From the NCBI GenBank assembly GCA_948567375.1, contig OX419756.1:32316333-32380332 (forward strand): a stretch of 64,000 nt of DNA, given 5' to 3'. This DNA comes from Lunularia cruciata (Eukaryota > Streptophyta > Marchantiopsida > Lunulariales > Lunulariaceae). This document shows positions 1-64,000 of the stretch, piece after piece (the first letter of the stretch is position 1; every line of letters begins with the position of its first letter). Below the pieces are notes generated by a model. It was not told the DNA's origin, did no database searches, and worked only from the letters and a program-made list of their open reading frames with translations. The position numbers were made by a program, and so were the translations under genes.

Positions 1-1105
1 TAGTGGGGCGAGATATCCATTCTCCAACATATAATCATCTGCCCAACCCGTTGGTGCAAACACTTTGCCCAGTCCACTGCCTCTCTTGCAAACATCTGGT
101 GAAAGAAGATTGCTTGTTGTATTGTTACATAGGTTGTTTGCTTTGGCTTGAACATAGCCATCATTGTGCTGAAAATTCCTCTTTGTATTGGTCCTTGTAG
201 CTATCCACCTCGTACCCATTCTTGGTGCGAGGTCTATTGAAAGAATTCCTCACCTTGGCAGTTTCTTCCAAAGACTTACACTTCCAATACAAGGTGACAC
301 CTCCTACTTCTCCTACTTCTCATCCCATGACTAATCTCCAATCCAACTCAGTCCACTGAGGCAAATTCCTCTCTTCCTTTCATGCTTGGGTTGGACCCGT
401 CTTTGCAATTGTTGGCAACAATTTCTACCCTAGAAAGCTCAAATTATAGTTCAAGGCCAGAAATGTGATGCAAAGTTTGGTCAAGACTTTGATCCTTGCC
501 ACTATGTCTAATTGATGAATTGCAAGACCCCTCACCACACTCTGCTTATTTCCCTTTGGGTCCATCGTGTGCTTCTTCACTCTCTGCTTATGAAAGATCA
601 AACCCAAGACTCTAACTCACTCCCCTTGCATACTTGCAATTTTCATTCCTTCAAGATGACTTTGAATAGGAATGGGATATTGTTAAGACATTATAGAGCT
701 TTGTTTTCAAAATCTTAATTTTATAGTCCTTTGCTGATCGGTCATTCTTCAATCAATTCCCTGTTTATTCACCAATTTTACAAGTTGGTTTCTTGTCACT
801 TTCAAGGTCATCTTGATCCCGAGGTAGTCAATTTATTCCCACATGATTTCTTGATTGGTTGAACCCAAGGAAGAGTTGTTATAGGTTCTTTGGGTCAGGT
901 TGCACATCCCAATATGAACTCTTTTGTCTTTGGCTTCATACTTCTGTCTGCCTGACCCGAGTCCTTCTGACTTTGACCCAAGGTCAACTTCAGGTTTATA
1001 CCAAACACATGATTCTTTATGTATCTTCCCTGTTTTGCACTCCTTTGGCTTTACCAATGAACTTCTTCTTTAAAACTTGTGAAAAGAAAAAAATCTAGAT
1101 ACTAC
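1..1105 (-). mobile_element. Giant LTR piece (family 2), cut by window edge
   Basis: This AT-rich stretch is the 5' part of a family-2 giant LTR read on the minus strand. It aligns by eye with 3780-4921 and 44914-46046. On the minus strand the LTR start is at about 1105, where a degenerate form of the family start TGTGGTACCC is followed by the T-rich tract seen in all copies. It abuts another LTR piece that begins mid-LTR, so it was probably inserted into that older LTR. Only short broken reading frames remain. It is an old copy. Confidence 0.75.
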
Positions 1106-1851
1106 ATCTCTATCCAACACAAGTCTCCAATGCAACTCAATCCATTGAGTTAGATCTCCTATCTTCCCTTCCGTCTTGAGATTGAACCCTAGAAAACTCA
1201 AGTTTGAGTTCCAAGCAGAAACGTGATCCAAAGTTGGCTCAAGACTTTGATCCTAGCTAGCATATCTAACCTTTGAATTGTAGGATCTAAACCATGAGTA
1301 CTTGAACCTATTAACTACCCTTCATTGGCATCATGCATTCTCTTGTTAATGGTTTCTCACAAATCAACCCCGTGATTGGCTTCCAATTCTAATTCTCTCA
1401 TAACAACCCTTTAGGGATAGGATAGCGGTTCAACATTGTAGAGTCTCCTTGATGAAGTCTCAATTTTATACTTCTCTGATTTTCAATCATTCTTTAGTTA
1501 AGCCTTAATCAAAACTCATGCCTATTGCATGACTTACTCATCTCACTCTCAAATTTATCCTCACACAAAGTGGCCATTTTTGTTGAATGTACCTTCTTGG
1601 TTGATATGGCCCAAGTTAAAGCTATTAAGGTGTCTTTGAATTGGGTTTATCATTCCAATGCAAAGTAACCTTACTTTGGGTCTATTGCCCTTCCAATCTG
1701 ATCCAAGTCCTTCTTCCTCTAACAAAAAGTCAAATTCTTTAGTCAGATCCAAACCCATGATTCTTCTCTTCTTTCTTCCATTTGACTTCAATTTGGCTTA
1801 AAAAATACACTTCTCTAAAAACTAATAAAAACAAAAAATGTGGGTACCACA
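1106..1851 (-). mobile_element. Giant LTR piece (family 2) with target duplication CTTGG
   Basis: This is the 5' part of a second minus-strand giant LTR. It ends at 1851 in GGGTACCACA, the reverse complement of the family start, and is followed at 1852 by CTTGG inside a family-1 fragment. The same junction is found at 52596/52597, and the two flanking stretches resemble each other more than either resembles other LTR copies. This suggests a duplicated block rather than two insertions. Confidence 0.75.
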
Positions 1852-2560
1852 CTTGGTCACAAACCACACATATGGCAAGGAACTATTGTACATTGGTCTT
1901 CACACCGTGCCACCAATAATGACTCTAGAGTAAACTATATGTATGCATTACTCTAAAATGTCCTAGCTCCTCATGAGCATGCCAGACCAATTGTGGTCTT
2001 TGAGATAGAAGTGGTACTACTTGCACTCTACCATTCTCCCTTACAGAAAGAAGATCTCTTCTTTCTAATCTAAACTACTTAGCTTGCTAAAGAACATGGT
2101 CTCTCTCTTTGGTATCAATTGTGCTACCCACAACACCAGTGCATAGATAATCCCTCACTAAGTCATCATGATGAATGTCTTTTTGAACTGTACCAATATC
2201 TCCACCATTTGGATCTATGATCTTAATAACTCCTCTTGTATGCACTTAAAGAGATATCACCAAACCCTCAAAAAATATACATCGAAAGGTAGATGCATGC
2301 CAACAAGGCACCATCTAACCATGCCCTGATTTGATCCTATTTGCTAGGACATAGGTTTCTACTCAACCCATATGCATCATGGTTCACCACTCCAAGTTTG
2401 TGATTAACCATGAAATCATACTCCTATAAAATCAGAGCCCATCATGCAAGGTTCATTGAAAGCTTATTTGACTCCATCAAACCACTTCAATGATTGATGA
2501 TTAGTGATGAGAGTGAAGGGGTTCCCAAATAGGTACAATTTTAAATGTGTTATTGCCCAT
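1852..2560 (-). mobile_element. Old family-1 pol fragment (integrase to RNase H part)
   Basis: The stretch matches 38500-39210 of the family-1 element in order and strand. It covers the integrase zinc-finger side back into the RNase H part. It is far more decayed than the copy at 36551: many CG sites of that copy read TG or CA here and no long frame survives. It is bounded by giant LTRs on both sides. The same fragment with the same two junctions occurs at 52597-53927. Confidence 0.8.
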
Positions 2561-4921
2561 TATGACAACCTAGCAAGTATCATTTTTGTAGTAATTGATA
2601 GGTGATCATTTGTTCCCATAGAGATACTAATAAAAAGTAGTCAAATGCAAAGTAAAATGTTACAAATAGTTCTCCTTGATTGCATCTTTAGCCTCTTGGG
2701 TAGAAACCATCACAAATGCAATGTATTGCTTCCAAATGTGCATCCTTGAACTTTGCATCCAACCTCTCCAATGCTGCCTTCTGGTCCTTCAATTCTTTGG
2801 CTTGCTGTTCAAGTTCACCACCATGCTTCACAAAATTCTCCTGCAGATTTTTGATGCTTTTCCTCCAAAGTATTGCATCAACCCAAAGTACTTTGGCTTC
2901 CTCTTTGCCTTGGGTTAACTTCTCCTTCAACTCCAAGATTTCTTCACTCAAGTACTTAACTATTCGTAACTCATTCTTTACTTCAGGATGATATTGCTTG
3001 AGACTCTCCTTCTCTTGCTTCAAATGTAGCAACAAGGGACAAACAACCTTTGACAGATATTTCCATAGAAGTCATCCGCTCTCTTTTTGATGTCTTCAAC
3101 TTTGGTAGGCAATTCTACAGCTGGTGCCTTACCCTAAAGTCTTGACATTCTCACCTTCAATGTAACATCCTTTGAGCGTTCTTCTTCCTCCTCGGCTTTA
3201 CTTGTTCTTGCAGTTGCGAACTATAGACTTCCCTTTGATCTCACTCCTCTCAGAAAACACCAACATTGCTCTTCTTCTGTCTCCTCCGTTATATCCACCT
3301 TGTGCAACTCCAAGTATTGGCAGTCTCCTCCTTCCATGCATTCAATCTGTGCATGGAACTCCCAACCATCTTCTTCAGCACCTTCTTCAATTGACTATTG
3401 TACTTTAGGGTCCCCATCACTCTCACTATTAAAATCCTTACTCTGCAATGTGAGCTCTTCTTCTTTGTCTTCTCTTGAGTCTTTGTACTTAGACTCAGCT
3501 TCTCCTTCCAATTTTGCATCCGATGACAAGTCCACCACCGCCATTTCTTACTTTGGCTTCAACCTTCTAGTCTTTCTTTGCTGAATTGGCAACACTCCTT
3601 CTTTGGGCCTACCCTCTTTCTTGGTCTTGGGATACTAACCACCACTACTTTCTCCTGCCCCGTCTTGACAAAGTATTCATTGCCTCCATGGATCTGCTTT
3701 ATGTGATATTGTTTGTCCACATCTTGACATAGATTGGGATGAAAGTGAGACACCATATGTCCTCTCTCTTCTGAGCTTAGTAAGTTCAATCCCAAATAGA
3801 AATGTGTTGTAAATGGTATAAGTATTGGGGTGTCATGTCCTTTCTCCAACCCCCAATCATCTAGCCTACTGTTTGGTGAAAGTACTTTGCCCAATTCACC
3901 TTTTCCCTTGCAAATATTTGGCGAAAGAATATTGCATATTTTTGTGTTACATAGGTGGTTTGCTCTGGCTTAAAGATTGCCATTAGAGCCCTGACTATAC
4001 CTCTCCTTATTAGGTCTTTGTAACTATCCACCTTGTACACATTCTTAGTACAAGGAACACTAAACAAATATCTCATCTCTACAGTCTCCTCCAAAGGATC
4101 AAACTTTTGATAGAAGGTGACTACTCCTACTTCTCCCACTTCTCTCCCCAAGACTAATCTCCAATCCAACTAAGTCCATCAAGCTGGATTTACTATCTTT
4201 CCTTCTGTCTTGGGGCCGTCCTCACAATTACTAGCAACTATTTCTGCCATGAATCGTAGAAAACTCAGGTTCCAATTCCATGCCAAAAATGTGATCCAAA
4301 ATCTACTCAAGACTTTGACACTCACCACTACATCTAATCTCCAAATTTCAAGACTCCTCACCACAAGTGAAAGACTCCACTTACTACCTTTTTCTTGCAT
4401 CAAGTGTGTGCTAACCCTTGGTCTTTGAAAGATCAAACCCTCACCTAGGCCCAAGATTCTAACTCCTTCAAGACAACTATTGAGAGGTATAGAATATTTT
4501 CATGACATTCTGGAACTTCCTCAACAAAATCTTAAACTTATAGTGTTCTTTTGTAAAATCATTCTTAAGTCTATCTTCAATTGACTCTCAAATTTTGTGT
4601 GTCAGTTTCTTGGCACTCTCAACTTTCATACCCCCAAAGTAGCCATTTTCTTTACCTGTACTTTCTTGATTTATTGCCCAATGAAAAGTTGATATAGTTT
4701 CTTTGGGTTGGGTTGATCATCCAATGTGAAGTAACCTTACTTTGGGTCTACCACCCTGTAAGTCCAATCTCAGTACTTCTTCCTCTAATACAAAGTCAAC
4801 TTCCTTGGGTCTACTCCAAACACACAATTCTTCTCTTTTCTTCTTCATTAAGCTGCAATTTGGCTTCAACAATACACTTCTTCTTTAAAACTTGTCAAAA
4901 CAAAAAGATCTGGGTACCATA
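2561..4921 (-). mobile_element. Giant 3' LTR of a family-2 gypsy element
   Basis: On the minus strand it begins at 4921 with TATGGTACCC, directly after a purine tract and a gypsy pol region, and it ends at 2561 with the RC of TATGACAACC. Position next to pol and polypurine tract identifies the repeated 3.8-kb unit of this window as an LTR. This copy is about 2.4 kb and internally shortened. It keeps pieces of the LTR-borne coding region: a lysine- and glutamate-rich coiled-coil segment at 2688-3035 and a globular part at 3559-4169, both on the minus strand. It is old and broken. Confidence 0.8.
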
Positions 4922-4937
4922 TACTCCCTCCCTCAAA
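4922..4937 (-). other. Polypurine tract of the family-2 element
   Basis: On the minus strand the sequence TTTGAGGGAGGGAGTA lies immediately before the LTR start. A purine run at this place is what primes plus-strand synthesis in LTR retroelements. It supports reading the following unit as the 3' LTR. Confidence 0.75.
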
Positions 4938-5439
4938 TGTGAGCATCTCCACAAACATCAGCTTCACTCTTCTTTACATGTCTAAGTCTATGGTCCAATA
5001 TTTTCTAACTCTTCACCTGTTCACCCAAGTGGCAAATGGGTTTCCTTCCCGGTCTGCCAATTGAATAGAGCCATTTTCATAAATGTGCATTACACAATAT
5101 GGCTCCATCCACCTTAAATGCAGCTTGCTTGGAAAAAATATTCAATGATTGTCATACAACATCACCAAATCTCCCTCCCAAATAGCAATAGGCTTTATTT
5201 ACTTGTCATGCCTGACTTTGCACTAAACTTGTATATCTTTTGTGGTTTGCATTGAATCATATCTTTTCTCTGCTAACCACATTAGTTGATGGATCCAAAG
5301 ATCCTAATTTTCCTATGCCAAAAATTGTTCTTTGCAAAGGATACAATATGACGGTACTTCAAATTCAATTGGTAGTATGGGATGCAAGCCATATGTCAAG
5401 AAATATGGAGTTTTCTTGGTTGTAATCTTCTTGGTGCTT

Positions 5440-5961
5440 CTAAATGCCCACAAAGGTACAAATAGCTTTCCAATCATAGGAATATTTGGCAGTCACCTTG
5501 TTCAAAATTTTACATAACAACCCATTTGCCTTTTCCATCAATCCATTTTCTTTATAGTTGTAAGGAGTCATCTTTAAATGTTTTATTTGGAAGAACTTGG
5601 TAAATGCCTCCACAAGTGAGTTCAAAAAGTGAGTCCCTTGATCATTGACCAATTCTAGAGGACATCCGTATTGGGAAATGATGTTTTGGAAGAAAAATTC
5701 AGCAATAATTTTCTCATCATCTGGCTGAGTTGCCTCAGCTTCAACCATCTTAGTCATGTAGTCAATGAAGACCAAGATATATCTCTTCCTTGTAAATTGG
5801 ATCATTGGTTGAATCAGACACCCAAAATCAATTCCCCATTTCTTGAATGGTGCCAATGGCAAAATTGGTCTCAAAGGCCATTGGGAAGTAGCCATCGGCT
5901 TTCCTATTCTTTGACAAGCATCACAACTTTGGATATAGGCTTGAGTATTCTTATACATCAT
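5440..5961 (-). pseudogene. Integrase part of family-2 pol (fossil)
   Basis: The reading gives the end of the HHCC zinc finger (CDACQRIGKP), then the start of the catalytic core with GIDFGC and a second acidic block near LVNDQGTHF, and a degraded glutamate block. These are the hallmarks of a retroviral-type DDE integrase of a plant gypsy element. It lies downstream of RNase H on the same strand. It is a remnant and is unlikely to act. Confidence 0.8.
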
Positions 5962-6167
5962 AGATCACTAGTACACCACTACAAGAATTTTCTTTGATTT
6001 TTTCTTCAAGGCATAGTGTCCTCGCAATGCTTCCAAGTGTAAGGACTCAAATACTCCTCGTACATTGTATGCTTCTAAGCATCTACAAAGTACTTTAACT
6101 TTGCCCATTTTAAACAAAATTTTGTCTTTAGCTGATATGGTCCCATTTTTTTGAGGGAGACTGCCCT

Positions 6168-7706
6168 CTACTCTGGGTCCAATCCCTCATGACATTGGCA
6201 AGTATGCAGATAGTGATATTTTGTTGCATACCTTGTACTTTGCATAACCATCAAATGATACAATTCTTTGTCAAAAAACTGGTCATCAACCTCCAGATCC
6301 TGATTTGGGTCTCTAATCTGGACAAGGAGTCCACATTTGAATGTGAAGCTCCACTCCTTACTTATATAGTGTATGTGAATTCTTGTAACAACAAGATCCA
6401 TCTTGCAATTTTCCTGGAAAAATCTGCCTTCTTCACCAAATATTGTAGTGCATAATGATCCATATGGAAGATAAGCTTGTAACCCAAAAAGTAGTGGCAA
6501 AACTTCTTGCAAGCATACACCATTCCAAGTGCTTCTCTTTCATTAGTAGTATAATTCTTCTCTATAATTGAGAGTTGGTATAATAAATGGATAGTCCTTT
6601 TTCTTCTCATCCTTCTGACTCAATACTACCCCAATTGCCATGGACAAAGTGTCCACATACACATGAAAAGGAATGTCCCAATTGGAGCCCTCATTATTGG
6701 TGCTTCCACCAACTTCTTCTTCAACAATTGGAAAGTCTCTTCTTTATTCTACTTCCCACAAATAGTCTTTGGACTTCTTCAAACACTTTGTGAAAGGTGC
6801 TAGCACTGCATAATCTGACACAAAGCATCTGTAGTACCCGACATGTCCCAAGACGGCTCTCAGCTCCCAAATACTTTTAAAGGGATTCCAAAGCTAAGAT
6901 GACTTTCACCTTCTCGACATTGACTTCAACACCTTGGTTTGAGACCCGATGCCCCAACAAAATTCCCTCCATTGTGAAGAAGCATTTCTCTAGGTGCAAG
7001 AACAAGACAGAAAAATGACATCTCTCAAATGTTTGGCAAAGGTAATCTAGATGTACCTCTCTTTAGCCAAACATGTAAAAATCATCAATGAAACTTCAAC
7101 AAACTTTTGCATAAAATATTTAAAAATTGCATTCACCATCCACTGGAGAGTAGTGGGAGCATTATACAACCCGAAGGGCATTTGATTATACACAAATGTG
7201 CCCCAATGGGTAGTGACTGTGGTCTTATCCTTGTCTTCTTCTCACATGGATACTTGATTATAGCCTCAAAATCCATCAAGAAAACTGTGGCAAGGATGAC
7301 CAGCTACTTGGTCCAGAATGGTATCGGTAAAAGGGAAAGGATGATGATCCTTCCTTGTTACTGCATTCAATTTATGGAAGTCTTTGCACACTCAAATCTT
7401 TCCCATCTTCTTCTTCAAAACAAGGACAGTGGAAGAAACCCATTCTCCGCTCAAGATTAGAAAAATTATTCTGGTCTTAAGTACTTGTCAATTTCATCTT
7501 TCACTAAGAGTGAGTACTTTGGGTTCAGCGATTTCGTTGTTTCCAAACCTGAACTGCACCTTCAACAAGCTCAATCCGATGTTCCCAAATTGTTTGGAAA
7601 TTCTCGGCATTTGATCAATAGACCAGGCAAATACATCCTGGTATTCTATAAACAAGGCAGTGTATCTTGCAAATTTGTCTGAAGTGATTGTCTTTGATAT
7701 TTTCAA
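6168..7706 (-). pseudogene. Reverse transcriptase and RNase H parts of family-2 pol (fossil)
   Basis: Near 7494-7706 the reading has EYQDVFAWS, the conserved segment just upstream of the RT domain in many plant gypsy elements. RT itself lies around 6780-7490, heavily decayed. RNase H lies around 6360-6610 with NEREALGMVYACKKF and FHMDHYALQYL, typical of gypsy RNase H. Family membership is clear from these motifs and from the order with integrase. There are many breaks. Confidence 0.75.
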
Positions 7707-7790
7707 AATTTTGCCCTAAGATAAGACTACATCTTGACAGTCATCCAGATTGATGACTCCTTCAACATGGCTGACTCGGCTCAACACGAG

Positions 7791-8150
7791 TCAAATGGAG
7801 TTCAGACCCCCTTCCTCCAAATCATTGCTATCCAAGGCGATGTCATATAGATCTCCATCTTTGACCTCCACCTCAGAGCATTCCAAGTAATTGACTTGGA
7901 CTTCTTCATCCGAGTCCTCTGAAGACAAAGATGATGATTTTTTGGATTCGTCTTCATCTTCTGACAAAATCGTTTCACCGAGTTGGTGAACCTTCATCTA
8001 ACTCATTGTCATCAGCTTCTGATCTTTGGACGAAATGTACTTGAACCTCAAATTCTGTTAGTGCCAATCCATAACAACTTGAACTGTACAACCACGGTCT
8101 CCCGCTCAACAATGGATAACCAGTTTTAGTCACTAGTCTCAACACAATAC
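7791..8150 (-). pseudogene. Protease end and acidic linker of family-2 pol (fossil)
   Basis: On the minus strand at about 8000-8140 the reading contains YPLLSGRPWL, which resembles the C-terminal LLGRPWL block of gypsy aspartic proteases. It is followed at 7791-7997 by a very acidic, serine-rich linker (SEDEDESKK, SSEDSDEEV) before the RT part. The catalytic aspartate region was not recognised, and sequence further upstream up to about 8390 is not informative. Confidence 0.5.
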
Positions 8151-8399
8151 AAAAGAATCAAAAATTGAAAGGTCAAGCTCCTCTTCTTTTCAGATTTGGG
8201 TAAATCTATTTAGATTTCCTGTTCTACAGTAATAATGGTATTATTATGAGTAATACCACATGTCTTTAGTTCACACATGTAAGGGATTTCAAGGAGGGTT
8301 TTTCAAAAGCTTTGACGTGACATTCAAATTCTTTACATATAAAGATCGTCAACTTCTTTGTGATTATGGATTATTTTTGGCAATTTCATGGATATCTTT

Positions 8400-8720
8400 T
8401 CTCTAACGTGGTGTCAATTTGTGACTTGATATGAAAGACTCATGGCAGTAGCACCACTCCGAGACCAACCTGTCTGCAAGCATGGTGTGTGGATCCTGTG
8501 GAGCAATTCGATGACGGTTCGCCACGTTTTCATAAGTCCGAAGTCTGACACGGTCCGTCCATGCAGTCACGTCATGGCTAAGGCCCGCCGCCAGCGGAGG
8601 AACTAACGCGTCATCTCGGACAAGAAGCATCCGGTACTCAAGAGTAACTCTCGAACTTTTTCAGATGCACTCGATGGCTCACAGGAGTCTGCACCGTTTT
8701 CACTGCAGTCCTACGTCTAA
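8400..8720 (+). repeat. Low-copy module, diverged copy 1
   Basis: The core at about 8600-8690 starts CATCTCGGACAAGAAGC and ends with GATGGCTCAC. Related cores lie at 10630-10720 (+), 14905-15000 (+) and 13495-13590 (-). The plus-strand copies at 10.6 and 14.9 kb sit upstream of the lectin genes. This copy is GC-richer than the retroelement DNA to its left and marks the start of the low-copy island. No coding function is supported. Confidence 0.55.
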
Positions 8721-8819
8721 CGTGATGACCTAAGATGTCATCACGTCTTACGGCATCCCGATATCCTTATGTCATCCAGACATCAGATATCCAGGCGCTT
8801 AAATCAAAGAAAGGCTTGT

Positions 8820-9270
8820 GAGAAAAGGGCCCAAGTCATTCAAGGGCAGCCCCCCGTTAGCTACATGCAGCTATTTTGGCTAAGGCTTCGGACCCTCTTA
8901 CGATCCTGGACGAACTGGAAGAATGCGATCTCGTGTGAGGCCAAGAAGGATGAAAAGACATAGAGGGTAAAATCTTAGGCATAGACATAGAGCTAAATCT
9001 TAATTGTATTCTATGAAAAGGAATATAAATAAATACTATTATAAATTTCAAACTATACTTTTCAAATCAAGAAAAGAACACTACCAAAGGTTCTGAATTG
9101 GCTGTCAGGTGGGAGACCCCTGGTCAACAATAACATGGCTCCTTCCCTTCCGCTTGTTATCAAGTGCTTTTTTATTGCTAATCCTTTTGGTTAGGTGAGG
9201 CTTTCCCCTCCAATCCCATCAAGGCTAAGATAAGGTCCCTTGGCACCACCTCAGCTCTAGCAGAAGTACA
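8820..9270. repeat. Left arm of a diverged inverted duplication
   Basis: Read forward, this segment matches the reverse complement of about 13535-13900. Shared blocks include AAGGGCAGCC, TTTTGGCTAAGGCTTCGGAC, CATGGCTCCTTCCCT, GTTATCAAGTGC and GGCTAAGATAAGGTCCC. The arms are about 4.3 kb apart and face each other. Identity by eye is moderate, with small indels, so the event is not recent. No reading frame is conserved between the arms. Confidence 0.65.
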
Positions 9271-9590
9271 GTCATCATCTTGGATAATAATCATTGAGGA
9301 GGTCTTTGTACATCTTCATAATCAGTTGTATAGCGCCTTGGAAATCTTTGTCCACCTTCATCATAAGTTGTAAGGTCTTCTTGGAAATGTAACGGGGGGC
9401 TCACTAAAGAGGAGAGACACATTGGCTTTTTCACTCTCATCGCTTATCTCTACAAAAATCACAAGCTTTGAATCATCATTGAGGAGTATCAATAGTGCAT
9501 TTAGTATCAATAGGGAGAAAAAGGCGACCGCATAGGAAAAAATGAAGGATGGGAAGACCCCATCAAGCCGTACAAGGGAGAGAAAAAAAA
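9271..9590. other. Low-copy stretch, nothing recognised
   Basis: No coding region, RNA gene or known repeat is evident between the inverted-repeat arm and the small tandem duplication that follows. Confidence 0.4.
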
Positions 9591-9691
9591 GGTAACATGG
9601 GGCTAAGCCCCAATAGAGTTTGTACGAGAAATCTGGAGAGACAAAAAGGTAACATGGGCTAAGCCCCAATAGAGTCTGTATGAGAAATCTG
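9591..9691. repeat. Short tandem duplication, period 57
   Basis: Two head-to-tail copies start at 9591 and 9648 with GGTAACATGGG. Each contains the short palindrome GGGGCTAAGCCCC or a one-base shorter form. They differ at a few positions. Confidence 0.8.
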
Positions 9692-9718
9692 CCCTACCGC
9701 ACTAGTGTCAATAGTGGA

Positions 9719-10230
9719 TTTAGGGTTTTAAAAATCACAAGGTTTGAGTCTTCATTGATGCCCATCAATTGTTGGCGCCCCAATTCCATCCATGACATTC
9801 CTCTCACAGTTGCCATATTTACCCTTGGGTTTAGGGTTCATCATTGACGAGTATCAGTAGTGGATTTAATATCAATAATAGGTTTAGGGTTTTAAAAATC
9901 ACAGGTTTTGAGTTTTCATTGACGCCCATCAATAATCAATAGTGTGCGCACCAATTCCATCCATGACATTCCTCTCACAGTTGCCATATTTACCCTTGGG
10001 TTTAGGGTTCTAAAAATCATAGGCTCTGAGGCTTCATTGACTACCATCAATAGTAGGCACCCCAGTTCCATCGATGACATCCCTCTCACAGTTGCCATAT
10101 TTACCCTTGGGTTTAGGGTTCTAAAAATCATAGGCTCTGAGGCTTCATTGACTACCATCAATAGTAGGCACCCCAGTTCCATCGATGACATCCCTCTCAC
10201 AGTTTTCGTATTTATCCTTGGAGGATCTCT
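9719..10230. repeat. Tandem repeat with telomere-like GGGTTTAGGG cores
   Basis: TTTAGGGTT followed by TAAAAATCA recurs at 9719, 9883, 10001 and 10112. The last two units (about 111 bp) are almost identical and share a block containing CCATGACATTCCTCTCACAG or CGATGACATCCCTCTCACAG. TTTAGGG is the plant telomere repeat unit, but only about one and a half units occur per repeat, so this is an interstitial minisatellite-like array rather than a telomere. Frames that cross it on both strands result from the repetition and are not genes. Confidence 0.8.
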
Positions 10231-11089
10231 ATACACCGTCCATTCCCATATGGGTCTTTTTATGACATTCTTGTGTAACATACTCTACAAAATGAAATGA
10301 TAGCATTGTGCTTTGCTCTCTAGCCTTATCAAACATTTTACATTCAAACATTTTACATCTCATTGAGCGAAAAATTAACGTTGTAATCATCGATTTTCTT
10401 TTCTCCACTGTGATGTCATTCTCGAACGGTAAATAAAGTTTTGGATGGTGTCACGATTTTGGATTCCGCAGGAGCAATAGTTCTTTTTGGCCTCAATAGT
10501 CCGGTACGTCGCGTTTTGATTGATCGTTGGCGTTTATTATCAGATTTCTGACAGCCTTAACTCATCGATCCACGCAATAACTTCACGCTCGGACAAGGAC
10601 CCACCCTCAATTCCCGTCGGATTTTTGTTCGTCATCTCGGACAAGCAGCCATACGGTACTCAGAACTCACCCTCGGATTTTTGAAGACTCACTTAGATGG
10701 CTCACCCGTGTGCTTAGGTGACAGCAGGATTCGAAACGCTAGAAACGCACGGTTGTCGAATTTTACAAGATAGAAATGAAAAAGGTCAAAATGTACAGAA
10801 GCGGTTTGAGTCACATGCATATAGAGAGCCCTTTGTGTGCAACGGGGATAGAGAAGGAAGCATGCACTAAAGTTTTCACCCCTAAATTTCCTCCTTCCTT
10901 CTCTGTAGAAGTACAATATCTCTCTTCGTTCGAGAATTCAAACCCGAAGGGAGGGATAGTGATGTTTCAACCTAGAGCATTAACCCTCCTAAAGATAATT
11001 CGCCTCAGCCACAAATTTAAGTTAAAAGACATAACATTGCCGCCGGTCTCTTACAAGTTTTGAAATCGGAAACTACAACAAAGAATTTG

Positions 11090-11975
11090 AACGTAAGTAA
11101 AAAGAAAATGCAAACGTAACAAGCAGTAAGTTTCAGACTGGAAACCACCTAAGCTTCCATCACACAACATAGAAATGAAGTGCAGATCCCAAGTTCATGG
11201 GAAACTGGAATTCTTCTTCCCTCCTGCTCGGACATTTGATGTAGACAAACTCTCCTCTTCGACTGTGTATCCCGAAGTCAAAGTCAGGATACTAGATGAA
11301 TTCACGTAATGTAACTCCTTGGAGGTTGATCGTGACCGTTGTGGATACTCACGCTCATAATGTATATATGACTGATGGTAGCATCTAATCATGAAATAAA
11401 TTAAACAACAATCAGAACTTATGTTACTCTTCTTTTAAGTGTACAGAGTGCATAACTTTTCCAGCAGAACAGTTGTAGAGTTCACGATTATCCAGCATAC
11501 GCGTCCACCGCACAAAAGCTTAGAGAAAAATCAAGCTGAATGGCCGCCAAAAGTTTGAATTGAAATTCAAACTAGAACGAAGCCTAAGCTTAAATCAGAA
11601 ACAAAAAATGAAATGCAAATACCAAAATTCGCGGGGATTGAGTTACTCTTTACTCCTGTAAGAACAGTTTATGTAGACCATCCTCTTCGACTGTGGTTCC
11701 TGATAGTCTGGACAGGTGCATTGGCTTTGGTCCTTGAAGGTTGATGGTGGCGGTCTGGGAAACTCTCTTAGTAGCTCTTAGTAGGTGGTTCCTTTCCGGA
11801 TATAGACACGTATATAATCACGAGGAGTAGTAGATGAGTATTGAGATAGTTTAATCAACCATCTTAAGAATATTTTGTTACTTCTCTTATCAGGAGAGAA
11901 ACTTTATGATTTTTGAACGTAACAATTCTAGAGTTCACGATAAACCCAGGCTGAGCGTTCACCGGAGTCGGCTGT
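11090..11975 (+). promoter_or_regulatory. Upstream region of lectin copy 1 with two diverged tandem units
   Basis: Two units of about 440 bp follow each other. Each has a block with CTCTTCGACTGTG, then GGTTGATSGTG, then GTTACT near a short inserted segment, then AGAGTTCACGATWA and CCACCGC or TCACCGG. The second unit ends about 95 bp before the TATA box. Corresponding units lie upstream of lectin copy 2 at about 15160-15830. They may carry regulatory sites, but that is inference from position and retention only. Confidence 0.5.
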
Positions 11976-12070
11976 GATCCTATGAGAGAAGCATGGGAGG
12001 ATCGAGGTGCTTCTCTGAAAAAGTCGAAGAATCGAGCAACCAGGAACCCATCTCGACATAGGATTCATCC

Positions 12071-12079
12071 TATATATAA
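12071..12079 (+). promoter_or_regulatory. TATA box of lectin copy 1
   Basis: TATATATAA lies about 150 bp upstream of the lectin ATG. The identical setting (GGATTCATCC before, GACCCGGC after) is found upstream of lectin copy 2. A transcription start about 30 bp downstream would give a 5' leader of roughly 120 nt. Confidence 0.7.
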
Positions 12080-12223
12080 TCGACCCGGCTCCCGCTTCAC
12101 AGCATGCTCAGAACTCGACCCAGCTCCTGCAGCGAATATACTTACGAGAGATCAGATGATCTGTTGCTCTTCTTTCACCACTCTTAACTCCTCTCGAACC
12201 ATCAATACTGAAAGTTTGCGATC

Positions 12224-12733
12224 ATGTCTTATACGATCCACGTGAGGGTCATCCAGACCAATCCCCAGGACTGGTATAGCATCGTCGAGAAGACGGTCTG
12301 GCACTACGGCAATGGAGGCACCTGGGCTGAAGTCGATGGCCAGCAGATGCTTACTATGGGTGCCAGTGGCACTTCCGGCATGCTGCGCTTCCGGAACCCG
12401 CAAGGTGACTCGTTCCTGGTGGCGCTCGGCATCCACAACTACAAGCGTTGGTGCGACATTGTGGTGGATGCCGCCCCAAAAGACACCGGCGTTCTGATCC
12501 ATCCAACGTACTACGAGGAAGGGCATGAGAACAATGGGATGCTGTGGAAGCAGCTTGCGCATCTGGAGAAGAAGACATCTGCAGCTCAAGGTGGACTACT
12601 ACAACGAGGACGACCACACTCTTTACGCAACTGTCACCATTCTCAACAACAAATAGGCTATTGTGATCGAGATGTGACTCGGATTATAATGTATGGCATT
12701 CGAGTCTGCTGGTTGAAACGGAAATGGACGTAG
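12224..12733 (+). pseudogene. Fruit-body lectin, copy 1 (C-terminal part lost)
   Basis: From the ATG at 12224 the first about 118 residues are nearly identical to the intact lectin at 16083, including the family blocks LTMGASGTSGMLRF and HNYKRWCDIV. The last about 25 residues of the family are not in this frame; instead it runs on for about 50 unrelated residues. The lost part would supply terminal beta strands of the lectin sandwich fold, so correct folding is doubtful. TATA box and flanks are still well conserved, so it may be transcribed. It is best read as a recently damaged tandem duplicate. A functional variant with a new tail is less likely. Confidence 0.8.
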
Positions 12734-12770
12734 TATCCTCACAATGTCGAGTGAGACTTTGTGTATTAAA

Positions 12771-13059
12771 CTTATTCCAGTGATTTTTATAAACTTTATT
12801 TTGAAACTTTGGTCTAAATAGTAAAAAAGGTTTCTAGACATCTTACTTTGAACTTATAGACTTTTCATCTAAATTTTTTGGATAGTTAGAGTTTAGCATT
12901 TCGGCATATAGATGAATATTGTTCTGTAATTTGAAAGTCTAATTTCAGAGAGCACTAAGATCATATCATATTTTAATTGTGCAATTCAAACCATAATACC
13001 TGAAACTCTTATTTACCATCATCTTAAACACTATTTACTACCTTGACTCAACTTTAAGC
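12771..13059. other. AT-rich intergenic stretch
   Basis: This is the 3' flank of lectin copy 1. It is very AT-rich and no gene, RNA or clear repeat was found. Confidence 0.4.
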
Positions 13060-13290
13060 TTTAGATTTGAACAATTTAGAGCTTAATTCGATAATATAAA
13101 CTTGATACTTAAAATAATTTACTAATTTATGGTGATATCTTCATTATACCTGATGCCTAGTCTAGTCCCCGACCCACTTTCATTGAATTGTTAAGCTAGT
13201 CAGAATGTTTTACAACCTTTTAAAATAATAGCAGGTTATATGTTATAGTGTTAATTTTATCGTAAGTAACGTGCACATTCCATTGAGGGT
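13060..13290 (+). repeat. Dispersed repeat, copy 1
   Basis: The stretch matches the reverse complement of about 32840-33030. Shared blocks are AAACTTGATA, TTAAAATAATTTACTAATTT, GATATCTTCAT, GCCTAGTCTAGT and CCCACTTTCATTGA. It is the only clear link between the lectin island and the retroelement regions apart from simple sequence. Its class is unknown. Confidence 0.65.
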
Positions 13291-13494
13291 CACTTTTAAG
13301 TTTTCTATAAGAGAGAGTTTTTCAGTTTTTACAGGGAACGAAGGAGGAAATTCGAAAACTTCAGAGATTGCTTCCTGCTCTATCCCCATTGCAAGTTAAG
13401 CCCTCTCTATATCTAGACCTAAACCGTTCCTTTACATTCTTTCCTTGTGTATAATTACAACCATGTTTTTCTAGAGTTTCAAAGGTTCATACTT
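13291..13494. other. Short intergenic stretch
   Basis: No gene or repeat was recognised here. Confidence 0.35.
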
Positions 13495-13900
13495 CACTTA
13501 AGCACACGGTGAGCCATCGAATTGCATTTAAAAAGTTTGAGAGCTACTTGTGAGTCGCGGAATGCTTCTTGTCCCAGATGACGGCGTTACTTCCTACGAG
13601 AGCTGAGGTGGCGGCATGGGACCTTATCTTAGCCATGATGTGATAAGAGGGAGGGCTCCCACCTAACCTAAGGACAAGAAATAGGAAAGCACTTGATAAC
13701 AAGCAGCAGGGAAGGAGCCATGTTGCCACGAGTCTCCCAGCCAATGCAGAATCTTTGGTAGTGCTCCTTTCTTGATTTGAATCTTTGGTAGAATCTTCGG
13801 AGCTTAAAACACATCACCTTCCTGCACCGGAAGAGGGTCCGAAGTCTTAGCCGAAATAGCTAGCCGAAGGCTGCCCTTCAATGAATGGGAGGGAGAGAAT
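13495..13900 (-). repeat. Right arm of inverted duplication with a minus-strand module copy
   Basis: The reverse complement of this stretch matches 8820-9270. Its low-coordinate end (13495-13590, minus) also carries the module seen at 8600, 10640 and 14910: GGGACAAGAAGC, then CTCAAACTTTTT, then GATGGCTCACCGTGTGCTTA. A 66-residue minus-strand frame at 13544-13744 has a hydrophobic start, but the frame is not kept in the other arm, so I do not call it a gene. Confidence 0.65.
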
Positions 13901-14625
13901 CTTAAAGAGAATCGATGTATTATTTTTCTTTGTCTAAAATCAATAGCTATTTGTCGTTTATAGTATGCGTTATTTGTTTTTCTAAAGGATGATCTCACTT
14001 ACCAGAAAATCAAGATGGTGTTGCAATACGGATTCGTAGTCGGCACTGCAGAACGTAACACCATGAGAATTATATTTTCCGTCAGGAAGGACAAAGTGAC
14101 TTCAAGTGGAGAAAAGGCAATATCCCATCGCATGATAATCCAAGTTAAATAATTATCGATGTCTATGGGTCACTCCCATAGATATAAGAAACTCGATTGC
14201 AGATCGAAAACATTCGAACTAACTTCTGGAGTTTATCCACTCTTCGAAACCCAGGACACGCGCGAACTAAAGAAACTTAAGACCATGTATTAATAAGTTT
14301 TGCTAGAAATAGACTGTTGTCCGCCACTTATGCTATTTATTATATTATATTATGAATGATGACGTCTAAAACCGGAAAAGAAAATTCGAGATAATGTTAC
14401 AAAATGGATATTGGAATCCAATTTGTAACACTATGTTGAAAGTTTTGTCATTGTTGCGAGTGATGTCATCATCTAGAAAAGATAAACGGAAAGTAACGAA
14501 ACCAACGACAAGGTCAACAATATATCCTGATTTCAATTATCCAAAATCTAAAAGTTTTTCGTACGTGATCCTGTTTCAAATAGAAGTTTGGGAGTGAGAT
14601 CAAAGACCTTCGATATTGCATCAAA
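13901..14625. other. Intergenic stretch between the duplicated blocks
   Basis: About 725 bases precede the second copy of the segmental duplication. No coding region or known repeat was recognised. A 67-residue plus-strand frame at 14394 has no family features. Confidence 0.4.
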
Positions 14626-15159
14626 ATTTTTACACCTCATCGAGTACAAAATTGACATTGTCATCAACGATTTTCTTGTATCCACTGTGATGTTATTCTC
14701 GAACGGAAAATAAAGTTTTGCATGGTGTCACGATTTGGATTCCGCAGGAGCAATAGTTCTTTTGGCCTCTTTAGGTTTCGGTTCGTCGCGTTTTGGTTGA
14801 TCGTGGACGGTCAGTCTCAGATTTCTGATAGCCTTAAGACGCCCACCACAGGCAATTACGTCACGGTAGGACAAAGACCCACCCTAAACTTAAACGGGAT
14901 TTAAGTTCGTCTATCTTGGACAAGAAGCCGTCCGGTATTTAAAACTAACCGCGAATTCTTGGACGCCCTTAGATGGCTCACAGTGTGCTTAGGTGACACA
15001 GCAGTCTCCAAAACTCTAGACAAGAACGGTTGTAAAATTATTCAAAATAGAAATAAAAGCATGCTCTAAGGTTTTCTAATTTCCTCCCTTTCTCTTTAAA
15101 CGTACAAAACCTCTATTGGTTATCAAAAAATTTATTAATATGTATTAGTAATAGTAGCA

Positions 15160-15830
15160 GAAGTTGATTGTGCCCGTTGTGGACACCCGCGCTCGTAATA
15201 TATAACTGCTAGCATCTAATCATGAGAAATAGCATATAAATTTGACCGATAATAAGTAAACAACGATATGAACTTTTGTTACTCTGCTTTTAAGGGTACA
15301 AGGGTGCCGAAATTTTCCAACAGAACAGTTGTAGACTTCGCGATTATCCAGCGTACGCGTTCACCGGGCCAAAAGCATTTCCGGATTAGTCGAAGGGTCG
15401 AGCTGAATGTCCGCGAAAAGTTCGAATTAAAACTTAAACTAGAACCCTAAGCTTAAATCGGAAACAAATCCCAAGTTCATGGGGTTTGAGTTACTCTTTG
15501 TGCAGGAAAAGTTAATATAGACCACACTCTTCGACTGTGGTCCCTGAAAGTCTGCACACGTGCATTGGCTTTGGTCTTTGAATCTTGATAATGCTGGTCA
15601 TGGAAACTCTGGCTCTTAGTAAATGGTTTCTTTGCCGATATATACACGTACATAATCACCAGGAGTGGTACATGACTACGAAAGTTGATTGATAATAGTT
15701 TAATCAACGATCTTTAAAATTCTTTATTACTCTTCTTTCCAGTAAAATTCTTTATGACTCTTCTTTCCAGAGCAGAAAACTTATAACTTTTGGAATTCAC
15801 GATAAATCCAGGCTGAGCATTACCGGAGTC
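15160..15830 (+). promoter_or_regulatory. Upstream region of lectin copy 2 with two diverged units
   Basis: The first unit is truncated and ends around 15370 with CGATTATCCAGCGTACGCG and TTCACCGGG. The second runs about 15480-15830 with CTCTTCGACTGTGG and a block ending in CACGATAAATCCAGG and TTACCGGAG. They correspond to the two units upstream of lectin copy 1. A regulatory role is inferred only from position and retention. Confidence 0.45.
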
Positions 15831-15930
15831 GCATCTGTTCCCAGAGAAAAACATGGGAGAATCGGGATGCATCTCTGGAAGAATCGAAGAATCGAGCAAC
15901 CAGGAACTCATCTCGACAGAGGATTCATCC

Positions 15931-15938
15931 TATATATG
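15931..15938 (+). promoter_or_regulatory. TATA box of the intact lectin gene
   Basis: TATATATG sits about 150 bp upstream of the ATG at 16083, in the same context as the TATA box of copy 1. This places the transcript start after the in-frame upstream ATG at 15867 and supports 16083 as the true start codon. Confidence 0.7.
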
Positions 15939-16082
15939 ATTGACCCGGCCCCCGTTTCACAGCATGCTCAGAACTCGATCCAGGTCCTGCAGCAAATCTA
16001 CTTACGAAAGATCAGACTATCTGTTGCTCTTCTTTCACCACGCTTAGCTCCTCTCGAACCATCAATACACCAGTTTGCGATC

Positions 16083-16520
16083 ATGTCTTACACGATCCAC
16101 GTGAGGGTCATCCAGACCAATCCCGAGGACTGGTATAGCATCGTCGAGAAGACGGTCTGGCACTACGGCAATGGAGGCACCTGGGCTAAAGTCGATGGCC
16201 AGCAGACGCTTACTATGGGTGCCAGTGGCACTTCCGGCATGCTGCGCTTCCGGAACCCGCGGGGCGACTCGTTTCTAGTGGCACTCGGCATCCACAACTA
16301 CAAGCGTTGGTGCGACATTGTGGCGGATGCCGCCCCGAAAGACACCGGCGTACTGATCCATCCGACGTACTACGGTGAAGGGGAGAACAATCAGATGCTG
16401 TGGAAGCAGCTTGCGCATCTGGAGAAGAAGACATCCAAAGGTGTGCAGCTCAAGGTGGACTACTACAAGGAGGATGACCACACCCTTTACGCAACTGTCA
16501 CCATTCTCAACAACAAATAG
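16083..16520 (+). CDS. Fungal-type fruit-body lectin (Agaricus bisporus agglutinin family)
   Basis: A 145-residue protein, the usual length for this family (about 140-145). It starts MSYTIHVRVIQTNP, as fungal members start M-T/S-YTI-R-V-QT, and keeps the blocks GNGGTW, LTMGASGTSGMLRF and HNYKRWCDIV, then YY and a beta-rich end (TLYATVTILNN). In the fungal protein, the SG after GT and the D and I of CDI contribute to binding Gal-GalNAc-type and GlcNAc-type sugars; those residues are present here. No signal peptide or membrane segment is seen, so it is expected to be cytosolic and probably oligomeric. Homologues are known from liverworts, where a defence role is suspected. The gene is intronless. 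An in-frame ATG lies upstream at 15867 but precedes the TATA box, and family alignment fixes the start at 16083. Confidence 0.93.
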   Translation: MSYTIHVRVIQTNPEDWYSIVEKTVWHYGNGGTWAKVDGQQTLTMGASGTSGMLRFRNPRGDSFLVALGIHNYKRWCDIVADAAPKDTGVLIHPTYYGEGENNQMLWKQLAHLEKKTSKGVQLKVDYYKEDDHTLYATVTILNNK

Positions 16521-16654
16521 GCTGTTGTGATCGAGATGTGACTCGGATTATAGTGTATGTTATTGGAGTCTGGTGGTTGAAACTCAAATGGACGTGTAGT
16601 ACCGTCATAATGTCGAGTGAGGCTTTGTGTATTAAGCGACTAGGTTCGCTTTCA

Positions 16655-16660
16655 AATAAA
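16655..16660 (+). terminator. Polyadenylation signal of the intact lectin
   Basis: AATAAA lies 135 nt downstream of the stop codon, within normal reach of a plant 3' end. Copy 1 has no exact match at the same place. Confidence 0.5.
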
Positions 16661-19334
16661 GTTTAACAGATTTGGTACGCAAGCTGGATGTACACCGCGA
16701 AGAGTCGTCCAGTCTCGTGAGGAGCGAGAAGTTTAAAAGTGTTTGAATTCCAAAATTGATACATGCAAGCTAAATCCCGGGTACATTCCTCAGATCAACT
16801 TAATGTCTCAAACCGTTCAGGACAACTGTTCAAAATGCGATAGTGATCCTGAGGTCTCTTAGAAGTTAATAGGCATTTCACATCTCATCCAGTATACCTT
16901 GATTTAACTTTCTGGAAACTAGATCCTTTATATCGATTCCACGAAACTTCCTTCCATGGAGCTCAAGTATACGAAGCTTCAACCATGATGTGAAGGGAAT
17001 ATCACCTTCGTTCCGGTATGCTGTAGATCTGGAGCTCGTTCCAATAGAACCCGTTGACAGATATGGGTTGACTCCTCTATACGATCAGGTAAGCCTTCCG
17101 TCTCTCAGAATCAGATGTCCCCAAAGTTGTGAGAATCGTTTTGATGCCAACGATTTGCTGCAGGTTCCATACCCACATTTTTTTCTATTTTCCGTATGAT
17201 GCTATGCCATATCTGGTCGGTTTATACACCTCTATTCCAGGCAAGACATGGCCAAATCCAAGAACATAATTATGCTATCAGAGGTGTATCTATGTCTGGG
17301 ATCCACAGCAGTAGTCTCATTCTGTTTTCTTTAATTTAAATTATAAAATTAAATGATCCATTTAAATGAAATATTAAATTATAAAATATAAAATACAATT
17401 GAACATTGAAAACGTTCCGAACCGGATCGCGTTTTAAAGACAACAAGTGCTGCAGGGCATCCACTGAACATGCTTGCGGATCATATGGTCTGGGAATGGT
17501 GCTATCTGTAAGAGAAATCATCATTTCTCCGGGTTTTTGGGGAAGATGAGTAACATCCGTACATATTTTATAGGTATCCAGACCAAAATTCTGGGTATAC
17601 AACAAAGACAAAAACAATGAAATATTTTCTGGGTATACCGGCTATTTCACTCTTTAATTATGGGGTGGATTACGTGACGGTTTTGATCAGATTAATATTA
17701 ATTAATGTTATGCATGTCAAAGGCAGAATAATCAAAATATACCACATATAAATTCTTAAAATTTGAATATAATTGTTTCACCATTTAAATCTATTCTTTT
17801 CGGGATGCATAGTATATTCTCTTGGTTGTCTGAGTACCTTTTGGAATGGCTTCGAGCATCGCAACCATGAGCTTATACAATCAATAAATCATAATCAGAG
17901 ATTCAAATGCTATATCCCGGCCACCCTAGCGCTAATTTCAACCTACGAATTGAGAAGGGGCAATCGTAGGTGAATGCGAATCTCTAAGAACCTCCTCAAA
18001 AAATTAGCATCCACTTCTCCATGTCTCATCAAGCTCTCTTCTCCATGTTTTATCGCACTGCACATGGAACAATGCCCATCAATGCATAGACCCCATGGGC
18101 ATCATCACGGCCATTACCACGGTGGTGTCTTTGGAAACCATATTTTAAACCTTATATTTCAAAACTTGGGTGGGTGATTTAACAACCTTCGGGAACAATG
18201 AAATAAGGTTATAAATAATTTAACATGAATTTAGGAGGTGGTTCGAGTTCAGTGTTGTTGTGGGACTTCTAGATTTTTGGCCATTGTGAAATTCTGACAG
18301 CATCGCTGAGAGATGCATTTACTTGGCAGTTTAGGTTTTAACCTTTAGTTAATGGTAGCGCTTCCACTGACGTGCTTGCCATTTCCTTACTCTAAATTTC
18401 GTGACTCGTGCATCTTTACATTAACATCGTCCAGATCAAGGCAATCCTTTGGACTGTCGGTAACCGGAAATAATAGGTAATCTCCCTATGGGTATTTAAA
18501 CATTAGAATTCTTCAAGTAGGTTAAAGAGAAAGCTTAGTTTCGTAGCTGAAATCCATTGAGCAATATTTCTTACTTGATTGGTCTCTAATTATGTTTCAT
18601 TATACACTAATTCTGATCCTGAGAAGGAATTACAATATTTAAATAATCAGTTTCTTTTATTAATCTCAATATATAGTATATATTATTGTAAGTGTCTCGA
18701 GAATGATATATTGTGACTTCGGTAAGTAGTCCATTGTAGTTAGACAAGTCCTCTCAATAGGGTTTCAATTACCTAATTTACGGGATGCCTACAGGCAGAG
18801 AGCGGAATCCATCAAAATTTTCTATTTGCACATATAAAATGGAGGAGTCAATAATTGAACGTTGAACAAAATTTCATGGTGAGAAAATTGGTTCCGGGCC
18901 ATTTCAATTGTGCTTTATGCATGGATTAGGTGTGAATTCTGACTTTCCATTGTTGCATGTGGCCAAACACATTTGATTCAGTTCCATTGTTCCTATCATG
19001 CGCAAATTAATTTCATATGGTGAAATTGAGCTTTTGGGATGTAGTGTTGTAGAGTTAGTTAAACTATAGAGTATGTTCTGTCTTAAGAGTGCAACATACC
19101 TGACCAATAATTGGGCAGTGTTGTTTGAACATGCCTTTTTCTAAATCAGTGATTAGTTGTGCAAAGATCTTTGCCACACATACAAGATAGTTCTTCACAA
19201 AGTTTGAATGACCAAGGCCACATTACATTATCCCATTTGATTGTTCAGTTCTATATTGGTATCAAAGGACAAGAAAGGTGAGTTTTCCTCACATTTTATT
19301 TCAAAGTCCTACTTTTCAGATGTTAGATGTCAAG
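16661..19334. other. Low-copy intergenic region, no gene supported
   Basis: About 2.7 kb between the lectin gene and the next retroelement cluster. Four short frames were looked at: 16990-17199 (+), 17336-17617 (-), 17773-17973 (+) and 17974-18177 (+, with a His-rich patch HGHHHGHYHGG). None shows a family signature, a duplicated counterpart or a convincing start context. The first has a weak DRYGLTPL ankyrin-like phrase followed by a GTAAG donor-like site at 17093, too little to call an exon. Confidence 0.45.
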
Positions 19335-20070
19335 TATGAAAACCCAGCGAGCATCATTTTTCCAGCAATGGGCGAGTAATCGTTTGTTCCCAAATAGATG
19401 TTGTGCAAGAATGGTCAAATATGAAGTAAAAGGTAACAATGTAAATTTCTTATTACATCTTTAATCTCTTTGGCAAAAACCGCACCCAAAAGAGAGTAAC
19501 AAGCGCTCAACAACAACTCTTGTCGCGATTTAGTCACTAAGATCACAATTCATCAAGTACTTTCCAATCCAATATCAATTGTGATGATTCAGTTGATTTG
19601 AAGAAGGCTACTTCAGTACAAAGTGACTTTGCCTTGGAATTGCATTCTACCCCTCCACTGAAGGTGCAACTTCTTTGAGCAATGAACTTCACATCAATCT
19701 CTGGCCTGCAATCAGAAGTAACAACTACTACTAGCACTATAGCTCTCACAGATCCATCAAGGTATTCCTTCAGACACTTTCCACTCAAGTCAAACACATA
19801 GAGCGAAATTCAAAACTGTAGAATCCAACACCAACAAAACTCTAAACTACAATCCAAAATTCTCCACACTTAGGAAGAAAAGCACAAGACTAATGCTGGA
19901 AAGTAAGCAAAATGACTAGTGCTGGGTTCAGCACTTTGATTTACTCAACTTCTGATCAAAATATTGAATACAACACCCTGTAAATGAATGCTTTAAATAG
20001 GCAGAGCACTTAGCAGTTATAGGAAATACTTCTCTACTTCCTAAAACTCTCTGATATGAAGCATCATTCT
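19335..20070 (-). mobile_element. Giant LTR 3' piece (family 2)
   Basis: Its low end (TATGAAAACCCAGCGAG) is a decayed form of the LTR terminus TGTGACAACCYAGCAAG. About 735 bp of the LTR 3' part follows, with the family blocks ATTGTGATGATTCAGTTG and TCCACTGAAGGTGCAAC, before another giant LTR interrupts it. No coding part remains. Confidence 0.75.
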
Positions 20071-22462
20071 TGTCACAACCTAGCAAGTATCACTTTTGCA
20101 GTAATCAGCAAGTACTAGTTTGTTCCCACAAAGATACAATTAAAAAATGGTCAAATACAAAGTAAAATAGTAACCAAACAATTCGTCTTGATTGCATCTT
20201 TAATCTCTTAGGTAGAAACCACACGCAGAGGAGAGTATCAAGTGCTCAATTCACAATCTTGTCACAAATCACAACACTCATAATCACAATTTATCAATCT
20301 CTTTCCAATTCAATTTTGATTGTGATGATTCAGTTCTTCTTGAGGATGGTTACTTCACTAAAAAATGATTTCACCTCAGATTTGCATCCTATCCTTCCAC
20401 AAAAGGCACAACTTGCTCAATCAAAATTGTTTTGCATCAATCTAGTGTTGCACTAACAACTTCAAAATACTACCAACACTACAATTCCTCACAGATCTAT
20501 CAAGGCATTGCTTTGATTGCTATCCACTTAGGATCAAACAAAGAGAATGGATCAGCATTTTGGAATCCAACATCAAACAAGCTCATTGACTTACACTTTG
20601 AACTTCTACGAAGATTCACAAACACATACACATGATTGATACTCAAAATTAAGTTGAACAATGAGCATTGAGTTACAACACTTTGCTTTACTCAAATTCA
20701 AAAGAACATTATTGAATAATAACCACATTGGGAGTGCCTCCTTTAAATAGGAAAAACACTTGATAGTTATCTAACTAAATACCATTAATAACAATCTCCA
20801 AATCCAAAATGACAACACACTCTTCATATCTATTGATTCAAATCTCAAATCAGTTATGAATTTGATCCAATGTCTATCCCTTCTTCATCTTCCACACCCA
20901 AGGTAACTCCTTCATATCCAGTACTTTGGGTCTATTTAAAACTTTTATTTCTCCTTCTAATTCTATTCTATCTTCAGTCTAAATTTAAATTGAGGTTATG
21001 GGTAGTCTATCTACATTTTTATTCCCTGACCCCACCTCTTCTAATGTCTCAAATAACTCACCCAAAGACACCTACACTCCTACTTCACTTACTTTGCATC
21101 AATTTTCCTTCTTCCCTTTACTTTGAAACTCATCTAACTCACTTCTAGCTAGATTTAATATGAGATAGACATTGTCTCCTACTTCTAACATCTTCCTATC
21201 TACATGATCTCTCAAGAAAATCAACAGATTGTTCAATTCGGCATCCTTTACCTTCTTCTTTCTTGTCTCCTACACTAACAATCTTAACTCTTGCATTCTT
21301 GCTTCCTCCAACTGAACTTTAGTCATAGTAGTAAGCATTTCTCTTACTCTCACAATCCCTTCAGTTTCCTTCTCTAACTGACTCTTCTTTCCTTGCTCTC
21401 GCCCTACTTGCAACTCCTCCCAATACATCTACAACTCCACATCAAACTCTCCTTTCAATGCTTTGTTCTCCTTCACATATTGACCAAGTTGAGCTTCCAT
21501 GCTTCTGATCAACCCTCTCAATCTTTCTTATTCTTGCCTTCTCACTATCAATTTACGCTGCCAGGCTTGACCCTTCTCTGCCACCTTTAATTTCAAACTC
21601 TCCAGCTCTTGCTCCATTACTATTGCGATGGCTTTTGAATGTATGACTTCAACTTGCGCTTCATCAAATTCCACCTGCAACTTCTTAGTCAATGTCTTTT
21701 GCTTCCTCATGTATTCACATTGCATTTCAATCTCATCCCCATGCTTCACAAACTCTCCCTACAGATTATCAAATTCTTACTCCAAAATACAACATCCACC
21801 TGAAGTACTTTGGCTTCCTCTTCTCCTTGGGCTAGCTTCTTCTTCAACTCCAAGATCTCTTCACTGCAATATCTCACTACTCTTAGCTCATCCCTCACTT
21901 TAGGATGATCTTTCTTCAGCTCCACCTTCTGCTTCTGCAACTGCTAGCAATGTGCATACAATTTTCAACAAGTATGCTATTCCACCAACAACCTCCACTT
22001 TGTTATTGTCTTTGTACTCAACTTCAACAGGCTCTATTCTACTGGTGCCTTAACCCCAAGTCTTGATCTTCTCTCCTTTAGAGTAACTTTTTCTGAGCTT
22101 TCCTTATCTTCCTCAACTTTAAGCTCCTTTACTCAGTCCTACAAGTGCAAGCTGCAGACTTCTCTTTGTCCTTGTCCCTCACTAGAACACTACCCTTGGC
22201 TCCTCTTCTTGGTGTTCTTTTATCTCTACCAAAGGTAATTCCAAACAAGGAGTGTCTCCACCTTCCATACAATCAATTGCCACATGGAATTCCAGATCTT
22301 CTTACCCAACATCTTTCTCCACCGTGTGCTGAACTTTGGGTTCTCCTTCACTCCCATTGCTGGATTCTCCACTCTATAATGTGAGTTTTGCCTCATCTTC
22401 TTCTCCCAAGTCTTCACACTTTGACTTGGTTTCACCAGACGCTTCTCTTGGAAATTGGTCCC
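20071..22462 (-). mobile_element. Giant LTR (family 2), nested, rearranged
   Basis: It starts at 20071 with TGTCACAACCTAGCAAG and runs in minus orientation through the 3' non-coding part, the coiled-coil coding part (for example 21528-21940, minus, with KQKTLTKKLQVEFDEAQVEV) and part of the globular coding segment. At about 22463 it jumps to LTR sequence near the 3' end of another copy, so unequal recombination or deletion has occurred. It is old, with many breaks. Confidence 0.75.
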
Positions 22463-23754
22463 ATTTTGTCACAAACAAATCGTATTCATTATCACAATTC
22501 TTCCAATTCTTTGCAAACAAACTTCAATTGTGATGATTGAGATTTTCTTGAAGAAGGCTACTTCACTATGAAATGAATTTGCCTCAAATTTATGTTCTAC
22601 CCCTCCACTGAAGGCACAACTTCCTCAATTGAAATTTCTTTGCATCAATCTTGTATTGCACTCATTGATGCAAAATACTACCAACACTCTAGTTCCTCAC
22701 AGATCCATCAAGGCATTGCTTTGATCACTATCCACTCAGGATCAAACAGACAGAATAAAATCAAAGCTGCAAAATCCAACATCTAACACTCAGATTTGCA
22801 CTTTGAAATTCTCCAAACACTCACAAACACATACACAAGATTGATACTTGGACTTAAGCTGAAATTACAAGCATTGAGTTATAGTACTTTGTTTTACTCA
22901 ACTTCAAAATTACAAATATTGAAGAACAACACACTACAAATGCTTCCTTTAAATGGGCTTTGAACTTGATAGTTACTAACTAATATACCATTTCCTAATA
23001 ACTTTACCAACCTGCAAATCCAAAATGACAAACCACTTCTTCAAATCTACTTCTTCGTATCTGAAAATTGTTTCTACTCTGATCCAATGTCAACTTTGAG
23101 TTTGGCTTCCAAATCCAATGTTCCTTCAATCATTTCCTCTTCTTTGGGTCTATCTAATACTACTACTTCATCCATTATTTCTATTATCTCTTCACTCTAA
23201 ACTGCAATTGTAGACATGGGAAATCTATCTACTTCTTTATCAGCTAACCCACTCTTCTTTGATATCTCAAGAAAGTCACCCAAAGACACCTGCACTCCTA
23301 CCTCTACCACTTTGGACTTCTTATTCACCTTATTCTCTCTACAAAGTCTGTCTAATCTGATCTCACTTAATCTAATATGAGACATACATTGTCTCCTACT
23401 TCCAACATCTTCCTATTTACTCTCTCTCTCTCTCAAGAGAATCACTTTCAATGTCTTCTTGATCCCAAGGTAGTTGCTTTCTTTACACAAACTTTCTTTG
23501 ATTAGCCAAACCCAAGGAAAATTTATTATAGGTTCTTTGGATCAGGTTGCAATTGCATATCCCAATATGAAGTCCTCTATCTTTGGCTTCATAATCCCAT
23601 CTGTCCGACCCGAGTCCTTCTGAGTTTAATTTGAGGTCAACTTTGGGTCTTTGCCAAACACACGATTCTTCTTGTTTCTTCCCCATTGCGCCTTCCTTTG
23701 GCTTTAACAGCACACTTCTTCTTTAAAACTCGTTAAAAAAATGTGGGTACCATA
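22463..23754 (-). mobile_element. Giant LTR piece (family 2), outer 5' end at 23754
   Basis: It begins inside the LTR 3' part at 22463 and ends at 23754 with GTGGGTACCATA, the reverse complement of the LTR start. The middle is shortened. Together with 19335-20070 it could be the two halves of one older LTR split by the copy at 20071, but the outer flanks do not show a clear target duplication. Confidence 0.7.
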
Positions 23755-26700
23755 GGAGACTTGAAGAAAGGAAGTCTATGACAAAATACTATGTGCATTA
23801 CCCACCCTAGGTCTCAAAGCACCACAAAAGTTGACTCATTGACTCAAGGAGAGATGGTGTTGACAAGTATCAGAATAAGTTTCAGAAGCAACCCACATAG
23901 TGGACCTCCTAGAGCCAATGATAGAGGAAGTGCTCTTAGGATCAGGCATAGAAGATATTTTGCCAGCCATTACAAAAGAAGAGATAAACCAACTCAGCCC
24001 ATATGTTGATAGAGAAGATACAACAGGGATAATAGTGCAACATCTCAAACCAAGCAAGGTTGTGGGATCTTCTATGGGGAGCCTCCTAAGATGGACTCAA
24101 AGACCCACTGAGCAAGAAAATTAGCACCAGACTTAATGGAATTGGTATGTTGGTTAGCAAAGAGTAAGCAATGATTACATACAACTCTCTCTTCTTCATG
24201 AGTATTTCTCAAGCCTTAGAGTTGCTAATGCTTGTAAGGCCAATCAAGGTGGCACCAAGGATGCAAGAGATCCCAAGCTCTGAACATTGCATGTGGGATG
24301 TGATAACAATATGGGCAATTAGGTGGGATGACTTTGCACCCCCAGAGGTCATTAAAAGAGATCTTCAAGAGCTAATAGAATTCCAAGAATGGCTCTAGTT
24401 GGTCATCCCACAACACCATGGATTAAGTAACAACTCCATTGCTATCACTACTCCTCCATTATTTGTAATAATTTGAGCTCCAAGAATCATCAATGTCCAC
24501 AAGTAGAAAAAGCTACCCAAGCCTTGTGTAGAGAAGATAAGGAGCAGTCTGAGTGGTATCCCTTCCTACCAAGACCAAACCTAATGCAAGATATGCATGT
24601 GGATGTTTTCATTGCCCTCAATTGGCTACAATATTAAACATTGATTCTTACTTTGATAGAACAAGTCTACCAATTTGACTTGGCCCTCCTCATTATGGGA
24701 GTGGCAATAAACCAACATATCTTGGTATGATATTGGGGAATTGATTTTTGGAATCTCTTCAAAACCTCTTGTGTATTAGTAGAAGTATTACTGAGGGAGT
24801 ACCTCCAATTATAGTATCCACATGAGCTAATGTATGTAGCAATCAACCTCCCATATTTTTATTTTGAGGTACTTTGGGAACTGTTTGAAGCTGGTGAACC
24901 AAAGCTTTGCATTGAAGCCGCAAGTATGTCTTGGATGGGAATATGTCAAGACAGCCCAGATCATCAACACCAAAATTACCAAGATCCACTAGGATATCAA
25001 GTTGCAAGCTGTCCATAATGCAATGATCAATATAGACCCCAGGTCTTAGACAATGACATTTAGCACAATAGTCCAAGAGCTTAAGGACCGCCATTTGAGC
25101 AACTAAGACAAAGGACCCATACCAACTTTATTCCCACCTAGAAGTTCCTTTTATGGTCTTGGAGAAGCAAGTATGGCACTATAGAACACAACAATTCAAG
25201 TATTCATTGTCTTGCAATTGCTCTAAGCAGCTATATGATTAAGTGTTTCAACAAGAAGTGGGATACAAGTCTCAAGGAGGAAGAAGACTCTAGTGATCCC
25301 AATGGTCTCAAAGTTGTTGCATATATACCAAAGTCCAAGAAGCCCAGAGTTAAGGGATTGCTTGTACCCTATTGCTTGGATTGGGAGATCTGGTTAAGAA
25401 GTCCAATCATTCCCTTAGTTGTACATGAGGATTTTTGTAATATGCTCAGACCAAATACAACTCCTCATATAGTATTCTGCTTCAAAAATCATGTAGTGAT
25501 AATGGTGCCAAATGATAGATTTTTATGTTGGTTGTCCCCTAGTTACTTGAGGAATTATGCCTCCTATAATTGAAGTTAGGGGCATCAAACTCCGTGCATG
25601 ATTGGATGCTCTTCCTAGAGGTCTAAAGGAGCAATTGAGAGAAAGGTTGGACTTGGATGTGCTGTGCTCTTAGGAATTAGACACTCCTCTTATAGGAAGA
25701 AGCCACATTGCTGGCTAGAAGTACAAGCCTACCCCATTGGAGTACAAAAAATGATGGATATGTTGGAACCTTGCTAGGAGTAGTAGTATGCAACTCAAGA
25801 CCCTATAATTTTTTGATCAGCTAAATATTGCAAGACCTTGGCTCAATTGTGTCACCACTTGGGTTGTGGCAATATCAAAGAAGGTGATACAATCAACCCC
25901 ATCCAAGATGAAATTAAAAATATCACCTTCATGTACCTTTTAGAACAAGCAAACATGTGGGGTTGTTGTTTAGGAAAGACCTTGGAGTTGGCTCACATGG
26001 ATGGATTTATCCAAGTGCAAGATATGATCTTCAAGGATTATAACAAAAAAAGATTGTATGAGCATGTACTATTGGATGAGAGCCTTGTTCTTACCTTCTG
26101 CAATAAGAGAAAAAATAAGAGACATGCCTCAAAGAGATTGCCTAAAAGGCATGAACTTAGGAGGGGGTTGTATTGTCTGGGCAAAGTAGCTATTGAGTGC
26201 CATGTCAGCTACATGTAAGAAATTGCTACATGAATTTAAGTACATGACTTCTATTATGGGGCAAGTCACTACAAGACATTCAACACTATGGGCATTTGAC
26301 ATTCCAATTGTAGGACATTCATCTTATGGGACAAATATTGATCATGGGATTCTTCTCTGAGAGATGCATGTGAGAGTGTGCAAAGATTTCTATGGGTGTG
26401 TAAAATAGTAGGAAAAAGTTAGGCAAGAAACTAATGTAAAGGCAGCACCATTGATGCACTCAAGCAGTGTCATCTTGATTAGAATCAAGGATTAAGAGCC
26501 AATTGGCAATTATGGGAGGTGACATTTGAAGGAGATAGCTATATAGAAGAAGTATTGGGGAGGAAGTAGAAAATTATTTTAGGGTTTGAAGCTACCTAAA
26601 TAAGGGAGCTTAGTCTACTATGGCGGGGTTGATTTATTCATGAGTCAAATGATAGGTTGTCTAGTAGAGTAGGACTAAGTGTTAAATAGTGGAGAGAAGG

Positions 26701-26929
26701 ATTCAACATGACAGATGAGGGATATTAAGCAGTATTGGAGTTTCTCTTGTAAGATGGGTGATGACTCACATGTTGTATGTATCAACTTGAATTCAAGATA
26801 TATAAACCTAAACACCTTATCCCATCTTTTGTTTTAGATATACATATGGATGATTACTAATACCAATGGTGGATGATTCTGCAATGTGTATGATGCAACA
26901 TGTATGATGTGCTAATACTGTTAATCCTT
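23755..26929. other. Unrecognised region between two giant LTR blocks
   Basis: About 3.2 kb bounded on both sides by outer 5' ends of giant LTRs facing each other's backs. Plus-strand frames at 23900-24124, 25235-25573 (about 112 residues) and 25838-26218 (about 126 residues) have ordinary amino-acid composition, and with the bits between them give the impression of a decayed coding region read on the plus strand. I see no RT, integrase, transposase or host domain. It could be an old element or a host pseudogene. Confidence 0.4.
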
Positions 26930-26934
26930 CATAC
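26930..26934 (+). other. Left target duplication CATAC
   Basis: CATAC precedes the LTR start at 26935 and recurs at 32515-32519, directly after the end of the second LTR. Confidence 0.8.
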
Positions 26935-28486
26935 TATGGTACCCACATTTCCTTTTTGTTTTTGATGGGTGTTTAAAGAAGAAGTGAATTGTTGAAGACA
27001 AATTGAAGCTAAAGGAAGAAGAAAGGAGAAGAATTGTGTGTTTGGCATATACCCAAAGAAGTCTACCTCGGGTCAGAGTCAAAAGGCCTCTAGTTAGAGT
27101 CAAAAGGACTCAGGTTGGACTTAAGGAAGGATGGACCCAAAGTAAGGAGACCTTACATTGGGATGTGCAACCTGATCCAAAGAACCTATAACAAATTTTC
27201 CTTGGGTCTAGCCAATCAAGAAAGTGCATGTAAAGAAAACAACTACTTTGGGATCACAATAACATTGAGAGCAACAAAAAATAGACATGGAAAATTGGCA
27301 GGGCAATTGAAGATTGATTGAAGAATGACCAATCAGCAAAAAACAATAAGATTGAGATTTTGTCAAGGAGTTCTAAAATGTCACAATGGTATCCCATGCC
27401 TCACAATAATTGTTCCAAAGGAGTTAGGATCTCGGGTATTGGGGAAGGTTTGATCTTTCAAAAACCAAGAGTGAGGAAACACGCAATGCTACCAAAGAGT
27501 AAGAAGCAGAGTTTGGTAAGAGGGTCTTGCAATGTGCCAATTAGATGTAGTAGCAAGGATCAAAGTCTTGAGCAAAATTTGCATCAATTTTTTGACACAA
27601 AACTAGAATTTGAGCTTTCTAGGGTTCATGGCAAAAACTGTTGCCAGCAATTGCAAAGACAGTCCCAAGATTGAGGGAAAGAGAGGAAATCCAATTTTTT
27701 GGAGTAAGTCAGATTGGAGGTTAATCTTGGAGAAGGAAGCATGGGAAGTAGGAGGAGTCATCTTTTATCAGAAGTGTGATTCTCCAAAAGAAATAGCCGA
27801 GGTGAGGACTTTTTCTAGTGCACCTTGCACCAAGAACAAGTACAAGGTGGATAATTATAGAGGCCTCATACATAGGGGAGATAGTCAGCATGATGATGGA
27901 CATGTTTAAGCCAGATTGAAGCACCTATGTAATGAGCGTCAAGTTGTGTTCTTTCATCAGATGCTTGCAGGAGAAGCGGTGAATTGGGCAAAGTATCTAC
28001 ACAAACAAGTAGATCAGAAGATTAATAGTTGGAGAATGGGAATGCTATCCCATTACCTCTCACCTTTGCAGCCCATTTCTACTTTGGATTAAACCTACTC
28101 AGTTCAAAGGAGGGAGGAAGGATGGTGTTCCACTTTACAAATAGTAGCAGATGCGGATGAGCAATACTACATCAGGCAATGATCACTTCATCAAGAGCAA
28201 GAAGGAGAAGATAGTGTCAATGGAGATCACTGGTCAAGGAAGAGAAGTAAACCTGAAGGGAGAATATTGCCATTACCACCACAGCAATTGAGGAGGCTGA
28301 ATCTAAAGCCAAAGATGGTGGTCGTAAAGGACCCATCTTCACACGAAGAATAGGAAGGAGAAGTGGAGTTGAAGTGTGAGGACTCAAGAAGAATTGTTGG
28401 TGACATTTTACTTTGTATTTGACCATTTTTGACCAATATCTCTATCGGAATGAATTGTTACTAGCTGATTACTACAAAAGTGATAC
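26935..28486 (+). mobile_element. First of two back-to-back giant LTRs (family 2)
   Basis: It starts with TATGGTACCCACATTT. The globular coding part is recognisable around 27610-27909 (SDWRLILEKEAWE, KYKVDNYRGLIHRG), matching 48650-48830 of the best copy. The coiled-coil part is missing. It ends in the 3' block CTGATTACTACAAAAGTGATA, without the last bases of the LTR, and the next LTR starts at 28487. It is broken and old. Confidence 0.8.
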
Positions 28487-29202
28487 TATGGTACCCACAT
28501 TTTTCATTTTTGATAAGTTTTTAAGAAGTGTTGTATTTGGAAACCAAATTGCAGCCAAAGGAAGAATAAAAGAATGGAATGATGTGTGTTTAGAGTAAAC
28601 CTGAAGAAGTCTACCTTGGGTCAAAGGAAGAAGTACTCGGAGGGGACTTACAAAGAAATAGACCTGAAGGAGGGCATCTTTGTAGTGGGAAGTTCAACCT
28701 GATATGAATAAGTTTTAAAAACTTTTCTTTGGGGCAGGCTAGCCAAAAATTGCAATTAAAGAAAGGGCTGAGGTAGGAGGAGAATGCTTTGAGAGTGATA
28801 GGAAACAAACACGTAGAAGTAGTAAGGGTTGATTTCAAAATCAACTAAAGAATGATTGTGGCTCAAAGCACTATAAAATTAAGACTTTGCCAAGGGGAAT
28901 TGGAAATCCAAAGAAGATATTATGTTCCTTTGAGTAGCTACCCTACCGGACTGCAAGTCATAAAGCCAATTGAGAGTGAAATTTTTTGAAATCCAGAGGG
29001 GGTTAGAGTTTCACGTCCAAGAGAGTGGATATTTTTCCAACTCCGAACAACCCATGAGTAGATAATGGCAAAGAAGAGTAAGAAAAGCTCCTCACTAATA
29101 GTAAGGAGTCTCACAATTTGGAGATTAGATGTAGTGGTGCAAATCAAGGTCTTGAGTAGATTTTGTATTATATTTTTGGCCTAGAACTACAACTAGAGTT
29201 TT

Positions 29203-30430
29203 GGATCAGAGGTGCACCTAATCCTAACAAACACTCTAGAAACCTTTAATCCTCAATTATAAACACACAAATACAAGAATTGACACTCAATCATGATAAA
29301 AGATAAAAATGCTCTATTGAGCTTACAATAGTATTTTTAGTAGAGTTTGTTACATCAGCTCTCACTCTCCATAGACCCAAAGTCAACCAAAATTTTCACA
29401 ATAGCTAGTTGTACCCTTGTCTAAACCTCTTTAAATTTTAGTGAGGTTTAGACAAAGGGGATAAAATTTCAAGAGTGAGCAAATCTTCAAACTTGATCAT
29501 CATCTCATTTCCAAAGCTCCAACTTCAATTGGCTAGATCTGATTCAAGATTTGTCAAAACCTAAAATTTCTTGAGTTCAATAGTACAAAAACTCTATTTA
29601 CTCTCCAACCAAGCTAACAGATTAAGAATATGTCTCATGAAGCTCTCTTAGTCACCTATTTTGTGCTCCTAGCTGTGAATTGTACCCCCTTTGATTCAAT
29701 TGATCATATGTCCTAAGGAATTAACTCAAATCATTCAATTCTAATCTCCAAATGATGGCCTTTTAACTCCTCTCTAAAATTGTGGTTTTTTCTCTTTGAA
29801 TGGCTTGCCCAAACTCCCTTGATGGTCAAAAAACACCAGACTTTTTCCTTGAACCCAATCTCTTGCAATTTTGTCATTTAGCATTTTCACTTTTTGACAA
29901 GTGGGCCCCACAACTCCACCTTGAAGCTCATGAATGAAATTGAATCATTATCCAACTACAAAAACATATAGATTGTCAAGTCTTAGACTTGCTCGTAACT
30001 AAGCACCAAAAGGACAATAGGATTTGGGCTTTCCATCACGGACTCTATGAATACCGTCCAAAAACGTGCCACCATCCAATCTCGTAAGCCATCGTGGTGT
30101 AGAATCTAAAGCTTGATGAGAAAAGGATTTGTGAGTGACAAATTGGGAGCATGGGACATCTTCTAATCAATTGCTCTCTCTGATGCTTGGCTTCCACGCT
30201 CTACTACAACTCTCACTCTCAGTGTCCTCCTCCCGCTTGAGACTCCTCCAACTTAAACACACCTTCTTTTCAACTCTCTGCCATCTATATACAAAAGAGC
30301 CCTCAAAGAAGACAAGACGATAATCCATGTGGCCAATTGTATACATGTACAATAGATTTCTCACATAGCAATAGCTTAATCATGGGATCCGTCATACAAC
30401 CTATTGTCATACAACCTACTCTGCTAATGT
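29203..30430. mobile_element. Foreign insert in a giant LTR, class unknown
   Basis: About 1.2 kb with no match to other giant LTR copies, lying between LTR segments that are collinear in other copies except for some lost LTR sequence. It has a hairpin at 29414-29458 and, at its right end, a short direct repeat (GTCATACAACCTA twice). No reading frame of note. It may be an old LTR or other non-coding element. Confidence 0.45.
29414..29458. repeat. Near-perfect inverted repeat (hairpin)
   Basis: CCCTTGTCTAAACCTC is followed after about 12 bases by GAGGTTTAGACAAAGGG, its reverse complement with one extra A. A 16-bp stem could form. Confidence 0.85.
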
Positions 30431-32514
30431 GGAGATAAACTTTGCTAATTTACTTTTCCATGGCTATGCAAATCACAACACAATAGTGGGAGAAGTAGAA
30501 TGGGACTTCCATGAGGCAATTGATTGCATGGAAGGAAGAGATGAGCCTTGTCTAGAGTTACTTGCAATAGAGTTGGAAGAAGAATGAGCAGGAGAGATTG
30601 TCTTGGCATTTCCAAGGGCAGCAAGATCAAAGAGAAGTGTGCAGGTCACAATTGTAGGACTGAACAAAGCCAAAGAGGAGGAAGAAATCTTGGAAGGAGT
30701 GACATTGAAGGTACAAAGATTGTGCCTTCAAGGTAAAGAACCCACCAAAAATGAGGACAAAGAAGATGATGAAGGAGGATATGTTGGAGTCAGATATCTA
30801 TCAAAGATGATCTGTCCTTTGTTGGTGCAGCTGCAAAAAGGAAAGAGGAGTTGAAGAAAGAGCATCCTGAATTGAAGAATGAACTGTAAGTAGTGAGGTA
30901 CTTGAGTGAAGAGACCTCAAAGTTTAGGAGTAAGTTAACCCAAGGAGAAAAGGAAGCCAAAGAACTTTTGAATTGACGTAGTTCTTTGGAAGAAGAGTTT
31001 TGATAACTTGTAGGAGAAATTCTTGAAGTGCGGTGAAGAGCTTCAATGACAAACATCAATGTTGAAGGAGAAAAAGACTACATTCAAGAAGATGAAGGGG
31101 TGAATTTGTTGATGCAAGGTTGGAAATTATACATGCAAAGACAATTGCTATTGTGATAGAGCAAGAGCTGGAGAGTTTGAGAAAGAGTGCAATGGAGAAG
31201 GATCTAGCATGGCAATGAGAGCTGACTATTAGACATTGAGAGGAAGAATAATTGCAAGGTCTGATCAGAAGTGTGGAATCTCAACTAGTCCAGTATGTGG
31301 AAGAGAAGGAAGCATTGAAGGCAGAATTCAAGAATGAGTTGAAGATGTACCGGAATGAGTTAGAAGCACAGAGGAGTTGAGAGAAGATAGTTCCAAGGAG
31401 TGAGTCGGCCTCAATAGGAGCAATCATTATGGAGTTGAAGGCAATGTTGAAGGAAGCACAATTGCATGAGCTAAATTTGTTGGTATAGGAGATGAGGAAG
31501 AGAAAGGCAAAGGATGTTGATATGAACAAGTTTTTAATTTTCCTAAGAGATTGTGTAGATAGGAAGATGTTGGAGATAGTAGACATTGTGAGTTTCAGAT
31601 TAGATTTAGTTAGATCAGAATTATATGAAATTTCCAATGATTTGAAGGTAGGAAGCTAAATGCAAGGTAGTAGAGGTAGGAGTGCAAGTGTCTTTGGATC
31701 AGATATTTGAAGCATTTGAAGAATTTATAATAGAGAAAAAGAATGTACAGAATGTAGTTTTGACTTCAATTATAGTTCAGGCTGAAGATAAGATACAAGC
31801 AAAAGAAGAAATAGTAGTTGTAGTTGAACTCAAAGATGGAGAAGTGATTGTAGGAACATCAGGTGTGGAAGCCAAAGTTGAGGTAGACATTGGATTGGAT
31901 TAGAAATAGATTTGATTTAGTACTGTAATTTTGAAGTTGACAAGTGAAGTGTTGTAACTTAGTGCTTGCCATTTTAGCTTAATACCGAGAACCAATCCGA
32001 TGTGTGTGTTTGTAAGTGTTTGGAGAAATTCAAGGTGCAAGTCAGCAAGCTTTTTGGAAGTTGAATTCCGTAATGTTGATTTCATTTTGTGTGTTTGATC
32101 CTAAGTGGATAGCAATGCCTTGACAGATCTGTGAGGAATTGTAAGGTTGGTAGTATTTTGCAGTTGTGAATGCAACACTGAATTGATGCAAAGAAATTTT
32201 GATTGAGGAAGTTGTGCCTTCAGTGGAGGAGTAGAACAAAATCCCATAGTGAAGTCATTTGTGGTGAAGTAGCCTTCTTCAAGAGAACTAAATCATCACA
32301 ATCAAGATTGTTTTGGAAAGATATTGATGAATTGTGATTTAGTGTTGGTTACTCTCTTTTGAGTGTGGTTTCTACTCAAAAGATTAAAGACAAACTCAAG
32401 AAGAACAGTTGGTGATGTCTTACTTTGTATTTGACCATTTTTGACCAATATCTCTATGGGAATGAATTATTACTTGCTGATTACCACAAAAGTGATACTT
32501 ATTAGGTTGTCACA

Positions 32515-33041
32515 CATACCCTTGCCCTATTACAAGATGTGTCACAATTCTCTTGTAGTGAAAGAATCATATGATAGAGATTGAAAATCAGGAGGTCAAA
32601 GAGCTCCCATGGGTGATAGAATTGCAATCCATCTCTTGGTTTAAGTGTCCAACAGTAAACCCCATCCTATAGCACGGCAACATGTCCAACAAGAATCCTA
32701 CTTGCAGTCCCTCCTTCAGCCCGGAGAAGGGCCGGCTGTGTAAGGGCTGTCCCAAAATTCCCTTATCTCATAGAAAAACTATGGGTTAGGTTGAGCTTGC
32801 CAATAGACCCTTGATGGTTGGGATGGCCAAACTTAGAGTGTGTATGTTAAATTCTGATAAAATTATCACACTATAATATATAACATACTAATATATTAAA
32901 ATGTTACCAACTCAATGAAAGTGGGCTGATCACTAGACTAGACACCAAGTATCATGAAGATATCCCCATAAATTAGTAAATTATTTTAACCTATCAAGTT
33001 TATATATATCAAATCAAGTCTAAAACTTACACATCTAAAGT
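32515..33041. repeat. Flank of the tandem-LTR insertion, with dispersed repeat copy 2
   Basis: CATAC at 32515-32519 is the right target duplication. The segment 32840-33030 matches the reverse complement of 13060-13290 (ATTTACTAATTTATGG and CCACTTTCATTGA blocks). The part at 32520-32840 has no gene and no match that I can see. Confidence 0.55.
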
Positions 33042-33871
33042 GGTATGCTTATATACATTGTTACACAACATACATTGTTGTCAACATCATATACTAAAGA
33101 ATCACAACTCACACATAGGTAATATACAAAATCTAGAATGTCATAATAATCAGTTCATTCTTCCACTTGAATCACACTCAAATCAGATATGTACTTGATC
33201 TAATCCTTCTTCACTCAACAATCTACTAACAATGGGGCACTGATTACAATCAAGTCACACCCAATCTAGCTAAGAGACTCCTCTTTGAATGTTAGCATAG
33301 CATCAAGTATCCCTATGTTGAGCAATTGTGAAGTTCTTAAAGACCATTGGTATCACTCTCCAAAAGATCTCTGCCCATTGAGAGCATGTACTCACCATAC
33401 GTCTAGATCATCCAACCCATAGCATCTTGAACTACCATAGCATCTTGAACAATGGTTGTAGGTAAATTTGGATCTTGTACATAGACTAAAAAATAAGCAA
33501 GTAAGGATGTTAAGGAGGCTTTTTGGATAAACCAATAGCTCATGGCCAACCAAGGTAATTGGAGATCTCAATCTCCCAAGTGCCCTTGATGAAAACCATA
33601 TTTATGCAATCCTCTCTTCAATATCTAAACCACTCTTTTGCTAAGCCATCTGCCTCAAGGTGATCTTAGGAGGTAGTACAATGATCAATCAAGGCCTTTT
33701 CAGAAAAGACCTCCCAACATACACTCAAAACCTCAACTAGTGCACCAAAATTATTAAGAACCGAATCCATGAATGAGTAAACCGTCTCTTGATTGGACTT
33801 GTTAAGAAGTGCAACCAACTCAATCCACTTGGAGAAGTGCTTCACCATAACCAAAACATACCGATGGTATT
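33042..33871 (-). mobile_element. Old family-1 fragment: terminal repeat blocks joined to integrase part
   Basis: From low to high coordinates this shows the short terminal block (about 33042-33146), part of the long terminal block (33147-33285), then integrase sequence (33288-33871) matching 37790-38390. The long-then-short block order at the 3' end is the same as in the element at 36551. At 33871 a giant LTR begins. The integrase sequence picks up again at 46047, so the fragment is one part of a copy that was later split. It is strongly decayed. Confidence 0.75.
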
Positions 33872-36546
33872 TACAACAACCCAACAAGTATCACTTCTGT
33901 GGTAATTATCAAGTAACAATTTATTTCCACAAAGATGTTGGTAAAAATGGCCAAATAGAAAGTAAAAGTCACAAACAGTCCTTCTAGGTTGTTTCTTTAA
34001 TCTCTTGAGTAGAAACTACACTCAAAAGAGAGTAACAAGTATTGAATCACGTCTTGTCACAATAAAATGTCACCCATAAATCACAAGACTTCAAATCTTT
34101 CTAAACCAATCTTGATTGTGATGATTCAATTTTGCTTAAAGAAGGCTATTTCATCTTGAAATGAATTTTTTTCAAAATTGCATTCAACCTCTCCATTGAA
34201 GTAACAACTTCCTCAATCAAAATGGTTATGCATCAATCCAAAGTTGCACTCACAAATGTAGAATACTACCAACATTACAATTCCTCACAAATTTATCAAG
34301 AAATTGCTTTGATTGCTATTCACTTGGGATCGATCACACAAAATGAAACCAAAGCTGCAGAATTCAACATCTAACACTCTCAAACTTGCAATTTGAAATT
34401 CTCCAAACACTCACAAACATACACAAAAGATTGTACTTGGAATTAAGCTGAAATGATGCAAATTGAGTTATAGCACTTTGCTTTACTCAACTTCAAAAAT
34501 ATGAATATTGAACAAAAAAACACTACAAATGCCTACTTTAAATAGGCTGAGCACTCAATACTTATCAAACTACATATTGTTTCAATTGCTACTTTACCAA
34601 CTTGCAGATCCAAAATGAAAATCCATCTCCATATATTTGCCTCTTCAAATCACAAATTGGTTACTAATCTGATCCAATTTCTACCTTGACTTTGGCTTCT
34701 ACACCCAAATTACCTTTGATCTTCTCTTACACTTTGGATCTATTTACAACATCTTCTATTTCACATCTTCATTTTGAACTGAAATTGAAGTCATTATTAC
34801 ACTATCTACCTTCTACTTCTCTATTCTTACTTCAATTATTTCAGATAACTCACCTGAAAACACCTACACTCCTACCTCTACTACTTTGCATTGGGATCTT
34901 ACTTCCACATTACATTGAAGCTTGTCTAACTCATATCTAACTAGATCAAATCTAAGACAAACATTATCTCCTACTTCTATCATCTTCCTATCTAATTTAT
35001 CTTTAAGATGGACTAAACCCTAAAATATTATTGATGCCAACACCTTTTGCTTTTCTCTTCCTCATCTCTTGCACAAGTATCTTCAATTCATGATGTCTTG
35101 CTTCCTCTAACTCTACTTTGGCTTTAGTACTCAACATCACCTTCATCCTCTCAACAATTTCTTCTACTGATCTTGATGTTTTCTTTGAAATTGTCTTCTC
35201 TCAAGCTCTTTTTGCCTCCAACTCACTTTGATACATCTTAAGCTCTTCTTCAATATCTTCTTCTCCACTACATATTGAGCAATCTATGCTTATGCTCTCC
35301 TTACTAGATCTTGCAATCTCTCTTCTTCTTGATTTCTACTTGTAAGCTCTCATTGCCAAGCCTTATCTTTTTCTATTGCACTTGTTCCAAAACTTGCTAA
35401 CTCTTGCTCCATCACAACAATCATTGCCTTGGAATGCACTGCTTCAAAATGTGCATTGTTGAATTTTGCCTTCAATCTTTTGAATGCCATTCTTTTTTCT
35501 CTAAACTCTTCTTCTTGATGCTCAATGATAATGCCATGCTTCTCAAAACTCTCCTGTAGCTCTTTTAGACCTTGCTGCTAAACTGCTGCATCAACCCACA
35601 ATACTTTGGCTTCTTCCTCTCCTTGGGTCAACCTCTCTTTCATCTATAGGACTTCTTTGCTTAGATACTTCACTACTTGCAGCTCATCCTTCACTTCAAG
35701 GATGATCTTTCTTGGTCTCCTTCTTCTTCTTCTCCAACTACAATAGCAAGGGACAAACAATCTTTGACAAATATGCTACCCCACTGAATTCCTCTACATC
35801 CTCACTATTTGCATACTTGGCTTCATTAGGTTCTTCTTTTATTAATGTCTTACACAAAAGTCTTGACCTTCTCACTTGTAATGTTATATCCTTTGAGCTT
35901 TCTCTCTCATCCTCAGCTTGACTTGGTCCTACCATCTAAATCCAAAGATTTCTCTATGACCTTACTCCCTTTGGAACACCAGTGCTAGCTCCTCTTCTTT
36001 CTCCTTTGGAATATCCTCCTCAGGCAATTCTAGATACCAACCTTTGCTTGTCTCTAAATAATCAATCTTGGTATGAAACTCTTATTCTTTTGCGTCAATC
36101 ACTTCCTCTACTAATTGCTGAACTTTGGCCTTCCCTTCACTTCCACTACTTGTTTCTTCACTTTGCAAGGTTTGCTCATTTTCTTGTTCCTTTGAGTTCT
36201 TGGCCAGTGACTTTGCTTTGCCTTCTGACTCTACTTCCAAGGACACGTCCATCACTACTACCTCATGCCTCAAATTCAACCTTTTGGTCTTCTTCTCTTT
36301 AATTGGTGATACCACATCTTTGGGTCAGCTTTACTTCTTTGATCTTGGCCTTGGAATGGGTACCAACATCTTCTTCTCCCATCCGGTCATTGTATAATGA
36401 GCATCTTCTTCACAAATCATCTTTATGTACATTTGTTCATCTTCATCTGCAATTTGGTGAAGATCAGGATGAAAGTGCAACACCATCCTCTCCTTTTCCT
36501 CCGTGTTAAATAGATTAAGTCCCAAGTAGAAGTGTGCTAGAAAGGG

Positions 36547-36550
36547 TACA
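36547..36550. other. Target duplication TACA, left
   Basis: TACA here and at 44910-44913 brackets the family-1 element exactly. With one copy set aside, the flanks fit other giant LTR copies at this place. Confidence 0.75.
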
Positions 36551-36656
36551 TGTCGTGCATATATACATCGCTACACAACATACATCGCTGTCAACATCAT
36601 ACACTATAAAAGCACAACTCACACATAAGTCATACATGGACTCTAAAGTGCCACAA
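36551..36656 (-). repeat. Family-1 short terminal block, outer copy
   Basis: 106 bp, on the minus strand ending GCACGACA at the outer 3' end of the element. It differs at 3 positions from the copy at 37108-37213. It follows the long block directly. Confidence 0.85.
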
Positions 36657-37105
36657 TAATCAGATTGCTTAACACTTTCAACTCAACTCAACTCAGATCA
36701 GTACTTGATCTGTCACTCTATAAACTGCCAACAACTGGGCACTGATTACAGTCAAGCCACACCCACTCAAGCATAGAGAATCCAAGTGACGCTCGCCGGC
36801 CTCTGTCCACCATAGCTAGGAACTCGAAGGCTCAACATCAGAGAAGTGAGCTCTCTGGAGCTCACTTCGAAACTATACCCCCTGGACTCAAGCTAGCCCT
36901 GAAACCCTAACGGTCCCGTTGACGGCACACTCGACGGTGCAAATGGTGCAAAGTGACGGTGGGCCCCACCGTGAAGTCAGTACCCCAAACACGAAATCTA
37001 ACCGTCGGAAAGTAGTCCTTGAGAAACAGCTAGAATAACTCTAACTACCATCACTGGAACTTCAGTGTCTGAGCATCTAGATGCGGAACTACAAATGGCG
37101 TGACA
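36657..37105 (-). repeat. Family-1 long terminal block, 3' copy
   Basis: 449 bp, minus strand, starting TGTCACGCC and ending CTGATTA. It matches 44457-44909 (5' copy) with about 4% differences and one 5-bp step in a CAACT microsatellite. It also matches 58351-58797. It contains TCTATAAACTG-type AT sequence on the plus strand but no clear promoter could be fixed. Confidence 0.88.
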
Positions 37106-37107
37106 AC

Positions 37108-37213
37108 TGTCGTGCGTATATACATCGCTACACAACATACATCGCTGTCAACATCATACACTATAGAAGCACAACTCACACATAAGTCATACATAGACTC
37201 TAAAGTGCCACAA
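37108..37213 (-). repeat. Family-1 short terminal block, inner copy
   Basis: 106 bp, minus strand, starting TTGTGGCACTTTAG right after the polypurine tract and ending GCACGACA. Two bases (GT on the minus strand) separate it from the long block. This is the start expected of a 3' LTR, yet the element's 5' end does not carry it. Confidence 0.85.
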
Positions 37214-37226
37214 TTGCCCCCCTAGC
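37214..37226 (-). other. Polypurine tract of the family-1 element
   Basis: On the minus strand GCTAGGGGGGCAA precedes the inner short block. A G-run at this place is the expected plus-strand primer. Confidence 0.7.
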
Positions 37227-37384
37227 TGGCGGTTAGGTCCCTCTAACTCTAGATAGCCATCTACTCTAAGTATATGGTATACCCTCTAATGGGCAAAGAT
37301 CAGGAGGCCGGGTGCTATGGAGCCCCATCGTTAGTCGCCTGTCTGCAATCTATACCATATAAAGAATGAACTAGCTATAGGTCA

Positions 37385-37681
37385 AGTACATCTAGGACAT
37401 AACCACTGTCCCTGAGGAACCACCGTGAGGGGAGGAGTCATACATGCCATATGCCATCCTCTCGAACAGCTATCACACACTAACATAGTAGCAGCTCCAC
37501 CAGAAGAGCCACATAACATACACCTCAAGCCTGCATGTACAAGTGCCAAGCTTGGGTCCATAGTACCATCAATGTTTGGGAGGTGGCATGGCGCACAATT
37601 GCGCACATGATCCTTCCAAACAACACCATCACGTCCTTCTAACACAAGGACTCCAGATGGCAAAACCTCGCGCACTCTCAA
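37385..37681 (-). pseudogene. PHD finger after the integrase of the family-1 element (fossil)
   Basis: About 100 residues on the minus strand. The first third (REVLPSGVLVLEGRDGVVW) resembles the small beta domain after the integrase core. The last part is a zinc finger with spacing C-x2-C-x11-C-x2-C-x4-H-x2-C-x14-C-x2-C and a tryptophan two residues before the last CxxC pair, which is the C4HC3 PHD pattern. PHD fingers usually read the histone H3 tail. In this position it could guide integration, as chromodomains do in chromoviruses; that role is inference. A RING finger is less likely because of the spacing and the W. Confidence 0.8.
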
Positions 37682-37756
37682 GATAGTGCGGCCTGTAGAA
37701 ACATCAAGTGTCGTCGGTGCTGTCTGATGTAGATATACATAGTCGCCTGGATGAAA

Positions 37757-39055
37757 TCAACGGATCGAGGGTCTATAACCTCCTCCTCGAATGGTAGCAT
37801 AGCGTAAAGTATCTCTATGCTGAGCAATCGCCAAGTTCTCAAAGGCCATCGGCATCACTCTCCGAAAGATCTCTGCTCGTTGAGAACATGCGCTCATCCA
37901 TACATCGGGGTCATCCAAGTCCAAAACTACAGTAGCATCTTGACAAATGGCTGCAGGTAAATCTGGATCTCGTCCATAGAGTAGAAAGTATGGAGAGAAG
38001 GATGCTAAGGAGGCTTGCCGGCTCAACCGATAGCCCATGGCCAACCAAGGTAACTGGAGATCCCAATCTCCCAAGTGGCCTCTCTGCAAACCATACTTTC
38101 GCAATCCTCTCTTCATCGTCTGAACCACTCGCTCTGCTAAGCCATCTGCCTCAGGGTGATCTCGGGATGTAGTACGATGATCAATCAAAGCCTTGTCACA
38201 CAAGACCTAAAACTCTCCCAAGAACTCTGTACCCTGATCAGTCAAAACCTCAGCTAGTGCACCAAAATGACTAAGAACTCGATCCAGGAACGAGTAAGTT
38301 GTCCCTTCACTAGACTTGTCAGGAAGTGCCACCAACTCAATCCACTTGGAGAAGTGCTCCACCATCACCAAAACATACCGATGATGTCTCACAGTCAGCG
38401 GTAAAGGTCCGGCAAAGTCCAAACTCCAACGGTAACCCAATCCCATGATAGGTAATGGGTGTAACTGTGGTGTAGGAGCATTGAATGATGCTCTAACTCG
38501 GTCACAAACCACACATCTGGCAACAAACTGCTGTACCTTGGTCTGCATACCGCGCCACCAATAATGACTCTGGAGTAAGCTATATGTACGCTTTACTCCA
38601 AAATGTCCTAGCTCCTCATGAGCATGACGGACCAGCTGTGGTCTTTGTGATGGAAGTGGTACTACTCGCACTCTACCATCCTCCCATACACGCAAAAGGT
38701 GTCTACCCTCCAATCTGAACCGTTTGGCTTGCTGAAGAACACGGTCTCTCTCCTTGGCCCCAACTGTGCCACCCACAACACCTGTGCAAAGATAGTCCAT
38801 CACTAAGATATCATCATGAATATCTCGCTGAACTGTACCAATATCTTCACTCTTTGGATCTGTGACCTCAATAACTCCTCTTGTATGCGCTGAGAGAGAT
38901 ACCACCAAAGTCTCTGCAAATATACACAGAAAGGCCGATGCATGCCAACCTGGCACCATCTCCTCATCTGTCTCACCATGCCAACGTGCTCCGGTCTGAT
39001 CCTGCTGGCTGGGACATGGGTTTCTACTCAACCCATCTGCATCACGGTTCACCAC
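37757..39055 (-). pseudogene. Integrase part of the family-1 element (fossil)
   Basis: The N-terminal zinc finger reads H-x3-H (HAHEELGH) then CVVCDR. The core begins with SLDFAGPLP, has a second aspartate at LTDQGTEFLGEF, and the third acidic block region is around DHPEADGLAERVVQ. This is a Ty3/gypsy DDE integrase. The PHD finger follows. The older copies at 1852, 33288, 46047 and 52597 all derive from this region or the RNase H beside it. Confidence 0.88.
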
Positions 39056-39106
39056 TCCAGGTCTGTGAACAACCGTGAAATCATACTCCTGTAAAATCAG
39101 AGCCCA

Positions 39107-39358
39107 TCATGCAAGCTTCCCTGAAAGCTTGTCGGACTCCACCAACCACTTCAGCGGCTGATGATCAGTGATGAGAGTGAAGGGGTTACCAAATAGGTAA
39201 CATCGGAAATGTGCTACTGCCCAAACTGCTGCCAAGCACTCTCCCTCATATGAGCTATACTTTGCCTCCGCTGAATTGTTTGAGCGACTAGCATAGGCCA
39301 CCATAAACTCCTTCTCCTCATCATCATGTTGGGTGAGCACCGCTCCAAGCCCCAACAT
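39107..39358 (-). pseudogene. RNase H part of the family-1 element (fossil)
   Basis: The reading has GAVLTQ near the start, YSSYEGECLAAVWAVAHFR in the middle and LITDHQPLKWL, the typical gypsy RNase H blocks between reverse transcriptase and integrase. The invariant D of ITDH is present. Confidence 0.88.
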
Positions 39359-39376
39359 ACTCCAATCAGTGTGAAC

Positions 39377-40387
39377 CTAAAATGGTCGTCCCCTGATCGG
39401 TCTCCTCAAAATAGGAGCAGATGTCAACCTCTCCTTGAGCTCTACAAAAGCTCTCCCCTGCTCATCTCCCCAACACCACTCCTGTGTAAGCTTGGTCAGC
39501 TTCGTCAAGGCCTTGGCAATGGCACTAAATCCTCTAACATAGCGGCAATAGAAGTTTGCCAACCCAAGGAATGCTCGCACTCTGCTCACATCCGTAGGCC
39601 GAGGAATACGTGCAATAGCCTCCACCTTGGTCTGCTGAACACCAAGTCCTCCGGGGTAGATAGTGTGACCCAAATACTCAACCTGCTCATGGAAGAACCT
39701 ACACTTCCCAGGATGTAGTTTGAGTCCATGAGATCTCAACCTCTCAAACACCTCCAACAACTGTCTCTCATGCTCCTCCACAGTAGTGCTATAAACCAAA
39801 ATGTCATCGATATAGCACCGAGCAAAATCCAATCCAGCTAGGATCCTATCCATGACCCTCTGGAACTCAGCAGGAGCATTCTTTAACCCAAATGGTAAGA
39901 ACCTCCACTGATATAACACATCCTTGCCGTGAGGATCAATAGCCCAAAATGCTGTCTTGGACTTATCCTCCTCCCTGATTGGCAACTGATGATATCCCGC
40001 TTGAAGATCCAAAGTACTGAAGACCTTTGCATGCCCAATCGCATCAAAAATCTCTTCCGGTGTAGGCATGGCATACCGATCAGCCCTGGTCTGTCGGTTG
40101 ATAGGACGGTAATCTCCACACATCCGCCTATCTGTATAGTTGCCATGCATATCCTTCTTGGCTGGCATCACTGTCGCTGATGCATACTCTCCATGTGAAA
40201 TCTCCACCAAACCAGCCTCGAAAAGGTCACTACTCCGGCTCTGAATCAATGTCCTCTCCATATCACTATATCGATAAGGACGTCGAAAAACTGGTGTGTC
40301 GCTAGTCAGCTCAATCTGTATACCAGGTCCCTTCAAAGCACCCAAATCCTTCATACTGAAGGCAAAACAACTCGTGTGACTCCTCAA
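39377..40387 (-). pseudogene. Reverse transcriptase part of the family-1 element (fossil)
   Basis: About 336 residues with the RT signature blocks in order: PAKKD, MCGDYRPINRQT, STLDLQAGYHQLPI, WRFLPFGLKNAP, the catalytic YIDDILVYS and VEYLGH. It belongs to Ty3/gypsy by sequence and by the following RNase H and integrase. It is preceded by the methyltransferase part and a linker. Confidence 0.92.
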
Positions 40388-40495
40388 GAACCTCCAAACC
40401 CTCCGTCTTTCCTCTCCAGTAAGCTTGGGTCCAAGATCTGGCTCCCAAGTATCCTCTATAACTGTAGTAGGAGTGGAAGACGTACTGACTGGCTG

Positions 40496-41698
40496 CTACA
40501 CTGGGCCCTTGGGAGCAATAGTGTCATGCTCCCGACCACTAGAGGTCCCAACCTCTGTGTGAAAACCTCCCTCCACTCTGGCTGCAAGCTCCATACGTCC
40601 TCTGGCTGCATCCCATGTGGACCAAGGGTGTAATCCAAGTAGCCCACGCTCACCTGGATGGACTCCAAGTAGACCACTCTCCCTAGTAGCTACTGGATGT
40701 GTCCCAAGAATACCATGTCCACTTGGTCCATTGCTCCCAGCATGTGCCTGAATCGTCTCAATAGGCACAGGGCTCACAAGTGTCCGAGTGGTGATGCCTA
40801 TCAAGCGCATCCTACGCTGCTCTGCCAAACCAAGGCTCACAATCCAGGTCAAACAGTTCAGGTCCATAGCCTGATCTAACACCTGACGCCTGGATGCCTT
40901 TGACACTGCTGGAACAACGGTAATACCGGTGCAAAAACCCATTGCTCGCTCTCTCTCATCAGCATTGGGCTCCACCAACTGCTGTAACTGTGAGTCCCAA
41001 ACAAGTCCGGGTCCTCCCTCTTGAAAAGCATGAGAGCGTGGGAAACGCATGAGTGTGGGAAATGCAGCTCTAGGCTGTCCAACTAGGTTCACCACTGCCA
41101 TAGGTGACCTATCAGCCACTACCACTGTCTGAGACTGACGCCCAAAATCCAAGATATCATCAACAAGAATGTGGTCCAATCGCTGAATCCCATCATAAGC
41201 ACGCTGTAGAACCTCTCTAGGTAAGAGGTTCGTCCACCAAAGACGAAGACGATGAGCCCGTGATCCCACTCTGGCTGCATCTAAAAATATAGCAGGTCCC
41301 ATCCAAGAATGGACCTGATGTGAATTCGCCACCACTCTAGTGCGAGAATCACCCAGCAAAGGAATGTTCTCCAAAAGGTAAGCTGGAGAAACAGACTGAT
41401 GAACCTGGAGATGTCGTAATATCCGTAACATCTCCCAAAACACACCAGAACGAGGATCCTGAAGACCCAAACCGTGGCTCGCACGTGTATGTCCCTGACA
41501 TGGCCATCCAAAAATCACCAAGTGAATAGGCCCATGTCTCTCTAGGTCATGCGCCCCCAGTAAGGAAATGTCTCCTGGTAAGGCCTTCTGGTAACCTCTG
41601 ACTGCTGACATCGGTAATAACTCCAGATACCGATAGGCCAAGTGTGCCACATGATGTAGAGAGACTTGCCTAGCAGTCTCATCTCTCTCTACATACAA
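40496..41698 (-). pseudogene. DNMT3-like C5 cytosine methyltransferase part of the family-1 element (fossil)
   Basis: About 400 residues. Motifs of C5 cytosine methyltransferases occur in the normal, unpermuted order: motif IV with the catalytic Cys in FGWPCQG (residues 64-69), the ENI of motif VI (110-112), the AHRLR and WWTNL of motif VIII (148-158), ERERAMGF of motif IX (248-255) and RRQVLDQ of motif X (270-276). Motif VIII resembles the AHRARYFWGNL of DNMT3, and RSGVFWEMLRIL resembles the block after DNMT3 motif IV. The first SAM-binding motif was not recognised in this copy. Host enzymes methylate cytosine in DNA; activity here is unproven. After residue 300 a Gly/His-rich linker leads to reverse transcriptase. 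Its place inside a gypsy pol, between gag and RT, is highly unusual. Confidence 0.88.
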
Positions 41699-41988
41699 GT
41701 AAGGGCAGGTACTGCACCCCTACTAGGTGTAGATCCTCTACCACCAACTCTACCACCTCGTCTTCCATGAACTGGAGCTCCTCTACTACCTGTCATAGCA
41801 GCCCTACCACTCCGTAACTCCGGGTGTAGGTCAAAACACCGGTCACTAGTATGACCAAATCTATGGCAATGCTCACACTGCCTCTGTGTTGGCTGTGATG
41901 CACCAGAGGTATCAGGTCCGCTGCCTTGAGTACACTCTCTCCTATGGTGAGGTCCACCACAAGTCCAACAAGCAACACCACCACTCAC
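41689..41988 (-). pseudogene. Zinc-knuckle part of family-1 Gag (fossil)
   Basis: Two knuckles in a row: CWTCGGPHHRREC and CEHCHRFGHTSDRC, the second a perfect C-x2-C-x4-H-x4-C. A Gly/Arg-rich tail (GRRGGRVGGRG) follows. This is the nucleocapsid-like RNA-binding end of a retroelement Gag. The copy at 58351 has the same pair around 61275-61440. Confidence 0.88.
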
Positions 41989-42078
41989 TGGCTGCTACTG
42001 ACCCAAAAATGAGGGTAAGGGTCTAACTCCACTAGGCCCTCCACTCGCTCCATAGGATCTGGGCTATCCACCCTGTCC

Positions 42079-43200
42079 TCAAAAACCAACTGGGCGTGGT
42101 GCACTCTGCTGCACTCTAGAAGAAGTCACAACTGTGGATGAGGTCTCCCTACCAAATCCAGATGTCACCACTCTCTCCTCCACCATGTTGAGCTCAATAC
42201 GCTCAGCCAAACCAAAGACTACTGCCAAAGTGGGCGAAGTAGCCTGCAACAACGTAGCATCACAAACTCTACGTCGCAACTCCCTGTCCAGTATCCCATA
42301 CCAAAACTGGATTGCCTGGGCCTCAGTAACTCCCTGAGTGAAACTAATCAGCCGCCTCATGCGAGTGTATGCCTCGCGTAGGCTCTCTCCAGCCTTCCGC
42401 TGGAACTCCTGCAAGCTCCTCAGCTTGTCAGTCCGCACTCCTTGGTAGTTCTGCCTCAAACATAGGAAGAACTCCACCATGGGGTTAAACCCCGGTACCA
42501 CACCACCTCCTGCAGCGGTACCTCCACTCGTAGTAGCACTATCTCCAGCTAGTGCACCTCCACTAGCTCCACCAACACTACCCGAGCTAGAACTCGTGGG
42601 TACAGCCGATCTACTCCTGGCCACCGAGCCTGAAGTGATGGAGACATAGTGTGGAGACCAATATTGTCTCCATAACTCAATCTCCTCCAAATGAGCTCTC
42701 CTGAACTCATGGTAGTCGTCCATCGGCGGACCCTCCAAGTGCTGAAACAACCCCTTCCATGCCATGAAAGGTGTGAACAAAGTCGGGTTCCGCATCTGCT
42801 GCAGATCACACCAACTATCAAACTCCTGGATGAAGTCATCCAACTCAATGGTACCCACTGTACCAGAGTAACGCCTAGGGCCTTTGGAGGCCCCATAAAT
42901 CTCATCCATGTCCTACAACAACGGTGCGGACACACCAAGTGCACTCTCAACTGAATCAGCTCCTGTGTCGAACTCCAACTCAGAGTCAATCTCCTCCCTC
43001 ACTGGGACCTGAGATACAGGCTGATACCGAGCACCACTCCAAGTAAACCCACTGCGTACTGCAGGGCTAACTCCTCTGGAATCTCCAAAGAACTCCGTCG
43101 TGACCACATAACCACACCAACAAACCGGAACCACCAACTGCAACCGCAAGTCACAACCGCCAGTACCCCTCCAAGTGCCAACACCACCGCGTGCCAACAC
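42079..43200 (-). pseudogene. Gag part of the family-1 element (fossil)
   Basis: The acidic start (EEIDSELEFDTGAD) is followed by IELDDFIQEFDSWCDLQQ and then a Ser/Gly/Ala-rich spacer. The core has FFLCLRQNYQG, LRSLQEFQRKAGESLREAYT and MRRLISFTQG, with the arrangement of a retrotransposon Gag domain. It corresponds to 60093-61139 in the other copy. The family start codon is not certain. Confidence 0.85.
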
Positions 43201-44446
43201 TAACTAAACACCACCCACTAATGTAACTCTACCAAGATAACTACACTAGGGGAAGGGCAACCTGTAACCTGCCATCATAACACGCACTCTCACGGTCTGC
43301 AGGTCATCACTTCCTGCCTCACCGGAGAGAAACAAAGGTAGTCTGACTGGTCATCACTCCAGCCTCACCACCGAGAGCACACCAGAGCACCAACGCTCAA
43401 AAGTCAAGGCACCTCACACAAACGTGGTGCACAAACAGGAAGTAGAGAATGGAGGGGATCCAATCACAAGAAATCTAAATGAAAACCCTCCATCTCATAA
43501 CACAACACGGGACTGACTCTGCCACCATTTGGCATTTGACATAAGAGTAGTTCGTATCTAAGTCCTAAGCTACCAGGATCACCAAGAATGGGATCAAACT
43601 GCCTCTCCTAGCCAAAGCTACATGTGTATAGATAACAGTGGCACAGTCACTATGACAACAAGTGAGGGTGGACCAGTTGGCTAGGGCACCAGTCTAGGAA
43701 CAAGAGATCTAGGGGTCAAACCCTGTTGCGCACAATCTAGCAAGAAAGGCAGATTTTGCCAACCAATGACCAAGATCTACACTAAACTAGCTAGCCTCAC
43801 GCCAGCAAGCTGGCTTGCTGGCCCTTCTAGGCCTTTGTAGCCTCTCATAGCCCACAGCCCTATGCCTCGAAGCCTCTAAATGCCAAATGAGGCCTTTCTT
43901 GTTGCCACTTCGAACCTTCTCCAAAATTAGCGAAACTTCTCCAAATCTGCGAAACTCCTCCAAACTAGCAAAACTTCTCCAAATCTGGCCAAACAGCGAA
44001 ACTCCTCCAATTCTGGCCCAAAAATCTGATGTAAATCTGACGTAAAATCTGACGTAAACCCTAAAGATGGATGTCCGCCAAATCCCCCGCTAGCTTTCCA
44101 CTCGAGCCAAATTGACAAAACGGGTTTTTCCAAATCACAATTTCATGAGAAGAGCTTTCCAACTCCACCTTCAATTTCACTTTCTGAGCCCAATTCGCAG
44201 CAAATTGGTCCTGCCTTCACCTCCTGAGCTCAAAATCACAACACTGCTCGAAAATTGCTTCTTCTTTGCTCAAAATTTGGCCAGCGCTTCCGCACACCGT
44301 CCGCCTAACTGCCAAATTTGCATCAACTACACGAGCTTCTGCACACTAGGGAAACACAGAACCTGAATCGAGCTACCACGATCCACCGAGCTTGGAGATA
44401 CCACCAACACTCAATGTTCTTGCACCCAATTTCCCCCTGACTTCAC
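43201..44446 (-). other. 5' leader of the family-1 element
   Basis: About 1.25 kb of untranslated leader, conserved in the copy at 58811-60092. On the plus strand it shows short CTCCAAA and AAACT-rich repeats around 43920-44060. It contains the tRNA-like sequence listed separately. No long frame. Confidence 0.65.
43662..43733 (+). other. tRNA-like sequence in the family-1 leader (antisense to the element)
   Basis: 72 nt, from GTGAGGG to GCGCAC. It contains an A-box-like GGACCAGTTGGCTAGGG and a B-box-like GGGTCAAACCC at tRNA spacing. A D-arm with AGTTGG loop and an AGGG/CCCT T-arm can be drawn. The acceptor stem pairs poorly, so this is a tRNA-derived relic, not a working tRNA. The same sequence lies in the other copy at 59533-59604. 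Confidence 0.55.
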
Positions 44447-44459
44447 TTCTCTGATGTAA
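44447..44459 (-). other. Primer-binding-site-like sequence of the family-1 element
   Basis: TACATCAGAGAAG on the minus strand follows the 5' long block. It shares ATCAGAG with the usual initiator-Met tRNA complement (TGGTATCAGAGC) but lacks TGG, so the call is tentative. Confidence 0.35.
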
Positions 44460-44909
44460 TCAGATTGCTTAACACTTTCAACTCAACTCAACTCAACTCA
44501 GATCAGTACTTGATCTGTCACTCTATAAACTGCCAACAACTAGGCATTGATTACAATCAAGCCACACCCACTCAAGCATAGAGAATCCAGGTGACGCTCG
44601 CCGGCCTCTGTCCACCATAGCCAGGAACTCGAAGGCTCAACATCAGAGAAGTGAGCTCTCTGGAGCTCACTTCGAAACTATACCCCTGGACTCGAGCTAG
44701 CCCTGAAACCCTTACGGTCCCGTTGACGGCACACTCGACGGTGCAAACGGTGCAAAGTGACGGTGGGCCCCACCGTGAAGTCAGTACCCCGAACACAAAA
44801 TCTAACCGTCGAAAAGTAGTCCCTGAGAAACAGCTTGAATAACTTTAACTACCATCACTGGAACTCCAGTGTCCGAGCATCTAGATGCGGAACTACAAAT
44901 GGCATGACA
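44457..44909 (-). repeat. Family-1 long terminal block, 5' copy
   Basis: 453 bp, minus strand, beginning TGTCATGCC at the outer 5' end of the element and ending at the primer-site-like sequence. It is the counterpart of 36657-37105. No short block is attached on either side here. Confidence 0.88.
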
Positions 44910-46046
44910 TACAAAGTAATGAGGAGGTGCTTTAATTCTCCAACTCCCAATCATCTACCTTGTTTGTTGGTGAACACATCTTGCCCAATTTACCCTTCCT
45001 CCTATGAATAGCTAATGAAAGAACACCTCCTAGTGTTCTATTACATACCTGGTATGCTTAGGTTTTAGCTTTGCCATTAGAGCCTCACCGGGTCTTTGTA
45101 GGTATCCACTTTGTGACCATTCTTTGTGCAAGGAGACTTGAAGGAATTTCCCACTTCTACAATTTTCTCCATCAAATTACCTTTACCATAGAAAGTGGCT
45201 TCATCTAGTTCCCCAACCTCTCTTCCTAACACAAGTCTCTAATCCAACTCCATCCATCGATTCCCCTTTGCTTTCGAGCCATCTGCGTAATTGCTTGCAA
45301 CAATTTCTGCCATGAACTATGGAAAACTCAAATTCCAATTCCAATTCCAGACCAAAAAAGAGATACAAAGCCTACTAAGGTCTTCAATCCTTGCAATCAT
45401 CTCCAATCTCCAAATTACTGGATTCATCCCCGCAAGTGAAGGAATTTTCTTACCGCTCTTCATTAGTATCATGTGCTTACAAATTCAAGGATGTTGGAAC
45501 ATTATCCCCTCTCCTAGATGCATGATTCTAACTCCCTCAAGCCTTTGGAAAATTTTACTCTTGTATGGCCTCATAGTTCACATTCCTTTGGGATGACTAT
45601 TAAGAGGAACATGATATTTACTTGACATTCAAAATTCACACTACAAAGTCTTAATCTTATACCATTTTGCTGCATAGTCATTCTTTAGTTGATCTTCAAT
45701 GGACACACATATTCTTTATGGATGTCTCATGTCACTCTCAACTTTCATCTCCACCTGAAGTAGACATTTTTCTTTCCCCATACTTTCCTGATTTGCTAAG
45801 CACAAGGCAAAGTTGTTATAGTTTCTTTGGGTAGGATGATCACACTGATGCAAAGTAACTTTACTTTGGGTCCACCACTTCGTAAGTCTGACCTGAGTCC
45901 TTCTTCCTCTAGCACAAACTTGACTTCTTCTAATCTAACCCAAACACATGATTCTTCTTCTTTCTTTGCCATTTGGCTTCAATTCGGTTACAACTATATA
46001 CTTCTTCTTTAAAACACATCAAAAACAAAAAAATGTTGGTACTTCA

Positions 46047-46162
46047 ATATCTCACAATCAACAATAAAGGTCCAACAAAGTCCAAATATAGTAACCCAAT
46101 CCCATGATAGGAAATGGGTGTAACTGAGGCATAGTAGCATTAGAAGATGCTCTCTAACTTGG
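46047..46162 (-). mobile_element. Old family-1 integrase piece between two giant LTRs
   Basis: The 116 bp match 38388-38500 of the family-1 element (CCCAATCCCATGATAGG, AATGGGTGTAACTG). It continues the fragment that stops at 33871 and is continued at 52597. It ends with CTTGG, the target duplication of the next LTR. Confidence 0.8.
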
Positions 46163-47882
46163 TGTGACAACCTAGCAAGTATCACATTTGCAAAAGTTGA
46201 TGAGTAATTGTTTGTTCCCATAGAGATATTGTTCAAGAATGTTCAAATACAAAGTGAAGTAGAACAATGTAGTTCTTCTTGACTTTGTCTTTAATCTCTT
46301 GGGTAGAAACAACACTCAAAAGAGAGTAACAAGTGCTCAATAGCAACTCTTGTCACAATTACAAGTCATGCAAAATCACAATTCTTCAGATCCTCTCCAA
46401 ATTGATGTTGATTGTGATGATTTAATTGATATGAATAAGGGTATTTCACCATGAAATGACTTCACCTTGGAATTTCATTCCATCCATCTATTGAAGGTAC
46501 AACTTCTTCAATCAAAATTACTTCTCATCAGTCTCTTGCCTTGCACTCACAAATGATTGATACTATTAATACTACAATTCTTCACAAATCCATCAAGGCA
46601 TCTTTTTTATTGCATTTCACTCAAGATCAAACACATAGAGGGTAATTGGAGCTGTAGAATCTAACATCTAACACACTTTGAATTGCAATCCAAATGTCTC
46701 TACACACTCACAAACACAAACAAAAGAATGATACTTGGAATTAAGCAAAAATGACAAGCATTGAGTTCAATGCTATGCTTTATGCAACTTCAATAGTGAA
46801 TATAACACATTTCAAATGACTGCTTTAAAAAGACAAAGCACTCAGCAATTACAAGAACTATCTAAACTACTTCAACTACTTACAAATCTTCAAATGCAAA
46901 TCATTAGATTTCCTATTTGTAGCACTTCAAATCTGAAAATTGTTACACTACTCGGATCCAAGTACTACCTCAACTTTGGCTTCTACACCCAAATTACCTA
47001 CAAGTTCCTCTTTCACTCTAGGTTCATCTAATAGGTACATCTTCCTCTACTATAGTCTCTTCTTCAGTCTAGACTAAGATTGACGTCATTTATATACTAA
47101 CTACATTATCCTTCTCTACTCTTACTTCTTTAGTGAACTTGGGTAACTCACCCAAAGTCACCTGCACTCTGACCTTGACTACTTTGGGTCAATTTACTAC
47201 ACTTTTGCTTAGTCTACAGCAAATTTTATCTAATTCTGACCTAACAAAATCTAATCTAAGACAAACATCATCTCCCACTTCAATAATCTTTCTCTCTACT
47301 CTATTCCTAAGGCAAATTAACAATTAATCCAGATCAACATCCTTTGCCTTTCATTTTCAAGTCTCATGCACCAACAATTTGAGTTCATGTAGGTAAGACT
47401 CATCAAATTGCACTTTGGCTCTAGTGTTGAGCCACAAATTGCAATTTGGCTATAGACTTCAAGCATCACCTTCAATTTGATGACAATCTCCTCCATTGAT
47501 CCCAATACTTCCTTTTGTGAGATTGTGAGATTTGCTCATCTTGAGTCACCTCCTTCAACTTATCCCAAAGCACCTTCAACTCCTCAACATGCTTTGCCTC
47601 TCTTCAACCTGGTGAACAACTTGAGCTTCTGCACTTTTGATCAGATCTTGCAACCTTTCTTCTTCATGCCCTCAACTTGCAAGTTCTCATTGCCATGCTT
47701 GATTCTTCTCCATGGCAATTGATCTCAACTCCTCCAATGCCTACTCATGTATTAGTGTTTTGGTCTTAGAGTACATCACTTCTAGTTGAGCATCATCAAA
47801 TGTTGGCTTCAATTTCTTGAACAATGCCTTCTGCTCCTTCAGCTCTTCCTTTTGTCATTCCAAGAAACCTCTATGCTTCTCA

Positions 47883-47887
47883 AAACT
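47883..47887. other. Target duplication AAACT, left
   Basis: AAACT is repeated at 51677-51681 and brackets the plus-strand giant LTR. Confidence 0.85.
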
Positions 47888-48301
47888 TGTCGTGCCCACA
47901 TTTTTTGTTTTTCTCAAAAAAGAGAAGAAGAAGTGTATAGAGAAGTTGGATTGCGCCAATATGGCCAAAGAAGGCAAAGAAAAGAGTCTTCGGGATGAAA
48001 CCCGAAGTAAAGTGACTTCGGGTCATAAGGCAAAGTACTCGGAAATGCCCTATCAGCATACAACCCGAAGTAAGGAGTCTTTGTATCGGGGGGAGCTCAA
48101 CCCGAGGCAAAGTCAGTCTAACAACCTTTCATCGGGGCAAGAAATTCAAGAAGGGACCGTTCAAAAACCGGTGGCCCATACGCGCAAAGTTTGATTGACA
48201 GTGACAGGTGCATGCAGGAGGTGTGATTTCTTGGTAGAAACTCGAAGTGAAGAAAGACAAAGAAAATGCAACTCTATAAAAATTGAACTGGCAACAACGC
48301 A

Positions 48302-49315
48302 ATGTCGAGTAATTTTCCTTTGCCATTGAGAAGTCGTCCTGCACGTGATCATGGGAAGAGAAATAGAGTTGGAAACGTGCTAATGTGTAAGGGAGAAGTT
48401 GCAAGAGTGAAACCGAGAGACAGTGAGAAAGCAGGAGAGATGGGAGGAGGAAAGAAGAACTCCCAATTTGCAGTGAGAAATCATGCGATTTGGAGATTAG
48501 ATGTGATGACGAGGATCAAAGTCTTGAGCCGACTTTGGATCACCTTCTTGGCGTGGAATTGGAACGTGAGTTTTCCAGGTTTCATGACAGAGATCATCAA
48601 GAGCAAGTGTCTCGATGGACCCAAGGAAGAAGGGAAGAGAGGAAATCCGGCTTGTTGGACAGAGTCGGATTGGAGACTAGTACTCGGGAAGGAAGCAGGC
48701 TCGGAGCAGGGGGCCATATTCTTGGGGAAGGGAGAGATAGCCCAAGAAACCCAAGAAGTGAGGGATGGATTCTAGTCAAAGCGGACAAAGAATGGGTACA
48801 AAGTGGAGAGTTACAAAGACCCTATCAAGAGGGGAATTGTGAGTCCTCTGATGGCAATCTTGAAGCCAGAGACAACAACCTATGTGATGAAACACCAAGT
48901 GGTGTTCTTTTACAAATTGTTTGCAAGAGAACCGATCAATTGGGCAAGGTGTTTCCATAGGAGAACGCAACAAATGGTATGGAATCTACGGGATAAATTG
49001 CCTCCACACTACATCGTGCTATTTGCAACTCATTTCTACCTTGGGTTGAATTTGCTGAACTCGGCGGAGCAAACTCGGATGGTGTCGCATTTCCATCTCA
49101 ATTTGAGAAAGGAGGTCAATGTAGAGGAGCAGCAATACATCTTGCAAATCAGAAGCACCGACGAGTACTACAAGAAGATGGGGAAGAATGTGGAGATCGA
49201 AGTGAGTACTCCAAAATCAAAGAAGAGAAGTTGGCAAGGCAAAGCCAAAGATACGACAAAACCTCGGAAGACAAGAAGAGGAAACCCGAGGCAAGGCATG
49301 GTGGTGATCGAGTAG
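48302..49315 (+). pseudogene. LTR-borne coding region, globular part (fossil)
   Basis: Plus-strand frames with basic start, then a segment with KVLSRLWITFLAWNWNV and WTESDWRLVLGKEAG, then SYKDPIKRGIVSPLMAILKP, FFYKLFAREPINWARCFHRR and FYLGLNLLNSAEQTRMVSHF. The same phrases recur in every family-2 LTR. I do not recognise the domain. The general design (globular part then coiled coil, linked to gypsy elements) recalls the plant protein family called putative gypsy-type transposon, but I cannot confirm this. It lies wholly inside the LTR. Confidence 0.6.
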
Positions 49316-49504
49316 GAAGATGAAGACTCGGAAGCTGAAGCCAAGTGCAAGTCCAAAGACTTGAAACACAAGGAGGAGCCCAAGCTAACGCTATAGAGTG
49401 GAAATACGAGTAGCAACAGCGATGAGGGTGGAGAAATGACATTGGCGCCAGCTGTTGCAGAGGAAGAAGAAGAAGTGCATGCATAGATCAAAATCAAGGA
49501 AACC

Positions 49505-50878
49505 ATGAAGTTGGAAGATGACGTACCCAAGGCAGAAGAGAAGAAGATTGCGGTTCAGAGAGGAGTTTGCACGAGACTCAAAGCAAAGTGTGATGTAGGT
49601 CCAAGTAACGTGAAAGAAGAGGTGAATGAAAGCTCAAGAAGCAAGGCGTCAATGCCGATACAAAGACTGCAGAGAAGAAGGCAAGTATCGGATGAAGAAG
49701 AAGTGCGAAGAGAAGTGGCTATGCAAAAAGAGGTAACCCCGAGTGATGGAGTCGAGTACCTATGGGAGGTGGTGTGTCCATTGCTAGTGAAGATAGAGCA
49801 CAAGAAGAAGGAGATGCAATCAACTTGTCCAAAGGTGAAGACTGTCTTGCAGGTGTTATCAAGATTAGAAGAAGAGAACTCGAGGTTGAAGAAGAGTATA
49901 ACCTAAGGTGAGGAGGAAAGGGAAGTACTCCAAGCGGAAGCAGTAATGATGACTCATGTAATTGAAGACCTGAAGAGAGAAGTGAGTTATTGAGAAGATC
50001 TTATTAGGAAGAGTGACACAGCAAGGGAAAGACAAGTAGCAGAGTACGAGATTTTGAAGCAGCAGTTTGTTGATTCAAGGGTAGAAGTTATCCATGCTAT
50101 GGCGAGAGTAGCAGCAAAGGATCAAGAGCTTGAAAGGGTGATGGAGAGCATAGAGGAGAAGAAGCAACTTTGGCAAAGAGAGTTGGCAGCACGGTATAGG
50201 GAAGAAGAAAGATTACAAGAGTTACTTCGTAATCAGGAGGAGAAGGTTGTACAGAAGGAGAAAGAGAAGGAGACGGTGAAAGCCGAGTTCGAGGCAAAAT
50301 TGGCCATGTATAGGGAGGATTGGCTTGCAGATCAAGAGTGAGAAAGAAAAATGAGATTGGAGCCGTTGAAGGAGATAGTCCTCAAGATGAACGTGATGTT
50401 GAGTATAGAGGCCAATGTTCAAATTGAAGAAACAAGGCTACACGAGTTGAAGTTGTTGGTGCAGGAGACGAGGCAAAGACAAGTAAAAGACATTGATTTG
50501 AATGCCTTGTTGATCTGTTTAAGAACTCATGTAGACAAGAAGATCTTAGAAGTAGAGGACAATATTGTGATTAGATTAGATTTAGTGGAAATAGAGATAG
50601 ATAAACTTTGGAAAGATGTTAGAGCCAAACCCAAAGTAGATAACATAGGAGTGTAGATGTCTTTGGAGTTAGAGATGGAGACATTGGAGAAGAGTGGGTC
50701 AAGAGATGAAGAGTTAGATAGATTACCCACTAGTGCAATTTCAGATCAAGAAAGAGAATTGTTGGATCTGGTAGAAGAAGTAAAAGATATGAAACCCGAG
50801 GACAAAGTAGTAGGAAGTAAATTTACTTTGGGTTCAGGTTTGAAAGCCAATGATGAAGTAGACATTGGATCGGAGTAG
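49505..50878 (+). pseudogene. LTR-borne coding region, coiled-coil part (fossil)
   Basis: Highly charged frames rich in Glu, Lys and Arg with heptad-like spacing, for example DQELERVMESIEEKKQLWQ and EEKVVQKEKEKETVKAEFEA at about 50130-50300. Later frames to 50878 include HELKLLVQETRQRQVKDIDL and an acidic end. A long coiled coil is the simplest reading, perhaps for self-association. The matching part is present in reverse in the LTRs at 2561, 20071 and 33872. Confidence 0.6.
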
Positions 50879-52596
50879 TAACAGTTCTTGAGATATGAAG
50901 AGGCAAATATGAAGAGGTGCATTGTCATTTTGGATCTGCAAGTTAGAAAAGTTGTTGTAGAACAGTATAGTTGTTAGAACTGTCAATTATTTCACTATTT
51001 AAGAGTGGCATTTGCAGTCTTATGTTGTTCAGTGCTCATAATTTTTGAGAATAGATAAAGCAAAGTGCTATGAAGCAGTGCTTGTTGCTTGAGCTTGATT
51101 CCAAGTATCAACTTTATGTCTATGTTTGTGAATGTTTGAAGAAATTCGAAGTGTAAGTTAGTGTGCTTGTTGGATGTTGGATTCCACAACCTTGATCTTC
51201 ATTCTGTGTGTTTGATCCTGAGTGAAGTGCAATCAAAGCAATGCCTTGAGAGACCTGAGAGGAATTGTAGTGTTGGTAGTATTTTTCATTTTTGAGTGCA
51301 GTGCAAGGTTGATGTGAAGCAATTTTGATCGAGGAAGTTGTGCCTTCAGTGGAAGGGTAGAACACAATTTTGAGGTGAAGTCATTTTGCAATGAAGTGCC
51401 GCTTTTGGGAGAGCCTAAATCATCACAATCAAGATTGTTTGGAAAGATTTGTTGGAGTTGTGATTAAGGAGTGTGAAATTTGTGACAAGATTGCGAGTCA
51501 ATGCTTGTTACTCTCTTTTGAGTGTGGTTTCTACCTAAGAGATTAAAGACGCAACCAAGAAGAATTGCAAGTGTTATTGTTTGACTTTGTATTTGGAAAT
51601 TTTGGACTCGTATCTCTGCGGGAACGAACTTTACTTACCCGATTACCGCAAAAGTGATATTTGCCGGGTTGTCACAAAACTCTCTTACAACTCTTTTAAA
51701 CTTTGTTGGAAAATCAGGTTTCTACCTTACACCCATTCTTTGTGTGAGGTGCATTGAAACTATTGTTCAACTCCTCAATTTCCTATACAAGGCCACACTT
51801 GTGATTGAAGGTGATTCTTGTTGAATCTCCTACATCTCTATCTGACATAAGTCTCCAATCCAACTCAATCCATCAAGCTAGATTTCCTATCTTCACTTCT
51901 GCCTTGAGATTGTATATGCCATGTACCCTTGAAAACTCAAGTTCTAGTTCCAAGCAAAAACATGATCTAAAGTTGGCTCAAGACTTTGATCCTAGCTAGC
52001 ATATCTAACCTTCAAATTGTAGGATCTAAACCACAAGTGCTTGAACCTATTAAGTACCCTTCATTGGTATTGTGCATTCACTTGCTAATGGTTTTTCACA
52101 AATCAAGCTTGGGATTTAGCTTGTGATTCTAATTCTCCCATAACAACTCTTCAAAGGGATAGAATATCGGTTCAACATTGTAAATTCCCCTTGATGAAGT
52201 CTCAATTTTATAATACTCTGATTTGCAGTCATTCTTTAGTTAAGCCTTAATCAAAACTCATACCTACTACATGACTTACTCTTCTCACTCTCAAATTTAT
52301 CCTCACACAAAGTTGCCATTTTTGTTGAATGTACCTTCTTGGTTGGTACGGCCTGAGTTAAAGCTATTAAGGTGTCTTTGATGGGGTTGATCATTCCAAT
52401 GCAAAGTAACTTTACTTTGGGTCTACTGCCTTCCAATATGATCCAATTCCTTCTTCCTCTAACACAAAGTTGACTTCTTTGAGTTGGATCCAAACCCACA
52501 ATTCTTCTTTTCTTTCTTCCATTTGGCTTCAATTTGGCTTCAAAAAAACACTTTTCTTAAAACTAACAAAATTTTTAAAAAAATACAAGTATCACA

Positions 52597-53927
52597 CTTG
52601 GTCACAAACCACACATATGGCAAGAAATAATTGTACATTTGTCTTCATAGCATGCCACCAATAATGACTCTAGAGTAGACTATATGTATTCTTTACTCTT
52701 AAATGTCCTAGCTCCTCATGAGCATGACAGACAAATTGTGGCCTTTGAGATGGAAGTGGTACTACTTGCACTCTACCCTTCTCCCAAACACAAAGAAGAT
52801 GTCTACCTTCCAATCTAAACTACCTAGCTTGTTGAAGAACATGGTCTGTGAACGGGCGTGTCTCTAACTTAGGATGAACCCATTGCTCACTAGAGAACTC
52901 AATGAGAGAGAGATAGTTGCAAATGAAAGGATGATGAGTACCTCTTCACTCCTAGTTTATTTACTTGTGAAATATTTATGCACTAAAGTTACTAATTACT
53001 AGAGTAACTTAAGTTACTAGGCTAGAATTCAAGTAAAGTCAAAAAAGTATAAAGGAATACCCACCCACATGGGCATATTTCACTAAGCATGTGATCTTAT
53101 CTTGACATAACCACTAAGTCAAGGATTCCTTCACATGTGCTATCCTTAGACTATAGAAGAATCCAAACCAAAAAGGCTTGCGGGGCCAAGAGTTCTCAAC
53201 TCTTTCCTCAAAGCCAAACACCTAGGAATAATACCAAGTCAATACACTAGAATCCAAAATAGTGGTGCTCATCTTTTCCACTTCCTCTAAAGTAAAGTCC
53301 CTTCTATCTTAGCTATGACTAACTTTAGCTAATCATGACTAATGTAGAACCATCTTTTATCTCTATATAAATAATATCTCTCAAGTATTTGTAATACCAA
53401 ACTAAATATCATAATACCATACACATGCACAAATGGGTGTTATATGTATCTCTCTTTGGTACCAACTATGCCACCCACAACACCAATGCACAAATAATCC
53501 ATCACTAAGTCATCAACATAAATGTCTTACTTAATTGTACCAATATCTCTACACCCTTTGGATCTATGATCTCAATAATTTCTCTTATATTCACTTAGAG
53601 AGATATCACCAAACCCTCCCAAAATATACATAAAAAGGTAGATGCATGCCAACTTGGCACATCTACTCATTTGTCTCACCATACCAACATGCTATGGTCT
53701 GATCCTATTGGCTAGGACATGGGTTTCTACTCAACCCATTTGCATCACAGTTCACCACTCCAAGGTTGTGAATAACCATGAAATCATACTCCTATAAAAT
53801 AAGAGCCCATCATGCAAGGTTCCTTGAAAGCTTGTTTGACTCCATCAACCACTTCAATGATTGATGATAAGTGATAAGAGTGATAGGGTTCCTAAATGGG
53901 TAACATTGTAAATGTGCTATTTCCCAT
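52597..53927 (-). mobile_element. Old family-1 pol fragment, split by a solo LTR
   Basis: Segments 52597-52846 and 53446-53927 match 38505-39210 of the family-1 element (integrase side to RNase H). Its outer junctions with giant LTRs are the same as those of 1852-2560. The inner 599 bp are a family-3 solo LTR. Strongly decayed. Confidence 0.82.
52847..53445 (-). mobile_element. Solo LTR of family 3
   Basis: On the minus strand it matches 55242-55917: AACACCCATTTGTGCATG at its start, GTCATGATTAGCTA, and TTCTCTAGTGAGCAAT near its end. It is absent from the otherwise similar fragment at 1852-2560, so it arrived after that block was duplicated, or in this copy only. Flanking duplication is degenerate. 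Confidence 0.82.
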
Positions 53928-54759
53928 TATGACAACTTAACAAGTATCACTTTGTTAGTAATTGATAAGTAGTCATTTGTTCCCACAATGATACTAATAC
54001 AAAATTATCAAAGATAAAGTAAAATGTCACAAACAATACTTCTTGATTGCATCTTTAGCCTCTTGGGTAGAAAACATACCCAAAAGAGAGTAACAAGTGC
54101 TAGATTGTAGTCTTGTCACAAATTACAACACCCATAATCACAACTCTTCAAATTCTTTCAATCTTGATTGTGATGATTCAGTTTTCCCAAAGAAGGCTAC
54201 TTCACCATGGAATGACTTCACCTCAGAATTGCATTCCACCCCTTCACAAAGGCACAACTTCCTCAATCAAAATTACTTTGCATCAATCCAACACTATGAT
54301 CACAATTGCAAGATACTACAAACACTACTATTCCTCACAGATTTTTCAAGGCATTTTCTCAATTGCTATCCACTCAAGATCAAACACAGAAAATGAAAAT
54401 TAGAGCTGTAGAATCCAACATCTAACATAGTAAGACTACAATTTGAACTTCTCCAAACACTCACAAACACACTTATAGGATTGATACTCAAAATTAAGTT
54501 GAAATAACAAGCACTGAGTTACAACACTTCAGTTTACTCAACTTTAAAAAGATAAATATAGACAACATAACTTTGTGAATGCCTCTTTTAAGTAGGTAGA
54601 CCACTGATAGTTCTCTAAACTACGTAAACCACTTCAATTGCTACTTTACCAACTTGTAGATCCAAAATGCCATTCCACTTCTTCATATTTGCCTCTTCAA
54701 ATGTCAAAAATATTACTAATCCAATTTGATGTCTACTTTACTTTGGCTTCTACAGTCAA
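53928..54759 (-). mobile_element. Giant LTR 3' part (family 2)
   Basis: It starts TATGACAACTTAACAAG and covers the 3' non-coding part of the LTR until a plus-strand giant LTR starts at 54760. Its low junction with family-1 sequence equals that at 2560/2561. No coding part is left. Confidence 0.75.
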
Positions 54760-55241
54760 TGTGATACCCACATTTTTTGGTTTTGTTATATTTTGAAGAA
54801 GTGTATAGTCAAAGTTGAATTGAACCTGAATGGCAACAAAAGAAGGAGAAGTGTGTCTTCAAGTTGAACCTAAAGTAATTTACTGCATGTTGGGAAAGAA
54901 GAATGTGTGATTATCATTGAAGAGTGACCGAGGAATGACCTTGTAGCAAAGAACCATAAAATTGAGACTTCACTGAGGGGATTTCAAAATGTCACACAAG
55001 TATCCTATACAATTGAGAAGTTGACCCAAAGGAGTGCTTGTGACAAAGATATCTGAGAGTTTGATGTTTAGCAATCCTAAGAGACTTAGAATCTTGCATC
55101 TAAGAGATGGAAGAATTATCTTTCAACTACCACAAGTAAGAGATCACATGATGCCAATGAGTGGTGAGGAGAAGAAGAGTCCCTTACTTGTAGTGAGAAA
55201 TCCTATGATTTGGAGGTTAGGAACCTATTATAGCAAGGATC
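54760..55241 (+). mobile_element. Giant LTR 5' part (family 2)
   Basis: It starts TGTGATACCCACATTTTTTG, the family start, and runs for about 480 bp until the family-3 LTR interrupts it. It is shortened relative to the copy at 47888. The rest of this LTR was not found within the window. Confidence 0.72.
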
Positions 55242-55917
55242 TTTAACACCCATTTGTGCATGTGTGTGGTATTGTAATATTTAGCTTGGTATTACAAGTA
55301 CTTGAAAGAGATTATTTATATAGAGATAAAGGATGGTTCTACATTAGTCATGATTAGCTAGAGTTAGTCATAGTTAAGATAGCGGGGACCTTACTTTAGA
55401 GGAAATGGAAAACATGAGCATCACTATTTTGGATTCTAGTGTGTTGACTTGATATTATTCCTAGGTGTTTGGCCTTGAAGAAAGAATTGAGAACTCTTGG
55501 GCCTACAAGCCTTTTTGTTTAAGATTCTTTTATACTCCAAGGAAAGCCCATGTGAAGGAATCCTTTACTTAGTGGTTGGGTCAAGATAAGATCACATGCT
55601 AGTGGAATATACCCATGTAAATGGATATTCCTTTTTAGTTTTTGACTTTACTTGACTTTTAGTCTAGTAACTTGAGTTAATACGTAATTAGTAACTTTGG
55701 TGCATAACTATTTCATAAGTATATAAACAAGGGCATCATCCTTTCATTTGCAACTATCTATTTCTCATTGAGTTCTCTAGTGAGCAATATCTTGAGTCTT
55801 GGAGTGTTAGCCTCGGAGGAGTATGATGGAGTTGGGGTTCCTTGCCTTCTTAGTTCATGGTGCACTACCATAATAGCTATCAGAGATTATTTTGAGTGAG
55901 AGACAGGCCGGCTCACA
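55242..55917 (+). repeat. 5' LTR of the family-3 element
   Basis: About 676 bp, starting TTTAACACCCATTTGTGCATG and ending GGCTCACA. It matches the minus-strand solo LTR at 52847-53445 apart from a segment near the 3' end. A TATAAACAAGG sequence near 55720 could be its TATA element. Confidence 0.75.
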
Positions 55918-55921
55918 TTTT

Positions 55922-55939
55922 TGGTTCCGTTGCCATGAC
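55922..55939 (+). other. Primer-binding site of family 3 (Asp-tRNA-like)
   Basis: TGGTTCCGTTGCCATGAC five bases after the LTR resembles the complement of the 3' end of tRNA-Asp (TGGCGCCGTTGCCGGGGA), matching at TGG and CCGTTGCC. This primer is common in plant gypsy elements. Confidence 0.6.
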
Positions 55940-56879
55940 CTCTCTAGAAGGCAAGATAATATTTTGTGTATAATTCTATATTAGACAAAAAGAGGCTATG
56001 AGAGCTCACTTGGAGACCACTTAAGTGGAGGAGGGGGCTGAACTTATGTTAGAGAATTTTGACCCATTTGTATACTCTATTGCTCACTATGATGTCTTTG
56101 AGGTGATTTTATATATCTTGTACACTTGAAAGGATTTGGAGAGATTGTGTGAGGTGAATTGTAGATTTTGGGGATTAAGGTGATTTTGGGTAAAATCTAA
56201 AGTTTGGGATCTGGACTTAGAAATTTTTACACATGATAGCTTGGTTTATCCTTCAGTCATCACATTCAAGAATATTGTGAGACCTGCTATGCGCATTGGG
56301 CTAGAATTTTTGAAAGTTGATGGGGTAAACTGCTCCCGCAATTGCATGCTCTCTAGAAAATTGTATAGAGTCTGCCATTTCCTTAATTTTCAATGGATTG
56401 AAGTGAAACTTTCCAAGAAACTCAATTGCATTATATCCTATCTTTTGACACAAAAATTAGACAAAGATCATTCTTGAGCAAAGAGTTATAAGTTTTTAAA
56501 GTGAGGTGTGTGGTTTTTATACCAAATCTGAAATATGTGTGCTGAATAGAAAGGTGCCTAGGCCAAATGGCTCAATGAAAAGATCTGAAATTTTTCAGGG
56601 AGTGATTTCCTGGAGTTGTTATTAAGTGCATAGAATTTTAGAGTATTATAAAATACCAATTTTGCGAGATTTAACTGACATTTTGAAGAAGGGTCAATTC
56701 TACAGAGTTTAGATTTCATGCTCGAGAAGTGTGAGGGCAACAATAAACATATTTGAATGTTTAGACTCATCTTGGGAACGTGGAGGGTCCACCAAGAGTG
56801 GAAATTGAGGTTATGAAAGGTTCTCCAAGGGTTTGAGGTGATTTTAGGGTGGATTTAAGGAAATGAGAGTTTACAATAG

Positions 56880-57253
56880 AATTTGAAGAGTGTGTTGAGA
56901 GGATCCAAAAACCTATACCACTTGGACAAAAGAGTGGGTCTAAGTGCTTTCTATGTGGAGAGAAAGGACATAAGGCAAGTTCATGTCCATTGACCTTTGA
57001 GACCAAGAGATTGAGCAAAAGGAGAGGATTGCTTGATTTGGGTTTGCATGTTGAACCTTATTCACCAAGATTAGGAGGGAGAAGATCTAAGACCAAGGAG
57101 TTGTGTGCGGTTTGTGGAGTGGAAGGACTTTTAAAAGGACATAAGTGTACTAGAGTAAAAGCACTTTTGGACACTTTGGTAAAGAATCTTGGAGAGAGTC
57201 TTAGTACAGCTACAAAAATACTACCACCTTTATCAGCTAGTTCTCAAGATTAG
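56880..57253 (+). pseudogene. Zinc-knuckle frame upstream of family-3 gag (fossil)
   Basis: The reading contains SGSKCFLCGEKGHKASSC, a perfect C-x2-C-x4-H-x4-C knuckle, then a basic stretch and CAVCGVEGLLKGHKC. It precedes the Gag domain instead of following it. It could be an extra leader frame of family 3 or a leftover of another element. Confidence 0.6.
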
Positions 57254-57482
57254 TGATGGAGATAATCTTTCAACTTATGGATAAACTATCCATGAGAGTC
57301 CAATTAATATGCATTTTAGGATTTGATGTTGCTATAAAAATCTTGGAGCAACCTGAACCTTTTGTGCTCCCTAAGGTGGATTATTCTCAAATAGTGTTAG
57401 TCATGTACATACTCTATTAGTTATAGAGTGAGTGAAAGAAAAAACAAAAATTGAGAGAAAAGAAAGATAGTGAGGAGTTAAG

Positions 57483-58350
57483 ATGGGGAAACTTCCGGTT
57501 TTCTTTGGCAAGGATGGAGAGGATGTGGAAGCCTTTGTGAGAGACTTGAAGAGAGCTTGCATAGGAAAAAATGAGAGGAGAAAGAATGAGTGGGCCTCAT
57601 TATTACCAGATTTCTTTGAGAATACAACACTTACATGGTATGAATCAGAATACCAAAAGAGAGAGAGGAGAGATGGAGAAGAACAGTCTTGGGAGAATTT
57701 GACTTTAGCACTCATTGAGACCTTTCTTCTAGATGAGAGTTATGAGAGATTGATGAGTGAGGTTACCTTTCTTAAACAAGGAGATGGAGAGAGTCTATGT
57801 AAAAAGAGTGGAAAAGTTAAAGTCCAGATTTCACATAGTGTTGAGGAAGGGTGGGGATGATGTGGAGTCTACTATGATTTGCATAGGAAGCATGCTCAAC
57901 AAGAATTTTGTGGGAAGGTTGAGACCAAAAATTAGAAGCAAGGTGAGATATGAGAAACCTTCTTCCAAGGTTGAAGCTATCAAGATTGCAATTTGTATGG
58001 AGTAGAGTTTGGAAGAGGATGAGAGTGATTTGGTGGTGAAGGAGGTTGTGCATCCTCCTCAAGGCTATAAGTATGGTGGAACTTCCAAAACTTTGGTGGC
58101 AAGGGTTGCACCACAAGAAGTAGTTGCTCTTATTCTTGCCCCTCTACCAAATGATCCAATTCAAACCATCACAAAACAACTTGCAGATCTCAAGATCAAT
58201 GTGGTCCAACTATGGGAAGAGAGAGCTGGATCTGAATGAAGGAAGAGGGCCTAGGACTTATGGAAACTATCCATATAGAGGAGGCCAACCAACCAACAAT
58301 TTCAATGATAGAAATTGTTTTGGTTGTGGAGGAAGTGGCCATATCCAAAG
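57483..58350 (+). pseudogene. Gag part of the family-3 element (fossil)
   Basis: It starts MGKLPVFFGKDGEDVEAFVR and has TWYESEYQ, SWENLTLALIETF and VTFLKQGDGESL, a retrotransposon Gag domain. Near 58310 a zinc knuckle begins (CFGCGGSGH) and is cut by the family-1 insertion at 58351. The copy is broken. Confidence 0.8.
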
Positions 58351-58797
58351 TGTCACGCCATTTGTAGTGCCGCATCTAGATGCTCGGATACTAGAGTTCC
58401 AGTGATAGTAGTTAAAGTTATTTCAGCAGTATCTCAGAGACTACTTTCCGATGGTTAGATTTTGTGTTCAGGGTACTTACTTCACGGTGGGGCCCACCAT
58501 CACTTTGCACCGTTTGCACCGTCGTGTGTGCCGTCAGTGGGACCGTTAGGGTTTCAAAGCTAGCTCAAGTCCAAGGGGTATAGTTTCAAAGTGAGCTCCA
58601 GAGAGCTCACTTCTCTAATGTTGAGCCTTCGAGTTCCTAGCTATGGTGGACAGAGGCCGCCGAGCATCACCTGGATTCTCTATGCTTGAGTGGGTGTGGC
58701 TTGACTATAATCAGTGCCTAGTTGTTGGCAGTTTATAGAGTGATAGATTAAGTACTGATCTGAGTTGAGTTGAGTTGAGAGTGGTAAGCAATCTGAT
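58351..58797 (+). repeat. Long terminal block of the second family-1 element
   Basis: It starts TGTCACGCCATTTGTAG and ends AATCTGATTA, followed by CATCAGAGAAG as in the other copy. It matches 44457-44909 with more differences than the two blocks of that element show between themselves. Confidence 0.85.
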
Positions 58798-58810
58798 TAC
58801 ATCAGAGAAG

Positions 58811-60092
58811 TGAAGTGAGGTGGAAATCGGGTGCAGGAACTGTGAGTGTTGGTGGTATCTCCAAGCTCGGTGGATCATTGGTAGCTTGATTCAAGTTCAG
58901 TGTTTCCCTAGTGTGTAGAAGCTCAATCGATTGATGTAGATTTGGCAGTTAGGCAGACGGTGTGCGGAAGCGCTGGCCAAATTTTGAGCAAAGAAGGAGC
59001 AAATTTCGAGCAGTGTTGTGATTTTGAGCTCAAGAGGTGAAGGTAGGACCAATTTTCCGTGAGTTGGGCTCAGAAAGTCAAATTGAAGGTGGAGTTGGGA
59101 AGCTCTTCTCATGAATTTGTGATTTGGAAAAACCCGTGTTGTAAATTTGGCTCGAGTGGAAAGTTAGCGAGGGATTAGGCGGACAGCCAACTTTAGGGTT
59201 TACTTCAGATTTTGGTTGGGATTAACATCAGATTTTGGCCAGATTTGGAGGAGTTTTCGCTGTTTGGCTAGATTTGGAGGAGTTTTGCTAGTTTGGAGGA
59301 CTTTTGCAGATTTGGAGAAGTTTTGCCAATTTTGGAGGACATTCGAAGTGGCAACATGAAAAGCCTCATTTGGGCGTTTAGAGGCTTCGAGGCATAAGGC
59401 TGTGGGTTATGAGAGGCTATGAAGGCCTAAAAGGGCCAAAAAGGCCAGCAAGCCAACTTGCTGGCATGAGGCTAGCTAGTTTAGAGTAGATGTTGGTCAT
59501 TGGTTGGCAAAATCTACCTTTCTTGCTAGATTGTGCGCAATAGGGTTTGACCCCTAGATCTCTTGTTCCTAGAGTGGTGCCCTAGCCAACTGGTCCACCC
59601 TCACTTGTTGTCATAGTGATTGTGCCATTGTTATCTATACATATGTAACTTTGGCTAAGAGAGGCAGTTTGATCGCATTCTTGGTGACCCTGGTAGCTTA
59701 GGACTTAGATACCAACTTCTCTTATGTCAAATGCCAAATGGTGGCAGAGTCAGTCTCGTGTTGTGTTATGAGATGGAGTGTTTTTGTTTAGATTTCTTGT
59801 GATTGGACCCCCTCCATTCTCTGCTTCCTGTTTGTGCACCACGTTTGTGTGAGGTGCCCTGACTTTTGAGCATTGGTGCTCTGGTGTGCTCTCGGTGGTG
59901 GGCTGGAGTGATGACCAGTTAGACTACCTTTGTTTCTCTCCGATGAGGCAAGAAGTGATGACCTGCAGACCGTGAGAGTGTGTGTTATGATGGCAGGTTA
60001 TAGGTTGCACTTTCTCCTAGTGCAGTTATCTCGGTTAGAGTTACATTAGTGGGTGGTGCTTAGTCGGTATTGGCACTTGGTGGTGTTGGCAC
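58811..60092 (+). other. 5' leader of the second family-1 element
   Basis: Counterpart of 43201-44446. It has GGAGGAGTTTT-type repeats around 59260-59340 and the tRNA-like sequence. No long frame. Confidence 0.65.
59533..59604 (-). other. tRNA-like sequence in the second family-1 leader
   Basis: Minus strand, 72 nt, the same as 43662-43733 with few differences. Here an anticodon-like stem CTCT/AGAG with a 7-base loop AGGAACA can also be drawn, together with the D-arm and the AGGG/CCCT T-arm. The acceptor stem is poor and position 33 is not T. Confidence 0.55.
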
Positions 60093-61139
60093 TTGGTGGG
60101 GCACTTGCGGTTGCAGTTGGTGGTTCGGGTTTGCTGTTGTGGTTACTTTGTCACGACGGAGTTCTTTGGAGATTCCAGAGGAGTTAGCCCTGTAGTACGC
60201 AGTGGGTTTACTCGGAGTGGTGCTCGGTATCAGCCTATATCTCAGGTCCCAATGAGGGAGGAGATTGACTCGGAGTTGGAGTTTGACACAGGAGCTGATT
60301 CCATTGAGAGTGCACTTGGTGTGTCTGCACCATTGTTGTGGGACATGGACGAGATTTATGAGGCCTCCAAAGGCCCTAGGCGTTACTCTAGTACAATGGG
60401 TACCATTGAGTTGGATGACTTCATCCAAGAGTTTGATAGTTGGTGTGATCTGCAGCAGATGCGGAACCCGACTTTGTTCACACCTTTCATGGCATGGAAG
60501 GGGTTGTTTCAACACTTGGATGGTCCACCGGATGACTACCATGAGTTCAGGAGAGCTCATTTATAGGAGATTGAGTTATGGAGACAATATTGGTCTCCAC
60601 ACTATGTTTCCATCACTTTAGGCTCGGTGGCCAGGAGTAGATCGGCTGTACCTACGAGTTCTAGCTCGAGTAGTGTGGGTGGAGCTAGTGGAGGTGCACT
60701 AGCTGGAGATAGTGCTACTACGAGTGGAGGTACCGCTGCAAGAGGTGGTGTGGTACCGGGGTTTAACCCCATGGTAGAGTTCTTCTTGTGTTTGAGGCAA
60801 AACTACCAGGGAGTGCGGACTGACAAGCTGAGGAGCTTGCAGGAGTGGAAGGCTGGAGAGAGCCTACGAGAGGCATACACTCGCATGAGGCGTCTAATCA
60901 GTTTCACTCAAGGAGTTATTGAGGCCCAGGCAGTCCAATTTTGGTATGGGATACTGGACAAGGAGTTGCAACGTGGAGTTCATGATGCTACGTTGTTGCA
61001 GGCTACTTTGCCCACTTTGGCAGTAGTCTTTGGTTTGGCTGAGCGTATTGAGCTCAACATGGTGGAGGAGAGAGTGGTGACATCTGGATTTGGTAGAGAG
61101 ACCTCATCCACGGCTGTGACTTCTTCTAGAGTGCAGTAG
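60093..61139 (+). pseudogene. Gag part of the second family-1 element (fossil)
   Basis: Same domain as at 42079-43200: EEIDSELEFDTGADS at the start, then IELDDFIQEFDSWCDLQQ, the Ser/Gly-rich spacer, FFLCLRQNYQG and AYTRMRRLISFTQG. The core of about 300 residues is easily followed between the two copies. Confidence 0.85.
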
Positions 61140-61259
61140 AGTGCACCACGCCCAATTGGTTTTTGTGGACAAGGTAGACAGCCCAGATCCTATGGAGCGA
61201 GTGGAGGGCCTAGTGGAGTTAGACCCTTACCCTCATTTTTGGGTCAGCAGCAGCTAGTG

Positions 61260-61600
61260 AGTGGTGGTGTTGCTTGTTGTACTTGTGGTGGACCTCACCA
61301 TCAAAGAGAGTGTACTCAGGGCAGCAGACCTGATACCTCTGGTGCATCTCAACTAGCACAGAGGTAGTGTGAGCACTACCACAAATTTGGTCACACTAGT
61401 GACCGGTGTTTTGACCTACACCCGGAGTTACGGAGTGGTAGGGCTGCTATGGCAGGTAGTAGAGGAGCTCCAATTCATGGAGGCCGAGGTAGTAGAGGTG
61501 GTGGTAGAGGATCTACACCTAGTAGGGGTGCAATACCTGCCCTTACTTCTGACACAGCTATGGCTACTCGGATTGAGCAGTTGGAGTAGATATTGGCTAG
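61260..61600 (+). pseudogene. Zinc-knuckle part of the second family-1 Gag (fossil)
   Basis: CCTCGG-type and FGHTSDRC blocks as at 41689-41988, followed by a Gly-rich tail and PALTSDTAMATRIEQLE, which leads toward the protease region. Decayed. Confidence 0.65.
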
Positions 61601-62520
61601 TATGGCTATTGCTCAGAGGAGATCAGATTCGGGTGCTGAGGCTTCCACCTCATATGATGGTGATAGAGATGCTTTGGACTTCATGTGCAGAGCAGCTCAG
61701 GTGGATGCATTTGCAGCAGTGACTAAGAGTGCAGTACATGTTCCAGAGCCTAGAGGAGCATCAGTGGAGTTGGACCCACAGAGAGGAGAGGTTGGGAGAT
61801 AGGTTAGACTTCCCCAGTCTTTCATGCTCTCTAAGGCATTGCAGACGACATCCATAGTTCCTAGACGTCCTGGTGCAAGTGTGGTAGGTGGTGATGGAGT
61901 ACATGATGGACTACTTGCTAGTCAGCCACATGCTACTACAGAGACTAAGTCTAGCATGATGTTAGGGGCGGCTCAGTTGATTATGCGGCATCCTTTGTTT
62001 TCAGCCAGTGACATGTTCACATTGGGAGTTGACCCAACCCCACTATTCCGGTTGGCTGCCACGTTGTGTGAGAGTAGGGATGGTGCAGTTCCGACTACTA
62101 GAGCAGAGGTGGTTGGTAGTAGAGCTGACTTGGTTGAGGAGCATGGGATCCGTTCAGCGACTAGTGGTTTATGGCAGGCAATAGCGGCTAGACTGGAGGA
62201 GTTGCCAGCTAGACCGGCCTTTGAGAGAGCGCGGTTTACACTTGGTGTTGTCCTATTGGATAACCAAAGGGGGATCTTTTGTTTGGTGGGACCTTCAAGG
62301 AAGGTCTATACACCACAGAGAGTCTTGTTAGACTCTGGTGCGCAGCCCCTTATGTTGGGGAAAGCTGCAGTTGTTGGTCTGGAGTTACGGAAGACCGATG
62401 TGGAGAGGTGTCCATTTCAGATCCAGACATCTCTTGGTGGTGGTTCGACATAGTACATCACACGTGGAGAGCTTGTTGTCCAGGTTCAGCCTGGTCATCC
62501 GACTGATAGCTCGGTGGTGA
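61593..62520 (+). pseudogene. Protease part of the second family-1 element (fossil)
   Basis: After a linker (about 61593-62200) the reading has VLLDSGAQPLMLGKAAVVGL near 62320-62380. DSGA is the catalytic triad block of retroviral-type aspartic proteases, and the following hydrophobic run fits. This part is not recognisable in the copy at 36551. Confidence 0.72.
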
Positions 62521-62579
62521 GAGCTCAGGCTATTGCAACGATAGTTGAGTTCTCGGTGGTGAGAGCTTCTCTAGTCTCC

Positions 62580-63470
62580 AAAAGGTTTCTCTAGCTCCTT
62601 TGGTGGGTGATTCTCGCACTAGAGTGGTGGCGAGTACACATCAAGTCCATTCTTGGATGGGACTTGCTATATTGTTAGATGCAGCCAGAGTGGGATCACG
62701 GGCTCATCGTCTTTGTCTATGATGGACAAACCTCTTACCCAGAGAGGTTCTACAACGTGCTTATGATGGGATTCAGCGACTGGACCACATTCTTGTTGAT
62801 GATATCTTGGATGTTTGGGCATCAGTCTCAAATAGTGGTAGTGGCTGATAGGTCACCTATGGCAATGGTGAACCTAGTTGGACAGCCTAGAGTTGTATTT
62901 CCCACACTCATGAGTTTCCCAGGCTTGTATGCTTTTTGAGAGGGAGGACCTGGACTTGTTTGGACCTCACAGTTACAGTAGTTGGTGGAGCCCAATGCTA
63001 ATGAGAGAGAGCGGGCGATGGGTTTCCGCACCGATATTACCGCTGTTCCAATAGTGTTAGAGGCATCCAGGCGTCAAGTGTTAGGTCAGGCTATGGACCT
63101 GAACTGTTTGACCTGGATTGTGAGCCTTGGCTTGGTAGAGCAGCGTAGGATGCGCTTGATAGGCATCACCACTCGGACACTTGTGAGCCCTATGCCTATC
63201 GAGACAATTCAAGCACATGCTAGGGGCGATAGACTGAGTGGACATGGTATTCTTGGGACACATCCAATAGCTACTAGGGAGAGTGGTCTACTTGGAGTCC
63301 ATCCAGGTGAGCGTGGGCTACTTGGATTACACCCTTGGTCCACATGGGATGCAACTAGAAGATGTGTGGAGCTTGCAGCCAGAGTGGAAGGAGTTTTTCA
63401 GTCAGAGGTTGGGACCTCTAGTGGTCGGGAGCTTGACACTATTGCTCCCAAGGGCCCAGTGTAGAAGTTA
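62580..63470 (+). pseudogene. Rear half of the methyltransferase part and linker, second family-1 element (fossil)
   Basis: It matches the DNMT3-like region of the other copy from motif VIII onward: VVVADRSPMAMVNLVGQP, then the motif IX block NERERAMGF near 63005 and motif X RRQVLGQAMDL near 63070, then the linker with GLLGVHP and GLLGLHP. The motif IV block with the catalytic Cys was not recognised here. Confidence 0.78.
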
Positions 63471-63559
63471 GTCAGTACGTCTTCCACTCCTACTACAGTT
63501 ACATAGGATACTTGGGAGCCAGATCTTGGACCCAAGCTTACTGGAGAAGAAAGACGGAG

Positions 63560-64000
63560 GGTTTAGAGGTTCTTGAGGAGTCACACAAGTTGTTTTGCCT
63601 TCAATATGAAGGATTTGGGTGCTCTGAAGGGATCTGGTATACAAATTGAGTTGACTAGCGACACACCAATTTTCAGACGTCCTTATTGATATAGTGAGAT
63701 GGAGAGGATATTGATTCAGAGCTGGAGTGGTGACCTTTTTCAAGCTGGTTTGGTGGAGATTTCACATGGAGAGTATGCATCAGCGACAGTGATGCCAGCC
63801 AAGAAGGATATGCATGGCAACTATATAGATAGGCAGATGTGTGGAGATTACCATCCTATCAACCGACAGACTAGGGCTGATTGGTATGCCATGCCTACAC
63901 CGGAGGAGATTTTTGATGCGATTGGGCATGCAAAGGTCTTCAATACTTTGGATCTTTGAGCGGGATATCATCAGTTGCAGATCAGGGAGGAGGATAAGTC
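63560..64000 (+). pseudogene. Reverse transcriptase start of the second family-1 element (fossil, cut by window)
   Basis: The reading matches the first half of the RT part at 39377-40387: FAFNMKDLGALKG, VEISHGEYASATVMPAKKD, MCGDYHPINRQT and AKVFNTLDL. The catalytic YIDD block would lie past the window end. Confidence 0.85.

Follow-up and report, generated by a model that had tools for sequence, protein, structure and literature searches.

The window, a stretch of 64,000 nucleotides from Lunularia cruciata, contains a complete but defective retroelement with a Gypsy-type Pol and split direct repeats (copy 1), which carries a DNMT3-like cytosine methyltransferase domain between its Gag and Pol coding parts. 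Its limits are given by repeats detected by self-BLAST, by a 5' end in common with a second copy in the window (copy 2) and by the target-site duplication TGTA on both sides. The features of the two copies are listed below in the direction of their transcription; L001 is a diverged relative on a separate contig, P numbers denote database proteins, and the sampled copies are 20 further genomic copies of the same family.

36551..44909, minus strand: retroelement copy 1
44910..44913, no strand: target-site duplication TGTA, 5' side
44457..44909, minus strand: repeat A1, 5' terminus TGTC..., 95% identical to 36657-37105
42079..42912, minus strand: Gag ORF (PF03732, E=0.0034, below cutoff; tblastn match to L001 Gag)
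41932..41970, minus strand: CCHC zinc knuckle CWTCGGPHHRREC, present once
40499..41719, minus strand: DNMT3-like cytosine methyltransferase domain with a deletion of motif I (PF00145, E=4.1e-6; 61% identical to P0001 across 90% of the query)
40490..40498, minus strand: in-frame TAG CAG CCA at the methyltransferase/Pol junction, matching the UAG-CAR-YYA leaky-stop consensus and identical in 20/20 sampled copies
39377..40495, minus strand: reverse transcriptase, followed by the beginning of RNase H (PF00078, 1.4e-32)
38207..39106, minus strand: integrase, H2C2 and rve parts (PF17921, 8.3e-19; PF00665, 1.2e-9)
37388..37522, minus strand: C-terminal PHD finger of Pol (recognised in the window by its motif; PF00628 in L001 Pol and P0112)
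37216..37227, minus strand: polypurine-like tract AGCTAGGGGGGC, directly before B1
37108..37214, minus strand: repeat B1, 97% identical to 36551-36657
37106..37107, minus strand: two bases separating B1 and A2, centre of a near-palindromic joint (GT in this copy; most sampled copies have GC)
36657..37105, minus strand: repeat A2 (self-BLAST)
36551..36657, minus strand: repeat B2, 3' terminus ...GACA (self-BLAST)
36547..36550, no strand: target-site duplication TGTA, 3' side
58351..64000, plus strand: copy 2, cut by the window end (A1 at 58351-58799, Gag from about 60345, methyltransferase pieces at 62596-63461, start of the reverse transcriptase)
61803-62453, plus strand: ORF of copy 2 with the protease motif LDSGAQ

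The methyltransferase frame of copy 1 (40496-41719, minus strand) encodes 407 amino acids, of which residues 49-128 match PF00145 with 26.9 bits, above the gathering score of 22. Its translation contains, in the normal order, stretches that we take to be motifs IV (GWPCQG), VI (LENI), VIII (AHRLRLWWTNL), IX (ERERAMGF) and X (LDQAMDLN). A sequence-only reading of this DNA had proposed a DNMT3-like domain lodged between the Gag knuckle and the reverse transcriptase of a single element. The PF00145 search it suggested returned a significant match, and the order of domains is as described, since the knuckle lies upstream and the reverse transcriptase downstream on the same strand. Copy 1 itself is broken: its protease is deleted, its Pol contains four in-frame stops (64% identity with the Pol of L001 across an alignment of 1,033 columns), and its methyltransferase ORF begins with YLYVERD, immediately past motif I, so that its set of C5 methyltransferase motifs is incomplete. 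Copy 2 is deleted elsewhere than copy 1, and its ORF with the protease motif, searched alone, gave no Pfam match.

Older, decayed Pol pieces of related elements, 33-61% identical to L001 Pol at the protein level, are found at 1850-2559, 33276-33863, 46091-46213 and 52595-53926. The region 5440-7706 (minus strand) belongs to a distinct Gypsy-type element, whose reverse transcriptase is about 23% identical to that of L001 and within which no methyltransferase match was found. Two ORFs probably represent host genes, one at 15699-16520 (plus strand) that resembles fungal fruit-body-type lectins (PF07367, 6.6e-50) and one at 12212-12733 (plus strand) that resembles it and appears lectin-like by eye.

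Genomic copies and the stop between methyltransferase and Pol

A search of the genome (566 Mb in 74 contigs; 102 of 14,775 first-look candidates scored, best matches only) revealed at least 102 matches, comprising copy 1 and 101 others at 92-94% identity, and among these best matches 63 of 102, copy 1 counted, are free of stops across the matched part. The survey of the source genome, likewise proposed in the sequence-only reading, thus rules out a capture by copy 1 alone. The 20 sampled copies were those ranking next after copy 1 by methyltransferase similarity, each taken as two stretches, and because of this choice they lean towards well-kept copies. Their median pairwise difference in the methyltransferase region is 0.9-2.4%, and A1 and A2 have diverged by 0.4-2.2% in the 14 copies in which both could be aligned, compared with 3.8% in copy 1. 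The family has therefore been active recently, and copy 1 is older. The motif I that copy 1 has lost reads FGGISTG in 19 of the 20 copies and FGGISIG in the remaining one; LENV or LENI is present in all 20 and WPCQG in 19. The ORF is free of stops from residue -435 to -100 in 16/20 copies. The first frame is open over 1,428 codons in three copies, and Pol, scanned from +149, is open to +3114 in three others; none of the 20 combines the two.

The methyltransferase frame is closed by the TAG of TAG CAG CCA in all sampled copies, and Pol continues beyond it without a shift of frame. Since the copies differ by only about 1-2%, this identity counts as a single inheritance. The only diverged instance outside the sampled family is L001, which has TAG CAA TCA at the same site and thus differs from the window family at two of the six bases after the stop, both times inside the consensus. 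UAG-CAR-YYA is described as a consensus for efficient readthrough (PMC3542737), and TAG is followed by CARYYA in only 8 of the 2043 TAGs found on both strands of the window. We conclude from these sequences that Pol is probably reached by readthrough of a leaky UAG. Alternatively, the stop could be bypassed by reinitiation or by a spliced or separate Pol mRNA, with the match to CARYYA being incidental. The motif is indeed found in just two diverged instances, and copy 2 deviates from it by one base (TAG AAG TTA at 63462). However, Pol lies in phase with the methyltransferase frame and is uninterrupted between +149 and +3114 in three of the sampled copies, and the differences between L001 and the family stay within the consensus against the low background frequency, making such a bypass unlikely. 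Among the relatives, 14 database proteins of 1,252-1,451 amino acids (P0121-P0129, P0131-P0134 and P0136), known from the protein alone, end shortly past the methyltransferase, and in P0144 and P0149 the methyltransferase runs into the reverse transcriptase without a stop. For the present lineage, we infer that Gag, protease and the enzyme would be produced together, with Pol being the less abundant product.

Class, origin and relatives of the methyltransferase

Among the matches listed, the solved C5 methyltransferase closest to the element enzymes is DNMT3. P0002, a relative that retains the entire domain and whose fold is confidently predicted (pLDDT 90.3, pTM 0.90), matched DNMT3A with 6.1e-12 and a DRM with 1.2e-8 in the PDB, and a profile of relatives with 44 rows ranked DNMT3A first (1.8e-23), ahead of DRM (3.8e-11), HhaI (1.4e-7) and DNMT2 (3.9e-5); none of the 59 matches listed for this profile was a DNMT1 or CMT. 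This ranking disfavours an origin from DNMT1, CMT, DNMT2 or a bacterial enzyme. PF00145 also matches the methyltransferase of L001 (6.8e-12), and the catalytic residues are near-invariant across distant relatives. The element enzymes thus resemble the solved animal enzymes DNMT3A, DNMT3B and DNMT3C as well as plant DNMT3 in giving the best profile match by many orders of magnitude, in motif order and in the short spacing of motifs VIII and IX. At motif IV, human DNMT3A has PCN, whereas the element enzyme has PCQ. Unlike animal and plant DNMT3, the element enzyme is embedded in a retroelement polyprotein, and no PWWP or ADD family was listed for ORF1 of L001 at E<=0.1. Overall, the sequence data support the assignment of a DNMT3-class domain to a Gypsy-type element.

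The sequence-only reading had named a DNMT3-type host enzyme as the source. Searching with human DNMT3A, we identified the DNMT3 of L. cruciata at C7:31989103-31990166, within a gene (C7:31988500-31990400) in which an intron separates the part with motif IV from the part with motif VI. This enzyme has the same PCQ at motif IV as the element enzymes, as might be expected if the family had recently captured it by chance, an event without general meaning. In the tree, however, it and human DNMT3A form a group with support of 100/100, apart from the retroelement enzymes, leaving recent capture from this host unsupported, and elements of various bryophytes and algae carry similar enzymes. Within the limits of a comparison with a single human and a single host DNMT3, we therefore reject recent capture, which we regard as extremely improbable, whereas descent from a DNMT3-type gene further back in time is still likely. 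When set against the references, which are few and on long branches, the retroelement enzymes as one clade gave p-AU values of 0.78 and 0.31.

L001, deposited as part of a cyanobacterial MAG, is a contig of 9,285 bases whose terminal 127 bases are the same at both ends, and comprises a Gag-protease-methyltransferase frame and a Pol frame, both devoid of internal stops; it shares 49% identity with the window copy in the methyltransferase and 64% in Pol. It evidently represents eukaryotic contamination, as P0038 (Obscuribacterales) and P0226 (Minisyncoccia) also seem to do. It was the only one of seven confirmed loci from the search of genome contigs that belongs to the family; the remaining loci, six in number and found in Streptomyces and Saccharothrix, were rejected as weak matches over parts of the domain. 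Two scans of viral contigs returned no relatives. In the protein searches (best 120 of 133, 37 of 37 and best 120 of 176 matches, with 8,000 scored candidates each), the closest named relatives among the matches listed came from Sphagnum and liverworts, and no Klebsormidium names appeared among these matches.

A domain scan of 276 proteins (274 from the database and the two ORFs of L001) distinguished two main layouts. The first (layout A), with Marchantia, Calypogeia and Sphagnum among its members, is represented by protease-methyltransferase proteins (35), by two proteins continuing into the reverse transcriptase, by three with methyltransferase and reverse transcriptase and by one with methyltransferase, reverse transcriptase, RNase H and integrase. 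The second, with the order reverse transcriptase-RNase H-methyltransferase-integrase-PHD (77 proteins), includes the chlorophytes Haematococcus lacustris and Monoraphidium neglectum. A further 109 proteins contain the methyltransferase alone, and the rest show parts of these layouts. P0157 from Closterium has knuckles, a protease and a partial methyltransferase, P0036 from Riccia is a fragment with methyltransferase and reverse transcriptase sequence, and P0140 from Marchantia polymorpha (Mp_4g09160) has a Gag-protease-methyltransferase frame. The sequence-only reading had considered the capture of such enzymes rare; given that Marchantia, Calypogeia, Riccia and Sphagnum all have relatives among the database proteins and that the second layout occurs in Haematococcus and Monoraphidium, this estimate is not supported, and the underlying observation is right but understated.

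In the methyltransferase trees, the second layout forms one well supported set, including P0102, whose domain order is partly known. One of these trees places 26 of 30 layout-A rows in a single set, with P0097, P0119, P0144 and P0149 outside, and in the tree with the host DNMT3 added, layout A is not one set; forcing it into one clade was not rejected (p-AU 0.50 and 0.71). In the reverse transcriptase tree, three reverse transcriptases of the first layout form one set amid those of the second. Either a single capture followed by a later move or two captures, one per layout, may account for these trees.

The family shows the Ty3/Gypsy traits of a Pol with the order reverse transcriptase-RNase H-integrase and a short target duplication of 4 bp, fitting a DDE integrase. 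In both layouts a PHD finger is present, and it ends Pol in L001 (PF00628, 4.3e-10) and in P0112 from Marchantia (4.4e-9). Chromoviruses are Gypsy elements with a chromodomain in their integrase. This domain is located at the C-terminus of the integrase, whereas the Lunularia family has in that place a PHD finger, likewise a domain of the histone-reader type. Chromoviruses are named in PMC6338049, a source that also states that methylase-encoding transposons are absent from land plants, such as tracheophytes; bryophyte protein records, by contrast, do show them.

The nearest published case, compared here by its description only, is KnitGypsy-Dnmt3 of Klebsormidium nitens, which likewise combines Gypsy-type domains and a DNMT3-class enzyme with a DIRS-like repeat arrangement (PMC5890265, Fig. 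4 legend) and whose DNMT is reported to be under purifying selection (de Mendoza et al. 2018, PMC5890265). There, the DNMT lies inside the Pol polyprotein ORF, whereas the methyltransferase frame of the Lunularia family closes at a UAG before Pol in 20/20 sampled copies. The words PHD, protease, Marchantia and moss are absent from the main text of that paper. SymbioDIRS-Dnmt3 of dinoflagellates, which performs de novo CG methylation in yeast (PMC5890265), is similar in its retroelement-borne DNMT3 and split repeats but is a DIRS element with a tyrosine recombinase, unlike the Lunularia family with its DDE integrase and 4-bp target duplications; for the ORFs of L001, DDE integrase domains were listed and no phage-integrase family (tyrosine recombinase). 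Retroelement DNMT3 of streptophytes and dinoflagellates is mentioned in PMC12344493, and the accessible text of PMC6453930 does not treat methylase-encoding transposons. Within the literature covered, beyond which most subscription papers lie, no account of such elements in bryophytes was found. New in comparison with KnitGypsy-Dnmt3 are the placement of the enzyme with Gag ahead of a leaky-type stop, the PHD finger on Pol, the palindromic joint described below and the wide spread among green plants.

Split repeats and the joint within the element

Copy 1 consists of A1 (453 bp), the coding part, B1 (107 bp), two bases, A2 and B2, in line with the family order A-coding-B-GC-A-B, and thus differs from elements with ordinary long terminal repeats at both ends. 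Among the sampled copies, A is present on the 5' side in 18/20 and B-A-B on the 3' side in 15/20, with both in 14/20; one copy (L016/L017) stops after A2, and three have no repeat in the 3' stretch. Two copies (L030/L031 and L046/L047) have 3' ends of the form B-A-B-A-B, and another (L028/L029) has the form A-coding-B, ends past B1 and is flanked by a 4-bp duplication. An exact target duplication of 4 bp is found in 13 of the 15 copies that are readable at both ends (12 of 14 sampled copies plus copy 1), the exceptions being L038/L039 and the nested L042/L043; six sampled copies could not be read at both ends. A polypurine-like tract similar to that of copy 1 precedes B1 in 17/20 sampled copies and in L001.

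The joint between B1 and A2 reads CGACA-GC-TGTCACG in most sampled copies, with GACAGCTGTC forming a perfect palindrome, and ACACGACA-GC-TGTCACGG in L001, so that a palindromic joint is common to L001 and the family. It follows from its sequence that the termini that flank the insertion also sit joined inside the element. The simplest reading of this arrangement would be a circular intermediate. The stretch TGGTGGCAGAGTC, at most a candidate primer-binding site, is located about 0.9 kb past A1, which makes the route of repeat formation uncertain.

It is tempting to speculate that these elements integrate from circular DNA by way of the palindromic GACA-GC-TGTC in their own repeat, with a DNMT3-like enzyme, supplied in amounts similar to those of Gag, methylating the circle before integration. 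We put this forward as a tentative and rather unlikely idea. The joint, shared with the diverged L001, would then be the integrase site, and the copies of the forms A-coding-B and B-A-B-A-B would represent inserted circles or concatemers of differing repeat number. If true, the circular route and the enzyme would belong together, a connection that could explain methyltransferases in DIRS elements as well.

Selection, methylation traces and the role of the enzyme

Relative to L001, pS is saturated across regions (0.74-0.81), whereas pN amounts to 0.34 for the methyltransferase, 0.22 for reverse transcriptase-RNase H, 0.23 for the integrase, 0.33 for the PHD finger and 0.46 for the protease (usable copies of 20: 16, 7, 10, 12 and 11, respectively). 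The exclusion of pieces with stops or other lengths favours low pN values. The pN/pS ratio of the methyltransferase is 0.46 (pS 0.74) and thus above that of reverse transcriptase-RNase H (0.27). By this comparison, the methyltransferase protein is conserved over silent sites that are saturated. Within the family, nonsynonymous and synonymous changes in the methyltransferase stand at 7:11 at sites shared by at least three copies versus 36:24 among singletons, a small difference and a weak test; for integrase-PHD, the corresponding counts (36:14 versus 459:168) show no drop. The Gag and integrase pieces contain many transversions and multi-allele sites, which probably stem from rearranged copies.

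Singleton transitions were more frequent at CHG (62/4,700) and CG (25/2,360) than at CHH (27/13,420) and A/T sites (8/18,420; all as sites times copies). These C-to-T footprints suggest that copies become methylated at CG and CHG after insertion, whichever enzyme acted. Since the CHG footprints point to host CMT, host methylation alone could explain these marks.

We propose that copy 1 is a broken member of a recently active Gypsy-type family whose first ORF encodes Gag, protease and a DNMT3-like methyltransferase, whose Pol (reverse transcriptase-RNase H-integrase-PHD) is expressed through a leaky UAG and whose methyltransferase pre-methylates the DNA of the element, a proposal that we consider about evenly poised between right and wrong. 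According to this model, the enzyme would be made at the level of Gag rather than Pol, released from the polyprotein by the element protease and packaged together with Gag, such that it could methylate newly made element DNA. New copies would then arrive already methylated and would therefore be tolerated by the host, whose enzymes would subsequently keep the mark. That the element may act on its own methylation, as put forward in the sequence-only reading, thus appears plausible.

The position of the enzyme on the Gag side, where it could be abundant, would also suit an activity directed at host DNA, competing elements or viruses, with the domain being kept because it restrains rivals or limits harm to the host. 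An antiviral role of retrotransposon methylases has been proposed (PMC6338049), but nothing in the present data shows action in trans, and we regard this possibility as improbable. The domain might also have ceased to methylate and be kept as a structural or nucleic acid-binding part of the Gag-protease polyprotein. Consistent with such a role, the methyltransferase changes faster than the reverse transcriptase, and the Gypsy enzyme of Klebsormidium displayed no activity in yeast, a result termed inconclusive there (PMC5890265). However, a scaffold would not need catalytic motifs that are near-invariant both in distant relatives and in the sampled copies, so that a loss of activity seems rather doubtful to us.

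As a rule, transposons are on the receiving end of DNA methylation. Here, a large family carries its own DNMT3-like enzyme, seemingly made together with the coat protein. Such a family makes it testable whether an element pre-methylates itself and whether it gains from doing so, and a relative (Mp_4g09160) is carried by the model plant Marchantia polymorpha.
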